Assembly: GCF_900302455.1 (NCBI RefSeq)
Contig: NZ_ONZG01000003.1
Coordinates: forward strand, 248,001 to 312,000
DNA: 64,000 nt
Source of the DNA: Falsiruegeria mediterranea M17
GTDB lineage: Bacteria; Pseudomonadota; Alphaproteobacteria; Rhodobacterales; Rhodobacteraceae
Direction of reading: 5' to 3'
Shown: in pieces, positions 1-64,000 of the stretch
Layout of the letters: each line of letters opens with the position of its first letter
How positions within the stretch are numbered: the stretch's first letter is position 1
Notes under the pieces: model-generated
The model's input: only the letters and a program-made list of their open reading frames with translations
What the model was told of the DNA's origin: nothing
Database searches by the model: none
Position numbers and translations under genes: made by a program

Positions 1-370
1 TCCCTGGCACACCCCGCCAGTCGGGCAGACCGACGAGGGTCAATCGCTGATCGTTGCAAGAACCCTGCGTGGCCAGAAGTTGATCCAGGATGCGATCCGC
101 GCAGGCGTGCTGATTGCCACACCTCAGTCCCGTGACGTGATCGAACGGGCGCAGCCGAACCTGAAGAACACGCATGGCGCTGTGTGGGGCAGGGTGCTGG
201 CCATGCGGCTCGTCGGCATTTCAGCACCTTCGGCCAAGGGACAGCGCCTGTTCTCCATGTGGCTGAGCCTGACGCCCAAGCAGAAGCTACAATCGGTGCT
301 GGGCACCTGGAAGCGCATCCTGCGCGAACGTTTGTGGCGTCGAGTGAGTGTCAGTGAGGGTGCGAAATGA
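1..370 (+). CDS. FrhB/FdhB-like protein, C-terminal part (partial at left edge)
   Basis: The reading frame is open from base 2 and ends at TGA 368-370, so only the last 122 residues are visible. The segment with the pattern G-Q-S-L-I-V-A-R-T-x-R-G followed by an AI-x-x-G-x-L stretch resembles the C-terminal domain of the coenzyme F420 hydrogenase/dehydrogenase beta subunit family. That family often appears in bacterial polysaccharide clusters, where its role is not settled (pyruvyl transfer or redox have been suggested). Its stop overlaps the ATG of the next gene (ATGA), so it belongs to the exopolysaccharide operon. The Fe-S N-terminal part lies outside the window. Confidence 0.7.
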   Translation, partial: PWHTPPVGQTDEGQSLIVARTLRGQKLIQDAIRAGVLIATPQSRDVIERAQPNLKNTHGAVWGRVLAMRLVGISAPSAKGQRLFSMWLSLTPKQKLQSVLGTWKRILRERLWRRVSVSEGAK

Positions 371-1359
371 GCATGCATCTCACCTTGGCCGAGGCATTTG
401 GCAGAGGGCGGAACGCCAATCTGGACGCGCTGCGCCTGCTTTTGGCCGCTTGCGTCATTGTCAGCCACGCCTGGCCACTGACCCTTGGCCCCGGCACGGC
501 AGAGCCGCTGCTTGACCGGACGGGCCGGTCATTAGGCGGATGGGCGGTGGTGCTGTTCTTCTTCCTCTCGGGTCTCTTGATCACGGCCAGCAGTCAGCGC
601 CGCTCGGCAGTTGCTTTTTGGCGCGCTCGGATCAGGCGGATTTTTCCGGGGCTTGGCGTTGCGGTTTTGGTTACGCTGCTTCTGGCGCAGGTCAGCGGGG
701 CAACGGCGGATCTGCGCGAAAGCACCGTTTGGGCCATGCGCGCCATCACGCTGGTATCGATTGAGCATCGGTTGAGCGGGGCCTTTGTAGACAACCCCTA
801 TCCGCTGGTGCTCAATGGCCCGCTGTGGAGCCTGTTTTATGAAATCGCGGCTTATGTGCTTTGTGCCGTCATTGCCCTGGCCACGCCGCGCAGGCGGTTG
901 GCCTGGATCGGCGCACTGCTCACCGCGACAACCTTGGGGCTGCTGTGGAACGGGCCGTTGCCGCACCGGGTAGACACGGCGTTGCCACTGTTCCTTGCCT
1001 TTGGATTCGGCATGGCCGCGCATGACCTGCGCGCCTCCTTGGCGCTGTTACCATCACTGGGTGCGCTTTTGGTGCTGAGTGTGCCGCTGCTGCCCGCGCC
1101 GCTGGCCATTCCTGCTGTCTGCTACGGCATCCTGTCGCTGGCCTTGGTGGCCCCGCAGGTCAGGCTGTCGGCTGACTATTCCTATGGCCTTTATATCTAT
1201 GGCTGGCCGGTGGCGCAGAGCGTGCTGTGGCTTGCCCCCGGCCTCTCTCCCGCGTCGCTGGCGGTGCTGAGCCTGGCCGCGACCATGCCGTTTGCCATCG
1301 CCAGCTGGCATCTGGTTGAGCACCCCGCCACCCGCCGCCGCGCGCAGGTCGCCGCATGA
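367..1359 (+). CDS. membrane acyltransferase, OafA/acyltransferase-3 family
   Basis: This 330-residue polytopic protein opens with the typical acyltransferase-3 sequence R-N-x-N-L-D-A-L-R-L-L-L-A-A-C-V-I-V-S-H, whose early histidine is the family catalytic residue. Around ten hydrophobic segments follow. Such enzymes acetylate or otherwise acylate sugars of surface polysaccharides on the periplasmic side of the inner membrane. The gene overlaps its neighbours by ATGA on both sides, which indicates translational coupling in the exopolysaccharide operon. The length is normal for the family. The acyl group and acceptor sugar cannot be read from the sequence. Confidence 0.88.
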   Translation: MSMHLTLAEAFGRGRNANLDALRLLLAACVIVSHAWPLTLGPGTAEPLLDRTGRSLGGWAVVLFFFLSGLLITASSQRRSAVAFWRARIRRIFPGLGVAVLVTLLLAQVSGATADLRESTVWAMRAITLVSIEHRLSGAFVDNPYPLVLNGPLWSLFYEIAAYVLCAVIALATPRRRLAWIGALLTATTLGLLWNGPLPHRVDTALPLFLAFGFGMAAHDLRASLALLPSLGALLVLSVPLLPAPLAIPAVCYGILSLALVAPQVRLSADYSYGLYIYGWPVAQSVLWLAPGLSPASLAVLSLAATMPFAIASWHLVEHPATRRRAQVAA

Positions 1360-2663
1360 GCACGACAGCCGCCAAAACCCGCACCTTGTTTGGTGTGCCG
1401 TTGGCGATCGCCATCTTTATGGTGGCGATGATGTTGCCGACGGCGGTGTCGCTTAACCTGGGCGGGCTGAGGCTTTCGGCCTATCGGGTGGTGCTGATTG
1501 TGATGATCTTGCCGATGCTATTGCAACTGGTGTCCGGGCGGCAGGGCAAGGTGACGCTTTTTGACGGGTTGATCCTGGCCCATTGCACCTGGGCCATATT
1601 TGCGCTGATCAACTGGGGCGGGTTGGCGCAGGGAATTGAATCGGGCGGCATCTATTTCGTCGAATGCGCCGGGGCTTATCTGATCGGGCGGCTTTACATC
1701 CGCTCGCATCAGGACTTTGTGGCGATGTCTTATGCCTATGTGGGGCTGGTGCTGACCACGCTGCTGTTTACCGTGCCCGAGGCGCTGACCGGCATTCACA
1801 TCCTGCACGACAGCATCTCGGCCGCGTTTGGAGGCAGGCCAGCAGCCTATATCGAGCCGCGCATGGGGATTGAGCGCACTTTCGGCCCCTTTGACCATCC
1901 GATCCTTTACGGGGTCTTTTCGGCCTCGGCCTTTTCCCTGGCCTATTTTGTGATTGCCGAAAAGCGATTGAGCAATCTGTCGGGCATGGCCAAGGTGGCG
2001 GGCGTTGGGCTTGCCACGTTCATGTCGGCTTCGGGCGGGCCTTATGTGGTGCTGATCATGCAGGGCTTTGTCGCCCTATGGGAACGCGTCTTGGGCAAGT
2101 TCAAAGGCCGTTGGACCGCACTTTTCTCTTTGTTTGGGTTGGCCTACCTCGCGATTGACCTGTTGTCGACCAAGACGCCGTTTCATGTCTTCGTCAACTA
2201 CCTGACATTCTCCAAAGAGTCGGCCTACAACCGGATTTTGATCTTTGAGTACGGCACCGCCGAGGTTGCGCGCTATCCGCTTTTTGGGATTGGACTGGGC
2301 CAATGGGAGCGTCCGGTCTGGATGTCCGACAGCATGGACAACTTTTGGCTGGTAACGGCCGTGCGCTATGGGCTGCCTGCCCTTTTGCTGCTTGTTGGGC
2401 TGCTTCTGGGACTGGTCTGGGCCGTTGGTCGACGCAAGGGCCTGCCTGTTGAATGGAAACGGGCGCGTCATGCCTGGGCCTTTACCCTGTTCGGGATCAG
2501 CGTCGCGGCGGCCACGGTTCATCTGTGGAACGCGCTCTTTGTGCTTTTCTTCTTCCTTGTTGGGGCCGGCAGTTGGCTGTTGGATGCCCGCCCGACCTCT
2601 TCTGTCGTTAACCGATCCTTTGCACCTGTTCGGCCCCAATTGCAGCCAGAACGGTTATTTTGA
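1356..2663 (+). CDS. O-antigen ligase/polymerase-like membrane protein (Wzy type)
   Basis: The 435-residue product is almost entirely hydrophobic, with about twelve predicted membrane segments. A long loop near residues 150-190 holds a G-P-F-D-H-P-I-L motif resembling the Wzy/O-antigen-ligase loop, where H and R residues are functionally important. A G-I-G-L-G-Q-W segment follows in the second half. The likely role is polymerising exopolysaccharide repeat units at the periplasmic face of the inner membrane. The start overlaps the acyltransferase stop. A ligase role cannot be excluded by sequence alone. Confidence 0.78.
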   Translation: MSTTAAKTRTLFGVPLAIAIFMVAMMLPTAVSLNLGGLRLSAYRVVLIVMILPMLLQLVSGRQGKVTLFDGLILAHCTWAIFALINWGGLAQGIESGGIYFVECAGAYLIGRLYIRSHQDFVAMSYAYVGLVLTTLLFTVPEALTGIHILHDSISAAFGGRPAAYIEPRMGIERTFGPFDHPILYGVFSASAFSLAYFVIAEKRLSNLSGMAKVAGVGLATFMSASGGPYVVLIMQGFVALWERVLGKFKGRWTALFSLFGLAYLAIDLLSTKTPFHVFVNYLTFSKESAYNRILIFEYGTAEVARYPLFGIGLGQWERPVWMSDSMDNFWLVTAVRYGLPALLLLVGLLLGLVWAVGRRKGLPVEWKRARHAWAFTLFGISVAAATVHLWNALFVLFFFLVGAGSWLLDARPTSSVVNRSFAPVRPQLQPERLF

Positions 2664-2688
2664 GCCCACTTAGAGAAAGCCCCGAACC

Positions 2689-3636
2689 ATGGATATTTCG
2701 ATTGTCATCGTGAATTGGAACACATGTGATCTGTTGCGGGATTGCCTGCGCAGCGTGTTTGACGGGTTGCGGGGGCTGGAGGCCGAGGTTTTGGTGGTCG
2801 ACAACGCGTCTGGCGACGCTTCGGTCGGCATGGTTCAAGCCGAGTTTCCGCAAGTGGCGCTGATCGAGAGCGAGCAGAACCTCGGCTTTGCCGGTGGCAA
2901 CAACCTGGCCCTGCGCCATGCTGCGGGCCGCTATGTCATGCTGCTCAATACGGACACTTTGGTACACGGAACCGTTCTGCCCAAGTCGATCGAGTGGATG
3001 GACAACCACCCCGAAATCGCCGTGATGGGGCCGCGTGTTTTGAACACGGACGGCACCGTCCAACCATCGTGCAGCGCCTTCCCATCGCTCAAGTACCTGA
3101 TCCTTCAGGCGCTTGGTTTGACCCGCATTGGAAAGCTGGACAGTTACCGCATGACAGGTTGGGACAGGTCAACCGAGCGCCAGGTCGATGTGATCTCGGG
3201 TGCTGCGATGGTGGTGCGCCGTGAAGCGATGGAGCAGATTGGTCTGCTGGATGAGGCGTTCTTTTTCTACGGGGAAGAGACGGATTGGTGCCTACGGTTT
3301 GCCCAAGCGGGATGGGGCGTGACCTATGTCCCCCTTCCCGCCGTGACCCATTTTGGCGGCGGCGCCGTCGCCAAGTTCAACCATCGGCGTGATGTCATGA
3401 TGACCGAGGGCGTCACCCGCCTGCACCGCAAGCATGGCGGCATTCTTGCAGGGATGGCGTGTTTTGCGGTTCTGACCTTTCACAACACGTCACGCGCGGT
3501 GTTTTGGACGGCTTTGGGATTGGTACGGCCGCGCCGCGCCGGGAACCGCGCGCTGCACTTCCTGTCGGTGGTACGGGATCTGCCGCGTGCATGGCCCAAG
3601 TTGAGATCCGCGTCGACCAATCGGGCAGCCCAATGA
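2689..3636 (+). CDS. glycosyltransferase family 2 (rhamnosyltransferase-like)
   Basis: The 315-residue protein starts with the GT2 fold signature S-I-V-I-V-N-W-N, followed by V-V-D-N-A-S-G-D and a nucleotide-sugar/metal motif in L-L-N-T-D-T. A later F-F-F-Y-G-E-E-T-D-W-C-L-R segment is typical of the rhamnosyltransferase-like subgroup (ED catalytic region). It probably adds one sugar of the exopolysaccharide repeat unit in the cytoplasm. It is preceded by a 25-bp gap from the polymerase gene, and its TGA overlaps the ATG of the next glycosyltransferase. Confidence 0.88.
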   Translation: MDISIVIVNWNTCDLLRDCLRSVFDGLRGLEAEVLVVDNASGDASVGMVQAEFPQVALIESEQNLGFAGGNNLALRHAAGRYVMLLNTDTLVHGTVLPKSIEWMDNHPEIAVMGPRVLNTDGTVQPSCSAFPSLKYLILQALGLTRIGKLDSYRMTGWDRSTERQVDVISGAAMVVRREAMEQIGLLDEAFFFYGEETDWCLRFAQAGWGVTYVPLPAVTHFGGGAVAKFNHRRDVMMTEGVTRLHRKHGGILAGMACFAVLTFHNTSRAVFWTALGLVRPRRAGNRALHFLSVVRDLPRAWPKLRSASTNRAAQ

Positions 3637-4871
3637 TGCGCGTCCTGCTGATCGCCCCAAATGTCGATGCAACGGATGTCGGCGAGGCCCTGATCGCCTT
3701 CAAATGGGCCCGAGCGCTGTCAGAGCGCGTGGACTTGACCCTGTTGACCTTTCAACGTGACGGGCGTGAGAGCGTCGCGGCTCAGCTGCCAATGGCCAAG
3801 GTTGTCACCTGGCCCGAGCCTGCATGGGCCAGAAAACACGAGCGACTGAACGCCATGCTCAAACCTGCATGGCCCGTGTTTGCACGTCACGTGCGTCGTT
3901 GGATCACGGATCAATTGAAACGGAATGAGCGTTTCGACATTGCTCACCAGCTGATGCCCCAAGCGGCGCGCTATGCCTCGCCGTTGCGCCATTTCGACAT
4001 GCCCTTTGTCATTGGCCCCTTGGGTGGCGCGTTGGAAACGCCCGAGGCCTTTCGCTCCGAAGTTGCAAGCGCGCCACTTTTCACCCGGCTGCGGGCATTG
4101 GATGCCTATCGTTTTCGGCATGATCCCTGGTTGCGTGCCAGCTATTCGCAGGCAGCCTGCATTCTGGGTGTCGCACCCTACGTGCGGGATGTCCTGGGCG
4201 ATGTGCCTTTGCAGCGGTTCGAAGCAATGCTTGAACTTGGCATCGACGATGTCGAGCCTGAGGTCGCTCGCCCGCAGCTTCCTGGTCAAATGCGCGTCCT
4301 GCATGTGGGCCGCGCCGTGCGCACAAAAGGTTTGCGTGACACGGTACGTGCATTGGCACACTTGCGGGACATGCCCGGGATCACTCTGACCAGCGCGGGC
4401 AGCGGAGAGGAACTTGACCTGTGCCGAGCAGAGGCGGAGCGCCTTGGCGTGTCCGACCGTGTCGAGTTTCTGGGCCAGGTGCCCCGCGACCAGCTAGAAA
4501 CGCTTTATGCGTCGCACGACGTGTTCTGCTTTCCATCGTTTCGTGAACCCGCCGGCGGTGTCTTGTACGAGGCGATGCGCCATGGGTTGCCCGTCGTGAC
4601 GGCCAACCGTGGTGGTCCGGGTTGGATCGTGGACGATACATGCGGTCTGCGTTTGCCGGTGGAGACCCCGGAACAGCTGGCGAAGGGTGTTGCCGACGCC
4701 CTGCGATCACTGGCTCAGGACGCACCATCGCGGACCCGTCTGGGCGCGGGCGCCAAGGCCAAGGTCCTGCGTGAGGGACTGTGGTCCTCCAAGGCGGATC
4801 GCCTTGTTGACCTCTATGCTGATCTGCTGCCAACTGCGATTAGACAGCGTTCTATCCCAAAGCATAGCTAG
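3633..4871 (+). CDS. glycosyltransferase family 4
   Basis: The start is placed at the first of two adjacent ATG codons (3633 and 3636), which overlaps the previous stop, because family homology begins at V-L-L-I-A-P-N. A longer in-frame extension upstream lies inside the previous gene. The 412-residue protein shows the GT-B layout: a C-terminal domain with L-H-V-G-R-A-V-R-T-K-G, a V-E-F-L-G segment and the retaining-GT motif F-P-S-F-R-E-P-x-G-x-V-L-Y-E-A-M. It should be an inverting-independent retaining enzyme that transfers a hexose-type sugar onto the growing lipid-linked repeat unit. It is the last gene before a hairpin at 4874. Confidence 0.87.
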   Translation: MMRVLLIAPNVDATDVGEALIAFKWARALSERVDLTLLTFQRDGRESVAAQLPMAKVVTWPEPAWARKHERLNAMLKPAWPVFARHVRRWITDQLKRNERFDIAHQLMPQAARYASPLRHFDMPFVIGPLGGALETPEAFRSEVASAPLFTRLRALDAYRFRHDPWLRASYSQAACILGVAPYVRDVLGDVPLQRFEAMLELGIDDVEPEVARPQLPGQMRVLHVGRAVRTKGLRDTVRALAHLRDMPGITLTSAGSGEELDLCRAEAERLGVSDRVEFLGQVPRDQLETLYASHDVFCFPSFREPAGGVLYEAMRHGLPVVTANRGGPGWIVDDTCGLRLPVETPEQLAKGVADALRSLAQDAPSRTRLGAGAKAKVLREGLWSSKADRLVDLYADLLPTAIRQRSIPKHS

Positions 4872-4873
4872 GC

Positions 4874-4897
4874 TCACCTTTATCGGCGCAAAGGTGA
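4874..4897 (+). terminator. hairpin after the GT4 gene, possible terminator or attenuator
   Basis: The arms TCACCTTT and AAAGGTGA pair perfectly over eight bases around an 8-base loop three bases after the GT4 stop, and CTTTTG follows. A competing pairing (CGCAAA with TTTTGCG) is also possible. In the remaining 80 bp before the next gene a weak promoter can be drawn (TTGCGA at 4901, TATGAC at 4923). This suggests that the genes from 4978 can be transcribed separately. Confidence 0.4.
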
Positions 4898-4977
4898 CTT
4901 TTGCGACTGCACATCAAGGGGTTATGACACGCTAGATTTGTTCTCAAGGCATCGAAGAGAAGCTTGGGAGCATATCA

Positions 4978-5445
4978 ATGACTAAACATTCACGCCAAAA
5001 ACCCGTCGTTCTTGCCGTCTCGTCCGGAGGCGGTCACTGGGTTCAGATGCAACACCTTGCACCTGCCTTTGACGGGACCGAGGTGCATTACGCCACCACG
5101 GATAGCACCGCGGCTGACCGGGTGCGTGACGGCCATGTTCACACCTATCCGGATGCCAACAAGGACACGCCGCTGCGTCTGGCTCTTTGCGCGCTGCGGC
5201 TGGCCTGGATCGTGCTGCGCCTGCGTCCTGATGTGGTGATTTCGACGGGAGCAGCCGGTGGGTTTCTTGCGATCCGAGTGGCACGCCTGATCGGAGCGCG
5301 CACGATGTTCATCGACTCAATTGCCAATGCCCGTTCGTTGTCGATTTCGGCCCGGCTGTCGCTGGATGTGGCAGACCGCGTTCTCTCGCAATGGCCCGCC
5401 GTGGCCGATCTGAGTGGCGCCGAGTACCGCGGCGCAATCATCTGA
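4978..5445 (+). CDS. Alg14/PssD-like glycosyltransferase subunit
   Basis: The 155-residue protein has the glycine-rich start A-V-S-S-G-G-G-H-W and a hydrophobic A-L-R-L-A-W-I-V-L-R-L-R-P-D-V-V-I-S-T-G-A segment. These are typical of the membrane-anchoring Alg14/PssD half of a split GT28-type enzyme. In rhizobia PssD and PssE together transfer a uronic acid in exopolysaccharide synthesis. The following gene (5478) is the Alg13/PssE half, so the two products probably form one enzyme at the inner membrane. A strong GGGAG precedes the ATG. Confidence 0.85.
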   Translation: MTKHSRQKPVVLAVSSGGGHWVQMQHLAPAFDGTEVHYATTDSTAADRVRDGHVHTYPDANKDTPLRLALCALRLAWIVLRLRPDVVISTGAAGGFLAIRVARLIGARTMFIDSIANARSLSISARLSLDVADRVLSQWPAVADLSGAEYRGAII

Positions 5446-5477
5446 ACCTTTCTTCACGACTTCGACGGGATAACCTC

Positions 5478-6020
5478 ATGATTTTCGCAACTGTTGGCAC
5501 ACAACTGCCTTTTCGTCGGATGCTGCATGCTCTGGATGATTGGGCCGGAAGCAATCCGGGTGTTCCAGTCCTGGCTCAGACGGGCGATGGCCAATGTGCA
5601 TTCCACCATATGGAAACGGTCGAGCATCTGGGTCAACGAGAATTTCGTCAACGCTTCAAGGCCGCAAAGTTGATTGTGGCGCATGCGGGCATGGGCACGA
5701 TCCTTTCGGCCGCAGAGTTGGGCAAACCCATCGTCCTGATGCCGCGCAGGTCCGAGTTCGGCGAACACCGCAATGACCATCAGTTGGACACTGCGCAGGA
5801 GATGATGCGCTTGTCGAATGTGACGGTGGCGAATGATGCCGAGGCCTTGCACGAAACCTTGGATTGGTATGCGCGCTATGCGTTCGAAGTCGAGATGATG
5901 CCAATTCAACCTGACGGCGCCAAGCTTGAACCCTTGCTCGATGTCATTCGGACCTTTGTCTGGGGCGGTCACGAGGAACAGCAGCAGGTGTCGTCCAACA
6001 ATGCGGCGCGTTCGCTATGA
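5478..6020 (+). CDS. Alg13/PssE-like glycosyltransferase subunit
   Basis: The start is placed at ATG 5478, 32 bp after the PssD-like stop, because the family begins M-I-F-A-T-V-G-T-Q; longer frames run into the previous gene. The 180-residue product carries the C-terminal half of a GT28 fold: A-H-A-G-M-G-T-I and P-I-V-L-M-P-R-R, then an E-H-R-N-D-H-Q motif that binds the nucleotide sugar. It should pair with the upstream Alg14-like protein. The TGA overlaps the next ATG. Confidence 0.86.
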   Translation: MIFATVGTQLPFRRMLHALDDWAGSNPGVPVLAQTGDGQCAFHHMETVEHLGQREFRQRFKAAKLIVAHAGMGTILSAAELGKPIVLMPRRSEFGEHRNDHQLDTAQEMMRLSNVTVANDAEALHETLDWYARYAFEVEMMPIQPDGAKLEPLLDVIRTFVWGGHEEQQQVSSNNAARSL

Positions 6021-6856
6021 CCAAAGCGACAATCCTCATTCCGGCGCATAACGAGGCAGCCGTCATTGGACGCACATTGTGGTTTTTGTCGCGCGGCCTG
6101 AACCTGGCCGAATTCCAGGTCATCGTGATTGCCAACGGTTGTTCGGACGCGACCGCAGCGCGTGCGCGTGCCGCTTTGCCGCAAGCGCAGGTCATCGAAT
6201 GTGATACGGCGGGCAAGTGTCACGCCATGAACCTTGGCTATGCCGCGGCGGACAAGAGCGCGCCGGTTGTCTGCATGGACGCGGATTTGGACGTGACTGC
6301 GGAATCTGTTGCGGCCTTGTCCGTTGCTGTGACTGCCGAAGGGACAGATGCGGCCTGCGGTCGGATGGATGTCGACACCACCCATGCCTCGACTGCGGTG
6401 CGGGCATTTTACCAGGGATGGCGGTCGAACCCCTATTTCGACCGTGGCAAGTTTGGTGGGCTCTTCGCCTTGTCGGCCAAAGGGGCCGAGCAGGTGTTTC
6501 CGCTGCCTGATGTCACGGCTGATGACGAATACATCCGTCGCAGCTTTTGTGACGCGCAGATCGCAACGGTATCAAGGTGCATTTTCGTGGCGCGATCGCC
6601 CACGAAGCTCAGCGCGCTTGTGAGCATCCGCCGCCGCAGTCTGCGGGGTGCGCGAGAGATCTCCAAGTTGGGGTTGCCAAGCCCCGAACGCACCAGCCGG
6701 TTCCGGATGTTGGGTCGGGCGTTCATATCTCCGCGCGATGCGTTGCCAATTGCCATTTTCCTGGCCGTTGTCACCTGGGTGCGATTGGTCTTGCTCTTTG
6801 AAACGTCTCAAAGCCTTCGCTGGGAACGAGACCTGACCTCACGGGTGGTGCGATAA
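6017..6856 (+). CDS. glycosyltransferase family 2
   Basis: This 279-residue protein starts with I-L-I-P-A-H-N-E-A and contains V-I-A-N-G-C-S-D-A-T. The DxD-like metal motif is in V-C-M-D-A-D-L-D, and a D-D-E-Y segment further on is in the position of the ED base. One hydrophobic segment lies near the C terminus (around residues 245-262). It likely adds a sugar during assembly of the exopolysaccharide repeat unit. It overlaps the PssE-like gene by ATGA and is followed two bases later by the chain-length gene. Confidence 0.85.
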   Translation: MTKATILIPAHNEAAVIGRTLWFLSRGLNLAEFQVIVIANGCSDATAARARAALPQAQVIECDTAGKCHAMNLGYAAADKSAPVVCMDADLDVTAESVAALSVAVTAEGTDAACGRMDVDTTHASTAVRAFYQGWRSNPYFDRGKFGGLFALSAKGAEQVFPLPDVTADDEYIRRSFCDAQIATVSRCIFVARSPTKLSALVSIRRRSLRGAREISKLGLPSPERTSRFRMLGRAFISPRDALPIAIFLAVVTWVRLVLLFETSQSLRWERDLTSRVVR

Positions 6857-6858
6857 CC

Positions 6859-8919
6859 ATGGCGCTTGCAGCTCTCTCTCAGCCTGCGGGTGACGATCCG
6901 ATCATGCAGGCCCAACCGTCTACCGAGATCCCGGAACAGAACCCGCTGGTCTCTGGCGCACGGGCAATGCGTGGTCGCTGGAAACGCACCATCGCTGGGG
7001 CTGGGGGACTCGGGTTGATTGGCGCTTGCCTTGGGCTGCTTGCTGGCGATCAGCTTTACGAAGCGCAGGCCATCTTGCGCGTTTTTCCCCAGGAAACCAA
7101 TATTCTCTATTCCACTGGTGAGGCTTCGGTCCTCAAAACCTTTGACAGTTTCGTCAAGGCCGAGACCAGTTATGTTGCCTCGCACCCGGTCATGTCACGG
7201 GCGCATGCGACCATCACAAGCTCTGACCGCGAAACCGCTGAAGGTATGCGGGTTTCGGATTTGTCGGGCTCAATCGAAGTTCGGCGTTCAGACAGCCTGA
7301 TTGTCCTGAAAACCAAAAGCCGCGAACCCGACTTTGCCAAAGCGAAGCTGGACGCCGTTGTGTCGTCGTATCTGAACCTGCAAACCGAGGCCGAGGTGTC
7401 GCGCTCTGCCGTGCGCCTGTCTGAATTGAACGCGCGGGAACTTGAGTTGGTGGACCGATTGGACGACCTGCGCGCGACTCAGCTTGAGGTCGGCGGTGAG
7501 TACGGAATGAACGCTCTAGCCAAGGCACATGTGGAAAAAATCGCCCAGATTGATGCCCTTGCGGCCCGCAAGTCCGAAGTGGCGGCAACCTTGATTGCGC
7601 TGGAAGCCAACAACGGCGGCGCCTCGGCCGATACGTCTGACGAAGAGATCATGCGCGCGACGCTTCTGGATCGGGCGATGGCGGACCTGAACTTTGAACG
7701 GGCCAAATTGATGAGCCAGCTGGCCGGCCTGCGTGCCGGATACCAAGGTCAGAACAATTCCCGGTTCGAATTGAAGGTCAAAGCCAAGCTGGACGAGATC
7801 GAAGTAATCGAAACCGCGCTTGCCGACCGGCGCGAGCAGATCAAGGTGCTGGGTCAGACCGGTGCACTGACCGATGCGTCGGCCGAAGGGCCAGACACCA
7901 GCCTGGCCGACATTCGCGCGCTGTTCACCAAAGTCGAAGGTCAACTGGACGTCGCCCGAAAAGAAGCGTGGGATCTCAACCGCCGCCGGATCGAGCTAGA
8001 CCAGGTTGAACAGGATATCGACCAGGCGCAAAGGCTGCTGGAAGAGACGCGCCGCGCGCTTGAGGTGATCCGCCTGGAATCCGGGCGTGCGTTGCCGGGT
8101 TACGCTGTGCTGATGTCTCCTGCCTCGCTGCCTACCAGCCCGGTCAGTGACAGCCGCAAGATGCTTGCTGCGGGTGGACTTGTCGGCGGAGTGGGCCTGG
8201 CAGTTTTGATTGCTTTGGGGTTGGGTCTGACGGATCGCAGCCTGCGCTTTGCCGAAACTCTGACGCCTGTGGAACATCGTTTGCCGGTGTTGCAGGTCTC
8301 GGATGTGGATTGCAGCGATGACTGTGCCGCTGACCTGCTGCGCAATGAACTGCAACTGCGCCCCTTGCGGCAGCCGCGACTGGTGGGCAAGGCACCGATC
8401 ATCGCAGTCACCTGCGTCACTGATCGCTCCACCACAGAATTGGCGCGTGCCTTGGCGGCCAGCTGCGCGCGCGCTCGGATGAAAGCGCTGTTTGTCGAAG
8501 CTGACATTGGCGTGTCCTCGACCTCGGTCCAGGCAAACCGTTGGCGCAGCGTTCTGAGCCACGAGGGAGGTCAGCCGCGGGCCATGCGTGGCAGCACCGG
8601 TGCCTGGGAGCTGCGCAAGGGGATCGACAGCGACATTGATGACTCGTCTGTTTCCGCCCCGATGGTCCGCACCGCGCTCGACAGTCTGGTGGAAGACTTT
8701 GACGTCATCGTGGTGTCGGCCGGAAGCTTGACCAACCGTCTGGCATGCCAGTTTGTCCTGTCCGCAAGCGATGTGGGTGTTCTGGCAATGCACCCCTCGG
8801 ATCCCAAAGATGCAGTTTTGTCCCAAATCGACCGGCTCGACACATTGCCGCGCAATGGAAGCGTCGCCGTGATGCGCAACGCGCTGTCAAAAGACCCTTG
8901 GCTCAGTGTTCGGACTTGA
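6859..8919 (+). CDS. Wzz/Wzc-like chain-length protein with a degenerate BY-kinase domain
   Basis: The 686-residue protein has a short cytoplasmic start, a membrane segment near residues 45-62, a long periplasmic region rich in coiled coil (about 170-420), a second membrane segment near 435-455, and a cytoplasmic ATPase-like domain. This is the layout of polysaccharide co-polymerases fused to bacterial tyrosine kinases. The kinase motifs are eroded. At the Walker A position (about 515-525) the sequence is C-V-T-D-R-S-T-T with no G-K-S/T. Walker A' reads L-F-V-E-A-D, Walker B reads V-I-V-V-S-A-G, and no tyrosine cluster ends the protein. It probably regulates chain length or scaffolds the assembly complex without phosphorylating. 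Confidence 0.85.
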   Translation: MALAALSQPAGDDPIMQAQPSTEIPEQNPLVSGARAMRGRWKRTIAGAGGLGLIGACLGLLAGDQLYEAQAILRVFPQETNILYSTGEASVLKTFDSFVKAETSYVASHPVMSRAHATITSSDRETAEGMRVSDLSGSIEVRRSDSLIVLKTKSREPDFAKAKLDAVVSSYLNLQTEAEVSRSAVRLSELNARELELVDRLDDLRATQLEVGGEYGMNALAKAHVEKIAQIDALAARKSEVAATLIALEANNGGASADTSDEEIMRATLLDRAMADLNFERAKLMSQLAGLRAGYQGQNNSRFELKVKAKLDEIEVIETALADRREQIKVLGQTGALTDASAEGPDTSLADIRALFTKVEGQLDVARKEAWDLNRRRIELDQVEQDIDQAQRLLEETRRALEVIRLESGRALPGYAVLMSPASLPTSPVSDSRKMLAAGGLVGGVGLAVLIALGLGLTDRSLRFAETLTPVEHRLPVLQVSDVDCSDDCAADLLRNELQLRPLRQPRLVGKAPIIAVTCVTDRSTTELARALAASCARARMKALFVEADIGVSSTSVQANRWRSVLSHEGGQPRAMRGSTGAWELRKGIDSDIDDSSVSAPMVRTALDSLVEDFDVIVVSAGSLTNRLACQFVLSASDVGVLAMHPSDPKDAVLSQIDRLDTLPRNGSVAVMRNALSKDPWLSVRT

Positions 8920-8943
8920 TGCCTTGCACAACAGGAGATCGCC

Positions 8944-9588
8944 ATGACCATGACCTCACTTGCACCGACCAAACGTCGCCGCCTGTTGCCAAAGCTCAAC
9001 CCTAAACGGGTGCTGGATCTCGGGTTGGTGGTTCTCATCCTGCTGGCAGTGTGGCCAGTGCTGGCAATCGTCGCGGGCCTTGTGGCGATCACGTCTCGCG
9101 GGCCGGTGTTTTTTGTGCAGACCCGCGTCGGTCTTTACGGCCGATCGTTCCGGATGTTGAAGTTTCGCTCGATGTACCAGGACGCCGAGGCGCGTCGTGA
9201 CCAGCTGATTGAACAAAGCGAACGCGATGGTGTCTGCTTCAAGCTCAAAAGCGATCCGCGCGTCACTCCGGTGGGCCAATTCATTCGCCGTTGGTCGCTG
9301 GATGAGCTGCCACAGCTGTTCAATGTGCTGAAGGGGGACATGTCACTGGTCGGTCCGCGCCCCGCGCTGCCGCAAGAGGTTGCGGCTTACCCGGCCAAGG
9401 CACATGGGCGTCACAGCGTATTGCCTGGCATCACGGGGCTTTGGCAGGTGTCCGGACGTGCCGACATCGGTTTTGACGAGATGATCGCGCTGGATCTGGC
9501 CTATGCCCGGCATGTGTCGGTATTGACCGATATCCAAATCATGTTTCGCACGTTTCGTGCCGTCTTGAGTGGCCGGGGTGCTTATTGA
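8944..9588 (+). CDS. undecaprenyl-phosphate sugar-1-phosphate transferase (ExoY/WbaP C-terminal type)
   Basis: The 214-residue protein has one membrane segment near residues 20-42 followed by the catalytic domain of the bacterial sugar transferase family. Its motifs are K-F-R-S-M, W-S-L-D-E-L-P-Q-L-x-N-V-L-K-G-D-M-S-L-V-G-P-R-P and P-G-I-T-G-L-W-Q. It starts the pathway by moving a sugar-1-phosphate from a UDP sugar to undecaprenyl phosphate at the inner membrane. A GGAG precedes the ATG. The length matches monotopic family members that lack the N-terminal four-helix domain. It is the last enzyme gene in this cluster. Confidence 0.92.
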   Translation: MTMTSLAPTKRRRLLPKLNPKRVLDLGLVVLILLAVWPVLAIVAGLVAITSRGPVFFVQTRVGLYGRSFRMLKFRSMYQDAEARRDQLIEQSERDGVCFKLKSDPRVTPVGQFIRRWSLDELPQLFNVLKGDMSLVGPRPALPQEVAAYPAKAHGRHSVLPGITGLWQVSGRADIGFDEMIALDLAYARHVSVLTDIQIMFRTFRAVLSGRGAY

Positions 9589-9713
9589 GCGCAGTGGTAT
9601 GATTCCGGCGAACTGGCCCTTGCGGCTGCATCATGAGGCAATCCGCAAGCGGGATTTCGCCGGGCGTTTTCCCGCTTATTGAAGACAGCCGTGGGACCCA
9701 ATAGGTCAGGGGC

Positions 9714-9851
9714 ATGAGCAACGAATCCCACACCGCGACCCCGCCTTCAAACGGTCTGGACAAGACCCTGATCACCTTTGCCGTCTTGCTGGCGTCTTTG
9801 GGGATCATTGCGGTATTCAGCACATTGCTGAGCGTCTGGGTCGTCTTCTGA
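9714..9851 (+). CDS. 45-residue single-pass membrane peptide
   Basis: The frame ATG 9714 to TGA 9849-9851 encodes a 45-residue peptide. A polar, proline-containing start (residues 1-17) is followed by one strongly hydrophobic helix from about residue 18 to the end. GGTCAGGGGC precedes the ATG as a possible ribosome site. It lies 125 bp after the sugar transferase and converges with the GlxA-type gene. Hairpin-forming sequence (CTTGCGG with CCGCAAG, 9618-9648) separates it from the operon. No family was recognised. It may be a small membrane protein or a chance frame; the hydrophobic composition favours the former. Confidence 0.45.
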   Translation: MSNESHTATPPSNGLDKTLITFAVLLASLGIIAVFSTLLSVWVVF

Positions 9852-9875
9852 AACTCTAATTTCTGTCCTTGGACC

Positions 9876-10874
9876 TTATGCGCTGCGTGCCTCATTTGCA
9901 GTGGCAAAAGCCTGACGGCGTAGCGTACGTGGGCTCGAACCCAGTTCCTTGCGGCACCAATAGCTGAGGTTGGTGAGCGAGCTGAATCCGGTCGCGATCA
10001 CGATTTCGGGCAGTGACAGGCTGGAATGTATCATCAGTTGATGCGCCCGTTCGATCCGCAGGTTGCGGTACGCAACCAAGGGCGTGGTGTCGGTCTTTTC
10101 CTGGAACCGCCGCTCCAGCTTGCGGGTTGAGACGCCCACCTGACGGGCCAGATCGCGCACCCGCTTGGGCTCTTCGATGTGGTCTTGCATCAGGTCCAGA
10201 ATGCGCGCGATCAGGGCGTCGCCCTCGGCGCGTTGTTTCAAGTGCAGGGCGACCTTGCTGCGGGTGCGCTCGGATGGATGCGACAAGCCCAGATATTCGG
10301 CCAGGGCGCCTGCTATGAATTGCCCGTGATCGTCCCGGATCAAGTCAATGAACAGGGTCAGCGCGGCAAAGGGGCTGGTGGCGCTGTGCAAGGCGTTCGA
10401 ATGGGCGGTGTGTCCGCCACCCTGGGCCGGGGTCAGGTGCTCTTCTTCCGCAGCGGCCAGAAAATTGGGGTGCACGGCGATCTGGTGGTTATCACGCATG
10501 CCGGTTTCGCCCAGCAGGAACACGGCGCCGCCCACCAACACCGTGCGCGGGGCCAGACGGATGATGCGTTGCACCTTGTGCCGGTCGCTGTCGGAGACCT
10601 GCCAGCGGCTGTGAATGTCGCCCAGAAACACCACCGTTCGGCGGCTCCAGCGGCGGGGATCCTGATGATGCGGCTCGGACAGATGCCGCACGGACAGGCT
10701 GTATCCGCCGTCAGTCAGCAACTCGTTGGCGGCGGTGAACATGTCCTCGATCATCCGGGTTCCAGCAATCGGCGCGCCGTCGGGCAGCAGGATATCGATG
10801 TCGTGCAAGGGTGTCGTGCCCGCAGGGGCAAGGGTGCATTGAGCGGTGTCTGAAACCGGATTGAAAAAGGTCAT
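9876..10874 (-). CDS. GlxA-family transcriptional regulator (DJ-1-like + AraC HTH)
   Basis: The 332-residue protein has an N-terminal DJ-1/PfpI-like sensing domain (about 1-190) and a C-terminal AraC-type double helix-turn-helix (about 225-325). The HTH part includes V-R-D-L-A-R-Q-V-G-V-S-T-R-K-L-E-R-R-F and G-F-S-S-L-T-N-L-S-Y-W. Members often control catabolism of glycine betaine, carnitine or choline derivatives. AGGAGGAGA precedes the ATG. It lies downstream of gcvP on the same strand, but a strong hairpin at 10940-10965 lies between them, so it is probably expressed independently. Confidence 0.85.
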   Translation of the reverse strand: MTFFNPVSDTAQCTLAPAGTTPLHDIDILLPDGAPIAGTRMIEDMFTAANELLTDGGYSLSVRHLSEPHHQDPRRWSRRTVVFLGDIHSRWQVSDSDRHKVQRIIRLAPRTVLVGGAVFLLGETGMRDNHQIAVHPNFLAAAEEEHLTPAQGGGHTAHSNALHSATSPFAALTLFIDLIRDDHGQFIAGALAEYLGLSHPSERTRSKVALHLKQRAEGDALIARILDLMQDHIEEPKRVRDLARQVGVSTRKLERRFQEKTDTTPLVAYRNLRIERAHQLMIHSSLSLPEIVIATGFSSLTNLSYWCRKELGSSPRTLRRQAFATANEARSA

Positions 10875-10939
10875 GCCTGTCTCCTCCTGGTGATGGATCG
10901 CGTCAGTCTTGGGGGCACCCTGAAAAAAGGGGAGGGTGT

Positions 10940-10965
10940 GCCCTGCCGAGATATCCCGGCAGGGC
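10940..10965 (-). terminator. intrinsic terminator of the gcv genes
   Basis: A 9-bp GC-rich stem (GCCCTGCCG with CGGCAGGGC, loop of eight) lies 27 bp after the gcvP stop. On the minus strand a run of six T follows eleven bases later. This fits an intrinsic terminator that separates gcvP from the GlxA-type regulator. Confidence 0.65.
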
Positions 10966-10991
10966 TGGTTGGTTTGGTGACCCGAGTTGGA

Positions 10992-13844
10992 TCAGGCGTC
11001 GTCTTCGTAGTCCGACATGGGCGGGCAGGTGCAGATCAGGTTGCGGTCGCCATAGGCGTTGTCGACCCGGTTGACGACCGGCCAGTATTTGTCGACGCCC
11101 AGGTTGCCCGGAGGGAAACACGCCTGCTCGCGGGTGTAGGGACGATCCCATTCACCCACCAGATCACGCACCGTGTGCGGCGCGTTCTTGAGCGGGTTGT
11201 TTTCCGCGTCGATCTTGCCGTCGATGATGTCCTGCGCTTCCTGACGGATCGAGATCATGGCATCGCAGAAGCGGTCCAGCTCTGCCATCGGTTCGGATTC
11301 CGTGGGTTCCACCATCAGCGTGCCAGCCACCGGCCAGGACATGGTCGGGGCGTGGAAGCCCGAGTCCACCAGACGCTTGGCAACATCGTCCACAGAGACG
11401 TGGGCTTCGTCGTTCAGCGGGCGGGTGTCCAGGATGCATTCATGCGCAACACGGCCCGTTTCCGAGGTGTAGAGGATCGGATAGGAATCCTTCAGACGCG
11501 CCGCGATGTAGTTGGCATTCAGGATCGCCACTTTGGTCGCTTGCGTCAGACCTGCACCACCCATCAGCAGCACATAGGCCCACGAGACAGGAAGGATCGA
11601 AGGCGAGCCGAAGGGCGCCGCAGAAACCGGACCCACGGCGGTGCCGTATTCCGGGTGACCCGGCAGGTGTTCGGTCAGGTGCGCCTTGACGCCGATCGGA
11701 CCCATGCCGGGGCCGCCACCGCCATGCGGGATGCAGAAGGTCTTGTGCAGGTTCAGGTGGCTGACGTCGCCGCCAATGTCACCCGGACGCGACAGACCCA
11801 CCATGGCGTTCATGTTGGCCCCGTCGATATAGACCTGACCGCCATGCTCGTGCGTGATGTCACAGACCTCTTGCACGGTGGTCTCGAAGACGCCGTGGGT
11901 CGAGGGGTATGTGATCATGCAGCCTGCCAGCTCGTTCGAGTGCTTTTCAGCCTTCTCGCGGAAATCCACCAGATCGATGTTGCCGTTGTCATCCGCTTTG
12001 ATCGGAACAACCTTCCAGCCCACCATCTGCGCCGACGCCGGGTTGGTGCCGTGTGCCGATGTCGGGATCAGGCAGACGTTCCGGTGCCCTTCGCCACGGG
12101 CGAAGTGGTAGTTGCGGATGGTCAGCAGGCCCGCGTATTCACCCTGCGCACCCGAGTTGGGCTGCTGGGAAATCGCGTCATAGCCGGTGATCTGGCACAG
12201 CTTGTCGTTCAGATCATCGATCATCTGATGATAGCCCTGCGCCTGATCTTCGGGGCAGAAGGGGTGCAGATTACCAAACTCGGGCCAGGTGACCGGGATC
12301 ATCTCGATCGTGGCGTTCAGCTTCATGGTGCAGGACCCCAGCGGGATCATGGCACGGTCCAGCGCCAGATCGCGGTCCGCCAGGCGGCGCATGTAGCGGG
12401 TGATCTCGGCCTCGGCCCGGTTCTTGTGGAAGATCGGGTGGGTCAGATACTCGCTTTCACGCAGCGCATAGTCGGGCAGGCGATAGTGCTTTTCCGAGCT
12501 GTCGTCTTTGCGGTCGATGCCAAAGGCACCCCAGACGGCCTCGATGGTTTCCGGGCGGGTCTGTTCGTCGAGCGAGATACCAACCTTCGTCTCACCAACC
12601 TTGCGCAGGTTGACGCCACGGGCCACTGCGGCCTCCATCACGACGTTCTGCAGGTGGCCGACTTCGACGGTGATGGTGTCAAAGAACACTTCGGGCTCAA
12701 CCGCGAAACCGGCGGCTTCCAGACCATTGGCCAGACGCGAGGTCTTGCGGTGCACCGACTGGGCAATCGCTTTGATGCCGTCAGGGCCGTGGTACACGGC
12801 GTACATCGACGCGATCACGGCCAGCAGCGCCTGAGCGGTACAGACGTTCGAGTTCGCTTTCTCGCGGCGGATGTGCTGCTCGCGGGTTTGCAGCGCCAGG
12901 CGATAGGCCTTGTTGCCACGGCTGTCGATGGACACACCGATGATACGGCCCGGCATCGCGCGCTTCAGCTTGTCGGTGGTTGCCATGTAAGCGGCGTGGG
13001 GGCCACCATATCCCATGGGAACGCCGAACCGCTGGGTCGAGCCGATGGCGATGTCCGCGCCCATTTCACCGGGCGATTTCAGCAGTGCCAGCGACAGGAT
13101 GTCGGCGGCAACAATGGCGATGGCCTTGTTTTCATGCAGCGCGGCGATCTGATCGGTGAAGTCCTGCACGTGGCCGTTGGTGCCCGGATACTGGAAGATC
13201 GCGCCAAAGACGGCACCGGCTTCCAGCTCGGCAGGGTCGGCAACCTGCACGTCGATGCCCAGAGGCTCGGCGCGGGTTTTGATCACGGCGATGGTTTGGG
13301 CGTGGCAGTTTTTGTCGACAAAGAAGGCCGCGTTGTTGGCTTTGGACCGGCCGCCACGCTTGGCCATAGCCATGGCTTCGGCTGCTGCGGTGGCTTCGTC
13401 CAGAAGCGAAGCGTTGGCTACATCCAGCCCGGTCAGGTCGCTGACCATGGTCTGGAAGTTCAACAGCGCCTCAAGACGGCCTTGGGAAATCTCGGGCTGG
13501 TAGGGGGTATAGGCCGTGTACCACGCCGGGTTTTCCAGAATGTTGCGCAGGATCGGCGCTGGCGTCGTGGTGCCGTAATAGCCCTGACCGATCAGCGAGG
13601 TCAGAACCTTGTTCTTGCTCGCGATCTCTTTCATGTGGAAGAGCGCGTCGCGCTCGGTCATCGCCGGACCCCAATCGAGCGCCTCTTTCTGGCGGATCGC
13701 AGGGGGGACGGTGGCGTCGATCAGCTCGTCCAGGGTTTTGAAGCCGATCACCTTGAGCATATCGCGCATTTCGGTGGGCGACGGGCCGATGTGGCGGCGA
13801 TTGGCGAAATCGTAAGCTTCGTAATCGGTGAGTTTGAAGGCCAT
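10992..13844 (-). CDS. gcvP: glycine dehydrogenase (decarboxylating), P protein
   Basis: The start is taken at 13844, where AGGAGCGCTGAA precedes M-A-F-K-L-T-D; a longer frame begins with a non-homologous 20-residue extension. The 950-residue single-chain P protein decarboxylates glycine with pyridoxal phosphate and passes the aminomethyl group to the lipoyl arm of GcvH. The PLP lysine lies in [12 protein letters not shown], followed by a G-G-G-G-P-G loop. Both homologous halves of the family are present at full length. It is preceded by gcvH with a hairpin in the 68-bp gap. Confidence 0.97.
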
Positions 13845-13871
13845 TTCAGCGCTCCTGAGGTCAAATGTCCG

Positions 13872-13893
13872 GCCCGGCGGTCTGCCGCCGGGC
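13872..13893 (-). other. intercistronic hairpin between gcvH and gcvP
   Basis: GCCCGGCGG and CCGCCGGGC pair perfectly over nine bases with a 4-base loop, midway in the gap between gcvH and gcvP. No T run follows on the minus strand. It therefore looks like a processing, stabilising or partial-attenuation element rather than a full terminator. Confidence 0.5.
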
Positions 13894-13912
13894 GTGTTTG
13901 GCAAATGAAGAC

Positions 13913-14278
13913 TTAGCCGATCAGGGCTTTGTAGCCATCCAGATCCATCAGCTCTTCGAGCTGCGAGGCGTCCGACAGTTTGATCTTGTAGATCCAGGCG
14001 TCGCCCTCGGGGCTTTCGTTCAGCTTACCGGGGGTCTCTTCCAGGTCGCCGTTCACAGCGACCACTTCGCCATCGACGGGGGCATAGATTTCGGACGCGG
14101 CTTTGACGGATTCGATCACGCCGATCTCGTCGCCCTTTTCGAATTCATCGCCTTCTTCGCGCTGCTCGATGAAGACGATTTCGCCCAGCTGGTCAGCGGC
14201 GTGCTGTGTGATGCCGATGGTGGCGGTGTCGCCCTCGACCAGAACCCATTCGTGCTCTTCGGAATAATAGATAGCCAT
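13913..14278 (-). CDS. gcvH: glycine cleavage system H protein
   Basis: The ATG at 14278 is chosen over a TTG two codons upstream because it gives the conserved [11 protein letters not shown] start. The 121-residue acidic carrier protein holds the lipoylation motif E-S-V-K-A-A-S-E with the lysine at about residue 59. It shuttles the aminomethyl intermediate among the P, T and L proteins. Lipoyl synthase and the L protein are encoded a few kilobases upstream on the same strand. It is separated from gcvT by 18 bp. Confidence 0.97.
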
Positions 14279-14296
14279 GTTCAAGTTGCTCTCTGT

Positions 14297-15394
14297 TTAG
14301 CGTTTGTAGTTTTGCTGCACGAAGGGCAGCGATACGATTTCGGCAGGTTGAACCTTGCCGCGAATGATCAGGTTGACCTTCTCGCCCGGCTCGCCGTGGC
14401 CTGCCGAGACATAGCCCATGGCCACCGGTCCACCGACAGTGGGACCAAAGCCGCCCGAGGTGATCTCGCCGATAGTATTGCCTTCAAGACATTGGATTTC
14501 AACGTGTTGACGGGCAGGGGCGCGGCCTGTCGGTTTGATGCCAACCAGTTTCTTGGCGGCGCCTTCGGCCAGTTCCTTTTGGATGCGCGCGGCACCGGGG
14601 AACCCGCCCTCTTCCTTGCGGCGTTTTTGCATCGCCCAACCCAAGCTTGCCTCGACGGGCGAGGTCGACTGGTCGATGTCATTGCCATAAAGGCACAGAC
14701 CCGCTTCAAGGCGCAGGCTGTCACGTGCGCCCAGACCCGCAGGCTCACAATCGTCATGTGCCAGGAACGCGCGTGACACTTCGATGGCCTTGTCCTCGGG
14801 GATCGAGATTTCATAGCCGTCTTCGCCGGTGTACCCCAGACGAGAGATGCGGCATTCGACGCCGTTGATGTCCGCCACAGTGGTTTCCATGAACTTCAGT
14901 TCACGCGCGGCGGGGCACAAATCACCCACAACGTTTTCGGCCGACGGGCCTTGGACGGCAACCAGCGCGCGGTCAAAGATCTCGGTCACTTCGACACCAT
15001 CCAGGTTGGCCGCCATATGCGGGATGTCCTGGTGACGGAGAGCCGCGTTCACGACGACAAAGTAGTGATCGCCTGCATTTGACACGATCAGGTCGTCCAT
15101 GATCCCGCCGTCTTCGTTGGTGAAGAAACCATAACGCGCCTTGCCCTCTTTCAGGGTGGCATAGGCCTGTGGGCAAAGCGTTTCGAGCTTTTCACCCACG
15201 TTTTCGCCGCGCAGGATCACCTGACCCATGTGACTGACGTCAAACAGGCCAGCCTTGGCGCGGGTGTGATTGTGCTCGCCCATGATGCCCATGGGGTATT
15301 GTACGGGCATTTCCCAGCCCGCGAAATCGACCATCTTGCCGCCGAGTTCGACGTGCAGATCGTAAAGAGGTGTGCGTTTGGGCGCGTCGGTCAT
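14297..15394 (-). CDS. gcvT: aminomethyltransferase, T protein of the glycine cleavage system
   Basis: The 365-residue protein transfers the methylene group from the H-protein lipoyl arm to tetrahydrofolate and releases ammonia. It carries family segments such as F-A-G-W-E-M-P-V-Q-Y and F-D-V-S-H-M-G-Q near the start. R-L-G-Y-T-G-E-D-G-Y-E and G-L-G-A-R-D-S-L-R-L-E-A-G-L lie in the middle, where the catalytic aspartate of the family sits. A barrel domain ends the protein. It is the first gcv gene in this unit and lies 30 bp after the universal stress protein gene. Confidence 0.97.
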   Translation of the reverse strand: MTDAPKRTPLYDLHVELGGKMVDFAGWEMPVQYPMGIMGEHNHTRAKAGLFDVSHMGQVILRGENVGEKLETLCPQAYATLKEGKARYGFFTNEDGGIMDDLIVSNAGDHYFVVVNAALRHQDIPHMAANLDGVEVTEIFDRALVAVQGPSAENVVGDLCPAARELKFMETTVADINGVECRISRLGYTGEDGYEISIPEDKAIEVSRAFLAHDDCEPAGLGARDSLRLEAGLCLYGNDIDQSTSPVEASLGWAMQKRRKEEGGFPGAARIQKELAEGAAKKLVGIKPTGRAPARQHVEIQCLEGNTIGEITSGGFGPTVGGPVAMGYVSAGHGEPGEKVNLIIRGKVQPAEIVSLPFVQQNYKR

Positions 15395-15424
15395 GACAGG
15401 TGCCTTTCAGTTGACGGGTCGGGA

Positions 15425-15838
15425 TCAGTCACGGACGACCATAACGGTGCAATGCGCGTTGCGCACCACCCGGGCCAGGTTCGGACCAATTTCATAATTC
15501 GGGAAGTCGCCTTTGGCCGATGCCATGATGATCATGTCATAGCCGTCCTTGTGGGCGAGCTTTAAGATTTCGCGGTAAACGCTGCCTTCTTCGATGTGCA
15601 CGGGCACATGGGATGCGTCGTTTGCCATCAGGATGGCCTGGACTTTGCCGCGGACAAAGTCGCGGGCGCCGGAACCATAGCCCTCGGGCAGGTTCGGCAG
15701 TTGGATGATCTCGGGGATGACCTCGACGGCGTGCAGTTCTGCGCCATAGAACTTGGCCTGTTCCAGCGCGGTCGCCAGCGCCTTTTTCCAGGACCGGTCA
15801 TCGGTGTGGTCGATCGGAAGCAGGATTTTCGTAGCCAT
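15425..15838 (-). CDS. universal stress protein, UspA family
   Basis: The start at 15838 follows a GAGGAG site; an extension of five codons is less likely. The 137-residue protein has the Usp fold order with I-L-L-P-I-D-H-T-D at the start and a C-terminal segment running from M-I-I-M-A-S-A-K-G through N-L-A-R-V-V-R-N-A to C-T-V-M-V-V. This is related to the ATP-binding G-x2-G-x9-G-S/T pattern but incomplete. Its place directly upstream of gcvT suggests co-transcription with the glycine cleavage genes. The role is unknown; Usp proteins generally act in stress or nutrient limitation. Confidence 0.85.
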   Translation of the reverse strand: MATKILLPIDHTDDRSWKKALATALEQAKFYGAELHAVEVIPEIIQLPNLPEGYGSGARDFVRGKVQAILMANDASHVPVHIEEGSVYREILKLAHKDGYDMIIMASAKGDFPNYEIGPNLARVVRNAHCTVMVVRD

Positions 15839-15877
15839 CTGTCGTCTCCTCACGAGGCAAGAATTCTGTTTTGGGAT

Positions 15878-15902
15878 GAGAGGGCCGGGGTACGGCCCTC
15901 TC
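15878..15902 (-). terminator. hairpin after the symporter gene
   Basis: GAGAGGGCC and GGCCCTCTC pair perfectly over nine bases with a 7-base loop just after the symporter stop. On the minus strand only CATCCCAAAACAG follows, without a clear T run. It could be a partial terminator, so the usp-gcvTHP genes may have partly independent expression. Confidence 0.4.
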
Positions 15903-15914
15903 GAAGGGTTCGTG

Positions 15915-17288
15915 TTACTCAGCAGCCGTGCTGTCGCCGCTTTCCGAGGCCCCGCCAGAGGCGAAGAATTCCTTGGTCAGCTTGAAGACAACCGGGCTGA
16001 GCAGCGCCAGGGCGATCAGGTTCGGGATCGCCATCATGGCGTTCAGCGTGTCGGCCAGCAGCCAGACAAAACCCAGATCGGCGGTTGCACCAAAGTAGAT
16101 CGCGACGATCCACAGCACGCGGTAAGGCATCAGCGCCTTGGCGCCAAAGAAGAAGCCCACGCATTTTTCGCCGTAGAACGACCAGCCCAGGATGGTGGTG
16201 AAGGCAAAGATCGACAGAGCAATGGCGATCAGTGCACCACCGATACCCGGCAGCGAGGTTTCAAAGGCCAGCGAGGTCAAAGCCGCACCGCTTTCACCGC
16301 TGAGCCATGCGCCAGAGGCGATGATGGCCAGACCGGTGATCGAGCAGACGATGATGGTGTCGATGAACGTACCCAGCATTGCCACCAGACCCTGGTTTAC
16401 CGGACCTGCGGTCGAGGCTGCAGCGTGTGCGATCGGAGCCGAACCCAGACCGGCTTCGTTCGAGAACACACCACGGGCCACACCAAAGCGGATCGCGGCC
16501 CAGACGGCGGCACCGGCAAAGCCACCTTCGGCAGCCGACGGAGTGAAAGCGTGCGTGAACACCAGGCTCAGCGCGTCGCCGATGGCGCCGATGTTGATCA
16601 GCAGAACCAGCAGACCTGCGATGATGTAGCTGACGGCCATGAAGGGCACCAGTTTACCAGCCACAGCACCGATGCGGGTGATGCCACCCAGGATAACGGC
16701 TGCGGTCAGGACCATCAGCACAACGCCGGTTACGGATGTGTTGACGCCAAAGTTGCTGTCCAGAACCTGTGCAACACCATTGGCCTGCACGCCGTTGCCG
16801 ATGCCGAACGCGGCAATCGCGCCGAACAGGGCAAAGGCAGGTGCCAGGAAGTACCACTTCGAGCTGAGGCCGTTTTTGATGTAGTACATCGGACCACCAA
16901 CAAAGTTGCCCAGCTCGTCGGTCTCGCGATATTTCACGGCACAGACAGCTTCGGCATATTTGGTGGCCATGCCCACCAGGGCGGTCATCCACATCCAGAA
17001 CAAGGCGCCTGGACCGCCCAGGAAGACAGCGGTGGCAACACCGGCGATGTTCCCTGTGCCAATGGTGGCCGACAGCGAGGTCATCAGTGCGTTGAACGGG
17101 CTGATCTGGCCTTCGCCTTGGCCTTCACGGCCTTTGAACAGCAGGCTGAAGCCCGTGCCCAACTTCAGGATCGGCATGAACTTCAGGCCGACCTGCAGGA
17201 AGAAGCCAACGCCAAGGATGAGGACCAGCATCAGCGGCCCCCATACGACGCCATTGATGGCTCCTACGATTGAATTTAACGCTTCCAT
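15915..17288 (-). CDS. alanine/glycine:cation symporter (AGCS family)
   Basis: The 457-residue protein has about eleven membrane segments and AGCS signatures including G-T-G-N-I-A-G-V-A-T-A, G-P-G-A-L-F-W-M-W and F-S-N-E-A-G-L-G-S-A-P-I-A-H-A-A. The family imports glycine or alanine with Na+. Its place between lipA and the gcv genes supports glycine as the substrate, feeding the cleavage system encoded next to it. GGGAGGG precedes the ATG. The gap to lipA is 40 bp, too short for a riboswitch. Confidence 0.93.
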   Translation of the reverse strand: MEALNSIVGAINGVVWGPLMLVLILGVGFFLQVGLKFMPILKLGTGFSLLFKGREGQGEGQISPFNALMTSLSATIGTGNIAGVATAVFLGGPGALFWMWMTALVGMATKYAEAVCAVKYRETDELGNFVGGPMYYIKNGLSSKWYFLAPAFALFGAIAAFGIGNGVQANGVAQVLDSNFGVNTSVTGVVLMVLTAAVILGGITRIGAVAGKLVPFMAVSYIIAGLLVLLINIGAIGDALSLVFTHAFTPSAAEGGFAGAAVWAAIRFGVARGVFSNEAGLGSAPIAHAAASTAGPVNQGLVAMLGTFIDTIIVCSITGLAIIASGAWLSGESGAALTSLAFETSLPGIGGALIAIALSIFAFTTILGWSFYGEKCVGFFFGAKALMPYRVLWIVAIYFGATADLGFVWLLADTLNAMMAIPNLIALALLSPVVFKLTKEFFASGGASESGDSTAAE

Positions 17289-17328
17289 GGTTTCCCTCCC
17301 ATTTGCGTCTGGTCATTTGCCTTGAAGG

Positions 17329-18267
17329 TCAGGTGCCGGACGCAAGCGTCTGTTGGCGGGCCTGTTTCAAGGCGGCAAAATCTTCGTCCGCATGGAACGA
17401 GGATCTGGTCAACGGCGTTGCGGATACGCCGAGGAATCCCTTGCCCTTTGCGATCTGTTCCAGCTGGGTGAACTCCTCAGGCGTCCAGAACCGGTCGATC
17501 GGGTGGTGTTTGGGGGTGGGCTGCAGGTATTGGCCGACGGTCAGAAAATCGACCTGGGCCGCGCGCAGGTCATCCATGACCTGACGCACATCGTTCATTG
17601 TCTCTCCCAGGCCGACCATCAAGCCGGATTTTGTGAAGATCTGCGGGTTGGCGCGCTTGGCGTCGTCCAGCAACCGCAGCGAGGTATAGTAACGAGCACC
17701 GGGGCGCACGCGTGGATACAAATGCGGCACGGTTTCCAGGTTGTGGTTGAACACATCTGGCGCGGCCTCGAAGACGGCTTGCGCCGCGTCGCCTTTGCCC
17801 AGGAAATCGGGGGTCAGAACTTCGATGGTGGTGTTGGGGTTCTGGTGGCGCACGGCGCGGATGGTCTGCGCGATGTGTTCGGCGCCGCCGTCGTCCAGAT
17901 CGTCGCGATCCACGGATGTGATCACCACATGGCGCAGACCAAGTTTCTTGACGGCCTGCGCAACCCGGCCCGGTTCGAACACATCCAAAGTGTCTGGCTT
18001 GCCGGTGGCCACGTTGCAGAAAGAACAGCCGCGGGTGCAGGTCTCGCCCATGATCATCATGGTGGCGTGGCGCTGCGACCAGCATTCGCCGATGTTGGGA
18101 CAGGCGGCTTCTTCGCAGACGGTCGTCAGGTTGTGATCGCGCATCAGGCGGCGGGTTTCATAGTACTCGGCGCTTTCGATCTTTTTCTTGCGGATCCACT
18201 TGGGCTTGCGCGGGATCACGCTGTCGGCCTTTTTGGACTTCTCGGGGTGGCGAAGCTGGATGGTCAT
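17329..18267 (-). CDS. lipA: lipoyl synthase
   Basis: The start at 18267 has AAGGGGAACC ahead of it and lies 13 bp after the lpd stop; a longer frame overlaps lpd. The 312-residue radical SAM enzyme inserts two sulfurs into octanoyl groups on carrier proteins such as GcvH. Both iron-sulfur motifs are complete: the auxiliary-cluster cysteines in [12 protein letters not shown] and the radical [11 protein letters not shown]. The R-S-S serine motif that ligates the auxiliary cluster is near the C terminus (T-R-S-S-F-H-A-D). Confidence 0.97.
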
Positions 18268-18280
18268 CTGGCGGTTCCCC

Positions 18281-19663
18281 TTATGCGTGAATGGCGCGGC
18301 CAAGCGCGTCGAGGCAGGCCTCTTTCACCGCTTCGCCCATGGCGGGGTGGGCGTGGCAGGTGCGCGCGACCTCTTCGACGGTGGCACCTTTGGTCATGGC
18401 CAGCACCAGCTCAGCGATCAGATCACCGCCATGCGCGCCGCAGATGTGTGCGCCCAAGATCTGCCCTTCGGGTGTGGCCAGAACCTTGACCGCGCCATCG
18501 GTTTCGCCGGTCGACCGAGCACGCGAGTTGGCCATGAAGGTGAACTTGCCGCTGATATAGTCGGTGCCCGCGTCTTTCAGGGCCTCTTCGGTTTGACCGA
18601 CCGAGGCAACTTCGGGATCAGTATACACGACGCCCGGAACAGTGTTGTAATCCACGTGCCCATGCTGCCCTGCCAGCGTCTCGGCACAGGCGACACCATC
18701 CTCTTCGGCTTTGTGCGCCAGCATCGGGCCGGGAACGCAATCGCCAATGGCATAAATGCCGGGGACCGAGGTCTGGAACGTGCCATCAACCTCGATAAAG
18801 CCACGCGCGTTCACGGCGACCCTGAGCTCTTCGAGGCCCAAACCACGTGTGACCGGGCGGCGGCCAATGGCGATCAGCACCTTGTCCGCTTCGATCTGCT
18901 CGATTTTATCTTTGCCAACACGCTCGACGGTCAGCGACAGACCTGCGTCGGTCTTTTCGACGGTCTTTACCGCGCGCCCAAGCTGGAACTTCAGCCCCCG
19001 CTTAGACAATGCGCGCTGCGACAGCTTGGCGATTTCGCCGTCAATGCCGGGCAGGATACGGTCGAGGAATTCAACGACGGTCACCTTGGCGCCCAGACGG
19101 GCCCAGACCTGCCCCAGTTCCAGGCCGATCACGCCTGCGCCCACAACAACCAGATGCTCTGGTACTGAATCCAGCGCCAGCGCACCAGTCGAACTGACAA
19201 CGTCGACCTCATCAATCTCGGCACCCGGCAGCGGGGTTGGTTCCGAGCCGGTGGCGATCATGATGTTTTTGGCTTCATAAAGGTCGTCGCCAACCTTGAC
19301 CTGACCAGGGGCGGGGATGCTGGCCCAGCCTTCGATATGCTCAACACCGTTCTTCTTGAACAGGAATGCGATCCCTTTGGTCAGATCGCCCACCACCTTG
19401 TCCTTGCGCCCCATCATGGCGCCCAGATCAATGCTGACCCCCTCGACCGAGATGCCGTGTGAGGAGACATGGGAGAGTTCGGCAAACTTGGCCGAGGAGG
19501 TCAACAAAGCTTTCGAGGGGATGCAGCCGACGTTCAGGCAAGTGCCACCCAAGGCGCCGCGCCCTTCGACACAGGCGACCGACAGGCCCAACTGGGCTGC
19601 ACGGATTGCTGCGACATAGCCGCCCGGACCGCCTCCGATCACGATCAGATCAAATGCGCTCAT
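18281..19663 (-). CDS. lpdA: dihydrolipoyl dehydrogenase (L protein/E3)
   Basis: The 460-residue flavoprotein reoxidises dihydrolipoyl groups using FAD and NAD+. The FAD-binding [11 protein letters not shown] motif is at the N terminus. The redox disulfide lies in [13 protein letters not shown] (about C42 and C47), and the NAD motif G-A-G-V-I-G-L-E-L is present. The C-terminal active-site H-x-x-x-x-E lies in H-A-H-P-A-M-G-E. It heads the minus-strand glycine block and may serve the gcv complex specifically, with other E3 copies probably elsewhere. GGGGAGGAG precedes the ATG. Confidence 0.95.
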
Positions 19664-19758
19664 GGCTGTCTCCTCCCCGAGATGGCGCGTAGCGGATTGT
19701 CGCCGAATGTGCCTGTATGCTGCGTTGTGACTCCTTTAGGAAACTTTTCCCCTATAAG

Positions 19759-19776
19759 CAACAAAAACTATTGTTG
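19759..19776. promoter_or_regulatory. inverted repeat in the lpd / XRE-cupin divergent promoter
   Basis: The 175-bp gap between lpd (minus) and the XRE-cupin gene (plus) is AT-rich in the middle. It holds the inverted repeat CAACAA-6-TTGTTG at 19759-19776. It is a plausible operator for the adjacent regulator. No glycine-riboswitch-like fold was recognised in this leader. Confidence 0.4.
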
Positions 19777-19838
19777 AGAAATTTTGACTATGAACTAGGT
19801 CGTGGCTAAGCTCTGCGGGAAACAAGGAAAATGGGTCG

Positions 19839-20453
19839 ATGGAACCAGTTCAAATCGAAGAGAGCGGTATCGCGGCCGAGGCAAGTGAGGCCCCGGATGG
19901 CGAAGTTTTGGGGAAAATGATTCGCGATGCGCGCAAGGAAAAGGGCCTGACGCTGGAGGAAGCGGCCAAGGCGGCAGCCATTGGTCGCTCGACCCTTTCA
20001 AAGATCGAAAACAACCAGACCCGCCCCAGTTTCGAGATCATCCGCCGCTTGATGCAGACGCTGGAATTGGAAACGCCGCAGCTGTTTGTGCAGTCTGCGC
20101 AAAGCGATATCTCGGGCCGCCGCGATTTCACCCGTAAGGGGCAGGGCGAGCACAAGGAAACCACCACCTATGATCACGAGCTGCTGTGCAGTGAACTGAC
20201 AAGCAAACGCATGGTCCCCTACATCAGCACCATAAAGGCGCGCGATGTGACCGAGTTTGAAAGCTGGGTGCGTCACCGGGGCGAAGAGTTCATGTTTGTT
20301 CTGGGGGGCGAGTTGACGCTTTTTACCGAGCATTACCGGCCACTGAAGATGCAGGCGGGGGATTCCGTTTATTATGACAGCGGCATGGGACATGGCTGTG
20401 TCTCGACCAGCGAAGAGGACGCAACCGTCCTTTGGGTCTCTCTGGAGGGGTAA
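19839..20453 (+). CDS. XRE-family transcriptional regulator with cupin domain
   Basis: The 204-residue protein has an XRE helix-turn-helix near residues 28-82 with L-T-L-E-E-A-A-K-A-A-A-I-G-R-S-T-L-S-K-I-E-N. A cupin sensor follows (about 125-200) with R-H-R-G-E-E-F-M-F-V-L-G-G-E and G-D-S-V-Y-Y-D-S-G-M-G-H. This PuuR-like architecture usually senses a small carbon or nitrogen metabolite. It is divergent from lpd, so control of the glycine block together with autoregulation is an inference from position. Confidence 0.88.
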   Translation: MEPVQIEESGIAAEASEAPDGEVLGKMIRDARKEKGLTLEEAAKAAAIGRSTLSKIENNQTRPSFEIIRRLMQTLELETPQLFVQSAQSDISGRRDFTRKGQGEHKETTTYDHELLCSELTSKRMVPYISTIKARDVTEFESWVRHRGEEFMFVLGGELTLFTEHYRPLKMQAGDSVYYDSGMGHGCVSTSEEDATVLWVSLEG

Positions 20454-20454
20454 G

Positions 20455-21282
20455 CTACAGGGTCACTGTGCCGTCGATGAGAATGTGGCTTTGGCCGCCG
20501 ATCCACACGGTGCCCTCGCGACAATCGGCATAAACGCGACCCGTGCGACCGATGCAGGTGCCTTGCGCGATCACCTTTGGCCCGGTCCAGCCCCCGGTTT
20601 CGTATTTCCAGCAGGCAAGGGCCGCGTTCAGCGATCCGGTTATCGGGTCCTCGCTCATGGAGCTGGCGGGGCCAAGGTTTCGAACTTCAACGTCTGCCTC
20701 GCCTCCCTGTCCAAGCAGTGCAACGCCGCGAAATTCGGGTCCGCGTGTGGTGAAGGGTTTCACCGCCAGCACGTCGGCAGCTCTTTGCAATTCGATCACC
20801 TGCCATGTGGGGCCATTGTTCAGACGCGCGGTGCGGGTGATCCGGTCACGGGACAGTGCAAGTGCTGCGCAGATGCGCTCCACCTGCTCCGGGTCCAGGG
20901 CGTCCACCGCGGTTGCAGGCGCGGTAAAGGCGGGCATTGGGCCGGTTTGATCGATCTCGACAAGGCCAACTCCGCATTCCTGTACAACACAGCCGAAGCG
21001 TTTCGGTGCACCCCCCGCCGCCAACCAGGCCGCGCAGCTGCCCAACGTGGGGTGCCCCGCAAAAAGCATCTCGCCCGACAGCGAGAAGATGCGCAGGCGA
21101 TAATCTGCGTCCGGTGAGGTGGGTGATTGGATGAACGTGGTCTCGGCCAGGTTGGTCCAGGTGGCGAAATCCTGCATCTGCTGATCGCTCAGCCCGTCCC
21201 CATCCAGCACAACCGCCAGCCCGTTGCCTTGGGTCGGGGTGGGCGTGAAGACATCAACTTGCATGAAACGGCGGCTTTGCAT
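20455..21282 (-). CDS. PhzF-family isomerase/epimerase
   Basis: The 275-residue protein resembles the PhzF fold. Family segments include D-V-F-T-P-x-P-x-x-G-N-G-L-A-V-V near the start, the catalytic-glutamate region N-L-A-E-T-T-F-I, and the paired F-A-G-H-P-T-L-G-S-C-A-A-W. C-terminal D-P-I-T-G-S-L-N-A-A-L is also typical. PhzF relatives isomerise small metabolites; the substrate cannot be told. Its ATG overlaps the stop of the PdxR-type regulator (ATGA), so the two are co-translated, and it converges with the XRE-cupin gene. Confidence 0.85.
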   Translation of the reverse strand: MQSRRFMQVDVFTPTPTQGNGLAVVLDGDGLSDQQMQDFATWTNLAETTFIQSPTSPDADYRLRIFSLSGEMLFAGHPTLGSCAAWLAAGGAPKRFGCVVQECGVGLVEIDQTGPMPAFTAPATAVDALDPEQVERICAALALSRDRITRTARLNNGPTWQVIELQRAADVLAVKPFTTRGPEFRGVALLGQGGEADVEVRNLGPASSMSEDPITGSLNAALACWKYETGGWTGPKVIAQGTCIGRTGRVYADCREGTVWIGGQSHILIDGTVTL

Positions 21283-22697
21283 CAGCGGCTCCGGTGTGAG
21301 GGGGCGAATATCTGTTCAAGGCGGGTCAGGGCCTTTTCCAGCTCTTCGATGGAAAATCCGCAATAGCCCAGAAGGAAACCGTTGTAGTCCGCCCCGTCTG
21401 CGCAGAAATGCGACAGCGTGTCGACGTTCAAACCCAGCTTTTGCGCATGCGCGGCAAGCGTTGTGTCATCGAAGCCGTCACGCAGATGAAAGGCGACCTG
21501 CATCCCTGCCTGATGATCCACCAGCGAGCCAACGTCGGGAAAGTCCCGGGTCAGCCGATCCAGCAGATACTTGCGCCGCTCACCATAGGTGCGGCGCACC
21601 CGGCGCAGATGGCGATAGAACTCGCCATCGCGGATGAACTCGGCCAGGGCCTGTTGCGGCATGTAACTGGCGCGCAGACCAAAGCGTTCGAGCGAGGTGC
21701 GGAAGTGATCCGTCAGGGCCTGAGGGACGATCAGATAGCCAAGGCGCAGGGTGTTGGAAAAGATCTTTGAGAAGCTACCGACATAGATTGTGCGGTTCAG
21801 CCGGTCGAAACCCGCCATCGCCGGAATGGGGCGTCCTGCATAGCGAAATTCACTGTCATAGTCGTCTTCGATGATCCAGCCGCCGGCGCGATCGGCCCAT
21901 GTGATGAAGGCTTGCCGCCTGTCTGGCGACATCGCGCCCCCCAGCGGGAACTGATGCGAGGGGGTCAGCACCGCCAGACGCACGTCCTGTTCCGGGCGGG
22001 GCAGTTGTGCGCCATGCTCGTCCACGGGCAGGAAATGCGTCTCCAGCCCGCGTGCATCTGCAAAGCGTCGCAGGGGCGGGTAACAGGGGTTTTCCAGCCC
22101 GATGCCGTCACCACGTTCGGCCAGCGTTCTGGTGCAAATCTCCAGCGCGTCGGCCGAGCCTGCGGTGACAATGATCTGCGCCGGGTCGGCCGTGATGCCG
22201 CGCCACTCGGCCACATGCCCGGCGATGGCCTGACGCAGTTCGAAATTGCCAAAGGCCGCGCCGCCCAAAAGCATGGCCTGCGGATTGGTGCGGCAGACCC
22301 GCGCCACCGACTTGGCCCATTGGCGATAGGGGAACAGCCGCATGTCAGGATAACCCGGCGCAAAGGGCAGGCGGGTGGGCGCGATCTCAGAGCGCGTCGT
22401 TTTGGCGGTTGCCGGTTTGGGAGCGGTGAATTCGACGCCTTCCATCGCACGGATGGTATAGCCGGATCCTTGCAGACTGCTCAGATAGCCTTCGGCCACC
22501 AATTGTTCGTAAGCAGTCACGACGGTTGAGCGCGACACCCCCAGTTCCGTCGCTAGCGCGCGGGTGGCAGGCAGGCGTGCGCCGTGCAGCAGATCACCCC
22601 GCGTAACCCTTTGGCGGATGTGGTCGCAGATCTGTTCGAACACGGGCGTGCGGGCCTCGCGGTCGATGGCAAAGGCGATGGAGGGCGTTTGGGTCAT
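21282..22697 (-). CDS. MocR/PdxR-family regulator (GntR HTH + aminotransferase-like domain)
   Basis: The 471-residue protein joins a GntR winged helix (about 15-80, with R-A-L-A-T-E-L-G-V-S-R-S-T-V-V-T-A-Y-E-Q-L) to a fold-type I aminotransferase-like domain. The PLP lysine lies in Y-V-G-S-F-S-K-I-F-S-N-T-L-R-L-G-Y. MocR proteins sense pyridoxal phosphate or amino compounds and often control the adjacent operon. It is coupled to the PhzF gene and divergent from a GNAT gene. No Shine-Dalgarno site is obvious ahead of the ATG. Confidence 0.9.
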   Translation of the reverse strand: MTQTPSIAFAIDREARTPVFEQICDHIRQRVTRGDLLHGARLPATRALATELGVSRSTVVTAYEQLVAEGYLSSLQGSGYTIRAMEGVEFTAPKPATAKTTRSEIAPTRLPFAPGYPDMRLFPYRQWAKSVARVCRTNPQAMLLGGAAFGNFELRQAIAGHVAEWRGITADPAQIIVTAGSADALEICTRTLAERGDGIGLENPCYPPLRRFADARGLETHFLPVDEHGAQLPRPEQDVRLAVLTPSHQFPLGGAMSPDRRQAFITWADRAGGWIIEDDYDSEFRYAGRPIPAMAGFDRLNRTIYVGSFSKIFSNTLRLGYLIVPQALTDHFRTSLERFGLRASYMPQQALAEFIRDGEFYRHLRRVRRTYGERRKYLLDRLTRDFPDVGSLVDHQAGMQVAFHLRDGFDDTTLAAHAQKLGLNVDTLSHFCADGADYNGFLLGYCGFSIEELEKALTRLEQIFAPSHRSR

Positions 22698-22791
22698 CGA
22701 ATTGGTCTGCTCAAATCGTTATTCTTTGGACATTAACGGCGCGCCGAATGTGGTGCAAACCCACAATCGACAATGCGGAATGGAGGGCGTA

Positions 22792-23505
22792 ATGGCGCAG
22801 CGGATGAACGAACACGGACAACCCATCGGGGTCGAGGTGCCCAATTGGGTCGGATGCGACCGGCCGGGCGATGCGCCGATGATGGGGCAGTTCTGCCGGG
22901 TTGAGCGTCTGCACCAAGAACGGCATGGTGCGGACCTGTTCGACGCCTTCAGTCATGACCAAACGGGGCGGCTCTGGACCTATATGCCGGTTGGTCCTTT
23001 TGTGGATGACCGCGCCGGGTTTGACGCTTGGTTGGCCGAGGCCGCGCTCAGTCCTGATCCGTTGTTTCACGCCATCATCGACGCCCAGACCGGACAGGCC
23101 GTTGGCGTGGCCAGCTATCTGCGCATCGCGCCGCAAGCGGGCACGATCGAAGTTGGTTTCATTGCCTTCTCTCCGCTTCTTCAACGGACACCGCTTGCGA
23201 CTGAGGCGATGTTTTTGATGATGAAACGGGTGTTCACGGAACTGGGCTATCGCCGCTACGAATGGAAATGTGATGCGCTCAATGCACCGTCCAAGCGCGC
23301 GGCAGAGCGGTTGGGCTTTTCCTACGATGGCACATTCGAACAGTCGCTGGTCTACAAGGACCGCAACCGGGACACCGCTTGGTATTCGATCCTGGACCGG
23401 GATTGGCCGAGGATCGAGGCGGCGTTCGAGGCTTGGCTTGCACCCGAGAATTTTGATGAGCAGGGACAACAACGGAAGTCCTTGCGTGATTTGATGTCTC
23501 AGTAA
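22792..23505 (+). CDS. GNAT-family N-acetyltransferase
   Basis: ATG 22792 is chosen because GGAGGG lies five bases upstream; frames upstream overlap the regulator gene. The 237-residue protein resembles RimJ/RimL-like acetyltransferases, with an I-E-V-G-F-I-A-F-S-P motif B region, the segment T-P-L-A-T-E-A-M-F-L-M-M, and C-D-A-L-N-A-P-S-K-R-A-A-E-R-L-G-F near the acetyl-CoA site. It is divergent from the MocR-type regulator, which may control it. The acceptor substrate is unknown. Confidence 0.85.
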   Translation: MAQRMNEHGQPIGVEVPNWVGCDRPGDAPMMGQFCRVERLHQERHGADLFDAFSHDQTGRLWTYMPVGPFVDDRAGFDAWLAEAALSPDPLFHAIIDAQTGQAVGVASYLRIAPQAGTIEVGFIAFSPLLQRTPLATEAMFLMMKRVFTELGYRRYEWKCDALNAPSKRAAERLGFSYDGTFEQSLVYKDRNRDTAWYSILDRDWPRIEAAFEAWLAPENFDEQGQQRKSLRDLMSQ

Positions 23506-23509
23506 AAAG

Positions 23510-23541
23510 GGCGAGACTTCCGGACCATCGGAAATCTCGCC
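23510..23541. terminator. hairpin between convergent GNAT and oxidoreductase genes
   Basis: A long interrupted stem (GGCGAGA-c-TTCCG with CGGAA-a-TCTCGCC, 6-base loop) lies between two convergent genes. AAAA precedes it on the plus strand, which gives TTTT on the minus strand. It fits a terminator, mainly for the minus-strand gene. Confidence 0.55.
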
Positions 23542-23567
23542 AGGCAGGGAGCTGGGCAGGATTTGCC

Positions 23568-25610
23568 CTAGCTGCATCTCACATCCACAAAGGTTTCATT
23601 GTAGCAGGCGCCGTCTTCGATATCGGTGCGAATGCCTGCCGGGATCAGCGCGTTGGCGGTCAGGCCGGTCTTTGACGTGGCCCGCCAGGTGCCTTTCGGG
23701 CTGTACAGAACGCCGGGGCGCGTGGCGTCTGTGACGGAAAGAGTAAAGCTCACCTCTCCCTGTCCGTTGAACACCGTGACTTCGGCCCCGTCCTGCAAAC
23801 CCAAATCGTGGGCGTCTGCGGGGTTCATCTCGACCACTTCGGGCCCAAGGCTGCCGGCATGTCCGCCAAAGGTGGCGTTGGTGCGCTTGGCCGAGGATGG
23901 CGTGATCAGGGCAAAGCGCCGGTCCTGCGGCACGGGCTCAAAACGTGGTACGCCATAGCCAAACCGGTCTTCTAGGTTTTGGCTGAACAGCTCGATCCTG
24001 CCGCTTGGCGTGGCGGGTTTAACCGTGTCGCACATGATCATCGGGGAGCCATCACGCAATGTCATGCCGATGGCCCGGTCCACGGCGATTTCACTGGGGG
24101 ACTGACCATTCAGCTGTGGATGCGCACCATCCATCGCCTGATCCATCAGATCGCGGTCACTGGCGAGGAACTCTGGTCCGTCAAAGCCAAACTTTGCCGC
24201 AAGACGCCGGAAGATCTCGGTATTGGGCAGGCTTTCCCCGACCGGAGGGATCACCGGGGCCGCCCGTTGCAAATAGTTCTGCCCGTAAGCGCCAAAGATG
24301 TCGTCGTGTTCGAAATGGGTGCAGGCGGGCAGGATCACGTCGCACAGTATCATGCTGTCGGTCATCGCCACATCGCAGCCCACCACAAACAGATCCTCGC
24401 GCATCAGCGCCTTGATCATGTTCGCCTGATCGGGGTGAGTGGCCACCGGGTTGTGGTTGTAGATCATCGTCGCCTTGATCGGCGGATCGAGTGTTTCGTC
24501 CTGCAGCTTTTCGGCAATATCCACGATGTTGAACACCCGTGTCCCCTTGGGGATCAGATGTGAGCCTTGCAGAATGTCCGTGGTCTTGGGCACCGAAAGG
24601 CCAGATTTGGCGATCACGCCCGCGCCCAAATGCCCGTGCTGGCCGGTCAACGCCTGCAACGCCATCGCCGCGCGCAGGCCCGAACCGCCGGAGCGCCCCC
24701 GCTCCATCCCGTTGCCGAGCGAGGTGGCCATTTTTTCTGCTGCTACGATCCAATCGGCCAATTGGTGGAACTGCTCCGCTGAGATGCGGCAGATCGTTTT
24801 GACATCTTCGACCGTATAGCTGCGGGCCTGGTCCATGTAGGCGTCAAATCCAACGGTCCAGTCGGTGATGAAGCCCATGTTCAAAGCATCCCGCCGCTCC
24901 AGTTCGGCGGCCAGAGCCATGGCGAGGACCACGTCAGTACCGGGATGGATGTGTATGTGCATATCCGCCTGTTCGGCTTGCTTGATCCGCTTGGGGTCGA
25001 TGACGACCACACGGGCGCCTTTGCTGCGCGCCTCTTTCAACACGCGGGTCATGTGCAGGTTCGACACTGTGACATTGTTGCCCCAGACAAGGATCAGATC
25101 AGCATGCACGGCCTGCTCGGGTGGCATGCCCGGTGCTGCACCGTAAAGGCTGCTGTAAGCTGTGCCGCGCACCGCGCCGCATAGAGGGCCGCGATTGAGC
25201 AGGGACGCGCCGAGCTTGTAGAAGAACCGGCGGTCCATCGACCCGCCCGCAAGCTCTCCATGCGGACCTGCGTAGTTGAACGGCAGGATCGTTTCCGGCC
25301 CGTGCTTAGAAATTGCCGCAGAAAAGCGGCCATGAATGATATCCAGTGCGTCATCCCAGGTGATGCGCTCGAATTGTCCGCTGCCGCGCGGTCCGGTGCG
25401 TTTCATCGGGTGGGTCAGGCGTTTGTCGCCATGCACGAAATCGGGATAGGCGCGCGTGACCTTGTTGCAGACGACACCTGCCGTATAGGGGTTCGCCTCC
25501 GAGCCTTTCACTTGCGTGATCTGGTCGCCCTCGACGGTGATATTCAGGCTGCAGGTGTCGGGGCAGTCCAGCGGGCAGACGCTGGGGAGAATTTTGGCGT
25601 GCTGGGTCAT
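23568..25610 (-). CDS. molybdopterin-dependent oxidoreductase (DMSO reductase superfamily)
   Basis: The start at 25610 gives M-T-Q-H-A-K; upstream open sequence has no family character. The 680-residue protein begins with a [4Fe-4S] motif C-P-L-D-C-P-D-T-C plus a fourth cysteine near residue 47. It continues with molybdopterin-binding domains, including V-V-V-I-D-P-K-R and a C-terminal dinucleotide-binding domain with F-A-L-I-T-P-S-S. A cysteine in G-P-L-C-G-A could be the molybdenum ligand. No Tat signal or partner subunit gene is present, so it is probably cytoplasmic and stand-alone. The substrate is unknown. Confidence 0.85.
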   Translation of the reverse strand: MTQHAKILPSVCPLDCPDTCSLNITVEGDQITQVKGSEANPYTAGVVCNKVTRAYPDFVHGDKRLTHPMKRTGPRGSGQFERITWDDALDIIHGRFSAAISKHGPETILPFNYAGPHGELAGGSMDRRFFYKLGASLLNRGPLCGAVRGTAYSSLYGAAPGMPPEQAVHADLILVWGNNVTVSNLHMTRVLKEARSKGARVVVIDPKRIKQAEQADMHIHIHPGTDVVLAMALAAELERRDALNMGFITDWTVGFDAYMDQARSYTVEDVKTICRISAEQFHQLADWIVAAEKMATSLGNGMERGRSGGSGLRAAMALQALTGQHGHLGAGVIAKSGLSVPKTTDILQGSHLIPKGTRVFNIVDIAEKLQDETLDPPIKATMIYNHNPVATHPDQANMIKALMREDLFVVGCDVAMTDSMILCDVILPACTHFEHDDIFGAYGQNYLQRAAPVIPPVGESLPNTEIFRRLAAKFGFDGPEFLASDRDLMDQAMDGAHPQLNGQSPSEIAVDRAIGMTLRDGSPMIMCDTVKPATPSGRIELFSQNLEDRFGYGVPRFEPVPQDRRFALITPSSAKRTNATFGGHAGSLGPEVVEMNPADAHDLGLQDGAEVTVFNGQGEVSFTLSVTDATRPGVLYSPKGTWRATSKTGLTANALIPAGIRTDIEDGACYNETFVDVRCS

Positions 25611-25697
25611 GACAGAGTCCGGGCGTTGCTGTGTTTGAAGCAGGATAGCGCTGTCATTTGGTTGTGCAGAACGGCCAAAAGGGCAAAATCTGACCAG

Positions 25698-25712
25698 ACC
25701 AATTGGATTGGT
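25698..25712. promoter_or_regulatory. inverted repeat in the divergent oxidoreductase / sugar-kinase promoter
   Basis: ACCAAT-TGG-ATTGGT forms a perfect 6-3-6 palindrome in the 169-bp gap between the molybdopterin oxidoreductase and the sugar kinase gene. It may be an operator. No regulator gene lies beside it. Confidence 0.3.
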
Positions 25713-25779
25713 TTGGTTGGCTTGTGGCAGGTCAGCACGGAATCCGTTATGGCACATTGACCGCAAAGCAGGAGCAGAC

Positions 25780-26646
25780 ATGGATACCTCGCCCGAATGG
25801 ATCGCAGTTGATTGGACGCCTGTGCGCAGGCGGGCTTGGGCCATGCGGGGGGATACGGTTCTGGACACGGTCACGCAGGTTGGCCCGGTCGAGGCTGCGC
25901 GCCCGGCTGAGGCACTTTTGGGCCTGATCTCGGTGTTCTTGTCGGACGCGCCGGTTGATGTGATGACCTGTGGCACGCTTGGGCCTGTGGGGGCTTCGGT
26001 GCCCTGCGAACCTTTGTCAGACGGGGCATGGTCGGTGGATATCGGTGATGTCAGAGTTTGGCTGCGCGGCGTCTCGGGCCTGCGGCAGAAGCAACCCGTC
26101 GATATGATGCAGGGTGATGAGACCCGCGTGGCCGGGTTTCTGGCGTTGAATACGGATTGGGACGGGGTGATCTGTTTGCCCGGCGAACACAGCCGCTGGA
26201 TCCACGTCAGCGCTGGAGAGATCGTGAGCTTTCAGACCTTCATGACCGGCGTGGTTGCGGCCACCTTGCTGGACCGTGCTGTGCCTGATGCGCGCGCGGC
26301 CCGTGTGGATGGCGTGACCTTTTCTGAAGCCGTGGGCGATGCCATCGCCAAGCCTGAGCGGGTCATGGCGCGCGTTCATTCCATTCATGCTGAGGCGGTG
26401 CTGGATGGGTTGCAGCCCGAGATCGCCCGCGCGCGCTTGTTGGGTGGGTTGATCGGGTCGGAACTGGCGGCGGCGCGCCCGTTTTGGCTGGGTCAGCAAC
26501 TGGCCGTGGTGGGCGAGGGGGAGTTGGCGCAGCTCTATGTCGATGCGCTGGGCGCCCAGGGTGCCCCGGCGGCGCTGGCGGATGAACCGCGCGTGACGCG
26601 GGCCGGGTTGGCGACCGCTTGGCGCACTTTGGCTGCGGCCCCTTGA
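25780..26646 (+). CDS. 2-dehydro-3-deoxygalactonokinase family protein
   Basis: ATG 25780 follows AGGAG at a normal distance. The 288-residue protein matches the DgoK family, with I-A-V-D-W at the start and F-L-A-L-N-T-D-W-D-G-V-I-C-L-P-G-E-H-S-R-W-I in the middle, which is the typical H-S-K/R-W region. DgoK phosphorylates 2-dehydro-3-deoxygalactonate in the De Ley-Doudoroff pathway. No partner aldolase gene is adjacent, so the physiological role is open. The first residues V-D-W-T-P in place of the usual V-D-W-G-T may matter for phosphate binding. Confidence 0.75.
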   Translation: MDTSPEWIAVDWTPVRRRAWAMRGDTVLDTVTQVGPVEAARPAEALLGLISVFLSDAPVDVMTCGTLGPVGASVPCEPLSDGAWSVDIGDVRVWLRGVSGLRQKQPVDMMQGDETRVAGFLALNTDWDGVICLPGEHSRWIHVSAGEIVSFQTFMTGVVAATLLDRAVPDARAARVDGVTFSEAVGDAIAKPERVMARVHSIHAEAVLDGLQPEIARARLLGGLIGSELAAARPFWLGQQLAVVGEGELAQLYVDALGAQGAPAALADEPRVTRAGLATAWRTLAAAP

Positions 26647-26697
26647 GCCCGGACGAGAAACACCCGACAGTGCGCCCAAGCAGACAGGAGCAGCCCC

Positions 26698-27102
26698 TTG
26701 GCCTTTGACGTTCAGATCCCCGTTCGGTTCAAACATTGCGACCCTGCAGGGATCGTGTTCTTCCCGCGTTACTTCGAGATGATCAACGATGTGGTCGAAG
26801 ATTGGTTTGCCCAGTCTCTAGGCACCCCGTTCGAGGTTCTGGTCAAGGAAAATGGCGCGCCCACGGTCGAGATTTCGGCCGGGTTCACCGCGCCCAGCTT
26901 GCACGGCGATGTGCTCGATTTTCGCCTGACGCCTGTACGCCTGGGACGCTCCAGCGTGAGTTATGAGATCACGGCGCACTGCGGCGACGAACTGCGCCTG
27001 AGGTGCAGCGGCACGCTCGTCTACATCCAACGTATGGGCAAATCCCAACCTTGGCCCGACAGCATCCGAGAACGGATCGAAGCTCAGCTGCCGAGCAGCT
27101 GA
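26698..27102 (+). CDS. acyl-CoA thioesterase, 4-hydroxybenzoyl-CoA thioesterase-like hotdog protein
   Basis: The frame starts at TTG 26698 with AGGAG upstream, giving a 134-residue protein. The segment F-K-H-C-D-P-A-G-I-V-F-F-P-R-Y-F carries the catalytic aspartate typical of the 4-HBT class of hotdog thioesterases. The tail is short. It hydrolyses an acyl- or aroyl-CoA ester in the cytoplasm; which one is not visible. It follows the sugar kinase by 51 bp and its stop region overlaps the end of the convergent phosphatase gene. Confidence 0.85.
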   Translation: MAFDVQIPVRFKHCDPAGIVFFPRYFEMINDVVEDWFAQSLGTPFEVLVKENGAPTVEISAGFTAPSLHGDVLDFRLTPVRLGRSSVSYEITAHCGDELRLRCSGTLVYIQRMGKSQPWPDSIRERIEAQLPSS

Positions 27103-27740
27103 TCAACGGCCGCGATCAGACCCGCGCTATCGTCGAACGTGGCATGGTGCGGGAGGTCGGCCACCGGTGTCTTGCGATACCCCTTGGTGAACAGCAGAAA
27201 CGGCACGCCCGCGCGGTGTGCGGTTTCGGCGTCAACCTCGCTGTCGCCAACATAGATCTGTTGCTTTGCCCCCAACGCGTCGAAGGTGGCGTGCAATGGG
27301 GCGGGGTCCGGTTTGCGTTGGGGCAGGCTGTCGCCGCCGATCACCACGTCAAAGAACTGCGCCATGTCCAGCGCGTCCAGCACATGACGAGCCGGGGCTT
27401 CGGGCTTGTTTGTGCACAGACCCATCTTGAGGCCCCGCGATTGCAGCGTCTCAAGCACCTCGGTGATGCCGGGATACACAACCGTCAGCGCGGTTGAGGC
27501 ACGGTTGTAGTGGGCGAGTGTTGCCGCCGACAGCTCGGCGTGACGGGCCATGTCCAACCCGACGTGCTCGATCACCAACTTCACAAGATGCGGCAGGCCG
27601 TTGCCGACAAAAGAGATCACGGTCGCAAGGTCCAGCGATTCGTACCCTTCGTCCGCCAGCATGGCGTTGACGGCGGCGGCAATGTCCGGTGCGCTGTCGA
27701 CAAGCGTGCCGTCCAGATCAAAGACGATGCTTGCGGTCAT
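27084..27740 (-). CDS. gph: phosphoglycolate phosphatase-like HAD hydrolase
   Basis: The start at 27740 follows AAAGGAGA. The 218-residue protein has all HAD motifs: F-D-L-D-G-T-L-V-D-S near the N terminus, L-C-T-N-K-P for motif II, K-P-D-P-A-P for motif III, and V-G-D-S-E-V-D for motif IV. The helical cap and motifs match bacterial Gph, which dephosphorylates 2-phosphoglycolate. Its 3' end overlaps the thioesterase gene by 19 bp. Other HAD substrates cannot be excluded. Confidence 0.85.
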   Translation of the reverse strand: MTASIVFDLDGTLVDSAPDIAAAVNAMLADEGYESLDLATVISFVGNGLPHLVKLVIEHVGLDMARHAELSAATLAHYNRASTALTVVYPGITEVLETLQSRGLKMGLCTNKPEAPARHVLDALDMAQFFDVVIGGDSLPQRKPDPAPLHATFDALGAKQQIYVGDSEVDAETAHRAGVPFLLFTKGYRKTPVADLPHHATFDDSAGLIAAVDQLLGS

Positions 27741-28051
27741 GGGCGATCTCCTTTGTTTCAGCCTTGAGTGACAGGGCCAGGACGCAAGCGCAAGAGGGGA
27801 CGTTCGCAGAATTCTGCAGGCGCAAAATTGCCCGCTTGACATACCTTACTATTTTTATCAGATTATGGATCAACACGAACAGCCACCCCATCTTGCCAAC
27901 CTGCTTTGCAAAGGGTCAGCCAATATCGCAACCCAGTCCGTTCTCTGGTTCGCAACATGCAAAGCATTGAATTCACATGTCTGCTTCCCCGAGCCCGGAC
28001 AAATGTCCCAGCCACCACTCGCATCCAGTCCAAAGCTCAGGAGATGATCCA
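27741..28051. promoter_or_regulatory. intergenic region upstream of hemP with a candidate promoter
   Basis: This 311-bp gap between gph and hemP contains an exact TTGACA at 27836-27841. An AT-rich stretch follows in which GATTAT, 19 bases downstream, could serve as -10. Iron control is expected for hemP genes, but no convincing Fur, Irr or RirA box could be read. The remaining 170 bp before the ATG form a long leader with no gene or clear fold that I recognise. Confidence 0.4.
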
Positions 28052-28219
28052 ATGAACGCGCAGACTTCTACTCCGACCCACGGTTACCCTGTTTCCCTGC
28101 TGCCCGCCCACAAGGCCGAAGAGCTGACCAAGGGTGGCAATCTGGCCCACATCGAGTTGGGCGATCAGCTCTACACGCTGCGGATCACCCGCGCAGGCAA
28201 ATTGATCCTGACCAAATGA
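28052..28219 (+). CDS. hemP: hemin uptake protein HemP
   Basis: This 55-residue protein has the conserved HemP C-terminal block: G-G-N-L-A-H-I, then Y-T-L-R-I-T-R-A-G-K-L-I-L-T-K. HemP is a small iron-regulated protein needed for induction of haem uptake genes in several proteobacteria. AGGAGA lies seven bases before the ATG. Its stop overlaps the start of the next gene, so the two are translationally coupled. No haem receptor or transporter gene is adjacent here. Confidence 0.93.
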   Translation: MNAQTSTPTHGYPVSLLPAHKAEELTKGGNLAHIELGDQLYTLRITRAGKLILTK

Positions 28220-28689
28220 GCGGCACACCTCGGGGCGGGGCGGCTGTTGGCCGTCTCGCCGACCTTGCCCCGGTCGAGGCGGGCGCGGTGATGTACCTGC
28301 GCATGTGGAGCGACAGCGCCCATTCCCGCGCTGATGCTGCCAGCGATTTTGACCTTGCTCTCGGGCGGGGCCTTGGCAAGTCGGCGATGTCGACGTTGGA
28401 GCAGATTTGCTCGCTCTGTGCGACACATGGGCGCCGCCCGTTGATGCGCCATGGGTTGGGTTGTTCCTGCCTGGGCGCAGATGAAAGCTGTTTCGCTCAG
28501 ATGATTGGCGCCGCTGCAGACGGCCAGCATGAAGACGCGATGATGATGGCCGCGTTGATCGTGCGACCGGACTTTGCCCCGTCTCTGGCGGCGCTGTCAG
28601 AGCAATTCGGGCTGGCCCTGCGGCGCATGACCCTTCCGTTTCAACATGGACGGGTGACCCATTCCCCCACGCCATCAGTGTTGCACTGA
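28216..28689 (+). CDS. conserved-looking protein co-translated with hemP, cysteine-containing
   Basis: The 157-residue protein is not assigned to a family. Its ATG overlaps the hemP stop (ATGA). It is soluble and mostly helical in composition. A compact cysteine cluster near residues 64-92 reads C-S-L-C, then G-C-S-C and D-E-S-C, with a nearby histidine. This arrangement could bind haem, iron or zinc. The coupling suggests a role in haem uptake or iron homeostasis. Codon use resembles that of the neighbours, so it looks like a real gene. Confidence 0.7.
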   Translation: MSGTPRGGAAVGRLADLAPVEAGAVMYLRMWSDSAHSRADAASDFDLALGRGLGKSAMSTLEQICSLCATHGRRPLMRHGLGCSCLGADESCFAQMIGAAADGQHEDAMMMAALIVRPDFAPSLAALSEQFGLALRRMTLPFQHGRVTHSPTPSVLH

Positions 28690-28757
28690 CAGCCTCAAGC
28701 CCTTTTCAACAAAGTCATTGTCGCCCCGGCCCTCCCTCAGGTCCGGGGCATTTTCTG

Positions 28758-31700
28758 TCAGCAGCACCCGCAGTCGTGATGATGGTGCTCATGCCCGCAG
28801 GAATGTTCGTGCGCGGGCGCAAAGTCGCCCACCTCGGACAGCACCTGATCCAAGGCCCAAAGGATCATCTCGACGTCTTCTGCCTCGATCGTCAGCGGCG
28901 GGCGGATTTTCAGGATGTTGTCCTTGGGTCCCTCGCTGCCGATCAGAATGCGGTGATCACGCATCCTGTTCTTGACGTATTTACAGATCTCTGTGCCCTC
29001 GGACCCGTCCGGATTGATCAGCTCAACGCCCAGGAACAGACCCATCCCGCGCACGTCTCCGACGCAGCCATGTTTGGCTTCAAGCGCCTTGAGCCCTGTC
29101 ATCAGCTTGTCGCCCATCTGCTGCGCATTGTCCTGCAGTCCTTCGTCATCGACAATGTCCAGCACCTCTTTGCCAATCCGGCACGATAGGGTGGACCCAC
29201 CAAAGGTCGAAAAGAACTCGATCCCGTTGTCAAAGCTCTGCGCGATCTCTTTGGTGGTGACCAGTACACCCAGAGGGTGCCCGTTGCCGATGGGTTTGCC
29301 CAAAACCACGATATCGGGCAGGGCGCCTTGGTGTTCGAACCCGAAATAGTGTTCTCCCAGACGGCCGAGGCCAGTTTGCACCTCATCTGCGATGCAGACC
29401 CCGCCAGCGGCGCGGATCTTCTCATAAACCGCAGGCAGATAGCCCTTGGGCGGGATGATTTGACCACCGACCGAGGGGAAGGTTTCGGCGATGAACCCAG
29501 CCAATCCCTGGCCCCGTTCTTGCAGCGCGGCAATGGCGGGATCAACGAGATCGGCAAACTTCCGGGCACGATCGCCATCATCGCGCTTGAAGCTGCCACG
29601 ATAGTCATCGGCCACCTCAACCAGTTCGACCCAATCCGCCTGACCGATGCCACCCGGCTTGTTGAACTTGTAGGCCGAGATTGCGACAGCCGCATTGGTG
29701 TTGCCGTGATAGCCATGATCCGGCGTCACGATCCCCTTGTTGCCGGTGTGCGCCCGCGCCAGCCGCAAGGCCAGTTCATTTGCCTCGGTGCCTGAGTTGA
29801 CGAAGAAGCAGACCTCCAGATGTTCAGGCATCTTCGACAGCACCTTGTCGGCAAAGGCAGTTTGTGCCGGATGCAGATAGCGGGTGTTCGAGTTCATGCG
29901 TTTGAGCTGATCCGCTGCGACCGCCTGAATGCGTGGGTGTGCGTGGCCCACATGGGGAACGTTGTTGTAGGCGTCCAGATAGGGCCGCCCCCATTCGTCG
30001 AACAGATGGTGTTTCCAGCCCCGCATTAGCATGACCGGATCGTCATAGGTCAAGCTTAGGTTGCCGCCGAAATGATCCTGACGCCCTTGCAGCACGCCAC
30101 CCTTGTCGGTCGGCTGATAGAACACCTTGTCATCGGGCAGATTCAGCATAGGCGCCGGGTTGGGGCAGACCTTGTGCCACAGGTACATCTCGTCGGGGTC
30201 GCCCACGCCGGGCCAGTCGGCCTCCATCCCGTCGGTGGTCAGGGCCAGCTGGAAATGAACATGCGGAGCCCAACCGCCGTTTTGCGTGTGATCGCCAAGC
30301 CGGGCAAAGGCCGCGCCGCGCGCCACCGGGTCGCCGGGTTTAAGACGGTCACAAACCTCGGGGTCCAAATGACCATAAAGTGTGTAGAACGCGTCACCTT
30401 CCGGTGTTTCGTGATACAGGATCACGACGCCGCCATAATCCAGATGCCCAGTGCGGTTCTCGACCACCTCTACCCGCGCGCTCATCGGTGCATAAAGCGG
30501 CGTTCCCGCAGGGGCAAAGACATCCACTGCCAGATGTACGGTGCGTCGGTCGCTGGCCTTCCAGGGGCCCTTGCGGAACCCAGGTTCGGCATAGATCAGG
30601 CGCGGTTCGCTGTAGTAACCCAGCCACCAATCAGGGCCAAATTCCTCACCCACGCGCGCGGCTTCCTCCAGCGGCATGTTAAACGGGTTCTGCGGCCAAG
30701 TAGAGTTCTCGACCGAGAGCGAACCCATCGGCACATCGCTTAGATCGCGACCAAAGAGGTCGGCAAACTCGCCCCGGTGTTCCTCCAGATAGGCGTGAAC
30801 CCGGTCGGCACCATCGGTCACGGGGAGGTAGCAGGCCGCGCGCAGGCGCGCCGACATCAGGCCACCGTTGACCGCATCATTCTCAAGGAACCGCCACGCG
30901 GGCGCCTGAGAGATGGTCACGTAGGGATCTTCGGGGTTCTCCACCGCCATCAGGGTCGAATTCACCACCGACACCGCCAGCCGCATTCGCAGCAATGGCC
31001 AGATCAGATCGACCTCTTGGGCGCTCAGCCGTCCGGCCGCGTGATAGCCTTGGACCAGCCCGGCCAGTGCTGCCTCGGGGTTGGGATGATCCAGCACGAT
31101 ATAGGCGCCACAGATGGCCAGATCGCAGATCCGTGGCGCGGCGAACATGTCGCCCAGATCAATCAGACCCGATACCTGCTTGGGCTCACCCAATGCGCCC
31201 TCGACCAGGATGTTGTAGTCATTGGCATCGTTGTGGATCGCTTGTTTTGGTAGGGTCTCCAACTCGGGCTTGATCGCTGCAAAGGCCTGGACGATGTCCG
31301 CCAACAGCGCCCGCCGTGTCGGATCTTCGACTGCATCCAGTTTGTTGGCGATCCAACCGCCCTGCATCAGATCCCACTTGAATGCCCGCGCAAGGCCGTC
31401 GTGCTCGAACCCCTTGAGCGCCCGTCCGGTTGCGCCCAGAACCCGACCCAGTTTGACGATCAGATCCAGCGGCTTTGGGTTGGACTTGGCGTAACACTCG
31501 CCCGGCAGCCGTTCGAGCAGCCAGGCAAGACGGGGTGCGCCTGTTTCATCGGCAATCTCAGGTAGAAAAGCGCCATCGATTGTTGGGAACACCTTGGGGA
31601 ACGGCAGGCCAGGTGCCGCCGCAGCGATGTGCTCCAAAGCCTTGACCTGCATGTCGACAAGATCGGGCGCACAGCCCGCGCGCATGACTTTCAACACATA

Positions 31701-31826
31701 GTCCTGCCCGTTGGTGGCGCGCGCCAGAAAGTTCAGGTCATATTCGCCATCCAGCCGCTCCAGTTTTGCCTCATGACCCCAAACATTGCGCAGTGCAGCT
31801 GCCCAGAATTCCAAATCCACGCTCAT
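28758..31826 (-). CDS. three-domain fusion: APH-like kinase + M23 peptidase-like + class III aminotransferase-like lyase
   Basis: This 1022-residue protein has three enzyme modules. Residues 1-340 are an APH/choline-kinase-like kinase with the catalytic H-N-D-A-N-D-Y-N (198-205) and I-D-L-G-D (222-226). Residues 400-565 are an M23-type domain with H-L-A-V-D (431-435), Y-G-H (486) and H-V-H (522-524), so the metal ligands are intact. Residues 580-1000 are a class III aminotransferase fold with D814 and PLP lysine K844 in G-K-P-I-G-N-G. Human relatives of the outer modules are hydroxylysine kinase and the phospholyases AGXT2L1/2. It likely phosphorylates a hydroxylated amine, then eliminates phosphate. 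The last 17 residues are a His/Cys tail. AAGGAAGG precedes the ATG. Confidence 0.85.
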   Translation of the reverse strand: MSVDLEFWAAALRNVWGHEAKLERLDGEYDLNFLARATNGQDYVLKVMRAGCAPDLVDMQVKALEHIAAAAPGLPFPKVFPTIDGAFLPEIADETGAPRLAWLLERLPGECYAKSNPKPLDLIVKLGRVLGATGRALKGFEHDGLARAFKWDLMQGGWIANKLDAVEDPTRRALLADIVQAFAAIKPELETLPKQAIHNDANDYNILVEGALGEPKQVSGLIDLGDMFAAPRICDLAICGAYIVLDHPNPEAALAGLVQGYHAAGRLSAQEVDLIWPLLRMRLAVSVVNSTLMAVENPEDPYVTISQAPAWRFLENDAVNGGLMSARLRAACYLPVTDGADRVHAYLEEHRGEFADLFGRDLSDVPMGSLSVENSTWPQNPFNMPLEEAARVGEEFGPDWWLGYYSEPRLIYAEPGFRKGPWKASDRRTVHLAVDVFAPAGTPLYAPMSARVEVVENRTGHLDYGGVVILYHETPEGDAFYTLYGHLDPEVCDRLKPGDPVARGAAFARLGDHTQNGGWAPHVHFQLALTTDGMEADWPGVGDPDEMYLWHKVCPNPAPMLNLPDDKVFYQPTDKGGVLQGRQDHFGGNLSLTYDDPVMLMRGWKHHLFDEWGRPYLDAYNNVPHVGHAHPRIQAVAADQLKRMNSNTRYLHPAQTAFADKVLSKMPEHLEVCFFVNSGTEANELALRLARAHTGNKGIVTPDHGYHGNTNAAVAISAYKFNKPGGIGQADWVELVEVADDYRGSFKRDDGDRARKFADLVDPAIAALQERGQGLAGFIAETFPSVGGQIIPPKGYLPAVYEKIRAAGGVCIADEVQTGLGRLGEHYFGFEHQGALPDIVVLGKPIGNGHPLGVLVTTKEIAQSFDNGIEFFSTFGGSTLSCRIGKEVLDIVDDEGLQDNAQQMGDKLMTGLKALEAKHGCVGDVRGMGLFLGVELINPDGSEGTEICKYVKNRMRDHRILIGSEGPKDNILKIRPPLTIEAEDVEMILWALDQVLSEVGDFAPAHEHSCGHEHHHHDCGCC

Positions 31827-31877
31827 ATTTCGCGCCTTCCTTGGGCCACTTCACCCTTTTAAAAATACTCCGGGGGA

Positions 31878-31904
31878 GTCGCGTAGCGACGGGGGCAGCG
31901 CCCC
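31878..31904 (-). terminator. double-hairpin terminator after the oxidoreductase gene
   Basis: Two adjacent small hairpins (GTCGC-gta-GCGAC and GGGGC-agc-GCCCC) follow the oxidoreductase stop on the minus strand. A TATTTTT run comes about ten bases further. This fits an intrinsic terminator and makes the fusion gene at 31826 a separate unit. Confidence 0.55.
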
Positions 31905-31913
31905 GACCCTGTT

Positions 31914-32786
31914 TCAGTCCAACGCCTTCAGACGCTTGAACAGAGACGAGGTATCCCAGCGACCACCGCCCATCTTCTGCACGTCCTTGTAGAACTGATC
32001 GACCAGTGCCGTGACCGGCAGCGAGGCGCCGTTCACCTCGGCCTCATCGAGGCAGATACCCAGATCCTTGCGCATCCAGTCGACGGCAAAGCCATAGTCG
32101 AAATGATCGTCAAGCATCGTCTCATGCCGGTTCACCATCTGCCAGCTGCCTGCGGCACCCTGGCTGATCACCTCGACCACCGCGCGACCGTCCAGCCCCG
32201 CTTTCTCGGCAAAATGCAGCGCCTCGGACAGGCCCTGAACAAGACCGGCGATGGCGATCTGATTGGCCATCTTGCAGCGCTGACCGGCGCCCGCCTCGCC
32301 AATGCGGCGGCAGATCTTGGAATAGACCTCCATCACGGGCCGGGCGGTGTCGTATGCTGTTTGGTCACCGCCACACATGATCGACAGCACGCCGTTTTCG
32401 GCCCCGGCCTGACCGCCCGAGATCGGGGCGTCGACAAAGGACAGGCCAGCCGCAGAGGCGATATCACCCAATTCGCTTGTGACCTTGGCCGAAACTGTGG
32501 TGTGATCGACAAAGATCGCACCCGCTTTCATGGCCGCAAATGCGCCGTCTGCACCGGTGCAGACCATGCGCAGGTCATCGTCGTTGCCCACGCAGGCCAT
32601 GACCAGATCGGCGTCCTTCACGGCCTCAGCCGGGGTGACCCCTAATGCGCCACCATGTTCGGCGACCCAGGCTTCGGCCTTGGCGGTGGTGCGGTTGTAG
32701 ACGGTGACGGAATGTCCGGCGGCTTGCAGGTGGCCCGCCATGGGATAGCCCATGACCCCCAGGCCCAGGAATGCGATGTTTGCCAT
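31914..32786 (-). CDS. NAD(P)-dependent beta-hydroxyacid dehydrogenase (3-hydroxyisobutyrate dehydrogenase-like)
   Basis: The start at 32786 gives M-A-N-I-A-F-L-G-L-G-V-M-G-Y-P-M, the Rossmann G-x-G-x-x-G motif of the family. The 290-residue protein has the substrate motif V-D-A-P-I-S-G-G-Q-A-G-A and the catalytic lysine region G-Q-R-C-K-M-A-N-Q. Family members oxidise 3-hydroxyisobutyrate, tartronate semialdehyde-type or related acids. The exact substrate cannot be told, and no valine-degradation gene is adjacent. Confidence 0.88.
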   Translation of the reverse strand: MANIAFLGLGVMGYPMAGHLQAAGHSVTVYNRTTAKAEAWVAEHGGALGVTPAEAVKDADLVMACVGNDDDLRMVCTGADGAFAAMKAGAIFVDHTTVSAKVTSELGDIASAAGLSFVDAPISGGQAGAENGVLSIMCGGDQTAYDTARPVMEVYSKICRRIGEAGAGQRCKMANQIAIAGLVQGLSEALHFAEKAGLDGRAVVEVISQGAAGSWQMVNRHETMLDDHFDYGFAVDWMRKDLGICLDEAEVNGASLPVTALVDQFYKDVQKMGGGRWDTSSLFKRLKALD

Positions 32787-32882
32787 AGTTTTGATCCTCT
32801 CGGCTGTGCGGTCCCTCTCCCCAAGGGTCGCTCTCGCGCAGAGACAAATCAAAGCTGGCGGCGCAGGGCAACCCCCGTTTGT

Positions 32883-33272
32883 TCAACTGGTGCCGCCCAG
32901 GTCCTGCAAGATCGGGCAATCGGGGCGATCATCGCCCGCGCAGCAGTCCACCAGATGGGTCAGCGTATCGCGCATGGCCTGCAGGTCGGCGATCTTTGCC
33001 TCGATCTTGGCTAGATGCGATCTTGCCACCCGTTTGACATCAGAACTGGCGCGGGTTTCATCCTCGTACAGCGCCAACAGGGTTCGGCAATCCTCGATGG
33101 TGAAGCCAAGGGCGCGGGCGCGGCCCAGAAAGGCCAGCTTATGCAGGTCCTGGTCACGAAACTGGCGATAGCCGTTGTCGCTGCGTCCGGGAACAACGAG
33201 GCCGATGTCCTCATAGTAGCGGATGGTCTTGGGGGGCAGGCCGGTTTGTGCGGCGACGTCTCCGATGTTCAT
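32883..33272 (-). CDS. cueR: Cu(I)-responsive MerR-family regulator
   Basis: The start at 33272 gives M-N-I-G-D-V-A-A-Q-T-G, the typical MerR winged-helix start, ten bases after the copA stop. The 129-residue protein has a long dimer helix and the copper-binding C-terminal loop C-C-A-G-D-D-R-P-D-C-P-I-L, as in HmrR/CueR. It should activate copA by untwisting a promoter with a 19-bp spacer, and such a promoter is present at 35793-35823. It is encoded in the operon it controls. Confidence 0.93.
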   Translation of the reverse strand: MNIGDVAAQTGLPPKTIRYYEDIGLVVPGRSDNGYRQFRDQDLHKLAFLGRARALGFTIEDCRTLLALYEDETRASSDVKRVARSHLAKIEAKIADLQAMRDTLTHLVDCCAGDDRPDCPILQDLGGTS

Positions 33273-33282
33273 GGATGACCTC

Positions 33283-35760
33283 TCATTCTGCTGGTGCGGG
33301 CTTGAGTGTGGCTGCGGTTTGGGTCGCAGGCACAGAGCGTGCCACAAAGCGCAGCCGCAGCGCGTTGGTCAGGACAAAGACGCTCGACAGGGCCATGGCA
33401 CCTGCTGCAAGCATGGGTGACAGCAGTGGCCCACCAAACGGATAGAGCACCCCGGCCGCGACTGGGATCAGCAGCGTGTTGTACCCAAAAGCCCAGCCCA
33501 GGTTCTGGCGGATGTTGCGCAAGGTGTGGCGCGAGATTTCATAGGCGTTGGTCACGCCCGTAACCTCGCCCGACATCAGCACCACATCCGCGGCCTCGAT
33601 CGCCACATCCGTGCCGGTTCCGATGGCGATGCCCACATCGGCTGAGGCCAACGCGGGCGCGTCATTGATCCCGTCGCCAACAAAAGCCACCGCACCAAAG
33701 CGGGCGCGCAGATCGGTGAGAGCGTCGACCTTGCCGCCGGGCATAACCTCGGCCACCACATGATCGATCTGCAGCTCGGCGGCGATGGCCTGAGCGGTTG
33801 CTGCATTGTCGCCGGTGATCATGGCAACGGTCAGCCCTTGGTCGTGCAGAGCCGCAATGGCGTCGTGGCTTTGCGTTTTGATCGGATCAGCCACGGCCAA
33901 TGCGGCGGCCGCCGTGCCGTCGATGGCCACATAAAGCGGCGTTTTACCCTTTGCCGCCAGCTTTTGCGCCTGGGGCTCAAGCGCTGAGACGTCGATGTTC
34001 TGCCGCGTCATCAGGCGATCTGCACCAATCACGACCGAGCGACCTTCGACCTGAGCCCTCAGGCCAAGTCCTGTGAGCGATTCAAATGCGGTCACATCGG
34101 GCAGCGGGCCAGGAGCGGCTTGTGTGATGGCGCGCGCGATTGGGTGTTCCGACGACGCCTCGGCAGCGGCGGCGAGGCGTAGAACCTCGTCACGATCAAA
34201 TCCTTCGGCCGCGATCAGATCAGTCAGCTCGGGGCGTCCCATCGTCAACGTGCCGGTCTTGTCAAAGGCCACGACGCGGGTGTCCTGCAAGGCTTGCAGC
34301 GCGTCGCCCTTGCGGAACAGCACCCCCATTTCAGCGGCGCGCCCAGTGCCCACCATGATCGAGGTCGGTGTGGCCAGACCCATGGCGCAGGGGCAGGCGA
34401 TGATCAGTACGGACACCCCGGCCACCAGCGCCATCGACAGCGCCGGGTCGGGGCCAAAGATCAGCCATACCACCACGGTCAGCGCAGCGGTCGCCAGAAC
34501 GGCAGGCACAAACCATGCGGTGATGCGGTCAACCATTCCCTGGATCGGCAGTTTGGCGCCTTGTGCCTGTTCCACCATGGCGATGATCTGGGCCAATACC
34601 GTGTCTGCGCCAACCTTGGTCGCGGTGACACGCAAAGCCCCGGTGCCATTCAACGTGCCACCAACGACTGTATCCCCAGCGGATTTGAGAACCGGAACAG
34701 GCTCGCCTGTGATCATGCTTTCGTCGACATAGGTCTGACCGTCCAGAACCGCTCCATCCACGGCGATGCGCTCGCCGGGGCGGACGTGCAAAAGGTCTCC
34801 GGCCCCGATTTCGGCAATGGGGCGCTCGGTGACGATTCCATCGACCTCGACCCGCGCGGTTTTGGGCTGCAGGCCGATGAGCTTGCGAATGGCTGCGCCT
34901 GTACGCCCCTTGGCGCGCGCCTCGAGCAGGCGACCAAAGAGGATCAGGACCACGATCACCGCCGCCGCCTCAAAATAGACGTTGGCGGTGCCTGCGGGCA
35001 GCAGGTCTGGTGCAAATGTTGAAAGAACCGAGAACCCATAGGCCGCAAGCGTCCCGATCGCGACGAGGGCGTTCATGTCCGGAGTGCCACGGAAGAGGGC
35101 AGGCAGGCCTTTGGCATAGAACATGCGGCCCGGACCGATCAGAATGACGCTGGTCAAGGCAAACTGGATCAGCTGGCTGGTCTGCTGCCCAATGGTGGCG
35201 TGGACCCAGTGGTGAAAGGCAGGGATCATGTGCCCACCCATTTCCAGCACAAAGACAGGCAGCGCCAAAAGGGCCGCAAAGAGGGTTTGGCGGGCAAGCG
35301 TTTGGATTTCCTCGGCCTTGCGGTCCATGGCCTCGGGCGTTTCGCTTGGTGGTGTGGCTGCATAACCAGCTTGGGTGACGGTTGCTGCCAGAGTGCTTGG
35401 GTCGGTCGTGCCGGTTGCGAAGGTTACGCTTGCGGTTTCCGTGGCCAGGTTGACATTGGCCAAGATTACACCGGGTGCTGCCAAGAGGGCGCGCTCGACC
35501 CGACCGACACAGGAGGCACAATTGAGCCCTTCGATGATCAGTTGGGTGTCTTGGGTCGCGACAGGATAGCCTTTGTTCGACAGGGCCGCAGCGATGTCGA
35601 CAAGTGGCGCGTCATGGCTGACATGCGCCGTTTCAGAGGCAAAGTTCACTTGCGCCTGATCGACGCCGGGTAGAGCGTTCAAAGCAGACTCGACCTTGCC
35701 CACACATGACGCGCAGCCCATGCCGGTGATCTGGAGTGTTGTGGTGGTGTGATGCGACAT
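33283..35760 (-). CDS. copA: P1B-type Cu+ exporting ATPase
   Basis: The start at ATG 35760 fits the position of the upstream promoter; a TTG four codons earlier is a weak alternative. The 825-residue pump has two N-terminal HMA metal-binding domains (G-M-G-C-A-S-C and G-L-N-C-A-S-C) and eight membrane segments, with the transport motif A-C-P-C-A-M-G. D-K-T-G-T-L-T is phosphorylated, and the soluble domain ends at [10 protein letters not shown]. It exports Cu+ across the inner membrane. cueR follows in the same operon. Confidence 0.95.
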
Positions 35761-35792
35761 ATTCGAGGCCAAACATTTCTTGAGTCGTGCCT

Positions 35793-35823
35793 CAGATAAG
35801 GGTTCCAGTTAGGGGAAGGTCAA
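35793..35823 (-). promoter_or_regulatory. MerR/CueR-type promoter and operator of copA
   Basis: On the minus strand TTGACC (35823-35818) and TATCTG (35798-35793) are separated by exactly 19 bases, the overlong spacer expected for MerR activators. The spacer holds TTCC-N7-GGAA, and the left arm ACCTTCC matches the CueR/HmrR consensus. The copA ATG lies about 33 bases downstream of the -10. The gene for a Cu-responsive MerR protein is in the same operon. Confidence 0.75.
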
Positions 35824-36073
35824 GGGGTGCCTTTCGATCTGTAGTTTTGCGGGCAGCCACGGCGTGTCCGGGGGGCTCCCGCCTGTCGATCAGGCATCAA
35901 AGATGCCCTCCTCCCGTTGGGCCGCGCCGCGCTGCGCGCGGCGCTTGACGCTTTGGGCAAAACAAGTGCCCCGAGCGGGACCGCGCCGAGCCAAAGGCGA
36001 GGCGCCCGGCCCAAAGCCGTTAGCGGTGCTGGCGCAGCCAGGATCGCTCGGGTGCGGGAGCGCCCCCGTCCAA
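35824..36073. other. GC-rich intergenic region between copA and SDR gene
   Basis: These 250 bases contain no convincing gene. A 13-base segment CTCCTCCCGTTGG at 35908-35920 followed by a 9-bp perfect stem (35924-35944) matches the left edge of the 130-nt repeats near 59.7 and 61.2 kb. The right half does not match. Several other GC-rich short palindromes are present. Confidence 0.5.
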
Positions 36074-36835
36074 TCAGTGTCGACCGTCGATCTGTCGTTC
36101 CATCAGTCGCTGAAACAGGCGCGGGGACAGTCTGTTGACCCACCACGCAGCACGGGCGATGCGTCCGACAGGGATCATCGGGCGGGACTTGCGCAATCCG
36201 GCCAGGATTTCGGCTGCTGCGTCCTCAGGCGTCATGTAATCCATGCCATCGGTGGCTGATCCGGGTCGCGCGGTGCCGTCATCTTGGCGCTGATCGTTGC
36301 CGATGTTGGTCGCCACAAACGAAGGCGCGGCGATCAGGGTGTGCACGCCGTGTTTCTTTTCCTCGGATCTCAGCGATTTGAAGAACCCTTCGAGTGCATG
36401 TTTTGACGCGGCATAGGCGGTTCGGTGATAGAGGGGCGAGAACCCGGCCACGGAAGAGATCGCCAGATGCGTGCCCTTGGCTGCGCGGACCGGCGCCAGC
36501 AGGTGGCGCGCCATGGCAACAGCGGCGAAATAGTTGATCTCGAACACTTTGCGATGGCTGACGTCATCCGTGGCGTCAAAAGCTCCAATCTGGGTGATGC
36601 CCGCGTTGTAGATGGCGAGGTCGACCTGCGGAAACCGCTCGGTGATCTGGGCCATGGTGTCATCAAGTTGCTCAGGATTGGTCAAATCGCATTGCATCGG
36701 CAACTGCGTCTCGCACGCCTCCAGCCCGGAGATCTCGAGATCAATAAGGACGACTTGCCACCCATTGGCCTGCAAAGCCGCAGACAACGCGCGTCCCAAA
36801 CCACCTGCGCCCCCTGAAATCACTGCTGTTTTCAT
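36074..36835 (-). CDS. short-chain dehydrogenase/reductase
   Basis: The 253-residue SDR has the NAD(P) motif T-x-x-x-G-x-G in I-S-G-G-A-G-G-L-G, the N-A-G motif in I-Y-N-A-G-I-T, a catalytic serine in A-I-S-S-V-A-G, and Y-x-x-x-K in Y-A-A-S-K. It should oxidise or reduce a hydroxyl/keto group on a small or polycyclic substrate. Its ATG overlaps the stop of the NAD epimerase gene. It is the last gene of a four-gene coupled operon with a monooxygenase and a bile-acid-type symporter. Confidence 0.9.
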   Translation of the reverse strand: MKTAVISGGAGGLGRALSAALQANGWQVVLIDLEISGLEACETQLPMQCDLTNPEQLDDTMAQITERFPQVDLAIYNAGITQIGAFDATDDVSHRKVFEINYFAAVAMARHLLAPVRAAKGTHLAISSVAGFSPLYHRTAYAASKHALEGFFKSLRSEEKKHGVHTLIAAPSFVATNIGNDQRQDDGTARPGSATDGMDYMTPEDAAAEILAGLRKSRPMIPVGRIARAAWWVNRLSPRLFQRLMERQIDGRH

Positions 36836-37764
36836 GTGATGGCCTGCTTTCTCCAGAACTCGAACACTTCGGCGCTGGTCATTTCGGGGGTATAGCCAAA
36901 GTCCGCCTTCAGCGCGTCATTGGCCAGAACAGGGCGGTACTGCAGGAACCGGACCTGCTCGGGTCCATATTGCGACAGACCTAGGGGCCGCGCCACGGCC
37001 AGCGCGGCCTTGAGTATCCATGCAGGCAAACGCAGCACCGGTTTGCCCAAGGCGCGCGCCAGGTCGGTGACACCCATCGCGCCGTCACCTGCCACGTTGT
37101 AGATACCGGTTGGCCCATCGGTCGCGGCGCGCGCGATGATGCGGACCAGATCGCGCGTCCAGATGAACACAAAGGGGCTCTCGCTGCCCCGGATCGCCAA
37201 CAGGCGGTTTTTATGAAAAAGCGCGGTGATCTGATTTTCCGTTCCCGCACCCAGAACTGTGCCTACGCGCAGGATGACCTGCTCCAACTGCGGTGCGGTT
37301 TTGCGTGCCTCGGCCAGCATCTCTTCGACCTGGCGCTTGTGATCGGAATAGGGAAACTCGGGGTTGCCGCGCACCGGATCGCTTTCCTGCAAGGGCACCG
37401 GATTATCGGCGTGATAGCCATAGGCCGCGCCCGAAGACGTCACCACCAACCGCCGCACGCCATGCTTGATACAGGCGTCCAGCACGTTGCGGGTGCCGGT
37501 CACATCGACGTTGTAGGCGAAGTCGCGCCCTGTACCCTTGGGCGGCGTCACGATCGAGGCGAGATGCACCACAACATCCGGCTGCACCTTGGCGATCACC
37601 CGCTCGGGGTCGCTCCCCGTTACATCCATCCGGGCAAAGCTGATGCCCTCCGGGAGCGGATCCGGCGGGGCCAGGTCGGTGGCAAAGAGCTGATGATCTC
37701 GGACTTCGGACAACAGAGCACGGCCAACCATTCCGGCGGCACCAGTCACAAGGATGCGGGTCAT
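36832..37764 (-). CDS. NAD-dependent epimerase/dehydratase family protein (extended SDR)
   Basis: The 310-residue extended SDR starts with I-L-V-T-G-A-A-G-M-V-G, the G-x-x-G-x-x-G Rossmann motif. It has V-T-S-S-G-A-A-Y-G and Y-S-D-H-K as the S/Y/K catalytic set, with Y-x-x-x-K clearly present. Relatives act as epimerases or as 3-beta-hydroxysteroid-type dehydrogenases. It is coupled by ATGA to both neighbours. The substrate is unknown; the operon context points to an imported hydrophobic compound rather than a nucleotide sugar. Confidence 0.85.
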   Translation of the reverse strand: MTRILVTGAAGMVGRALLSEVRDHQLFATDLAPPDPLPEGISFARMDVTGSDPERVIAKVQPDVVVHLASIVTPPKGTGRDFAYNVDVTGTRNVLDACIKHGVRRLVVTSSGAAYGYHADNPVPLQESDPVRGNPEFPYSDHKRQVEEMLAEARKTAPQLEQVILRVGTVLGAGTENQITALFHKNRLLAIRGSESPFVFIWTRDLVRIIARAATDGPTGIYNVAGDGAMGVTDLARALGKPVLRLPAWILKAALAVARPLGLSQYGPEQVRFLQYRPVLANDALKADFGYTPEMTSAEVFEFWRKQAIT

Positions 37765-38663
37765 TTGTCCGCCTCGGTCCGGGACATGAGGGCCGCCAGA
37801 CCCAACCCCGTGATCGCGTGCCAGATGCCCCAGAACGCGGCGACGACAGCCATGCCGCCAAGCCCGTTGAAAAAGGCAAAGATCAGGACCAGGCCAAGGC
37901 CCGAGTTCTGGATTCCAGTTTCAATGGTCACGGCGCGGCGATTAAAAGGGGACAGGCGCGCCAGAGTGGCCACAGCGTACCCGCCCCCCAAAGCCAGGGC
38001 GTTGTGCACGATGACAAGCCCTGCCACTGCCCCGGCGAAGGCCAGAAAAAATCCCCAGTTGGCCGCCAGAGCTAGAACGATGAAAGCGATGAAAATCCCC
38101 ATGGACAGATACTGCAGCGGTCTGCGCAGCCGAGCTGTCAGTGAGGGGCGGTGCAGGTTCAGTTGAACACCCAAAACCAGCGGCAGGATCAGCATCAACC
38201 CCACTGTGATGGCGATCTGAACCGGGTCGATTTGCGTTTCCTGCAGGATTGCGCGCGTTGGCTCATACAGCCCGCCCCACAGCGCGATGTTGATGGGGGT
38301 CAGCAGGATCGCACCGACGGTGGCAAAGGCGGTCATCGAAACCGAAAGCGCCGCGTTGCCGCCCGCCCGATGGGTGATGAAATTCGAAATGTTACCCCCG
38401 GGACAGGCCGCCACCAGGATCAATCCCAAGGCAATTGACGGGCGCGGATCGGTCAGCACCACCAGGCCAAAGGTCAGCACCGGCAGCACGACGAACTGCG
38501 AGAACAGCCCCACCAACAGCGGTTTGGGGGACCGTCGCAGTCGGCTGAAATCGTTTGGCTTCAGGTCGATGGCGATCGAAAACATGACCACCGCCAGGAT
38601 CGCGTTCAGCAGGGTCAGCGATCCGGGCGAGAAGTTCAGTGTGACGTCATCGATACCGGTCAT
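37761..38663 (-). CDS. bile acid:sodium symporter (BASS) family transporter
   Basis: The start at 38663 gives M-T-G-I-D-D and overlaps the monooxygenase stop; longer frames lie within that gene. The 300-residue protein has about nine or ten membrane segments. The BASS signatures A-C-P-G-G-N-I-S-N-F and E-T-G-I-Q-N-S-G-L-G form the Na+ sites of the crossed helices. Family members import bile acids, pantoate, pyruvate or other organic anions with Na+. Its operon partners suggest it imports the monooxygenase substrate. Confidence 0.9.
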   Translation of the reverse strand: MTGIDDVTLNFSPGSLTLLNAILAVVMFSIAIDLKPNDFSRLRRSPKPLLVGLFSQFVVLPVLTFGLVVLTDPRPSIALGLILVAACPGGNISNFITHRAGGNAALSVSMTAFATVGAILLTPINIALWGGLYEPTRAILQETQIDPVQIAITVGLMLILPLVLGVQLNLHRPSLTARLRRPLQYLSMGIFIAFIVLALAANWGFFLAFAGAVAGLVIVHNALALGGGYAVATLARLSPFNRRAVTIETGIQNSGLGLVLIFAFFNGLGGMAVVAAFWGIWHAITGLGLAALMSRTEADK

Positions 38664-39979
38664 GCCTGCGCCCCTTTGCTCAGCTTGGCGATCCAGCCAG
38701 TGACAGCGTTGCGATAGGTGGCTTTGTCCACGTAATAGGCCATTCGCGCGAGTTGCAGATAGTTCATGCCGCCCGTGGCGCGTTCGAAGCCATTTGATTT
38801 CTCGGATTTCAGCGATGCGGCCACCGGGCAGCCTGCTTGCAGCCCCTTGATGTAGCGCACGATCATTTCGGCCTGTTCGTGGCGGCCCTGCCAGCCCAAT
38901 CCGCTGGCTTCGACCATGCCCAAGACAAACAGGTCGTCCCGCTCGGGGTGCATTGCGTTCAGGTACAGATGGGGCGCATCCCCCTGCCAATTCAGCAGGT
39001 CACGGTCGATGAAGGGATAGTGCAGCTTGTACCCGGTGGCGGCCAGGATCATGTCATAGTCGTCCGAGGTGCCATCGCGGAAGTGCACCGTCTTGCCTGC
39101 CATCCGCTCGATATCGGCGCGAATACGCAGATCACCGTGGCCTGCGTGGTAAAGCACCAGCGAGTTTACCACCGGGTGGCTTTCGTAGAGCTGATAGTCG
39201 GGTTTGGGAAAACCGTATTTCTGTGGATCGCCCACAAACCATTTCAGGATCATGCCGTCGATACGCCGTTTCAGCCACATGGGTAGCTTGATCAGCCCGC
39301 CCATGGTGTCAGCGGGTTTGCCGAACACGTATTTGGGTACGAAGTAATACCCGCGTCGCATCGACAGGTCACACAGGTTTGCATGGTGGATCGCATCCAC
39401 AGCGATATCACAGCCCGAGTTGCCGGCCCCGACAATCAGAACACGCTTGCCATCGAACTGGCTGGGGTGTCGATAGGCCGAGGAGTGGATCAGCTCGCCG
39501 TCAAACTGCCCCGGGAACTCCGGTATGTTGGGTTCCGAAAGGGTGCCGTTGGCGATCATGACGCCCGCAAACTCGGCCGTATGATCGCCATCGACGTCCC
39601 GCCAGGTGACGCGCCACCCGTCACTCGGTCCCCCCAGTGGCTCAGTTTCCAACACCTCGGCGTTGAAAGTATAGTGGTCTCGCAGGCCGAAATGATCGGC
39701 GAAGTCGCGGAAATAGTTACGCAAATCGCGGTGCGAAGGGTACTCGGCCACGCCCTCGTCCATCGGGAAATCCGTGAACTCTGTCATGGTCTTGGACGAG
39801 ATCAGATGCGCCGTCTCGTACATGGTCGATTTGGGCCCATCGATGTCCCACAGGCCACCGACGTCCGAATGCAGCTCGAACCCGCGAAAGGGGATGCCTT
39901 GTTCCTTGAGCACCTTGGCCATGGCAAGCCCCATCGGGCCCGCCCCGATCAGGGCGTAAGCAGCGCGCGTTTCCGACAT
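38660..39979 (-). CDS. flavin-containing monooxygenase
   Basis: The 439-residue protein has an FAD-binding G-A-G-P-M-G-L-A near the start, an NADP-binding G-A-G-N-S-G-C-D-I-A in the middle and the fingerprint F-D-G-E-L-I-H-S-S-A-Y. The fingerprint fits the F-x-G-x3-H-x3-Y pattern of FMO-type rather than Baeyer-Villiger enzymes. It should oxygenate a nitrogen, sulfur or carbonyl compound with NADPH and O2. It is the first gene of the operon, 80 bp from a divergent TetR gene with a perfect palindrome in between. Confidence 0.9.
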   Translation of the reverse strand: MSETRAAYALIGAGPMGLAMAKVLKEQGIPFRGFELHSDVGGLWDIDGPKSTMYETAHLISSKTMTEFTDFPMDEGVAEYPSHRDLRNYFRDFADHFGLRDHYTFNAEVLETEPLGGPSDGWRVTWRDVDGDHTAEFAGVMIANGTLSEPNIPEFPGQFDGELIHSSAYRHPSQFDGKRVLIVGAGNSGCDIAVDAIHHANLCDLSMRRGYYFVPKYVFGKPADTMGGLIKLPMWLKRRIDGMILKWFVGDPQKYGFPKPDYQLYESHPVVNSLVLYHAGHGDLRIRADIERMAGKTVHFRDGTSDDYDMILAATGYKLHYPFIDRDLLNWQGDAPHLYLNAMHPERDDLFVLGMVEASGLGWQGRHEQAEMIVRYIKGLQAGCPVAASLKSEKSNGFERATGGMNYLQLARMAYYVDKATYRNAVTGWIAKLSKGAQA

Positions 39980-40007
39980 GGGACCTCCTCAAAATCTGAA
40001 GCTTAAC

Positions 40008-40023
40008 TTGAACGATCGTTCAA
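40008..40023. promoter_or_regulatory. TetR operator: perfect 16-bp palindrome
   Basis: TTGAACGATCGTTCAA is a perfect palindrome midway between the divergent monooxygenase and TetR genes (28 bp from one start, 36 bp from the other). Its position and the TTGAACGNNCGTTCAA form fit a TetR-family operator that would control both directions. Confidence 0.8.
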
Positions 40024-40059
40024 AATAAGGCAATATGTTTCTGCAACCAGGGGATTTGC

Positions 40060-40701
40060 ATGGAAAAACAACGCAAAAGGGCGCCCTCGGCGCGGTCGCT
40101 GCAAACCAAAGCACGGATTCTGGATGCGGCAGAGCAGGTGTTTGCGGCGCGGGGATTCGATGGCGCCTCGATCCGGGACATCGCGGCCGAGGCGGGTGTT
40201 CAGGTGGGGCTGGTGCATCACCACGGCGGCGGCAAAGAAGAGCTGTTTCACCAGACTGTGGCGCGCCGCGCGGATGAGCTGTCGCGGATTAGGCTCGAAG
40301 CACTGGATGCCGCGCGGGCGCAGGGTGATCTGACGCTGCGTGTGGTTCTGGACTGTTTCATCCGTCCGTATGTGGCGCTGGCCCGGACGGGCGGGCCGCA
40401 GTGGATGGCCTATGGCCGGTTGGTCGCCCATGTCTCGGTTGATCCGCGATGGCGTGCGATTGCGGCAGAGTGTTTTGACCCGACGGCCGGGCAGTTCATT
40501 GATGAGATCGCGCGGCTCTATCCGCAAGCAGACCGGCAGTCGATTGCCGCCGGTCAGGTCTATTCAGTCTCAGCGATGCTGGCGTTTCTGAACACCGGCT
40601 GGCGGATCGAGGCGCTCAGCCCCGGTGCGGCAGAGGCACGGGTGGATCAGTTGATTGACTACTGCGCGGCGGGGATCGAGGTGATGGTGGAACGGGTCTA
40701 G
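40060..40701 (+). CDS. TetR-family transcriptional regulator
   Basis: The 213-residue protein has the TetR N-terminal helix-turn-helix (about 18-62) with F-D-G-A-S-I-R-D-I-A-A-E-A-G-V-Q-V-G-L-V-H-H-H. A C-terminal helical ligand domain resembling the CecR/TetR_C group (A-R-T-G-G-P-Q-W-M-A-Y-G-R-L-V-A-H) follows. It is divergent from the monooxygenase/symporter operon, with the palindrome at 40008 between. It likely represses that operon until an inducer, perhaps the symporter substrate, is bound. It converges with the PPOX gene, only one base apart. Confidence 0.92.
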   Translation: MEKQRKRAPSARSLQTKARILDAAEQVFAARGFDGASIRDIAAEAGVQVGLVHHHGGGKEELFHQTVARRADELSRIRLEALDAARAQGDLTLRVVLDCFIRPYVALARTGGPQWMAYGRLVAHVSVDPRWRAIAAECFDPTAGQFIDEIARLYPQADRQSIAAGQVYSVSAMLAFLNTGWRIEALSPGAAEARVDQLIDYCAAGIEVMVERV

Positions 40702-40702
40702 T

Positions 40703-41320
40703 CTACTTGCCCGCCAACTCTGCCTTCAACCGCTCATTCTCCGCCTTCAATTGCGCAATCTCCAACCCAAGCTGGTTCAAATGCGGGCGCAACTCGGCTT
40801 CGGTATAGCGGGGCATGATGTGGGCCGGGCAGTTCCAATCCAGCGCCTCGACCTTGATGATTGCGGCGCGTTCAGGTTGGGTTTCGGACCCTTCGATAAA
40901 CAGGCTCGCGGCCGCTTGTTCGCCTTCGGTAAAGCTCACCCGGCCCAGAATTTTCAACCGGCGCTGGTTGGCGTAATCCATCAGTATCATCGCCACTCGG
41001 TCGTTGCCATCCAGGTTCCCACGCGAGATGTATTGGCGGTTGCCGCTCAGATCCGCATAGCCAAGTGTGCTTTCCCCCAGCACTTTGAGGAACCCCACGG
41101 GTCCGCCGCGATACTGCACATAGGGCCAACCGGTTTCGGACACGGTGGATTGATAGAATCCATCGCGCGCCTCGATGAACGCCTTTTCGGCCGGGCCGAT
41201 CAGATGGCCGCTTTGCGGACCATCCGTCAGGAACTTCGCATAGGCCTTAGCCGACCCCAGGCGTTCTTGATGGGCCAGCACGGCAGGGGTGAACATCAAC
41301 TGATTAAAGGCGCGGGGCAT
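40703..41320 (-). CDS. pyridoxamine 5'-phosphate oxidase-like FMN-binding protein
   Basis: The 205-residue protein resembles the PPOX split-barrel family, with a W-P-Y-V-Q-Y-R-G-G-P-V-G-F-L-K-V segment and R-V-A-M-I-L-M-D-Y. A C-terminal helix (L-K-A-E-N-E-R-L-K-A-E-L) could form a coiled coil. It probably binds FMN or F420-like cofactor and may detoxify or reduce a small compound. It is downstream of the DUF1348 gene by ten bases, in a unit controlled by the TetR protein encoded at 42098. Confidence 0.83.
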   Translation of the reverse strand: MPRAFNQLMFTPAVLAHQERLGSAKAYAKFLTDGPQSGHLIGPAEKAFIEARDGFYQSTVSETGWPYVQYRGGPVGFLKVLGESTLGYADLSGNRQYISRGNLDGNDRVAMILMDYANQRRLKILGRVSFTEGEQAAASLFIEGSETQPERAAIIKVEALDWNCPAHIMPRYTEAELRPHLNQLGLEIAQLKAENERLKAELAGK

Positions 41321-41330
41321 TTGGTGTCTC

Positions 41331-41795
41331 CTAGAGGCCCAGATCGCTCAGGCCTGGGTGATCGTCGGGGCGGCGGCCAAGAGGCCAGTGAAACAGGCGG
41401 TCTTCGGCACGAATCGGCAGATCGTTGATCGAGGCATGCCGATGCGCCATGCGCCCGTCGGCGGCAAACTCCCAGTTCTCGTTGCCGTACGAGCGGCTCC
41501 AATTGCCATCCGCGTCGCGCCATTCATACGCATAGCGTACCGCAATCCGATTGGCGTCAAAGGCCCAAAGCTCTTTGATCAGACGATACTCCAGCTCTTT
41601 TTTCCACTTCCGCGTCAGGAAGGCGTGGATTTGCGCGTGCCCCATCGCGAATTCATGTCTATTTCGCCAGCGGCTGTCGTCGGTATAGGCGGGCGTGACC
41701 AGATCGGGGTTGCGGCTGTTCCAGCCATCTTCGGCCAGGCGCACCTTTTGGATCGCGGTTTCGCGGTCAAACGGGGGGAGAGGGGGGCGGGTCAT
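41331..41795 (-). CDS. DUF1348 nuclear-transport-factor-2-like protein
   Basis: The 154-residue protein matches the DUF1348 family of the NTF2-like superfamily, with [10 protein letters not shown] and the middle segment R-W-R-N-R-H-E-F. Family function is unknown; the fold is a cone-shaped pocket for small hydrophobic ligands. It sits between the 27-residue peptide frame (11-bp gap) and the PPOX gene (10-bp gap), all on the minus strand. Confidence 0.87.
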
Positions 41796-41806
41796 GGGGT
41801 GAACCT

Positions 41807-41890
41807 TTAGGTGAGGGTTGCCACCAGCAGCACAACGGCCAGCAGGGCAGGGTTGAACGGGTGGAGCTTTGCTTTCTTGGGGCAGGGCAT
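41807..41890 (-). CDS. 27-residue hydrophobic peptide with perfect Shine-Dalgarno site
   Basis: The frame 41890 to 41807 encodes 27 residues: a basic, cysteine-containing start (M-P-C-P-K-K-A-K) and a hydrophobic helix ([12 protein letters not shown]). AAAGGAGGT lies seven bases before the ATG, the strongest ribosome site in this neighbourhood. It is the first frame of the TetR-controlled unit, just before DUF1348. It could be a small membrane protein or a leader peptide. No homology is recognised. Confidence 0.55.
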
Positions 41891-41907
41891 GTTGGACCTC
41901 CTTTGGG

Positions 41908-41922
41908 TGTACAGATCGGTAA
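41908..41922. promoter_or_regulatory. TetR operator copy 1 (TGTACAGATCGGTAA)
   Basis: First of three copies of TGTACAGATC(G/A)GT in the 207-bp divergent gap. The core AC-N-GATC-N-GT is palindromic, as in many TetR operators. It lies between the putative promoter and the start of the minus-strand unit. Confidence 0.6.
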
Positions 41923-41936
41923 CTCTTGTCTTAATA

Positions 41937-41951
41937 TGTACAGATCGGTAA
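41937..41951. promoter_or_regulatory. TetR operator copy 2 (TGTACAGATCGGTAA)
   Basis: Second identical 15-base copy, 29 bp from the first in the same orientation. On the minus strand a TTGCAA at about 41965 and a TACATA at about 41940 could frame it, so a bound repressor would block the promoter. Confidence 0.6.
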
Positions 41952-42066
41952 ACTTTATTGCAAGGCCGGTACGGTTTTGTGATCTGACGCCCCTTGGGGG
42001 ACACGAAAGGGTGTGAAAATCGTCATCTGCGGCCCCCATCGTTGCAGCAGGGCGACCGGCGGACTA

Positions 42067-42080
42067 TGTACAGATCAGTT
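42067..42080. promoter_or_regulatory. TetR operator copy 3 (TGTACAGATCAGTT)
   Basis: Third copy, with one base changed in the shared 13-mer, 18 bp before the start of the TetR gene at 42098. It is placed for autorepression. Confidence 0.6.
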
Positions 42081-42097
42081 CATGTCAAGGACGAGCC

Positions 42098-42673
42098 ATG
42101 CGCCCGAACAAGAAAGACGAGTTGGTCTCCAAGGCTTTGGAGGTGTTTTACCGTGATGGGTTTCATGCCACGGGCATGGACAAGCTGGTGGTGGAAACCG
42201 GGGTCTCCAAGACGTCGATGTACAAGCATTTCCGCACAAAGGACGACTTGATCCTGGCGGCACTGGAACTGCGCGACCGGAATTTTCGAGAGTGGTTTCT
42301 GAACCGCGTGGCCGAGATGGCGGACACGCCTGAAGGGCAGCTGATCGCGGGCTTTGATGCGCTGGCCGAGTGGTTTGAAGAGGACAACTATCGCGGCTGC
42401 ATGTTCATCAAGGCCTGTTCCGAGTTTCAGGAGGCGGATCACCCGATCCATCAGCAGGCCGCGCGCCACAAGCAGATCTTGCTGGAGCATCTGACCGGGC
42501 TGGCCAAGGCGGCGGGGGCCAAAGACCCGGACTGTCTGGGCAGTCAGATGTTGCTCTTGAAAGAGGGGGCGATCGTGTCCTCGGTTCTGATCAACAGCGG
42601 CGCGCCTGCACGCGATGCAAAGGCGGCAGCCCAAGTCTTGTTGGATCAGGCTTTGGGGCACCAGGCCGCCTGA
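42098..42673 (+). CDS. TetR-family transcriptional regulator
   Basis: The 191-residue protein has a TetR helix-turn-helix near residues 8-52 (F-H-A-T-G-M-D-K-L-V-V-E-T-G-V-S-K-T-S-M-Y-K-H-F) and a C-terminal domain with R-G-C-M-F-I-K-A-C-S-E-F. Two cysteines in that segment could sense electrophiles or thiol-reactive compounds, as in some relatives. It is divergent from the 27-residue/DUF1348/PPOX unit. Three copies of one operator sequence lie between, so it probably represses both. Confidence 0.9.
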   Translation: MRPNKKDELVSKALEVFYRDGFHATGMDKLVVETGVSKTSMYKHFRTKDDLILAALELRDRNFREWFLNRVAEMADTPEGQLIAGFDALAEWFEEDNYRGCMFIKACSEFQEADHPIHQQAARHKQILLEHLTGLAKAAGAKDPDCLGSQMLLLKEGAIVSSVLINSGAPARDAKAAAQVLLDQALGHQAA

Positions 42674-42694
42674 ACGACGGCCCGGCAAAGCGAT

Positions 42695-44836
42695 TTAGGC
42701 AAACAGCTTCTGCTCAGAGGCATGCTGTTTGAGCAGCGCAGGCGGGTCGAAGCGGTCGCCGAATTTTGCGGCCAGTTCTTCGCAGCGTGCAACGAAGCGG
42801 TCCAGGCCGTAGGTGTTTACGAACTGGATGTAACCGCCGGTGTGGACCGGTGCGCCAATGCCCAGGATCGAACCCACGTTGCCGTCCGCGACCGAGCGCA
42901 AGACGCCCTCTTCCAGACAGCGTAAGGTTTCCAGCACCGCGCGGAACAGGATGCGATCCTGGATGTCCTGATCGGGCAGGTCCGTGCCTTCCTTGCGCCA
43001 GGCTACAAGCCCGGGCCAGATGACCTTGCCGTCAGAGGTGTAGTCGTAGAACCCTTTGCCAGTGGCGCGGCCCTGGCGGTCGTGCTGGCTGACCAGCTCG
43101 GACACCATGTTGCGGGCCTCGGGCGTCGGTTCATCAGCGGGGTCCTGCAGGCCCATGTCAACTTGCGTGTTGTAGATGTCGTTGATCAGTTTCAACTGTA
43201 CTTCATCCAGCAGCGACAGCATCCCTGTTGGCATACCGATCAGCCGCGACAGGTTGTCGACGCGGACCGGATCCTGCCCTTCGGCCACCAGTTGCACCGC
43301 CTCAAGGATCTTGGTGCCGATGGTGCGTGACGTATAGAAGCCGGTTTTATCGCCCACGATGATCGGCGTCTTTTTGATCTGGCGTGCAAAGTCGAACGCA
43401 CGCGCCAGCGTCTCGTCCGAGGTCTGATCACCGGCGATGATTTCCAGCAGGGGCATCTTGTCGACGGGAGAGAAGAAATGCAGGCCGACGAAATTCTCGG
43501 GTTTTCTCGACTCGCTAGCCAGACGGGTGATTGGCAGGGTCGAGGTGTTGGACCCCCAGAAACCGCCCTCAGCCAACAGCTCTTCATGCTCGGCCAGAAC
43601 AGCATTCTTGACGTCGATCTTTTCGAACACCGCTTCGATGATCAGGTCGCAGCCCTTCACGTCTTCGGTCTTGTCCGTCGGGGTGATCAGCGCCAGCACC
43701 GCGTCGCGCTGCTCTGCGGTCATCCGGCCCTTGTCGACGCGCTTGTTCAGCAGCTTTTCGGTATAGGCTTTGCCACGCTCGGCGGCTTCCATGCTCATAT
43801 CCTTGAGTACGACCGGAATGCCCGCCATGGCCGCCGAATAGGTAATACCCTGACCCATCATGCCTGCGCCCAGAATGCCCAGGCGTTCGATCTTTGTGCG
43901 TGGGATGTCCTTAGGGCGTGAAGCGCCGCCGTTGACCTTGTTCATGCCAAAAAACAGCGTCTCGATCATGTTCTTGGTGGGCGCCAGCGGTGTCAGCGAG
44001 GCAAAGCGGCGGCTTTCATACCGCTGCGCGGTGTCGAAATCGATCTTGCCTGCCGCCTCGGTCATGATGTCGAGGATGCGCACGGGCGCTGGCATCAGGC
44101 CGCGGGTTTTCTTGAACAGCATTGCCGTGGCACCGGCAATGCGCGGCGCGTTTTTGGGCGAGGTCGAAGGACCGCCGGGGATCTTGTAACCCTTGGTGTC
44201 CCAGGGCTGGGTGACGGCGGTTTCGTCGCCTTGCACCGACAGGATGTGCGCCTTTGCGCTGGCCAATAGCTGATCGGGTGCCACAACCTCATGAATGAGA
44301 CCCGCCTTGAGCGCCTTTTGCGGGTTCAGCTGTCGCCCTTCAAGCAGGAAGGGCATCGCGCCCTCAAGCCCCAGCAGGTAGGTCAGGCGCACAACGCCGC
44401 CGCCTCCGGGCAGCAGACCCAGGGTAACCTCGGGCAGGCCGATCTTGGTTTTGGGGTTGTCGGCTGCGATGCGATGGTTGCAGGCCAGACAGATCTCGTA
44501 CCCACCCCCCAGGGCCGCACCGTTGATGGCGGCAACCATGGGAACAGGGAGTTTCTCCATTCGGCGCATGACAGCCTTGGTTGCCTCGACCTGTTCAAAT
44601 AGCTCGCCCACGGTGTCGGGGGTGATGCCCTTGAGCATGTTCAGATCGCCGCCGGCAAAGAAAGTGTCCTTGGCTGAGGTCCAGATCACACCTTTCAGGT
44701 CATCCTCGGCCTCGATCTGGTCCATCGCGCCTTTGAAGAGCGGCCAGAACTGATCGTTCATCGCGTTGACGGGGCCGTCCATGTCCATGGTGATGGTAAC
44801 GATGCCGTCCGCGTCCTTGTCGTATGCAAATGCCAT
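42695..44836 (-). CDS. multifunctional beta-oxidation protein (enoyl-CoA hydratase / 3-hydroxyacyl-CoA dehydrogenase)
   Basis: The 713-residue FadB/FadJ-type protein has an N-terminal crotonase domain. Both catalytic glutamates are visible (G-G-Y-E-I-C-L-A and L-P-E-V-T-L-G-L-L-P-G-G-G-G). From about residue 315 it has a 3-hydroxyacyl-CoA dehydrogenase domain with L-G-I-L-G-A-G-M-M-G-Q-G and the catalytic histidine in G-L-H-F-F-S-P. A second HCDH domain is at the C terminus. It hydrates and oxidises enoyl-CoA to 3-ketoacyl-CoA. It follows the thiolase gene by 15 bp. Confidence 0.95.
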   Translation of the reverse strand: MAFAYDKDADGIVTITMDMDGPVNAMNDQFWPLFKGAMDQIEAEDDLKGVIWTSAKDTFFAGGDLNMLKGITPDTVGELFEQVEATKAVMRRMEKLPVPMVAAINGAALGGGYEICLACNHRIAADNPKTKIGLPEVTLGLLPGGGGVVRLTYLLGLEGAMPFLLEGRQLNPQKALKAGLIHEVVAPDQLLASAKAHILSVQGDETAVTQPWDTKGYKIPGGPSTSPKNAPRIAGATAMLFKKTRGLMPAPVRILDIMTEAAGKIDFDTAQRYESRRFASLTPLAPTKNMIETLFFGMNKVNGGASRPKDIPRTKIERLGILGAGMMGQGITYSAAMAGIPVVLKDMSMEAAERGKAYTEKLLNKRVDKGRMTAEQRDAVLALITPTDKTEDVKGCDLIIEAVFEKIDVKNAVLAEHEELLAEGGFWGSNTSTLPITRLASESRKPENFVGLHFFSPVDKMPLLEIIAGDQTSDETLARAFDFARQIKKTPIIVGDKTGFYTSRTIGTKILEAVQLVAEGQDPVRVDNLSRLIGMPTGMLSLLDEVQLKLINDIYNTQVDMGLQDPADEPTPEARNMVSELVSQHDRQGRATGKGFYDYTSDGKVIWPGLVAWRKEGTDLPDQDIQDRILFRAVLETLRCLEEGVLRSVADGNVGSILGIGAPVHTGGYIQFVNTYGLDRFVARCEELAAKFGDRFDPPALLKQHASEQKLFA

Positions 44837-44851
44837 ATGTCCGATCCTTCC

Positions 44852-46060
44852 TTACACGCGCTCGATCAGGGTCGAGATGCCCATGCCACCACCGACACAG
44901 AGCGAGATCATGGCGCGTTTGGCGCCGCGGCGCTCAAGCTCGTCCAGCATGGTTGAAACCAGCATGCCACCCGTGGCCCCCAGTGGGTGGCCCATGGCGA
45001 TGGAGCCGCCGTTGACGTTGGTGATTTCGTGGTCGATGCCCAGATCCTTCATGTAGCGCATGGCGACCGAGGCGAAGGCCTCGTTGATCTCCCAGAGGTC
45101 GATATCGTCCACAGTCAGGCCTGCACGGTCGAGGCACTTTTGAGCCGCTGGTCCGGGACCTGCCAGCATGATCACGGGGTCGGTCGAGATGACCGTGGCT
45201 GAGACAACACGCCCGCGCGGTTCAAGGCCGAGGTCTTTGCCCGCCTGTTCCGAACCGATCAGCACCGCAGCCGAGCCGTCAACAATGCCAGAGCTGTTGC
45301 CGGGTGTGTGTACATGGTTGATGCGGCTGACTTGGGGATATTTCGACAGGGCCATGTCGTCGAAGCCGTAGCTGCCCATACCGGCAAAGGATGGGTTCAG
45401 CGCGCCCAGCTTTTGCATGTCGGTGCCGGGTTTGATGAAGTCATCGCGTTCCAGAATGGTCAGCCCGCCTTCGTCCTTGACCGGAACCACGGATTTGTCG
45501 AACCAGCCACTGTCGCGGGCATGGGCCGCGCGACGCTGGCTTTCCATGGCATAGGCGTCCACATCCTCGCGGCTGTAGCCGTCGATGGTGGCAATCAGGT
45601 CCGCGCCAATACCCTGCGGCACGCCCAGTTGATCGTGGATGATGTCAGGATCCCCGAACATAGCGCCCCCGTTTGACCCCATGGGCACGCGGCTCATGGA
45701 TTCGATGCCACCGGCGACCACCAAGTCCTCTTGGTCTGAGCCGACCTTCGCCGCGGCCATGTTCACCGCTTCCAAACCGGACGCGCAGAACCGGTCTAGC
45801 TGGACGCCTGGCACGGCCTCGTCCCACTGTGCAGTCTGGACTGCGGCTTTGGCCACACATGAGCCTTGATCGCTGATGGGCGTTACACAGCCCAGGATAA
45901 CATCGCCCACTTGGCTGGTGTCCAAATCGTGGCGGCTTTGCATTTCACGCAACAGGCCTGCGGCCAATTGCACGGGCTTGACCTCGTGCAGGGTGCCGCT
46001 GGATTTGCCACGCGAGCGGGGTGTGCGCAGGGCGTCGTAGATGTAGGCAGCAGTTGCCAT
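44852..46060 (-). CDS. acetyl-CoA C-acyltransferase (3-ketoacyl-CoA thiolase)
   Basis: The 402-residue thiolase has the nucleophilic cysteine near residue 92 in [10 protein letters not shown]. The C-terminal active-site motifs are [14 protein letters not shown] and S-L-C-V-G-G-G-M-G. It cleaves 3-ketoacyl-CoA with CoA, completing the beta-oxidation turn started by the protein encoded next. AGGAG precedes the ATG. A small hairpin (GCCGCC-taa-GGCGGC, 46102-46116) and a divergent AraC-type regulator gene lie upstream. Confidence 0.95.
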
Positions 46061-46159
46061 CTGTGATCTCCTATCTGGGTTTGGAACGTAGCGTGACAGG
46101 CGCCGCCTAAGGCGGCAATGATCTGGATGTGCAGAAAAATTGACATTATCTAACAGGCT

Positions 46160-47161
46160 ATGGCCAATCGCATTCCAGCCGCTTTTGCATCGAACATGCT
46201 CGACGGGGCCCGGCGTCGGGGCTTGGAGCCTGCCGCAATCCTATCGCGCGCCGGGCTTGGCACCCGGGTGGCTCCGCTGACGCCGCCCGATTTCGTGCGT
46301 CTTGTGCGCACGGTGACCCTGTCCCTGGACGACGAGTTGGGCGGGTTGCAGGAACGGCCACAGCGGATTGGCGTGACAGCCATGATGGCGGCGCATCTGA
46401 GCCACGCCGCAACGTTGGGTGATGCCTATGCGCGGGCCATCCAGTTCATGGATCTGATGGACAATTCCTTTCTCTATGAGTTTCGCGTAGAGCGTGCTGA
46501 CGCCATACTTGAGATGCGGCGCATTCCGGGTCGTTTGGTGTTGAACGCCTTGGCGGTCGAGATGATCCTGGTGCTGGTTCATCGCATGCTTGTTTGGCTG
46601 GCAGGCAACAAGGGCGCCATCAATCGTGCCTGGTTTGACTATGCTCCGCCTGACCATGTCGCCGCCTATCGGGCGATGTTTCTGCGTGCGCCGGTTCAAT
46701 TCAACCAAAGCAGCAGCGGGTTGGCCGTGCCTGCAAGCTTGATGAAATTGCCGCTGATCCGCACCGAGGTGCAGGCGATCGCCTATGCGCGGCGCACGCC
46801 GCTTGACGCCTTTTTGCCAATGACCGGGACAGCTGGTTTGGCGCTTGAGGTATCGGTGACTGTAGACGGCATATTGGCTGCCGAAGGGCGGTTGGCGGAT
46901 ATGGAAGAGGTCTCGCGCGCCTTGAACATCCCCAGCTACACGTTGCGGCGCAGGCTCAAGCGCGATGGGGCGGATTATTCCGATATTCGCAAACAGGTTC
47001 GGCGGGACATGGCGGTGCGTCTGCTCACCACCACCGAAGCCTCAGTCGAGGACATTGCCAACAAGACCGGATTCAGTGAAGCCAGCGCCTTTGTCCGGGC
47101 CTTTCGATCCTGGACCGGGGTGACGCCAAAGGCCTATCGGTCATCTGACCCAGTTGGGTAG
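46160..47161 (+). CDS. AraC-family transcriptional regulator (OruR/ArgR-like)
   Basis: The 333-residue protein has an N-terminal ligand domain of the arabinose-binding/OruR type (about 20-205). The C-terminal AraC double helix-turn-helix (about 235-330) has [15 protein letters not shown] and [17 protein letters not shown]. It is divergent from the thiolase/FadB genes, so it may activate beta-oxidation in response to a fatty or amino acid. The 99-bp gap has TTGACATTATCT close before the ATG. Confidence 0.87.
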
Positions 47162-47280
47162 TTTCTTTAGATTTCAATGATTTGAAAGATTTCTGATTTT
47201 TCTTCTGAATAAAGTTGGGTCCCGGAGCGTTTTCCAATCAGAGCGCGACCTGCGCCGGACACATTCGGAGGAAACGTCCC

Positions 47281-47874
47281 GTGAAACACCTGACCTGCCT
47301 TGCCACTGTGGCGACCCTGATGACAACCCTGGCCACTTTTGCTTATGCGGGTGGTCATGCCAATTGGGCCTCGGTCCCGGATCAGTCCGGCGTGGGGTTC
47401 GGCTCGATCAAGAAGGACACCGTGGGCGAGGTACACCATTTCGAAGACGTCAGCGGCACCGTCAGCGAGGCGGGGGAGTTGGCGGTTTCGATAAACCTTG
47501 GTTCGGTTGAGACCTATATTGACATCCGCAATGAACGGATGATCGAGCATGTGTTCCAGGCCGCTGATGCCAAGGCCACGCTGGCGGGCGAAGTGGACAT
47601 GGACGAGTTCAACGACTTGGCTGTAGGCGAAACCACTCTGACCGATTTCGAGGGGGTGTTGTCACTGGGCGGTCTGGAGGCGGAAATCGAGGCCGAGTTG
47701 CTGGTTGCACGCCTGACGGAAGATCGCGTTCTGGTGACAACGGCCAACATGATCATGTTGTCGACGGCGGATCTGGGCTTCGACGCAGGCATCGACACGC
47801 TGATGCAATTGGCCAAGCTGCCGGGCATCACCCGGGTAACCCCGGTCACTGTGCGCATGGTGTTTGAAAAGTAA
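47281..47874 (+). CDS. secreted YceI-like protein
   Basis: The start is GTG 47281, with GGAGGA eight bases upstream. The 197-residue protein has a signal peptide (about 1-23, ending A-Y-A). A single YceI-like beta-barrel domain follows, with N-W-A near its start and V-S-I-N-L-G-S-V-E-T-Y-I-D-I-R-N-E-R-M. YceI proteins bind polyisoprenoid lipids in the periplasm. The next gene encodes a cytochrome c, a pairing seen in other YceI loci. A 10-bp hairpin at 47915-47939 lies between the two genes. Confidence 0.78.
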   Translation: MKHLTCLATVATLMTTLATFAYAGGHANWASVPDQSGVGFGSIKKDTVGEVHHFEDVSGTVSEAGELAVSINLGSVETYIDIRNERMIEHVFQAADAKATLAGEVDMDEFNDLAVGETTLTDFEGVLSLGGLEAEIEAELLVARLTEDRVLVTTANMIMLSTADLGFDAGIDTLMQLAKLPGITRVTPVTVRMVFEK

Positions 47875-47914
47875 CGTTTTGGGTGAGTAACGAGTGTGTG
47901 TTTTGTGTGCGAGC

Positions 47915-47939
47915 GGTGACACGCGTTATGCGTGTCGCC
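47915..47939 (+). other. hairpin between YceI-like and cytochrome c genes
   Basis: GGTGACACGC and GCGTGTCGCC form a 10-bp stem with one wobble pair and a 5-base loop in the 106-bp gap. There is no T run after it. It may limit readthrough or protect the upstream mRNA. Confidence 0.4.
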
Positions 47940-47980
47940 GTGCCGCACTCCAGCAAACGAGCCAGACAAGGGGCGAGGGC

Positions 47981-48355
47981 ATGAAACGATTGATCATTGG
48001 GGCGGCGCTGGTTCTGAGCGTCCTGAACACGGGTGCCTGGGCCGAAGGCGATGCCAAGGCGGGCAAGAAGGTGTTCAAGAAATGCAAGGCCTGCCACACG
48101 GTCAAAGAGGGCAAGAACAAGGTGGGTCCAACGCTGTATGGGATCGTGGATGCACCGGCGGGCCAGGTCGAAGGGTTCAAGTATTCGCCCGCACTGCTCG
48201 AGGCGGGGCTGACCTGGGATGCCGAAACGCTCAAGGCGTTTCTGACCAAGCCCAAGGAGCTGGTGCCGGGCAACAAGATGTCCTTTGCGGGGCTGAAAAA
48301 GGAACAGCAGATCGACGATCTGATCGCTTATCTGGTGGCAGAAAGCGAAGAGTAG
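47981..48355 (+). CDS. class I c-type cytochrome
   Basis: The start at ATG 47981 gives a signal peptide (about 1-21, A-W-A-E). The 124-residue protein binds one haem through C-K-A-C-H (residues 35-39), with the likely distal methionine in G-N-K-M-S-F. It resembles short cytochrome c2/c552-like electron carriers of the periplasm. It precedes an ECF sigma factor gene by 16 bp, so both are probably in one transcript. Its electron partner is not encoded here. Confidence 0.92.
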   Translation: MKRLIIGAALVLSVLNTGAWAEGDAKAGKKVFKKCKACHTVKEGKNKVGPTLYGIVDAPAGQVEGFKYSPALLEAGLTWDAETLKAFLTKPKELVPGNKMSFAGLKKEQQIDDLIAYLVAESEE

Positions 48356-48371
48356 CGGAGCAGGGTGAGGC

Positions 48372-48905
48372 ATGAAGTTTTGGCGGCGGCAGACATCGCA
48401 TGACATTGTGCGTAATGGAGTCGCGGCCATCTTTCCTCGCCTTTGGCGTTACAGCCTGACCTTGACCGGCAAACCCGAAGGGGCAGATGATTTGGCGCAG
48501 GCCACCTGTCTGCGGGCGATCGAACAAGCGGACCGTTTTCAGGCGGACACGGATCTGGCCAAGTGGATGTTCCGCATCGCTCACAATCTGTGGGTCAGCG
48601 AACTGCGCAAAAATGCGGTGCGTGCTGGCGGTGGATTGGTGGCGATCGAGGATGCCGATCTGATGGACCTCAAACCTGGGCCCGAGGCGGCGGTGTTGAA
48701 CCGCGAGGTCATGGTGGCCATCCTCCGCCTGCCCGAGGCACAACGTGCCACAGTGGTCCTGGTCTATGTCGAGGGCTATGCTTACCGAGAGGCGGCCGAG
48801 ATATTGGATATCCCCATCGGCACCGTCATGAGCCGTCTGGCCAGTGCAAGGGCCACGATCAGCCATATGTTCGAACACCAAAAAGGCACGCGCCATGGCA
48901 GATAG
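48372..48905 (+). CDS. ECF-family RNA polymerase sigma factor
   Basis: The 177-residue protein has sigma region 2 (D-D-L-A-Q-A-T-C-L-R-A-I-E, then W-M-F-R-I-A-H-N-L) and region 4 (L-P-E-A-Q-R-A-T-V-V-L-V-Y-V-E-G-Y-A-Y-R-E-A-A-E, then G-T-V-M-S-R-L-A-S-A). There is no region 1 or 3. It directs RNA polymerase to stress-type promoters. The anti-sigma gene overlaps its end by 11 bp. The upstream cytochrome c and YceI genes may belong to its regulon. Confidence 0.92.
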   Translation: MKFWRRQTSHDIVRNGVAAIFPRLWRYSLTLTGKPEGADDLAQATCLRAIEQADRFQADTDLAKWMFRIAHNLWVSELRKNAVRAGGGLVAIEDADLMDLKPGPEAAVLNREVMVAILRLPEAQRATVVLVYVEGYAYREAAEILDIPIGTVMSRLASARATISHMFEHQKGTRHGR

Positions 48906-49635
48906 AACCTTCACCGACGAAGAGCTTGTCGCCTACCTGGACGGCGAAGACGCGCACGCGCCGGTGGCCGAAATCCGTGCCGCGTTGCAAGAGGATGTAG
49001 CGCTGCGGCAGCGGCTTGATGCGTTGGAAATCGACAAACAGGCCATCACTGATGGGTTCGCTGCATTGCTGACGCAGGACCGGCCCGCGCCTGTCTTGCC
49101 GGAACCGGCTGTGTCCCGCGGTCACAGCTCGGCGTCCTTGGCGCTGGTGGCCAGCCTTGCCTTGGCGGTTGGGTTGGGGGCCGGGGTTTATCTGAACCGC
49201 GCGACGCAGCCCGGTTGGCTGGAATATGTGGCGGCTTACCAGGCGCTTTATTCCACGCAAACACTGGCGCACATTCAACAGGATGAGGCCGCCCAGCAGG
49301 CCGAGTTGGACCGGGTGGCCACAGCTATTGGCAAGATGCTGACACCGGCAGAGCTCGATACGTTGCCGGGGGCCGAGTATAAGCGCGCGCAGGTGCTGAA
49401 TTTCAACGGCAAGCCGTTGATCCAGCTCACGTTCCTGACCGACGATGGCGATCCGCTGGCCCTGTGCATCATTCGTTCGAACAAGGGACGCGGCGCGCAA
49501 CCCGAGCTGTCGAGGATGGAAGGGATGAGCGCTGCCGCTTGGGGCCGCGATGGCTATGAATACCTGCTGATCGGCGGACAAAATGATGCCCAGATCGAGC
49601 GCTATGCCGAGGTGTTTTCGGAGGCCGAGATTTAG
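48895..49635 (+). CDS. membrane anti-sigma factor
   Basis: The start at ATG 48895 lies inside the end of the sigma gene. The 246-residue protein has an N-terminal cytoplasmic domain of anti-sigma type (T-D-E-E-L-V-A-Y-L-D-G-E, residues 7-18). One membrane helix spans about 80-100, and a periplasmic domain of about 145 residues follows. No zinc motif is visible. It should hold the ECF factor at the membrane and release it on an envelope or redox signal. The stop is 22 bp from the convergent acyl-CoA dehydrogenase gene. Confidence 0.87.
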   Translation: MADRTFTDEELVAYLDGEDAHAPVAEIRAALQEDVALRQRLDALEIDKQAITDGFAALLTQDRPAPVLPEPAVSRGHSSASLALVASLALAVGLGAGVYLNRATQPGWLEYVAAYQALYSTQTLAHIQQDEAAQQAELDRVATAIGKMLTPAELDTLPGAEYKRAQVLNFNGKPLIQLTFLTDDGDPLALCIIRSNKGRGAQPELSRMEGMSAAAWGRDGYEYLLIGGQNDAQIERYAEVFSEAEI

Positions 49636-49657
49636 CGGCCTCCGTTTTGTGTCGGCG

Positions 49658-50815
49658 CTATTGCCCAGCCAATCCCATCTGCCGTACTGCCAGATCACGC
49701 ATGATCTCCTCAGAGCCGCCGCCGATGGCCATGACCTTGATCTCGCGCCAAACCCGCTCGACCGGGTTGCCTGTCATGTAGCTGGCCCCGCCAAAGACCT
49801 GCATCGCCTCAGACGCCACAAACTCCAGCGACTTGGTGGCCTGCACCTTGGCTTTGGCCAGCTCGGCAATCGGCATCAAGCCCTGGTTGATCGACCAGCA
49901 GATGCGCTCGATATAGGCCTCGTTCATGTCGATCTTGGCGGACATTTCGGCGAACTTATGGGCGATGACCTGATGTTCGATCAGGCGTTGGCCGAATGTC
50001 TTGCGCTCGCGCGCCCAATCCAAGGCGCTTTCGTAGCAGATTTTCATCATGCCCAGAGAGCCCGAGGCCAGCGAAAGACGCTCGAAGTTGAAGTTGTTCA
50101 TGATTGCGATGAAGCCTTTGTTCTCCGGCCCAAGCAGGGCGCTTTCAGGCAGTTCGCAATCGTCCATATGCAGTGTCGCTTGTTGCGAGCAATGCCAGCC
50201 CATCTTGCCGCCCAAGGGCGTGCGGCTGAAACCGGGTGCGTCATGTGGCACCAGAAACAACGAAATACCCGCCAGCCCCGGACCGCCGGTGCGCGCACCG
50301 ATAACGAACCATTCGGCGTCCATACCGCCGGTGATATAGGTCTTCTCCCCGTTCAGAATCCACTTGTCGTCCTTGCGCTCGGCCTTGGTCGACAAGTTCG
50401 CCACATCCGACCCGCCCCCCGGTTCAGTGATGCCCAAAGATGACATCATCCGCCCGCTTAGAATTTCCGGCAGCAGCTTTTTCTTGACCTCTTCGGGTGC
50501 GAATTTGGCAATCGGCGCGATGGAAATCAGCCGCCCACCGACAGCAGCCGCAACACCCGAGGCGCCGCAACCAAAGAGCAACTCGTTGAAATCATGGCGC
50601 ATAAAGGCGTCGTCGAACCCAAGTCCACCGTATGCCTCGTCGATCCCAAAACCATAAACGCCAAAGTCGCCGATGGCGGTGTGCAACTCGGCCGGGACCG
50701 CGCGATCTGCTTCCCATTTTTCGATGTTGGGCTTGATCTCGGCATCGACAAAGCGGGCAAAGTCCCGTCGCAGGGCCTCGCGTTCGGGTGTCATGAAGGG
50801 CGAGGGCAGGGTCAT
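49658..50815 (-). CDS. acyl-CoA dehydrogenase (AtuD/citronellyl-CoA dehydrogenase-like by context)
   Basis: The start at 50815 overlaps the TetR stop (ATGA). The 385-residue flavoenzyme has the family order: helical N domain, G-I-T-E-P-G-G-G-S-D in the beta domain, and a C-terminal domain with R-K-T-F-G-Q-R-L and Q-V-F-G-G-A-S-Y. It introduces the 2,3 double bond in an acyl-CoA. Because it is coupled to the regulator of the AtuA/carboxylase operon, it probably supplies that pathway. The acyl specificity is inference. Confidence 0.88.
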   Translation of the reverse strand: MTLPSPFMTPEREALRRDFARFVDAEIKPNIEKWEADRAVPAELHTAIGDFGVYGFGIDEAYGGLGFDDAFMRHDFNELLFGCGASGVAAAVGGRLISIAPIAKFAPEEVKKKLLPEILSGRMMSSLGITEPGGGSDVANLSTKAERKDDKWILNGEKTYITGGMDAEWFVIGARTGGPGLAGISLFLVPHDAPGFSRTPLGGKMGWHCSQQATLHMDDCELPESALLGPENKGFIAIMNNFNFERLSLASGSLGMMKICYESALDWARERKTFGQRLIEHQVIAHKFAEMSAKIDMNEAYIERICWSINQGLMPIAELAKAKVQATKSLEFVASEAMQVFGGASYMTGNPVERVWREIKVMAIGGGSEEIMRDLAVRQMGLAGQ

Positions 50816-51450
50816 TGCTGTGTCTCCTGGTCGGGGGTGGGGCGAACGGAAAGCTGGCTCTCCATCATGCGGGCAAAGCGGTCCATCATCCGGGTCAGAT
50901 ACTCGGGCGACGAGACAAATTTTTCGTGCAGCAAAAGCCCACGCAGAAAGTTTCGCGCGATGCTCCACAGCAGTTCTGTGTCTTCGCGCTCACCGTTGGC
51001 GCTGGTGTAGGATTGCGCGATCAGGGCAAGGTTGGATTGGTCCCAATCCAGCAGGCCGTCTTCGAGCAGTTGGTACAGTTCGGCATCGGTGCGGCAGGCC
51101 ACCAGGATTTCGACAATCGCACGACCGCCGGACGAATTCACGATCCGGGTCCAGGATGTCATGATCAGGTCATAGACCGGCAGGACATCCAATGAATCGC
51201 CCCGCTCCACCGGACCTTGGGCGTTGCTCAGCAGTTGCATTGCCGTGGCCGCCACCAGCGCCTGTTTGGTGGGAAAGTGATGCGTGATCGCCCCGCGTGA
51301 CACGCTGGCCTTGGCTTGTATCTTGGCAAATGTGGTTTCAGCATAGCCCAGCCGATCCAGGCAATCGATGGCAGCACGGCAGATCTTGGTCCGCATCGCT
51401 TGCGAGCGCTGGTCCTGCAGCGAGATTTTGGGTGGTGTTGTGTCAGTCAT
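50812..51450 (-). CDS. TetR-family transcriptional regulator of the Atu-like cluster
   Basis: The 212-residue protein has a TetR helix-turn-helix at about 25-70 (Y-A-E-T-T-F-A-K-I-Q-A-K-A-S-V-S-R-G-A-I-T-H-H-F) and a helical ligand domain. Its place matches that of AtuR in Pseudomonas, a TetR repressor between divergent catabolic genes. The 115-bp gap to the AtuA gene holds an inverted repeat at 51512-51529 suited as operator. It is translated together with the acyl-CoA dehydrogenase. Confidence 0.9.
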   Translation of the reverse strand: MTDTTPPKISLQDQRSQAMRTKICRAAIDCLDRLGYAETTFAKIQAKASVSRGAITHHFPTKQALVAATAMQLLSNAQGPVERGDSLDVLPVYDLIMTSWTRIVNSSGGRAIVEILVACRTDAELYQLLEDGLLDWDQSNLALIAQSYTSANGEREDTELLWSIARNFLRGLLLHEKFVSSPEYLTRMMDRFARMMESQLSVRPTPDQETQQ

Positions 51451-51511
51451 GTTCCGTGGCGTCGGTTTGTCAGATCACCGTTGACCGGTGGGGTTGAGCA
51501 GGACCATAAAA

Positions 51512-51529
51512 ACAGAACAGGCGGTCTGT
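51512..51529. promoter_or_regulatory. candidate TetR operator upstream of atuA-like gene
   Basis: ACAGAAC-AGGC-GGTCTGT is an inverted repeat of 7-base arms with one mismatch, 36 bp before the GTG of the AtuA gene. A second short repeat (CACCG-ttgac-CGGTG, 51476-51490) lies nearer the TetR start. Either could be bound by the adjacent TetR protein. Confidence 0.5.
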
Positions 51530-51565
51530 AAACTGGATTTCGCTGCCTGAAGGGAGGGACGTAAC

Positions 51566-53347
51566 GTGACAAAGCCACTGAAAATTGGCGGAGCCAGCGG
51601 GTTCTGGGGAGAGGCCCAGCATGCGACGGCGCAATTGTTGCGCGTGCCCGATCTGGATGTTCTGGTCTATGACTTCCTGGCCGAGGTGACCATGTCGATC
51701 ATGGCCCGTGCCCGGATGAAGGACGCGGACAAAGGCTATGCTGGCGACTTTGTGACGGATGCGATGGGGCGGAACTTGTCGGTGATTGCCGAGAAGGGGG
51801 TCAAGGTTCTGTCCAACGCGGGCGGGGTGAACCCGGTGGCCTGTGCTCAGGCTTTGCGGACCAAGATCGCCGAGGCGGGGCTGAGCCTGCGCGTGGCGGT
51901 GGTCGAAGGCGACGACCTGTTGCCGCGCGCTGCTGAGTTTGCAGGTGAGGTCGAGATGTTTTCCGGTTCGCCGATGCCGCCGGCGGACAAGATTGCTTCG
52001 ATGAACGCCTACATCGGTGCCGCCCCAATCGTGGCCGCGTTGCAGGCGGGGGCGGATATCGTTATCACCGGGCGGTGTGTGGACAGTGCGCTGACACTGG
52101 CCGCGTGTATGCATCATTTTGGCTGGCAGGCTGGGGATCATGATCTGTTGGCAGCGGGATCGCTTGCCGGGCATCTTCTGGAATGTGGGCCGCAGGTGAC
52201 GGGTGGCAACTTCACCGATTGGGAGCTGTCCGGCGACATCGCCAAGATCGGTTATCCCGTGGCCGAATTGAACGCCGACGGTTCGATGATCCTGACCAAG
52301 CCCGAGGGCACCACCGGGTGCGTCACGCCGGCGACTTGTGCCGAGCAGATGCTGTATGAAATCGGCGACCCAAGCGCCTATCTGTTGCCGGATGTTGCCT
52401 GTGATTTTACCCAGGTCGAAATGGAACAAGCGGGCCCGGACCGGGTTCGTGTGACCGGCACCAAGGGGCGGGCACCCACCGGGCAACTCAAGGTTTCGGC
52501 CACCTGGGCGGATGGGTTTCGCGCTGGATTGACCTTTCTTGTCAACGGTCGCGACGCGCGCGCCAAGGCGCAGGCCTTTGCGCAGGCGGGGCTGGACCGT
52601 GCCCGCGCGGTGCTGTCCAAGATGAAAGCGCCGGACTACCGCGAGGTCTCGTTTGAGGCATTTGGCGGCAAGCCCGGTGAGGGCGATTATGAAGAGATTT
52701 CGTTCAAGGCTGCGGTGCATCACGATGATGCGCGCGCCGTTGGGCTGTTTCTGAAAGAGCTGACCGGGGCGGCATTGGCGACACCTCCGGGGCTGCACAT
52801 CTTTACCGCAGGCGGGCGGCCGCGTCCGTCACCGGTTGTTGCCTTGTTCTCGTTTCTGGTTCCCGCGGCTGAGCTGAGGTACCGCATTTCGCTCGATGGC
52901 GAAGCGGTCGCCTTCGAGACGCCCAATCTGCCGCTGTCCCACTTGCCCGATGCAAAAGTTGCTGCGCCACAAGCGCCCGATACCAGCCCAAAGATGACCG
53001 AACGCAGGCTCGAAGACCTTGCCTGGGCCCGGTCCGGCGACAAGGGGAACAAGGCCAATATCGGCGTCATTGCCCGGCATCCCGCTTATCTGCCCTACAT
53101 CTGGGCGGCGCTCAGCACGGATGTGATTGCGGAGCGCTTTACGGACTATCTGCAAGGTGGCATCGACCGCTACCATCTGCCGAGCACGCATTCGATGAAC
53201 ATTCTGTTGCACGATGTGCTGGGGGGCGGCGGCGTCGCCTCGCTGCGCAACGACGCGCAGGGCAAGAGCTATGCCCAAATCCTGCTCGCTACGCCGGTGC
53301 AAATCCCGGCGGGCCTGATCGTCAATTCAAATGAAGGAGGCATCTGA
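51566..53347 (+). CDS. atuA: AtuA-family protein (acyclic terpene utilization, DUF1446)
   Basis: Translation begins at GTG 51566 after AGGGAGGG. The 593-residue protein is a full-length AtuA-type protein: G-G-A-S-G-F-W-G-E, then V-Y-D-F-L-A-E-V-T-M-S-I, K-V-L-S-N-A-G-G-V-N-P and an E-G-D-D-L region. AtuA is required for citronellol/geraniol degradation in pseudomonads, but its chemical step is uncertain. The C-terminal 100 residues form a separate small domain (A-R-S-G-D-K-G-N-K-A-N-I-G). The stop overlaps the carboxylase start (TGATG). Confidence 0.9.
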   Translation: MTKPLKIGGASGFWGEAQHATAQLLRVPDLDVLVYDFLAEVTMSIMARARMKDADKGYAGDFVTDAMGRNLSVIAEKGVKVLSNAGGVNPVACAQALRTKIAEAGLSLRVAVVEGDDLLPRAAEFAGEVEMFSGSPMPPADKIASMNAYIGAAPIVAALQAGADIVITGRCVDSALTLAACMHHFGWQAGDHDLLAAGSLAGHLLECGPQVTGGNFTDWELSGDIAKIGYPVAELNADGSMILTKPEGTTGCVTPATCAEQMLYEIGDPSAYLLPDVACDFTQVEMEQAGPDRVRVTGTKGRAPTGQLKVSATWADGFRAGLTFLVNGRDARAKAQAFAQAGLDRARAVLSKMKAPDYREVSFEAFGGKPGEGDYEEISFKAAVHHDDARAVGLFLKELTGAALATPPGLHIFTAGGRPRPSPVVALFSFLVPAAELRYRISLDGEAVAFETPNLPLSHLPDAKVAAPQAPDTSPKMTERRLEDLAWARSGDKGNKANIGVIARHPAYLPYIWAALSTDVIAERFTDYLQGGIDRYHLPSTHSMNILLHDVLGGGGVASLRNDAQGKSYAQILLATPVQIPAGLIVNSNEGGI

Positions 53348-54966
53348 TGGGTTTTGTCAGCCAGGTCGTTCGTGACTCGGAAAGCTATGCCAAGAACCGT
53401 GCCGACATGCTGGCGCTTGTCGATGAGATGCGCGCGCTTGAAGCGCGACCCGTGGCCCTGTCGGAACAGCGCCGCGATCGGATGGAGGCGCGCGGCCAGA
53501 TCACCCCACGCGACCGTCTGGCGCATCTGCTTGATCCGGGCATGCCGTTCCTGCAAATCCACGGTTTGGCGGGCTATTGTGTGGACAACAAGAACCCCGA
53601 GAAATCGGTGCCGGGTGCTTCGCTGATCATCGGGATCGGTTTCATCTCGGGCGTGCGCTGCATGATCATTGTCGATGATGCGGGTATCAAAGCAGGTTCG
53701 ATGGTTGAGATGTCGGGTGCTGCCTTCCTGAGCGCGCAGGACATGGCGCTGAAACAGAACCTGCCGTTTGTGCACTTGGTGGAAAGCGCCGGGGCCAACC
53801 TGATGGAGTACAAGGTCGAGTTCTGGGCCAATGGCGGCAAGCTGTTCCGCAATCTGGCGCGGCACTCGGCGGCGGGTCTGCCGAATGTGGCGGTGCTGCA
53901 TGGCCCGTCGACGGCGGGTGGGGCCTATATGCCCGGGTTGGCCGATTATGTGGTTGGGGTTAAAAAGAACGGCATGGCCGCTTTGGCCGGGGCTGCGCTG
54001 ACCCATGCAGCGACCGGTGAAAAGGCGAACGACCGGGATTTGGGTGGCTCCGAGATGCACGCGACCACATCCGGTCTGGTGGAATATCTGGCCGAGGATG
54101 ACGCGCACGGGGTGGCTATGGCCCGCGATGTGATGGCGCGGCTGGATTGGAACAAATCCCTACCCGAGCGTCGCGCCAAAAACGTCCAGCCCCCAAAATA
54201 CGACGCGGATGAGATCGCAGGCGTGGTGCCCACCGATTACCGCATCCCCTATGACGTGCGAGAGGTCGTGGCGCGGATTGTGGACGGGTCGGAGTTTGAG
54301 GATTTCAAACCCGGTTATGGCGCGGCAACGGTCTGTTTGCAGGCGGCGATCAACGGCATTTCCGTGGGTATCCTTGGCAACAATGGCCCCCTTGATCCGG
54401 CAGGAGCCAACAAGGCCAGCCAATTCATCCAATTGTGTGGGCAAAGCGATACGCCGCTGATTTTCCTAAATAACATCACCGGCTTCATGGTCGGTACCCA
54501 ATCCGAGCAGGGCGGCATGATCAAGCATGGCGCCAAGATGATCCAGGCCGTCACCTCAGTCGATGTGCCCAAGATCACGCTCTACATCGGGGCCAGCTTC
54601 GGGGCCGGGAACTATGGGATGTGTGGCTATGCCTATGACCCCGATTTCCTCTTTGCCTGGCCCAATGCGGCCACCGGTGTGATGGGTGGCGAGCAGGCCG
54701 CTGGCACGATGGAGATGGTCGCGCGCGCAGGGATGAAGCGCAAAGGCATCGAGCCGGACGAGGATAAACTCAAAATGCAGACGGCGATGATCACACAGCA
54801 TTTCACCAGCCAGGAAGGTGCCTTCTACACCTCGGGTCGCTGTATCGACCATGGGGTGATCGACCCGCGCGACACACGGCGGGTGTTGGGCTTCTGTTTG
54901 GAAACCTGCCTTGAGGGGCGCGCGCGCAAGGTCAAACCGACCTCGTACGGCGTACACAGGTTCTGA
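53347..54966 (+). CDS. acyl-CoA carboxylase carboxyltransferase (beta) subunit, geranyl/methylcrotonyl-CoA type
   Basis: The 539-residue carboxyltransferase has the paired crotonase-like halves of biotin-dependent carboxylases. They include P-F-V-H-L-V-E-S-A-G-A, G-P-S-T-A-G-G-A-Y-M-P-G, and in the C half G-F-M-V-G and G-A-S-F-G-A-G-N-Y-G-M-C-G-Y. It resembles AtuC/LiuB-type enzymes that carboxylate geranyl-CoA or 3-methylcrotonyl-CoA. With the biotin subunit encoded at 55761 it should form the holoenzyme. The AtuA neighbour favours the geranyl-type reading. Confidence 0.88.
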   Translation: MGFVSQVVRDSESYAKNRADMLALVDEMRALEARPVALSEQRRDRMEARGQITPRDRLAHLLDPGMPFLQIHGLAGYCVDNKNPEKSVPGASLIIGIGFISGVRCMIIVDDAGIKAGSMVEMSGAAFLSAQDMALKQNLPFVHLVESAGANLMEYKVEFWANGGKLFRNLARHSAAGLPNVAVLHGPSTAGGAYMPGLADYVVGVKKNGMAALAGAALTHAATGEKANDRDLGGSEMHATTSGLVEYLAEDDAHGVAMARDVMARLDWNKSLPERRAKNVQPPKYDADEIAGVVPTDYRIPYDVREVVARIVDGSEFEDFKPGYGAATVCLQAAINGISVGILGNNGPLDPAGANKASQFIQLCGQSDTPLIFLNNITGFMVGTQSEQGGMIKHGAKMIQAVTSVDVPKITLYIGASFGAGNYGMCGYAYDPDFLFAWPNAATGVMGGEQAAGTMEMVARAGMKRKGIEPDEDKLKMQTAMITQHFTSQEGAFYTSGRCIDHGVIDPRDTRRVLGFCLETCLEGRARKVKPTSYGVHRF

Positions 54967-54968
54967 TC

Positions 54969-55757
54969 ATGTTGCCAACTTCTCAACATCTGGAATTGGA
55001 ACAGGACGGCCCGTGGCTGACTGTCTGGTTCAACGAACCCGAAAAGCGCAACCCGCTGACCAACGACCGTGTCGAGGCGCTGATTGAGCTGTGTTCCGCG
55101 CTGCAAACGGCCCCTTTTCGTGGCGTCACCTTCCGGGGGAGCGGTGGCATCTTTTGCGCCGGTGGCGATCTGAAATCCTTCAAGACGGTGTTTCAGGGCG
55201 GCGCAACAAAAGACGATGTCGTCGCGCTCAGCCTGCGCGCCGCCGATCTGTTCGACGCGGTGGCCGCCTTGCCGCAGTTCACCGTGATGGCGGTTGAGGG
55301 CGCGGTGATGGCGGGCGGTTTTGGTCTGGCCTGCATCGGCGACATGGTGATCGCGGCCCAGGGCACGAAATTCAGCCTGTCCGAGACGCGGATCGGCCTG
55401 ACCCCTGCCCAGATCGCTCCTTTTGTGGTCGCGCGATTGGGTATGCCAGCGGCCCGCCGGATGATGCTGACCGGCGCGATGTTGGACACCGATGCAGCGC
55501 AGGCGGTTGGTCTGGTGGATCAGGTCACAGATGACATGGACGCCGCCCTGACCGCACAACACAAAAAGGTGTTGGCCGCCGCGCCGCAGGCATTGGCGAC
55601 GATCAAACGGCAGTTGGCGGCGCTGCCGTTTCAGACCCGCGATGAACAGCGTCAGATGGCGGCGGATACGTTCGCAGACCGCATGCTCTCGGACGAGGCG
55701 CGCGAAGGTATTTCCGCATTCTTCGACAAACGCAAACCAAATTGGGCAGGGGGATAA
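54969..55757 (+). CDS. enoyl-CoA hydratase/isomerase family protein (AtuE-like by context)
   Basis: The 262-residue crotonase-fold protein has an oxyanion-hole motif in I-F-C-A-G-G-D-L-K and the conserved A-V-E-G-A-V-M-A-G-G-F-G-L-A. S-E-T-R-I-G-L-T-P-A follows with a catalytic-position glutamate. In the Atu pathway AtuE hydrates isohexenylglutaconyl-CoA, and the location between the two carboxylase subunits matches that role. It starts two bases after the beta subunit stop. Confidence 0.85.
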   Translation: MLPTSQHLELEQDGPWLTVWFNEPEKRNPLTNDRVEALIELCSALQTAPFRGVTFRGSGGIFCAGGDLKSFKTVFQGGATKDDVVALSLRAADLFDAVAALPQFTVMAVEGAVMAGGFGLACIGDMVIAAQGTKFSLSETRIGLTPAQIAPFVVARLGMPAARRMMLTGAMLDTDAAQAVGLVDQVTDDMDAALTAQHKKVLAAAPQALATIKRQLAALPFQTRDEQRQMAADTFADRMLSDEAREGISAFFDKRKPNWAGG

Positions 55758-55760
55758 CCC

Positions 55761-57737
55761 ATGGCATTTGACACACTCCTTGTGGCGAACCGGGGCGAGA
55801 TTGCCGCCCGCGTGATCCGCTCGGCGCAATCCCTCGGCTTGCGCGCGGTGGCGGTCTACACAACCGCAGACGCCAAGGCCCCCCATGTGGCCATTGCAGA
55901 CGAGGCCGTCTGGATCGGCGAGGGGCCAGTGGGCGACAGCTATCTGGTTGGTGACAAAATCCTGGAAGCCGCGCAGCAGACCGGTGCAGGTGCGATCCAC
56001 CCCGGTTATGGCTTCTTGTCCGAAAACTCCGAGTTCGCGCAGGCGGTCGAAGGTGCCGGGCTGACCTTCATTGGGCCCGAGCCCAAAGCGATCCTGTCGA
56101 TGGGCAACAAGGCCGAAGCCAAGCGTCTGATGATCGTCGCCGGGGTGCCGTGTGTACCGGGCTATGAGGGCGAGGATCAGTCTGATGCGGTTCTGATTGG
56201 GGCGGCAGGAAAAATCGGGTTCCCGATCATGGTCAAAGCCGCTGCCGGTGGCGGTGGACGCGGCATGCGGCTGGTGCACGACAGCGCAGATCTGGCCGAG
56301 GCGATCACGCTGGCGCGGTCTGAGGCGGAAAACGCTTTTGGCTCGGGCGAGTTGATCCTGGAAAAGGCAATCACCCGTCCACGCCACGTGGAAATTCAGG
56401 TCTTTGCCGACACCCACGGCAATGTGATCCATCTGGGCGAGCGTGATTGTTCCGTGCAGCGCCGCCACCAAAAGGTGGTCGAAGAAGCCCCGTGCCCGGT
56501 CATGACGCCCGAACTGCGCGGCCGTATGGGGGCAGCGGCAGTGGATGCCGCCCGCGCAGTGGACTATCGCGGGGCCGGTACGGTGGAGTTTCTGCTGGAT
56601 GGCTACGGCGCATTCTATTTCCTTGAGATGAACACCCGATTGCAGGTGGAACATCCCGTGACAGAACTGGTCACAGGCCTTGATCTGGTGGCGATGCAAA
56701 TCGCCGTGGCGCAGGGCGAACCCCTGCCGTTGACCCAAGACGATGTAACCCTGACCGGCCACGCCATCGAGGTGCGTCTTTACGCCGAAGACCCCGCCAA
56801 TGACTACCTGCCCGCAACCGGCCCCATCGACCTCTGGCAACCTGCCAGCGGTCCCGGCGTGCGTGTCGATGCCGGTGTCGTCACGGGGCAAGAGGTGTCG
56901 CCCTTCTATGACCCAATGCTGGCCAAGCTGATCGCCCATGGCCCCACCCGCGAAGCGGCTAGGGCGCGGTTGATCAAAGCCGTGAAGGACTCGGTGCTGT
57001 TGGGCACCGTCACCAACTCGGCATTCTTGGCGGATGTCCTGGGACAAGGCGCCTTTGCCAAGGGTGAGGCGACAACGGCCTTCCTGGATCAGGCCTATCC
57101 CGATGGTTTCCCGGCGACACAAGCCAGCCCGGCAAATGTGGTCTTGGCGCTGGCCTTGCTGCTGGATGCAGATCGGCAGCGCACCAAGCAAGCGGCAGGC
57201 TATGTCTCGGACGACCAGTTGGGCTGGTCCAGTGCCGCGCTGTTGCCTTTGCATGTGCCGCTGACCTTCGGAGAAGAGGAACTGACACCACGCGCTCTGG
57301 CCAAGCCGGATGGCTGGATGGTCTGGGTTGGCGACGATCAGTTTGACGTGTCCTTTGCCGACTGCAGAAATGGTCAAATCCGCGCGCGGATCAATGATCA
57401 GACCGTCGATTTGGTGGCCCATGTCACCCGAGACGCAGTGCAGATTGCCGTTGAGGCCGAGCGCCTTGTCTTCCGCCGTCCGCGCCCTGGTGCGCAGGAC
57501 GATACCGCTGCCGCCGGGGGGCGCGTCGTGGCGCCGATGCCGGGCCTGGTGGTCGAGGTGCAGGCCGAGCCTGGGGTGATGGTCACAAAGGGTGACCGCC
57601 TTGCGGTTTTGGAAGCGATGAAGATGCAACATCAGATCACCGCTGCCGTCGATGGCACGGTGGCCGCCGTTCACGTCAAGGCGGGGCAGCAGCTGACTGC
57701 GGGCGACGTGATGATCGAGATTGAGGAGAGTGAGTAA
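55761..57737 (+). CDS. acyl-CoA carboxylase biotin-containing (alpha) subunit
   Basis: The 658-residue protein has a biotin carboxylase domain (about 1-445) and a C-terminal biotin carrier domain. In the first, the ATP-grasp loop is A-A-A-G-G-G-G-R-G-M-R and E-M-N-T-R-L-Q-V-E-H is the active site. The carrier has the biotinylation motif E-A-M-K-M-Q-H about 40 residues before the end. It carboxylates biotin with ATP and bicarbonate and delivers CO2 to the beta subunit. The next gene follows immediately after its stop. Confidence 0.92.
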   Translation: MAFDTLLVANRGEIAARVIRSAQSLGLRAVAVYTTADAKAPHVAIADEAVWIGEGPVGDSYLVGDKILEAAQQTGAGAIHPGYGFLSENSEFAQAVEGAGLTFIGPEPKAILSMGNKAEAKRLMIVAGVPCVPGYEGEDQSDAVLIGAAGKIGFPIMVKAAAGGGGRGMRLVHDSADLAEAITLARSEAENAFGSGELILEKAITRPRHVEIQVFADTHGNVIHLGERDCSVQRRHQKVVEEAPCPVMTPELRGRMGAAAVDAARAVDYRGAGTVEFLLDGYGAFYFLEMNTRLQVEHPVTELVTGLDLVAMQIAVAQGEPLPLTQDDVTLTGHAIEVRLYAEDPANDYLPATGPIDLWQPASGPGVRVDAGVVTGQEVSPFYDPMLAKLIAHGPTREAARARLIKAVKDSVLLGTVTNSAFLADVLGQGAFAKGEATTAFLDQAYPDGFPATQASPANVVLALALLLDADRQRTKQAAGYVSDDQLGWSSAALLPLHVPLTFGEEELTPRALAKPDGWMVWVGDDQFDVSFADCRNGQIRARINDQTVDLVAHVTRDAVQIAVEAERLVFRRPRPGAQDDTAAAGGRVVAPMPGLVVEVQAEPGVMVTKGDRLAVLEAMKMQHQITAAVDGTVAAVHVKAGQQLTAGDVMIEIEESE

Positions 57738-58865
57738 ATGAATTCAGATCTGTGTCGCCAGCTTGGCATCGAATTTCCCCTGTTTGCTTTCAGCCATTGC
57801 CGCGATGTTGTGGCGGCTGTCAGCCGTGCTGGGGGCATGGGCGTCTTTGGCGCCGTCATGTACACGCCCGAGCAATTGCGGACCGAACTGGAATGGATCG
57901 ACGCCCATTGTGATGGCAAACCCTATGGCGTCGACCTGATTGTTCCGACCTCGATCCAGAAGCAGGGTTCCGAGCCATCAGATGAGGCCCTGTTGGGTGC
58001 CGTGCCTGCGGAACATGTGGACTTCGCCAATCAGGTACTGAGCCAATACGGTGTTGCAGCAGACGATCTGGATGGTGCGCGCAAGGATTTGCTGCATTTC
58101 TCGCATAACATGAACAGCGCAGGCGCGCAGGAGATGCTTGATGTGGCGTTTTCCTTTCCGATCAAGCTGATCGCCAACGCCTTGGGAACGCCGCCGCAGA
58201 TCATGATCGACCGCGCCCGCGAGGCAGGCGTTCCTGTGGCCGCCCTGGTGGGGGCCAGGAAACATGCCGAGTTGCAGGTGGCGGCAGGGGTGGACATCCT
58301 TGTGGCAGCAGGCGGCGAAGCGGGCGGTCATTGCGGAGAGATCTCGACCATGGTCCTGGTACCCGAGGTCGTTTCGGTCGCCAAAGGCACGCCGGTTCTG
58401 GCCGCCGGCGGCATCGTTACGGGCGCACAGATGGCGGCGGCCATGGCGATGGGGGCAGCCGGGGCTTGGTGCGGGTCGGTCTGGTTAACCACGGCCGAAG
58501 GCGAGCCGCCGCAGCAGATCAAGGACAAGATGCTTGCCGCAACCTCGTCTGACACGGTGCGGTCCCGCTCGCGCACGGGCAAAGGATCGCGACAGTTGAA
58601 ATCCGCCTGGACCGACGCGTGGGAGGCGAAGGGGCCGACGCCGCTGCCGATGCCGCTGCAGTCACTTGTGTCCGAGCCTGCGTTGCGCAAGGTCGAAAAG
58701 CTGGCGCAATCCGGGCACGACGGCGCGGCAGAGCTGTCGACCTATTGGGTCGGTCAGGGCGTGGGGCTGATGAACCAGGCGACGTCGACCGCGGCGGTGG
58801 TACAGGATTTCAAAGAGGACTACCTGACAGCGGTGGAACGCTTGATGGCAACATTGGCGGAATAG
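57738..58865 (+). CDS. nitronate monooxygenase family protein
   Basis: The 375-residue TIM-barrel FMN enzyme matches the nitronate monooxygenase/2-nitropropane dioxygenase family, with G-G-M-G-V-F-G near the start. FMN-site stretches include L-V-A-A-G-G-E-A-G-G-H and V-L-A-A-G-G-I-V-T-G-A-Q. Its first base follows the carboxylase stop directly. Family members oxidise nitronates or act as reductases; a role in this pathway is not known. A related step on the carboxylated intermediate is possible. Confidence 0.85.
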   Translation: MNSDLCRQLGIEFPLFAFSHCRDVVAAVSRAGGMGVFGAVMYTPEQLRTELEWIDAHCDGKPYGVDLIVPTSIQKQGSEPSDEALLGAVPAEHVDFANQVLSQYGVAADDLDGARKDLLHFSHNMNSAGAQEMLDVAFSFPIKLIANALGTPPQIMIDRAREAGVPVAALVGARKHAELQVAAGVDILVAAGGEAGGHCGEISTMVLVPEVVSVAKGTPVLAAGGIVTGAQMAAAMAMGAAGAWCGSVWLTTAEGEPPQQIKDKMLAATSSDTVRSRSRTGKGSRQLKSAWTDAWEAKGPTPLPMPLQSLVSEPALRKVEKLAQSGHDGAAELSTYWVGQGVGLMNQATSTAAVVQDFKEDYLTAVERLMATLAE

Positions 58866-58877
58866 GGGGAGGAACAA

Positions 58878-59666
58878 ATGGAACAGGCAACGGATTTTCT
58901 GGCCGAGAGCGAGGCGCTGAATGCTGCATTTGACGGTGTCTCGGGCGATCAGTGGGAGACCGCAACCCAGTTCAAAGGGTGGACCCTGAATGACGTGTTG
59001 GTGCATCTGCATTTCTGGAATCAGATGGCGGATTTGTCCTTGATGGACGAGGCGGCGTTTCAGGCGCGGTTGGCTGAGACCTTTGCCGGGATCGGCAAAA
59101 ACGGGTTCAGGGCAACAGAAAATGGCATGATCACCCTGCGTGGGGACGAGCTGCGTGCTGCGTGGCAGGACCTTTACCGCGATATCGGCGCCCGTTGGGT
59201 TGATCTGGACCCCAAACAGCGCGTCAAATGGGCGGGTCCGGATATGTCGGTGCGGTCTTCGATCACGGCGCGCCAGATGGAAACTTGGGCCCATGGCCAA
59301 GAGGTGTTTGATGTTCTGGGTCTGCGGCGGGAAGAGCAGGACCGGGTCAAGAACATCGTTGTTTTGGGCGTGAACACCTTTGGCTGGGCGTACAAGGTCA
59401 ACGGCCGGGACGTGCCGTCGGTCATGCCTAGGCTGGAGCTGACGGCCCCGTCCGGTGCGGTCTGGGAATTCGGCGAGCCGGGTGACAACAAGATCAGCGG
59501 ATCCGCGGTGGAATTTGCACAGGTTTCGGCCCAGACCCGTAATGTTGCTGACACTGATTTGCAGGTCGAAGGACCGGTGGCCACCGAATGGATGTCTATC
59601 GCCCAGTGTTTTGCAGGGGGCGCTGAGGCGCCTCCGGCCAAGGGTGCTCGTCACCGCACGACGTAA
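58878..59666 (+). CDS. TIGR03084-family (DinB-like) protein
   Basis: The 262-residue protein matches the TIGR03084 group of the DinB/mycothiol-maleylpyruvate isomerase superfamily. It contains W-T-L-N-D-V-L-V-H-L-H-F-W-N and E-T-W-A-H-G-Q-E-V-F-D in the helical N domain, whose histidines could bind a metal. A small C-terminal domain follows. The function is unknown. It is the last gene of the Atu-like operon, twelve bases after the nitronate monooxygenase gene, and is followed by the first 130-nt repeat. Confidence 0.82.
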   Translation: MEQATDFLAESEALNAAFDGVSGDQWETATQFKGWTLNDVLVHLHFWNQMADLSLMDEAAFQARLAETFAGIGKNGFRATENGMITLRGDELRAAWQDLYRDIGARWVDLDPKQRVKWAGPDMSVRSSITARQMETWAHGQEVFDVLGLRREEQDRVKNIVVLGVNTFGWAYKVNGRDVPSVMPRLELTAPSGAVWEFGEPGDNKISGSAVEFAQVSAQTRNVADTDLQVEGPVATEWMSIAQCFAGGAEAPPAKGARHRTT

Positions 59667-59683
59667 AGCACTGGCAAAGCAAG

Positions 59684-59813
59684 GGGAACCCCCGCCCGTC
59701 GTCGGTGTTTCTCGCGAAACATCTCCTCCCGTTGGGCCAGGCTCAGATGGGCTTTGCCCATCTGAGCCTGGCCCCCGCCGTCCGCAGGACGCAAGGCCGA
59801 TAGGCCGCGCAGG
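59684..59813 (+). repeat. 130-nt structured intergenic repeat, copy A
   Basis: The element has a 50-base left part, a perfect 19-bp stem with a TTT loop (59734-59774), and a 39-base right part ending GCGCAGG. The left part ends ACATCTCCTCCCGTTGG. The right part holds its own small hairpin (CGTCC-GCA-GGACG). Copy B at 61135-61264 has the same length and near-identical flanks but a different stem sequence. It begins 18 bp after the TIGR03084 stop. Confidence 0.85.
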
Positions 59814-59971
59814 GAGTGGAGTGATGGGTTCCGCCGTGAAGCACCTACGAACAGCGTCTCGACAGAAAAGGACGTTGCGTAGAAGCTCCAGGACGCGACG
59901 TCACCCAGATTGGTTTGAGGCAGCCAGGCAGGTAACCTGTTGGCAACTTGAGATTTAGGAGGACGCGCAGG
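59814..59971. other. leader region before the acyl-CoA dehydrogenase
   Basis: These 158 bases after repeat copy A hold no gene that I recognise. A small palindrome CAGGT-a-ACCTG lies near 59930-59940. The AGGAGG that serves the next gene is at its end. Confidence 0.4.
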
Positions 59972-61129
59972 ATGACGCTCTTTACCCCGACGGCCGAATG
60001 GGTCACCGAAGAACACAAGATGTTTGCCGAGATGTCCGGCCGGTTCCTGGATGACGAGCTGGTTCCGAACATCGAGACCTGGAATGGCAATGGCGTGGTC
60101 GATCGCGCGTTTTGGAACAAGGTAGGCGAAGCGGGTCTGATGGGCGGCACCATCGCCGAAGAATACGGTGGTGTTGGCGGCGGCATGGGGTTTGACTCGG
60201 TCCTGATGTATGAACAGGCCGCCCGTGGGGACAGTGGCTGGGGCTTTGGCATCCAGTCCATCGTCATGCATTACATCGCGGGCTACGGCAGCGAAGAACA
60301 GAAACAGAAATGGTTGCCCAAGCTGGTTTCGGGCGAAATGGTTGGCGCGATTGCCATGACTGAACCGGGCACGGGGTCCGATTTGCAGTCGGTGCGCACG
60401 ACCGCCGAGAAGGATGGCAACCATTACAAGATCAACGGCTCCAAGATCTTTATCACCAACGGCCAGACGGCTGATCTGATCATTGTGGTGGCCAAGACGG
60501 ACAAGACACAAGGCGCAAAAGGCGTATCCTTGATCGGCGTCGAGACGAAGGGCACCGATGGGTTCCGCCGTGGTCGAAACCTCAAGAAATTGGGGATGAA
60601 GGCCAACGACACCGCCGAGCTCTTCTTTGAGGACGTCAAGGTGCCGATGACCAACCTGATCGGTCCAGAAGAAGGTCAGGGCTTTTACCAATTGATGAAA
60701 CAGTTGCCTTGGGAACGCCTGACCATCGGGATCATGGCCCTGGGCGCCATCGACTTCGCCATTGCCGAGACGGTGAAATACACTCAGGAACGCAAGGCGT
60801 TTGGGCAGCGCGTGATGGATTTCCAGAACACGCGCTTCAAGCTTGCGGAATGCAAGACTAAAGCCGAACTGCTGCGCAGCTTTGTCAACGACTGCATTGC
60901 CCGCCTGGAACAGGGCAAGCTGGATGCGACCACAGCGTCGATGGTGAAATACTGGGGGTCCGAAGTGCAGAACGAAGTGATGCACGAATGCCTGCAACTC
61001 TTTGGCGGCTACGGTTTCATGATGGAATACCCCATCGCTCGCCTCTATGCCGACGCACGCGTTCAGATGATCTACGGCGGCACCAATGAGGTGATGAAAG
61101 AGCTCATCGCTCGTTCTTTGGACGTCTGA
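59972..61129 (+). CDS. acyl-CoA dehydrogenase
   Basis: ATG 59972 follows AGGAGG. The 385-residue flavoenzyme has A-M-T-E-P-G-T-G-S-D in the beta domain and R-K-A-F-G-Q-R-V in the C-terminal domain. Q-L-F-G-G-Y-G-F follows, with the catalytic-base region I-Y-G-G-T-N-E. It forms the 2,3 double bond in acyl-CoA and passes electrons to ETF. It is only distantly like the dehydrogenase at 49658. The gene stands alone between two copies of the 130-nt repeat, so it is a separate unit beside the Atu-like operon. Confidence 0.92.
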   Translation: MTLFTPTAEWVTEEHKMFAEMSGRFLDDELVPNIETWNGNGVVDRAFWNKVGEAGLMGGTIAEEYGGVGGGMGFDSVLMYEQAARGDSGWGFGIQSIVMHYIAGYGSEEQKQKWLPKLVSGEMVGAIAMTEPGTGSDLQSVRTTAEKDGNHYKINGSKIFITNGQTADLIIVVAKTDKTQGAKGVSLIGVETKGTDGFRRGRNLKKLGMKANDTAELFFEDVKVPMTNLIGPEEGQGFYQLMKQLPWERLTIGIMALGAIDFAIAETVKYTQERKAFGQRVMDFQNTRFKLAECKTKAELLRSFVNDCIARLEQGKLDATTASMVKYWGSEVQNEVMHECLQLFGGYGFMMEYPIARLYADARVQMIYGGTNEVMKELIARSLDV

Positions 61130-61134
61130 GACGA

Positions 61135-61264
61135 GGGAACTCCCGTCGGTCGTCGACGTTTTTGACGAAACATCTCCTCCCGTTGGACCGGGCAGGCTCG
61201 GGCAAAGCCCGAGCCTGCCCGGTCCCCGCCGTCCGCAGGACGCAAGGCCGTCAGGCCGCGCAGG
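61135..61264 (+). repeat. 130-nt structured intergenic repeat, copy B
   Basis: This copy starts five bases after the acyl-CoA dehydrogenase stop. It has the same 50-41-39 layout as copy A, and its stem (61185-61225) is again a perfect 19 bp, here with an AAA loop. Only a few stem bases are shared with copy A, while the flanks differ at few positions. It could also act as the terminator of the dehydrogenase gene. Confidence 0.85.
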
Positions 61265-61327
61265 TTGCAAGCTACCAGCTTCCCTGTAACATCAGCCTTC
61301 CCATCCACACAGATCATGGGCGGTCTC

Positions 61328-61936
61328 ATGCGCAAAATCGCAGCTCTCATTTTCCCAGGGTTCGAATTGCTCGACGTCTTTGGCCCTATGGAGATGTTCG
61401 GACTGCTGCCGGAAGAGTATGCTCTGGAATTGATCGCCGAAAACAGAGGCCCGGTCGCAAGCAATCAGGGTCTCTCAGCGTATGCAACTGCGACAACCGC
61501 TGATGGCATGAACCACGACATCCTGTTTGTACCTGGTGGCGCAGGCACGCGGCGCGAGGTCGAAAACGCAAGCCTTGTCGCGTGGATTGACAAGGCGTCG
61601 CAGCACGCCGAGTTCACCCTGAGCGTTTGCACCGGCAGCGCCTTGCTGGCGCGCGCAGGCATTCTGGACAACCGCAGGGCCACGACCAACAAGGCGGCCT
61701 TTTCCTGGGTTGCGTCTCAAGGGCCGGGGGTTGATTGGGTGCCCAGGGCGCGGTGGGTTGAGGATGGGAACATCCTCACGTCCTCGGGTGTTTCGGCCGG
61801 GATGGACATGGCGCTTGGAGCGATCCAACGAATGCACGGACGCGACCGCGCGCTGGAGGTCGCCAAATGGTGCGAATACACTTGGCAAGAGGATCGCGAC
61901 CATGATCCATTCGCCGAAGTGCATGGTTTGGTTTGA
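61328..61936 (+). CDS. DJ-1/PfpI family protein (isonitrile hydratase-like)
   Basis: The start is set at ATG 61328, giving M-R-K-I-A-A-L-I-F-P-G-F-E; ATG 61316 is possible. The 202-residue protein has the DJ-1 fold with the nucleophile elbow in S-V-C-T-G-S-A and a glutamate in G-P-M-E-M-F near residue 20. It resembles isonitrile hydratase-like proteins. It has no DNA-binding domain, unlike the GlxA-type regulator at 9876. It is followed after 19 bp by the SnoaL-like gene, probably in one operon. Confidence 0.88.
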   Translation: MRKIAALIFPGFELLDVFGPMEMFGLLPEEYALELIAENRGPVASNQGLSAYATATTADGMNHDILFVPGGAGTRREVENASLVAWIDKASQHAEFTLSVCTGSALLARAGILDNRRATTNKAAFSWVASQGPGVDWVPRARWVEDGNILTSSGVSAGMDMALGAIQRMHGRDRALEVAKWCEYTWQEDRDHDPFAEVHGLV

Positions 61937-61955
61937 CCCAAAGGGAGGCAAGAAG

Positions 61956-62702
61956 ATGCCCAACAAGGATCGCATACGCGCATTGCTCAAGAGCATCGAA
62001 ACAGGCGACCCCGAGCCGATCTCTGTCGTAAACGAGGCAAAATACATCCAACACAACCCCCAGACACACGAAGGCAGCGAAGGACTGGCCGCCCTGTTCA
62101 AGCGGCTGTCCCAGACAAACCCCAAGGTCAACATCGTACGCGCCTTTGAAGACGGTGATTTTGTCTTTGCTCATACCGAATACGACTTTTCGCGCCGCAA
62201 CATCGGCTTCGAAGTGTTTCGGTTCGATCAAGGGCAAGCGGTTGAACACTGGGACAACATCCAGCCCCGGCTGGGGCCGAACCTATCGGGCCATGACATG
62301 GTGGGTGGGTCGACCGAAGCCCGGGATTTGGAGCAGACAGAAGACAACCGTTCGACCGTCCGCGACTTTGTCCAAACGGTTTTGATCGCGGGGCATGTGG
62401 CGCGTCTGGATGACTGGATCACCCAAGGCGCCTTTACCGAGCACAACCCGCATCTGACGGATGACTTGACCGGTCTGGTACAGCACATTTCTGACAAGTC
62501 GGCAGTGGGCTATCACCACATGCATCGGATTCTCGCCGAGGGGGATTTTGTCCTCACTGTGTGTGAGGGGAGCCGAAACGGGCAACACAGTGCCCTTTAT
62601 GACCTGTTTCGTCTGTCAGAGGGGCGCATCGTCGAGCATTGGGACACGGTTGAAAAGGTGGCCCCCGCGTCCGAGTGGAAGAACGACAACGGCAAGTTTT
62701 GA
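61956..62702 (+). CDS. tandem SnoaL-like (NTF2-fold) protein
   Basis: ATG 61956 follows AAGGGAGG. The 248-residue protein contains two related SnoaL-like halves (about 1-115 and 125-240), each with an H-N-P motif (I-Q-H-N-P and T-E-H-N-P), a G-D-F-V strand and a final E-H-W-D. SnoaL proteins catalyse aldol-type cyclisations or bind small hydrophobic ligands. The function here is unknown. It is converged on by the LysR gene six bases beyond. Confidence 0.85.
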   Translation: MPNKDRIRALLKSIETGDPEPISVVNEAKYIQHNPQTHEGSEGLAALFKRLSQTNPKVNIVRAFEDGDFVFAHTEYDFSRRNIGFEVFRFDQGQAVEHWDNIQPRLGPNLSGHDMVGGSTEARDLEQTEDNRSTVRDFVQTVLIAGHVARLDDWITQGAFTEHNPHLTDDLTGLVQHISDKSAVGYHHMHRILAEGDFVLTVCEGSRNGQHSALYDLFRLSEGRIVEHWDTVEKVAPASEWKNDNGKF

Positions 62703-62708
62703 TGCGTC

Positions 62709-63605
62709 CTAAATGCTCGGTGCTGCCAGCTGATCTTGCAACCAATCGCGAAAGGCCTGCAAAGGTGCCGAGTCTGTCGTTCCTTGCGGCCAGACCAGAT
62801 AGTAGCGTCCAAGGCTGACCGCAGGGCCATCCCAGGCACAGACCAATCGCCCATCCAACACGTCCTGCGCCACCAAGAAGCTGGGCAGCAAGGCGACGCC
62901 AAGCCCGTGAACCGCGGCCTGTATCATCGTCGAAAACTGATCAAACAACATGCCGTGCACGCCAAACGCCTCGACCCCTTGGGCCGCGAACCATTGCTCC
63001 CAAGCGTCTGGTCGCGTGTCGAGGTGCAAGAGCGAGGCCGATAGGAGCCATTCGGGTGTTCCGTCGGACTGTTCCATCAAACCGGGCGCGCAGACGGGGA
63101 TCACCTCTTCGCGCATGAGTTCCAGATAGTTCACCCCGGCCCAGTCCTGAGCGCCAAAGTGGATGGCGGCATCGAACCCTTCGGTGCTGAAATCAAACGG
63201 CCGCAGGCGGGTGTTCAGGTTCATGGTCACGCCCGGGTTCTTGCGGGCAAAATCCTGCAACCGCGGCGCCAACCAATGCATGCCAAAGGCGGGCAGGATG
63301 GCCAACTGCAGCGACCCGCCTTGCGGGTTGGCCTTGAGTTTGAGCGAGGCCTGCGCCAGTTGCTGCAAAAGGGTTCTTACGGTTTCCACATACTCTTGCG
63401 CCGCCGGGGTCAGTTGCAAACGCATCTGCGACCGCTCGATCAGGGCGACGCCCAATTGCTCTTCCAACGTCTTCAATTGCCGGCTGACAGCGCTTTGCGT
63501 CAAAGACAGCTCGCCCGCCGCAGCAGATGCGCTGCCCAGCCTGTCGACGGCCTCCAACGCCAGAAGGGAATTGATCGAGGGGAGAAAGCGCCGGGGTGCG
63601 ATCAT
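62709..63605 (-). CDS. LysR-family transcriptional regulator (GcvA-like)
   Basis: The start at 63605 gives M-I-A-P-R-R-F-L-P-S-I-N-S, with AGGAAA upstream; a frame 27 codons longer is less likely. The 298-residue protein has the LysR winged helix (about 5-65, with S-A-S-A-A-A-G-E-L-S-L-T-Q-S-A-V-S-R-Q-L) and a periplasmic-binding-like effector domain of the GcvA/TrpI type. It is divergent from the E1-type gene starting at 63784, which it probably controls. Confidence 0.9.
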   Translation of the reverse strand: MIAPRRFLPSINSLLALEAVDRLGSASAAAGELSLTQSAVSRQLKTLEEQLGVALIERSQMRLQLTPAAQEYVETVRTLLQQLAQASLKLKANPQGGSLQLAILPAFGMHWLAPRLQDFARKNPGVTMNLNTRLRPFDFSTEGFDAAIHFGAQDWAGVNYLELMREEVIPVCAPGLMEQSDGTPEWLLSASLLHLDTRPDAWEQWFAAQGVEAFGVHGMLFDQFSTMIQAAVHGLGVALLPSFLVAQDVLDGRLVCAWDGPAVSLGRYYLVWPQGTTDSAPLQAFRDWLQDQLAAPSI

Positions 63606-63783
63606 ATGAGTTTTCCTCATGCCTTTTGGATTTATTATCACTCGCGCTTTCCCTGGTCCAGAGCGATATAGGACCGGTACACCCAATCATGCGGGACGCC
63701 GCATGAGCATTTCGCACGCGCCCACCAAGCGTGTACCCTGAGGTCGGAGCATTGCCCCGCACCTTGCAAGAGAAGGCCAACAC

Positions 63784-64000
63784 ATGGATCGCGCCCAGAT
63801 CGTTCACGAAAACTTCCTGTCTCGGGTGGCCTCGGGCGACTTGCCCACAGGTGCGCCGCCGTGTGAGGGGTTGAACAAGACGGACGCGGTGTCGCTCTAC
63901 CATGCACAGGTGCTCAGCCGGGCATTGGATCGCACCAGCCGGGCGATGCAGAAGGCGGGGCAGGGGTTCTATACCATCGGCTCGTCCGGGCACGAGGGGA
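63784..64000 (+). CDS. thiamine-diphosphate dehydrogenase E1 component, N-terminal part (partial at right edge)
   Basis: The frame starts at ATG 63784 and runs off the window after 72 residues. The segment from L-N-K-T-D-A-V-S-L-Y to G-Q-G-F-Y-T-I-G-S-S-G-H-E-G resembles the start of the E1 alpha half of branched-chain 2-oxoacid dehydrogenase-like enzymes. The full protein may be a fused alpha-beta E1, but this cannot be seen here. It is divergent from the LysR gene across a 178-bp gap. Confidence 0.7.
   Translation, partial: MDRAQIVHENFLSRVASGDLPTGAPPCEGLNKTDAVSLYHAQVLSRALDRTSRAMQKAGQGFYTIGSSGHEG

What the first reader, a model, noticed from the sequence alone, without database searches (positions are those of the whole stretch)
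28758..31826. Triple-domain kinase + M23-type + aminotransferase-like fusion with a His/Cys tail
Seen: three intact enzyme modules in one 1022-residue chain. The kinase motif, the M23 metal ligands (H-x3-D, Y-G-H, H-x-H) and the PLP lysine all remain. The last 17 residues hold seven histidines or more and four cysteines, ideal for metal binding. Known: the human kinase HYKK (AGPHD1) and phospholyases AGXT2L1/AGXT2L2 act on hydroxylysine and phosphoethanolamine, and are homologous to the outer modules. Inference: kinase and lyase act in sequence on a hydroxy-amine. The M23 module sits in a cytosolic protein with no signal peptide, so it may be a metal-dependent hydrolase that frees the substrate from a peptide. 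The tail may load its metal.
Basis: partly seen in the sequence, partly recalled or inferred. Interest (0 to 1): 0.8.

Follow-up and report, generated by a model that had tools for sequence, protein, structure and literature searches.

The report
Fused kinase-peptidase-lyase for hydroxylysine breakdown
A marine bacterium carries one long protein that joins three enzymes and probably breaks down hydroxylysine, an amino acid typical of animal collagen; the fusion is already catalogued without a function, and the gene neighbours of its relatives now suggest one.

Summary
On the minus strand, 28758-31826, one 1022-aa protein holds an APH kinase, an M23 module with all its metal and catalytic residues, a class-III PLP lyase and a His/Cys tail. 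The architecture is already catalogued, without function, as NCBIfam PRK06148. The lyase is closest to human ethanolamine-phosphate phospho-lyase.

New here is a substrate case from relatives. In several genomes kinase-(M23-)lyase fusions sit beside a beta-galactosidase, an MGH1-like glycosidase, a sugar ABC transporter and/or L-piperidine-6-carboxylate dehydrogenase. That dehydrogenase co-occurs with the fusion in two families: 18/29 against 53/266, and 19/20 against 70/131 (no phylogenetic correction). The set fits breakdown of collagen's glucosyl-galactosyl-hydroxylysine: remove sugars, phosphorylate hydroxylysine, eliminate phosphate and ammonia, oxidise.

The M23 site is all-or-none: 147 of 157 fusions keep five of five residues, ten keep at most two. 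A cytosolic peptidase for small hydroxylysyl peptides is my best guess, not shown. The tail marks one clade (44 of 81 rows); the other 37 lack it, so it is not part of the core mechanism. No enzyme activity was tested.

The parts
28758..31826 (-). whole gene, 1022-aa kinase-M23-lyase fusion (P0001), member of NCBIfam PRK06148
31023..31754 (-). APH-type kinase module, Pfam stretch residues 25-268
   Evidence: catalytic residues in the K-M-L set
30132..30641 (-). M23 module as used here, residues 396-565 (Pfam stretch 430-528; H431, D435, H486, H522, H524)
28839..30023 (-). class-III PLP phospholyase-type module, Pfam stretch residues 602-996, PLP Lys K844
28761..28811 (-). His/Cys tail, last 17 residues (7 His, 4 Cys); low-confidence in the model
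31914..32852 (-). neighbour, 87 bp upstream on the same strand: 6-phosphogluconate/3-hydroxyisobutyrate dehydrogenase family protein; context only
   Evidence: its cluster was gene-called in 34 of 80 loci

Best explanation
The protein is most likely a cytosolic multifunctional enzyme of 5-hydroxylysine catabolism. The N-terminal APH-type module phosphorylates the 5-hydroxyl of hydroxylysine with ATP. The C-terminal PLP module removes phosphate and ammonia to give 2-aminoadipate 6-semialdehyde / piperideine-6-carboxylate, which a separate L-piperidine-6-carboxylate dehydrogenase (35 kb away in this genome) oxidises to 2-aminoadipate. In some relatives the same gene sits with transporters and glycosidases that could deliver hydroxylysine from the collagen disaccharide Glc-Gal-Hyl. 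The M23 module is probably a live zinc hydrolase that cleaves a small hydroxylysine-containing peptide, such as a hydroxylysyl-glycine fragment of collagen, before phosphorylation. The tail is a clade-specific metal-binding feature. Shown: architecture, intact motifs, family placement, gene context, co-occurrence. Inferred: substrate, reaction order, M23 activity, tail function.
For: The lyase is closest in sequence and fold to phospholyases (6tor, human ethanolamine-phosphate phospho-lyase, E 1.6e-118; 5g4i, 2.3e-88) ahead of every other PDB hit shown. Lyase tree: K-M-L, three K-L, the M-L and degenerate K-m-L proteins fall on one side of a branch (88 of 131 rows, SH-aLRT 98), the window among them. 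Context: (a) the three K-L fusions nested there (G808, G838, G822) all have a GH2-type beta-galactosidase neighbour (Pfam run on one, the others 64% and 75% identical to it); G838 also has L-piperidine-6-carboxylate dehydrogenase about 60 bp away (NF050084, 824.2 against cut-off 730), galT and galK, an MGH1-like glycosidase and a TonB receptor; (b) K-M-L of G519 and G276 lie in one-strand runs of sugar ABC transporter, MGH1-like glycosidase, LacI, K-M-L, GH42 beta-galactosidase, with the dehydrogenase 5 and 7 kb away; (c) the S. meliloti pSymB-type K-M-L cluster has amino-acid and sugar ABC transporters, a 62% identical glycosidase and an annotated beta-galactosidase; (d) G446, in the window's own branch (64% identity; branch 97), has the dehydrogenase 2.7 kb away. 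Co-occurrence: 18/29 vs 53/266 (p 4.4e-6) and 19/20 vs 70/131 (p 3.6e-4). M23: five of five residues in 147 of 157, at most two in the other ten.
Against: No activity is tested. The window's own locus has no glycosidase, piperidine-6-carboxylate dehydrogenase or solute uptake system among the ten neighbours annotated. 11 of 29 K-M-L genomes in the window's family lack a detected dehydrogenase. The co-occurrence tests are not corrected for phylogeny or genome size. The dehydrogenase of this genome lies beside a DAO-type oxidase, so it may serve lysine/pipecolate breakdown. Paralogous K-M-L with other neighbours (Lrp plus amino-acid binding protein; liv-type ABC plus N-formylglutamate amidohydrolase, the latter also in one member of the window's wider branch, L258) may have other substrates. 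The closest solved lyase acts on phosphoethanolamine. No M23 substrate is indicated directly.
Confidence: 0.68

Rival explanations
1. Same kinase-then-lyase chemistry, but on ethanolamine or another hydroxy-amine: ethanolamine to phosphoethanolamine to acetaldehyde.
For: The closest solved structures are human ethanolamine-phosphate phospho-lyase and Arthrobacter phospholyase A1RDF1. The genome has a second, stand-alone lyase + kinase + PuuC-like ALDH operon with a tripartite transporter, so the two sets may have different substrates and either could take ethanolamine. Two K-L fusions on the other side of the tree lie near genes that I read by eye as phnW/phnA (Pfam on one locus gives only class-V aminotransferase and type I phosphodiesterase).
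Against: Piperidine-6-carboxylate dehydrogenase linkage and co-occurrence and the beta-galactosidases make little sense for ethanolamine.
Confidence: 0.17
2. The M23 module is not a hydrolase here but a folded spacer or assembly domain; only kinase and lyase are catalytic.
For: One clade (PRK06149-like) keeps a full-length chain but has lost the M23 residues, and K-L fusions lack the module, so kinase-lyase function does not seem to need it.
Against: Retention is all-or-none: 147 of 157 keep all five residues (104 of these are over 50% identical to the window, so not independent); among the 43 intact proteins at 50% identity or less, 23 of 170 module positions are invariant, a share like that of the lyase (66 of 424) and above the kinase (23 of 330) (the five ligands count by construction in that subset).
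Confidence: 0.25
3. The C-terminal module is an ordinary omega- or amino-acid transaminase and the kinase is a stray fusion.
For: Annotated records name such proteins 'aminotransferase class III-fold pyridoxal phosphate-dependent enzyme'.
Against: Phospholyases outrank all other hits shown in sequence (1.6e-118 and 2.3e-88 against 7.4e-49 for the best non-phospholyase) and fold. Kinase residues K46, D200, N205, D223 and D226 are kept in 119 of 119 rows, H198 in 118.
Confidence: 0.05
4. The His/Cys tail is part of the mechanism (loads the M23 metal).
For: The M23 needs a metal, and the tail (in L048 worn) is kept in all 44 rows of its clade.
Against: 37 of 81 rows lack it, and the M23 residues are invariant in a 45-row alignment that mixes both kinds. 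The tail clade is also the clade beside a heavy-metal P-type ATPase and MerR gene, so a link to metal handling at large is as likely.
Confidence: 0.15

Closest known systems
NCBIfam NF004799 / PRK06148 (subfamily, 'hypothetical protein')
   Same: full-length match, same three modules in the same order, 1509.7 bits against cut-off 1128
   Different: the catalogue entry carries no function; the tail is not in the model (match ends at residue 1000)
NCBIfam NF004800 / PRK06149
   Same: kinase - M23-like stretch - lyase order
   Different: window scores under cut-off (681.5 < 973); the nine PRK06149-type proteins in my alignment have lost the M23 residues
Human hydroxylysine kinase HYKK/AGPHD1 with phospholyases AGXT2L1 (ETNPPL) and AGXT2L2 (PHYKPL)
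   Same: same pair of steps; lyase module 41-42% identical to 6tor in the structural alignment. That AGXT2L1/AGXT2L2 are lyases acting on phosphoethanolamine/phosphohydroxylysine was read in a passage of PMC9283133
   Different: separate proteins in humans, no M23 (recalled); HYKK itself was not compared here
M23 peptidases LytM and lysostaphin
   Same: H-x3-D, H-x-H and G-H residues; best PDB hit is 'Putative glycyl-glycine endopeptidase lytM' (E 1.9e-4)
   Different: secreted cell-wall enzymes (recalled); this one has no evident export signal and sits inside a metabolic enzyme

Membership tests
PRK06148 (NF004799) | full-length score over curated cut-off | tested here: met
   1509.7 against 1128 bits, residues 4-1000
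PRK06149 (NF004800) | score over curated cut-off | tested here: not met
   681.5 against 973
APH-type kinase | APH profile and catalytic residues (K46, H198/D200, N205, D223) | tested here: met
Hydroxylysine kinase (HYKK) | ATP-dependent phosphorylation of 5-hydroxylysine | not testable with these tools
   context only
Ammoniophospholyase (ETNPPL/PHYKPL) | closest homology to phospholyases within aminotransferase class III, PLP lysine kept | tested here: met
Ammoniophospholyase (ETNPPL/PHYKPL) | release of phosphate and ammonia from a phospho-amine | not testable with these tools
   no assay
Peptidase family M23 | H-x3-D, H-x-H and G-H residues | tested here: met
   H431, D435, H486, H522, H524
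Peptidase family M23 | export to the cell wall side (signal peptide or membrane anchor) | tested here: inconclusive
   none evident by eye; no predictor run
Peptidase family M23 | zinc-dependent peptide hydrolysis | not testable with these tools
   no assay

The most novel reading that the evidence does not exclude
The PRK06148 family is a trifunctional hydroxylysine-salvage enzyme: an M23 module turned into a cytosolic glycine-type dipeptidase frees hydroxylysine from collagen fragments such as Hyl-Gly, and the same chain phosphorylates and deaminates it. With an MGH1-like glucosidase, a beta-galactosidase and piperidine-6-carboxylate dehydrogenase it forms a bacterial pathway for collagen's Glc-Gal-Hyl. 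Where the M23 is dead, a neighbouring S58-type peptidase and a peptide transporter take over that step in some rhizobial genomes.
Probability: 0.28. Interest if true: 0.8.

Novelty: new variant of a known kind. Interest (0 to 1): 0.6.

Why it matters
A family carried as 'hypothetical protein' gains a concrete, testable substrate. Glycosylated hydroxylysine is a signature of animal collagen; how bacteria use it did not turn up in the listings of my ten searches, which cover only openly licensed papers. If right, the gene is a marker for that trait in marine and soil bacteria, and it would give the M23 peptidase fold a cytosolic metabolic role.

Tried and rejected
Literature: ten searches. I saw listings, some cut (20 of 23, 20 of 83, 19 of 20 and 15 of 25 papers), and passages of four papers (PMC8154272, PMC8626586, PMC2536512, PMC9283133). 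None that I saw treats this triple fusion or bacterial hydroxylysine kinase-lyase use. The single paper holding 'PRK06148' (listing only) is a Mycoplasma secretome paper. The founding HYKK/AGXT2L paper (Veiga-da-Cunha 2012) is not held, so whether it already noted bacterial fusions could not be checked. PMC2536512 mentions, in the passages seen, only N6-hydroxylysine in siderophore synthesis, and collagenases: not relevant.

Rejected: operon with the HIBADH-like neighbour as the source of function (found only with the tail-bearing locus). Copper/heavy-metal-locus function for the whole family (only the tail clade sits there). Plain transaminase. The single-sequence model of the M23 segment was useless (mean pLDDT 34.8). 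The full-chain model is moderate (mean pLDDT 73.0, pTM 0.59, parts of the lyase below 50) and gives no reliable domain arrangement. with the whole protein mostly returns other class-III aminotransferases; only 8 of its listed rows span the chain (L001-L008, the own copy included).

Results against my reading: 11 of 29 K-M-L genomes without the dehydrogenase. G330, just under the cut-off (1120 bits), and G017 (decayed M23) were counted as 'no K-M-L'; neither has the dehydrogenase, so counting them as K-M-L would give 18 of 31. Genomes with a lyase hit but no K-M-L also have the dehydrogenase more often (31/103, these two dropped) than genomes with no lyase hit (22/161). Most K-M-L loci held, the window's included, gave no hit to the glycosidases. 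The Lrp/binding-protein and liv/formylglutamate contexts are not specific for hydroxylysine. The S58 peptidase is missing from 4 of 9 rhizobial and from 4 of 4 other decayed-M23 loci. The pairing with 63 and 48 with 85 assumes that both drew the same 295 and 151 genomes; the handles printed agree, but not all are printed.

Full report
OBSERVATION. The gene is on the minus strand, 28758-31826, ATG to stop, 1022 aa; the plus strand of the same stretch is broken by stops. Pfam gives APH, Peptidase_M23 and Aminotran_3, all over cut-off. The chain is a full-length member of NCBIfam PRK06148, 'hypothetical protein' (1509.7 against 1128 bits), and not of PRK06149 (681.5 against 973). So the architecture is known to annotators; its function is not stated there.

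DISTRIBUTION. The own genome included, 29 of 295 genomes of the window's family are over the PRK06148 cut-off and 6 of 240 of the class sample; in one rhizobial family it is 20 of 151 ('rhizobial' rests on plasmid records of Rhizobiaceae and Phyllobacterium with the same gene order). PRK06149 is over its cut-off in 7 of 398 genomes of the phylum sample. Besides K-M-L chains I found K-L fusions without M23 (774-824 aa), one M-L protein without kinase (692 aa), about 970-aa chains with a decayed M23, and stand-alone lyases. The genome of the window also holds a separate operon with a stand-alone lyase, an APH kinase, a PuuC-like aldehyde dehydrogenase (under that model's cut-off) and a TctC-type transporter component.

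LYASE. The nearest solved structures are human ethanolamine-phosphate phospho-lyase 6tor (E 1.6e-118) and Arthrobacter phospholyase 5g4i (2.3e-88); the next hit, dialkylglycine decarboxylase, is at 7.4e-49. Foldseek on the predicted model ranks the same two first. A tree of 131 lyase domains (quick IQ-TREE, SH-aLRT) puts 88 rows on one side of a branch (98): K-M-L, three K-L, the M-L protein, decayed-M23 chains, three long-branched stand-alone lyases and one split copy (L259). The other 35 of 39 rows labelled stand-alone and eight other K-L are on the other side. The three K-L (G808, G838, G822) and the S. meliloti pSymB-type cluster share a ten-row branch (97, not resolved inside) with the M-L protein and one further K-M-L, so these K-L may have lost the M23. 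The set was hand-thinned: near copies of the window's group were capped at 22. The tree tool warns about long branches.

SUBSTRATE. I read the neighbourhoods of relatives with a simple gene caller of my own and with record annotation. In G838 the K-L gene is about 60 bp from a protein over the cut-off of the equivalog model 'L-piperidine-6-carboxylate dehydrogenase' (824.2 against 730) and next to a GH2 beta-galactosidase. Galactose-1-phosphate uridyltransferase and galactokinase genes follow, and an MGH1-like glycosidase and a TonB receptor lie on the other side. A homologous GH2 protein lies beside the K-L of G808 and G822 (64% and 75% identical). In G519 and G276 a one-strand run holds sugar ABC transporter genes, an MGH1-like glycosidase, LacI, K-M-L and a GH42 beta-galactosidase, with the dehydrogenase 5 and 7 kb away. 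The S. meliloti pSymB K-M-L has the same glycosidase (62% identical), sugar binding protein (63%) and LacI, amino-acid ABC genes in front, and an annotated beta-galactosidase behind. In the window's own branch, G446 (64% identical over the chain; placed, branch 97) has the dehydrogenase 2.7 kb away. Genome-wide, the dehydrogenase (E at most 1e-180) is found in 18 of 29 K-M-L genomes against 53 of 266 others in the window's family (Fisher p 4.4e-6), and in 19 of 20 against 70 of 131 in the rhizobial family (p 3.6e-4). These counts treat genomes as independent, which they are not, and are not corrected for genome size. In this genome the dehydrogenase is at G000:C22:315107-316531, 3.1 kb past the window's end and 35 kb from the fusion, beside a DAO-type oxidase. 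Collagen carries Glc-alpha1,2-Gal on hydroxylysine (PMC8626586, passages). AGXT2L2 acts on phosphohydroxylysine (PMC9283133, passage). That the product is 2-aminoadipate semialdehyde, in equilibrium with piperideine-6-carboxylate, is recalled. The linkage of the MGH1-like glycosidase to the alpha-1,2-glucose is inference. A glucosidase, a galactosidase, a hydroxylysine kinase-lyase and that dehydrogenase together make chemical sense for this glycoside and, to me, for little else.

OTHER CONTEXTS. Of 37 K-M-L neighbourhoods laid out (mostly rhizobial), 11 have both a divergent Lrp-type regulator in front and the same amino-acid binding protein cluster behind; annotated examples are. Four have N-formylglutamate amidohydrolase-family and liv-type transporter genes nearby, three of these an isochorismatase-family gene in the same cluster (Pfam on L254). 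Glutamine-synthetase-like genes lie near three K-M-L. Free amino-acid uptake is compatible with hydroxylysine, but the second context may mean another substrate, and one of its members (L258) falls in the window's wider branch. Ruegeria sp. TM1040 has a membrane dipeptidase and a BCCT transporter 4-7 kb away.

M23. In the K-M-L set (defined by a blastp hit to the window's M23, so partly circular) H431, D435, H486, H522 and H524 are kept in 119 of 119 rows. A wider set, defined only by kinase and lyase hits with over 480 residues before the lyase, has 157 proteins: 147 keep five of five and ten keep at most two. Nine of the ten are PRK06149-like; the other is L008. Of the 147, 104 are over 50% identical to the window, so they are few independent cases. 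Among the 43 intact proteins at 50% identity or less, 23 of 170 module positions are invariant, including E407, R409, Y412, R428, N516, W519 and Q526 beside the ligands (the ligands by selection). This looks like a working enzyme with its own pocket. A Peptidase_S58 (DmpA-type) gene (Pfam on one) lies near five of nine rhizobial decayed-M23 loci (G568, G761, G626, G773, G991; not G992 or G982, whose contigs end within 1 kb on one side, nor L237 or L271), near none of the four other decayed-M23 loci (L199, L200, L272, L273), and near one K-M-L locus, L257. A peptide-type binding protein (SBP_bac_5) accompanies it in L198; similar transporter genes were read by eye in L197 and L268. I take this as a hint that peptide hydrolysis belongs to the pathway, in chain or in trans. 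Glycine preference is an analogy with LytM-type hits and with Gly following Hyl in collagen (recalled).

TAIL. In 80 loci plus the window, the tail marks one side of a single branch (44 rows with, 37 without; support 100). The stricter count finds 42 of 80; L048 keeps a worn tail. All 42 have a HIBADH-like and/or heavy-metal P-type ATPase gene nearby; of the 38 others only L048 does. One gain or one loss explains it. The 45-row alignment that mixes both kinds keeps all five M23 residues invariant, so the tail cannot be needed for loading metal in the family at large. Whether unrelated proteins carry such a tail was not examined.

VERDICT. An already catalogued fusion whose function can now be stated as a testable claim: hydroxylysine kinase-phospholyase with a built-in zinc hydrolase.

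Noticed in passing
window 25708-26646 (+): 2-keto-3-deoxy-galactonokinase (DGOK, E 2.3e-53) about 2 kb from the fusion gene. A galactose-derived sugar acid kinase near a gene proposed for galactosyl-hydroxylysine breakdown is suggestive, but I saw none among the printed heads of the 45 largest neighbour clusters of 80 loci.
   Followed up: partly
window 32883-35772 (-): MerR regulator and heavy-metal P-type ATPase with HMA domains. Among 80 loci the ATPase is near the fusion only in the clade that carries the His/Cys tail: 37 of 42 with the tail, and L048 with a worn one.
   Followed up: partly
L210 (G000:C30:70000-89500), 4996-13056: Second kinase + lyase operon in the same genome: TctC-type transporter gene and two more read by eye as TctB/TctA, PuuC-like ALDH, stand-alone lyase, APH kinase, UPF0261. 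Its substrate is unknown.
   Followed up: partly
L225 and L229: K-L fusions of the other branch lie near genes read by eye as phnW and phnA (2-aminoethylphosphonate breakdown); Pfam on L225 gives class-V aminotransferase and type I phosphodiesterase, which fits but does not prove it.
   Followed up: partly
L207 7968-10613: 881-aa kinase chain that matches PRK06149 to position 542 and then only the second half of the lyase; may be a rearranged or mis-assembled copy. It lies near a piperidine-6-carboxylate dehydrogenase and an S58 peptidase.
   Followed up: no
L237 and L271: A K-M-L gene and a decayed-M23 gene lie close together on opposite strands (S. meliloti Ak57 near hut genes; G935), so one genome keeps both types.
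   Followed up: no
L263 3666-4976; G013:C6:230891-232072: A class-III aminotransferase-like gene lies directly upstream of the K-M-L gene in two genomes of the window's family; a candidate for 2-aminoadipate handling.
   Followed up: no
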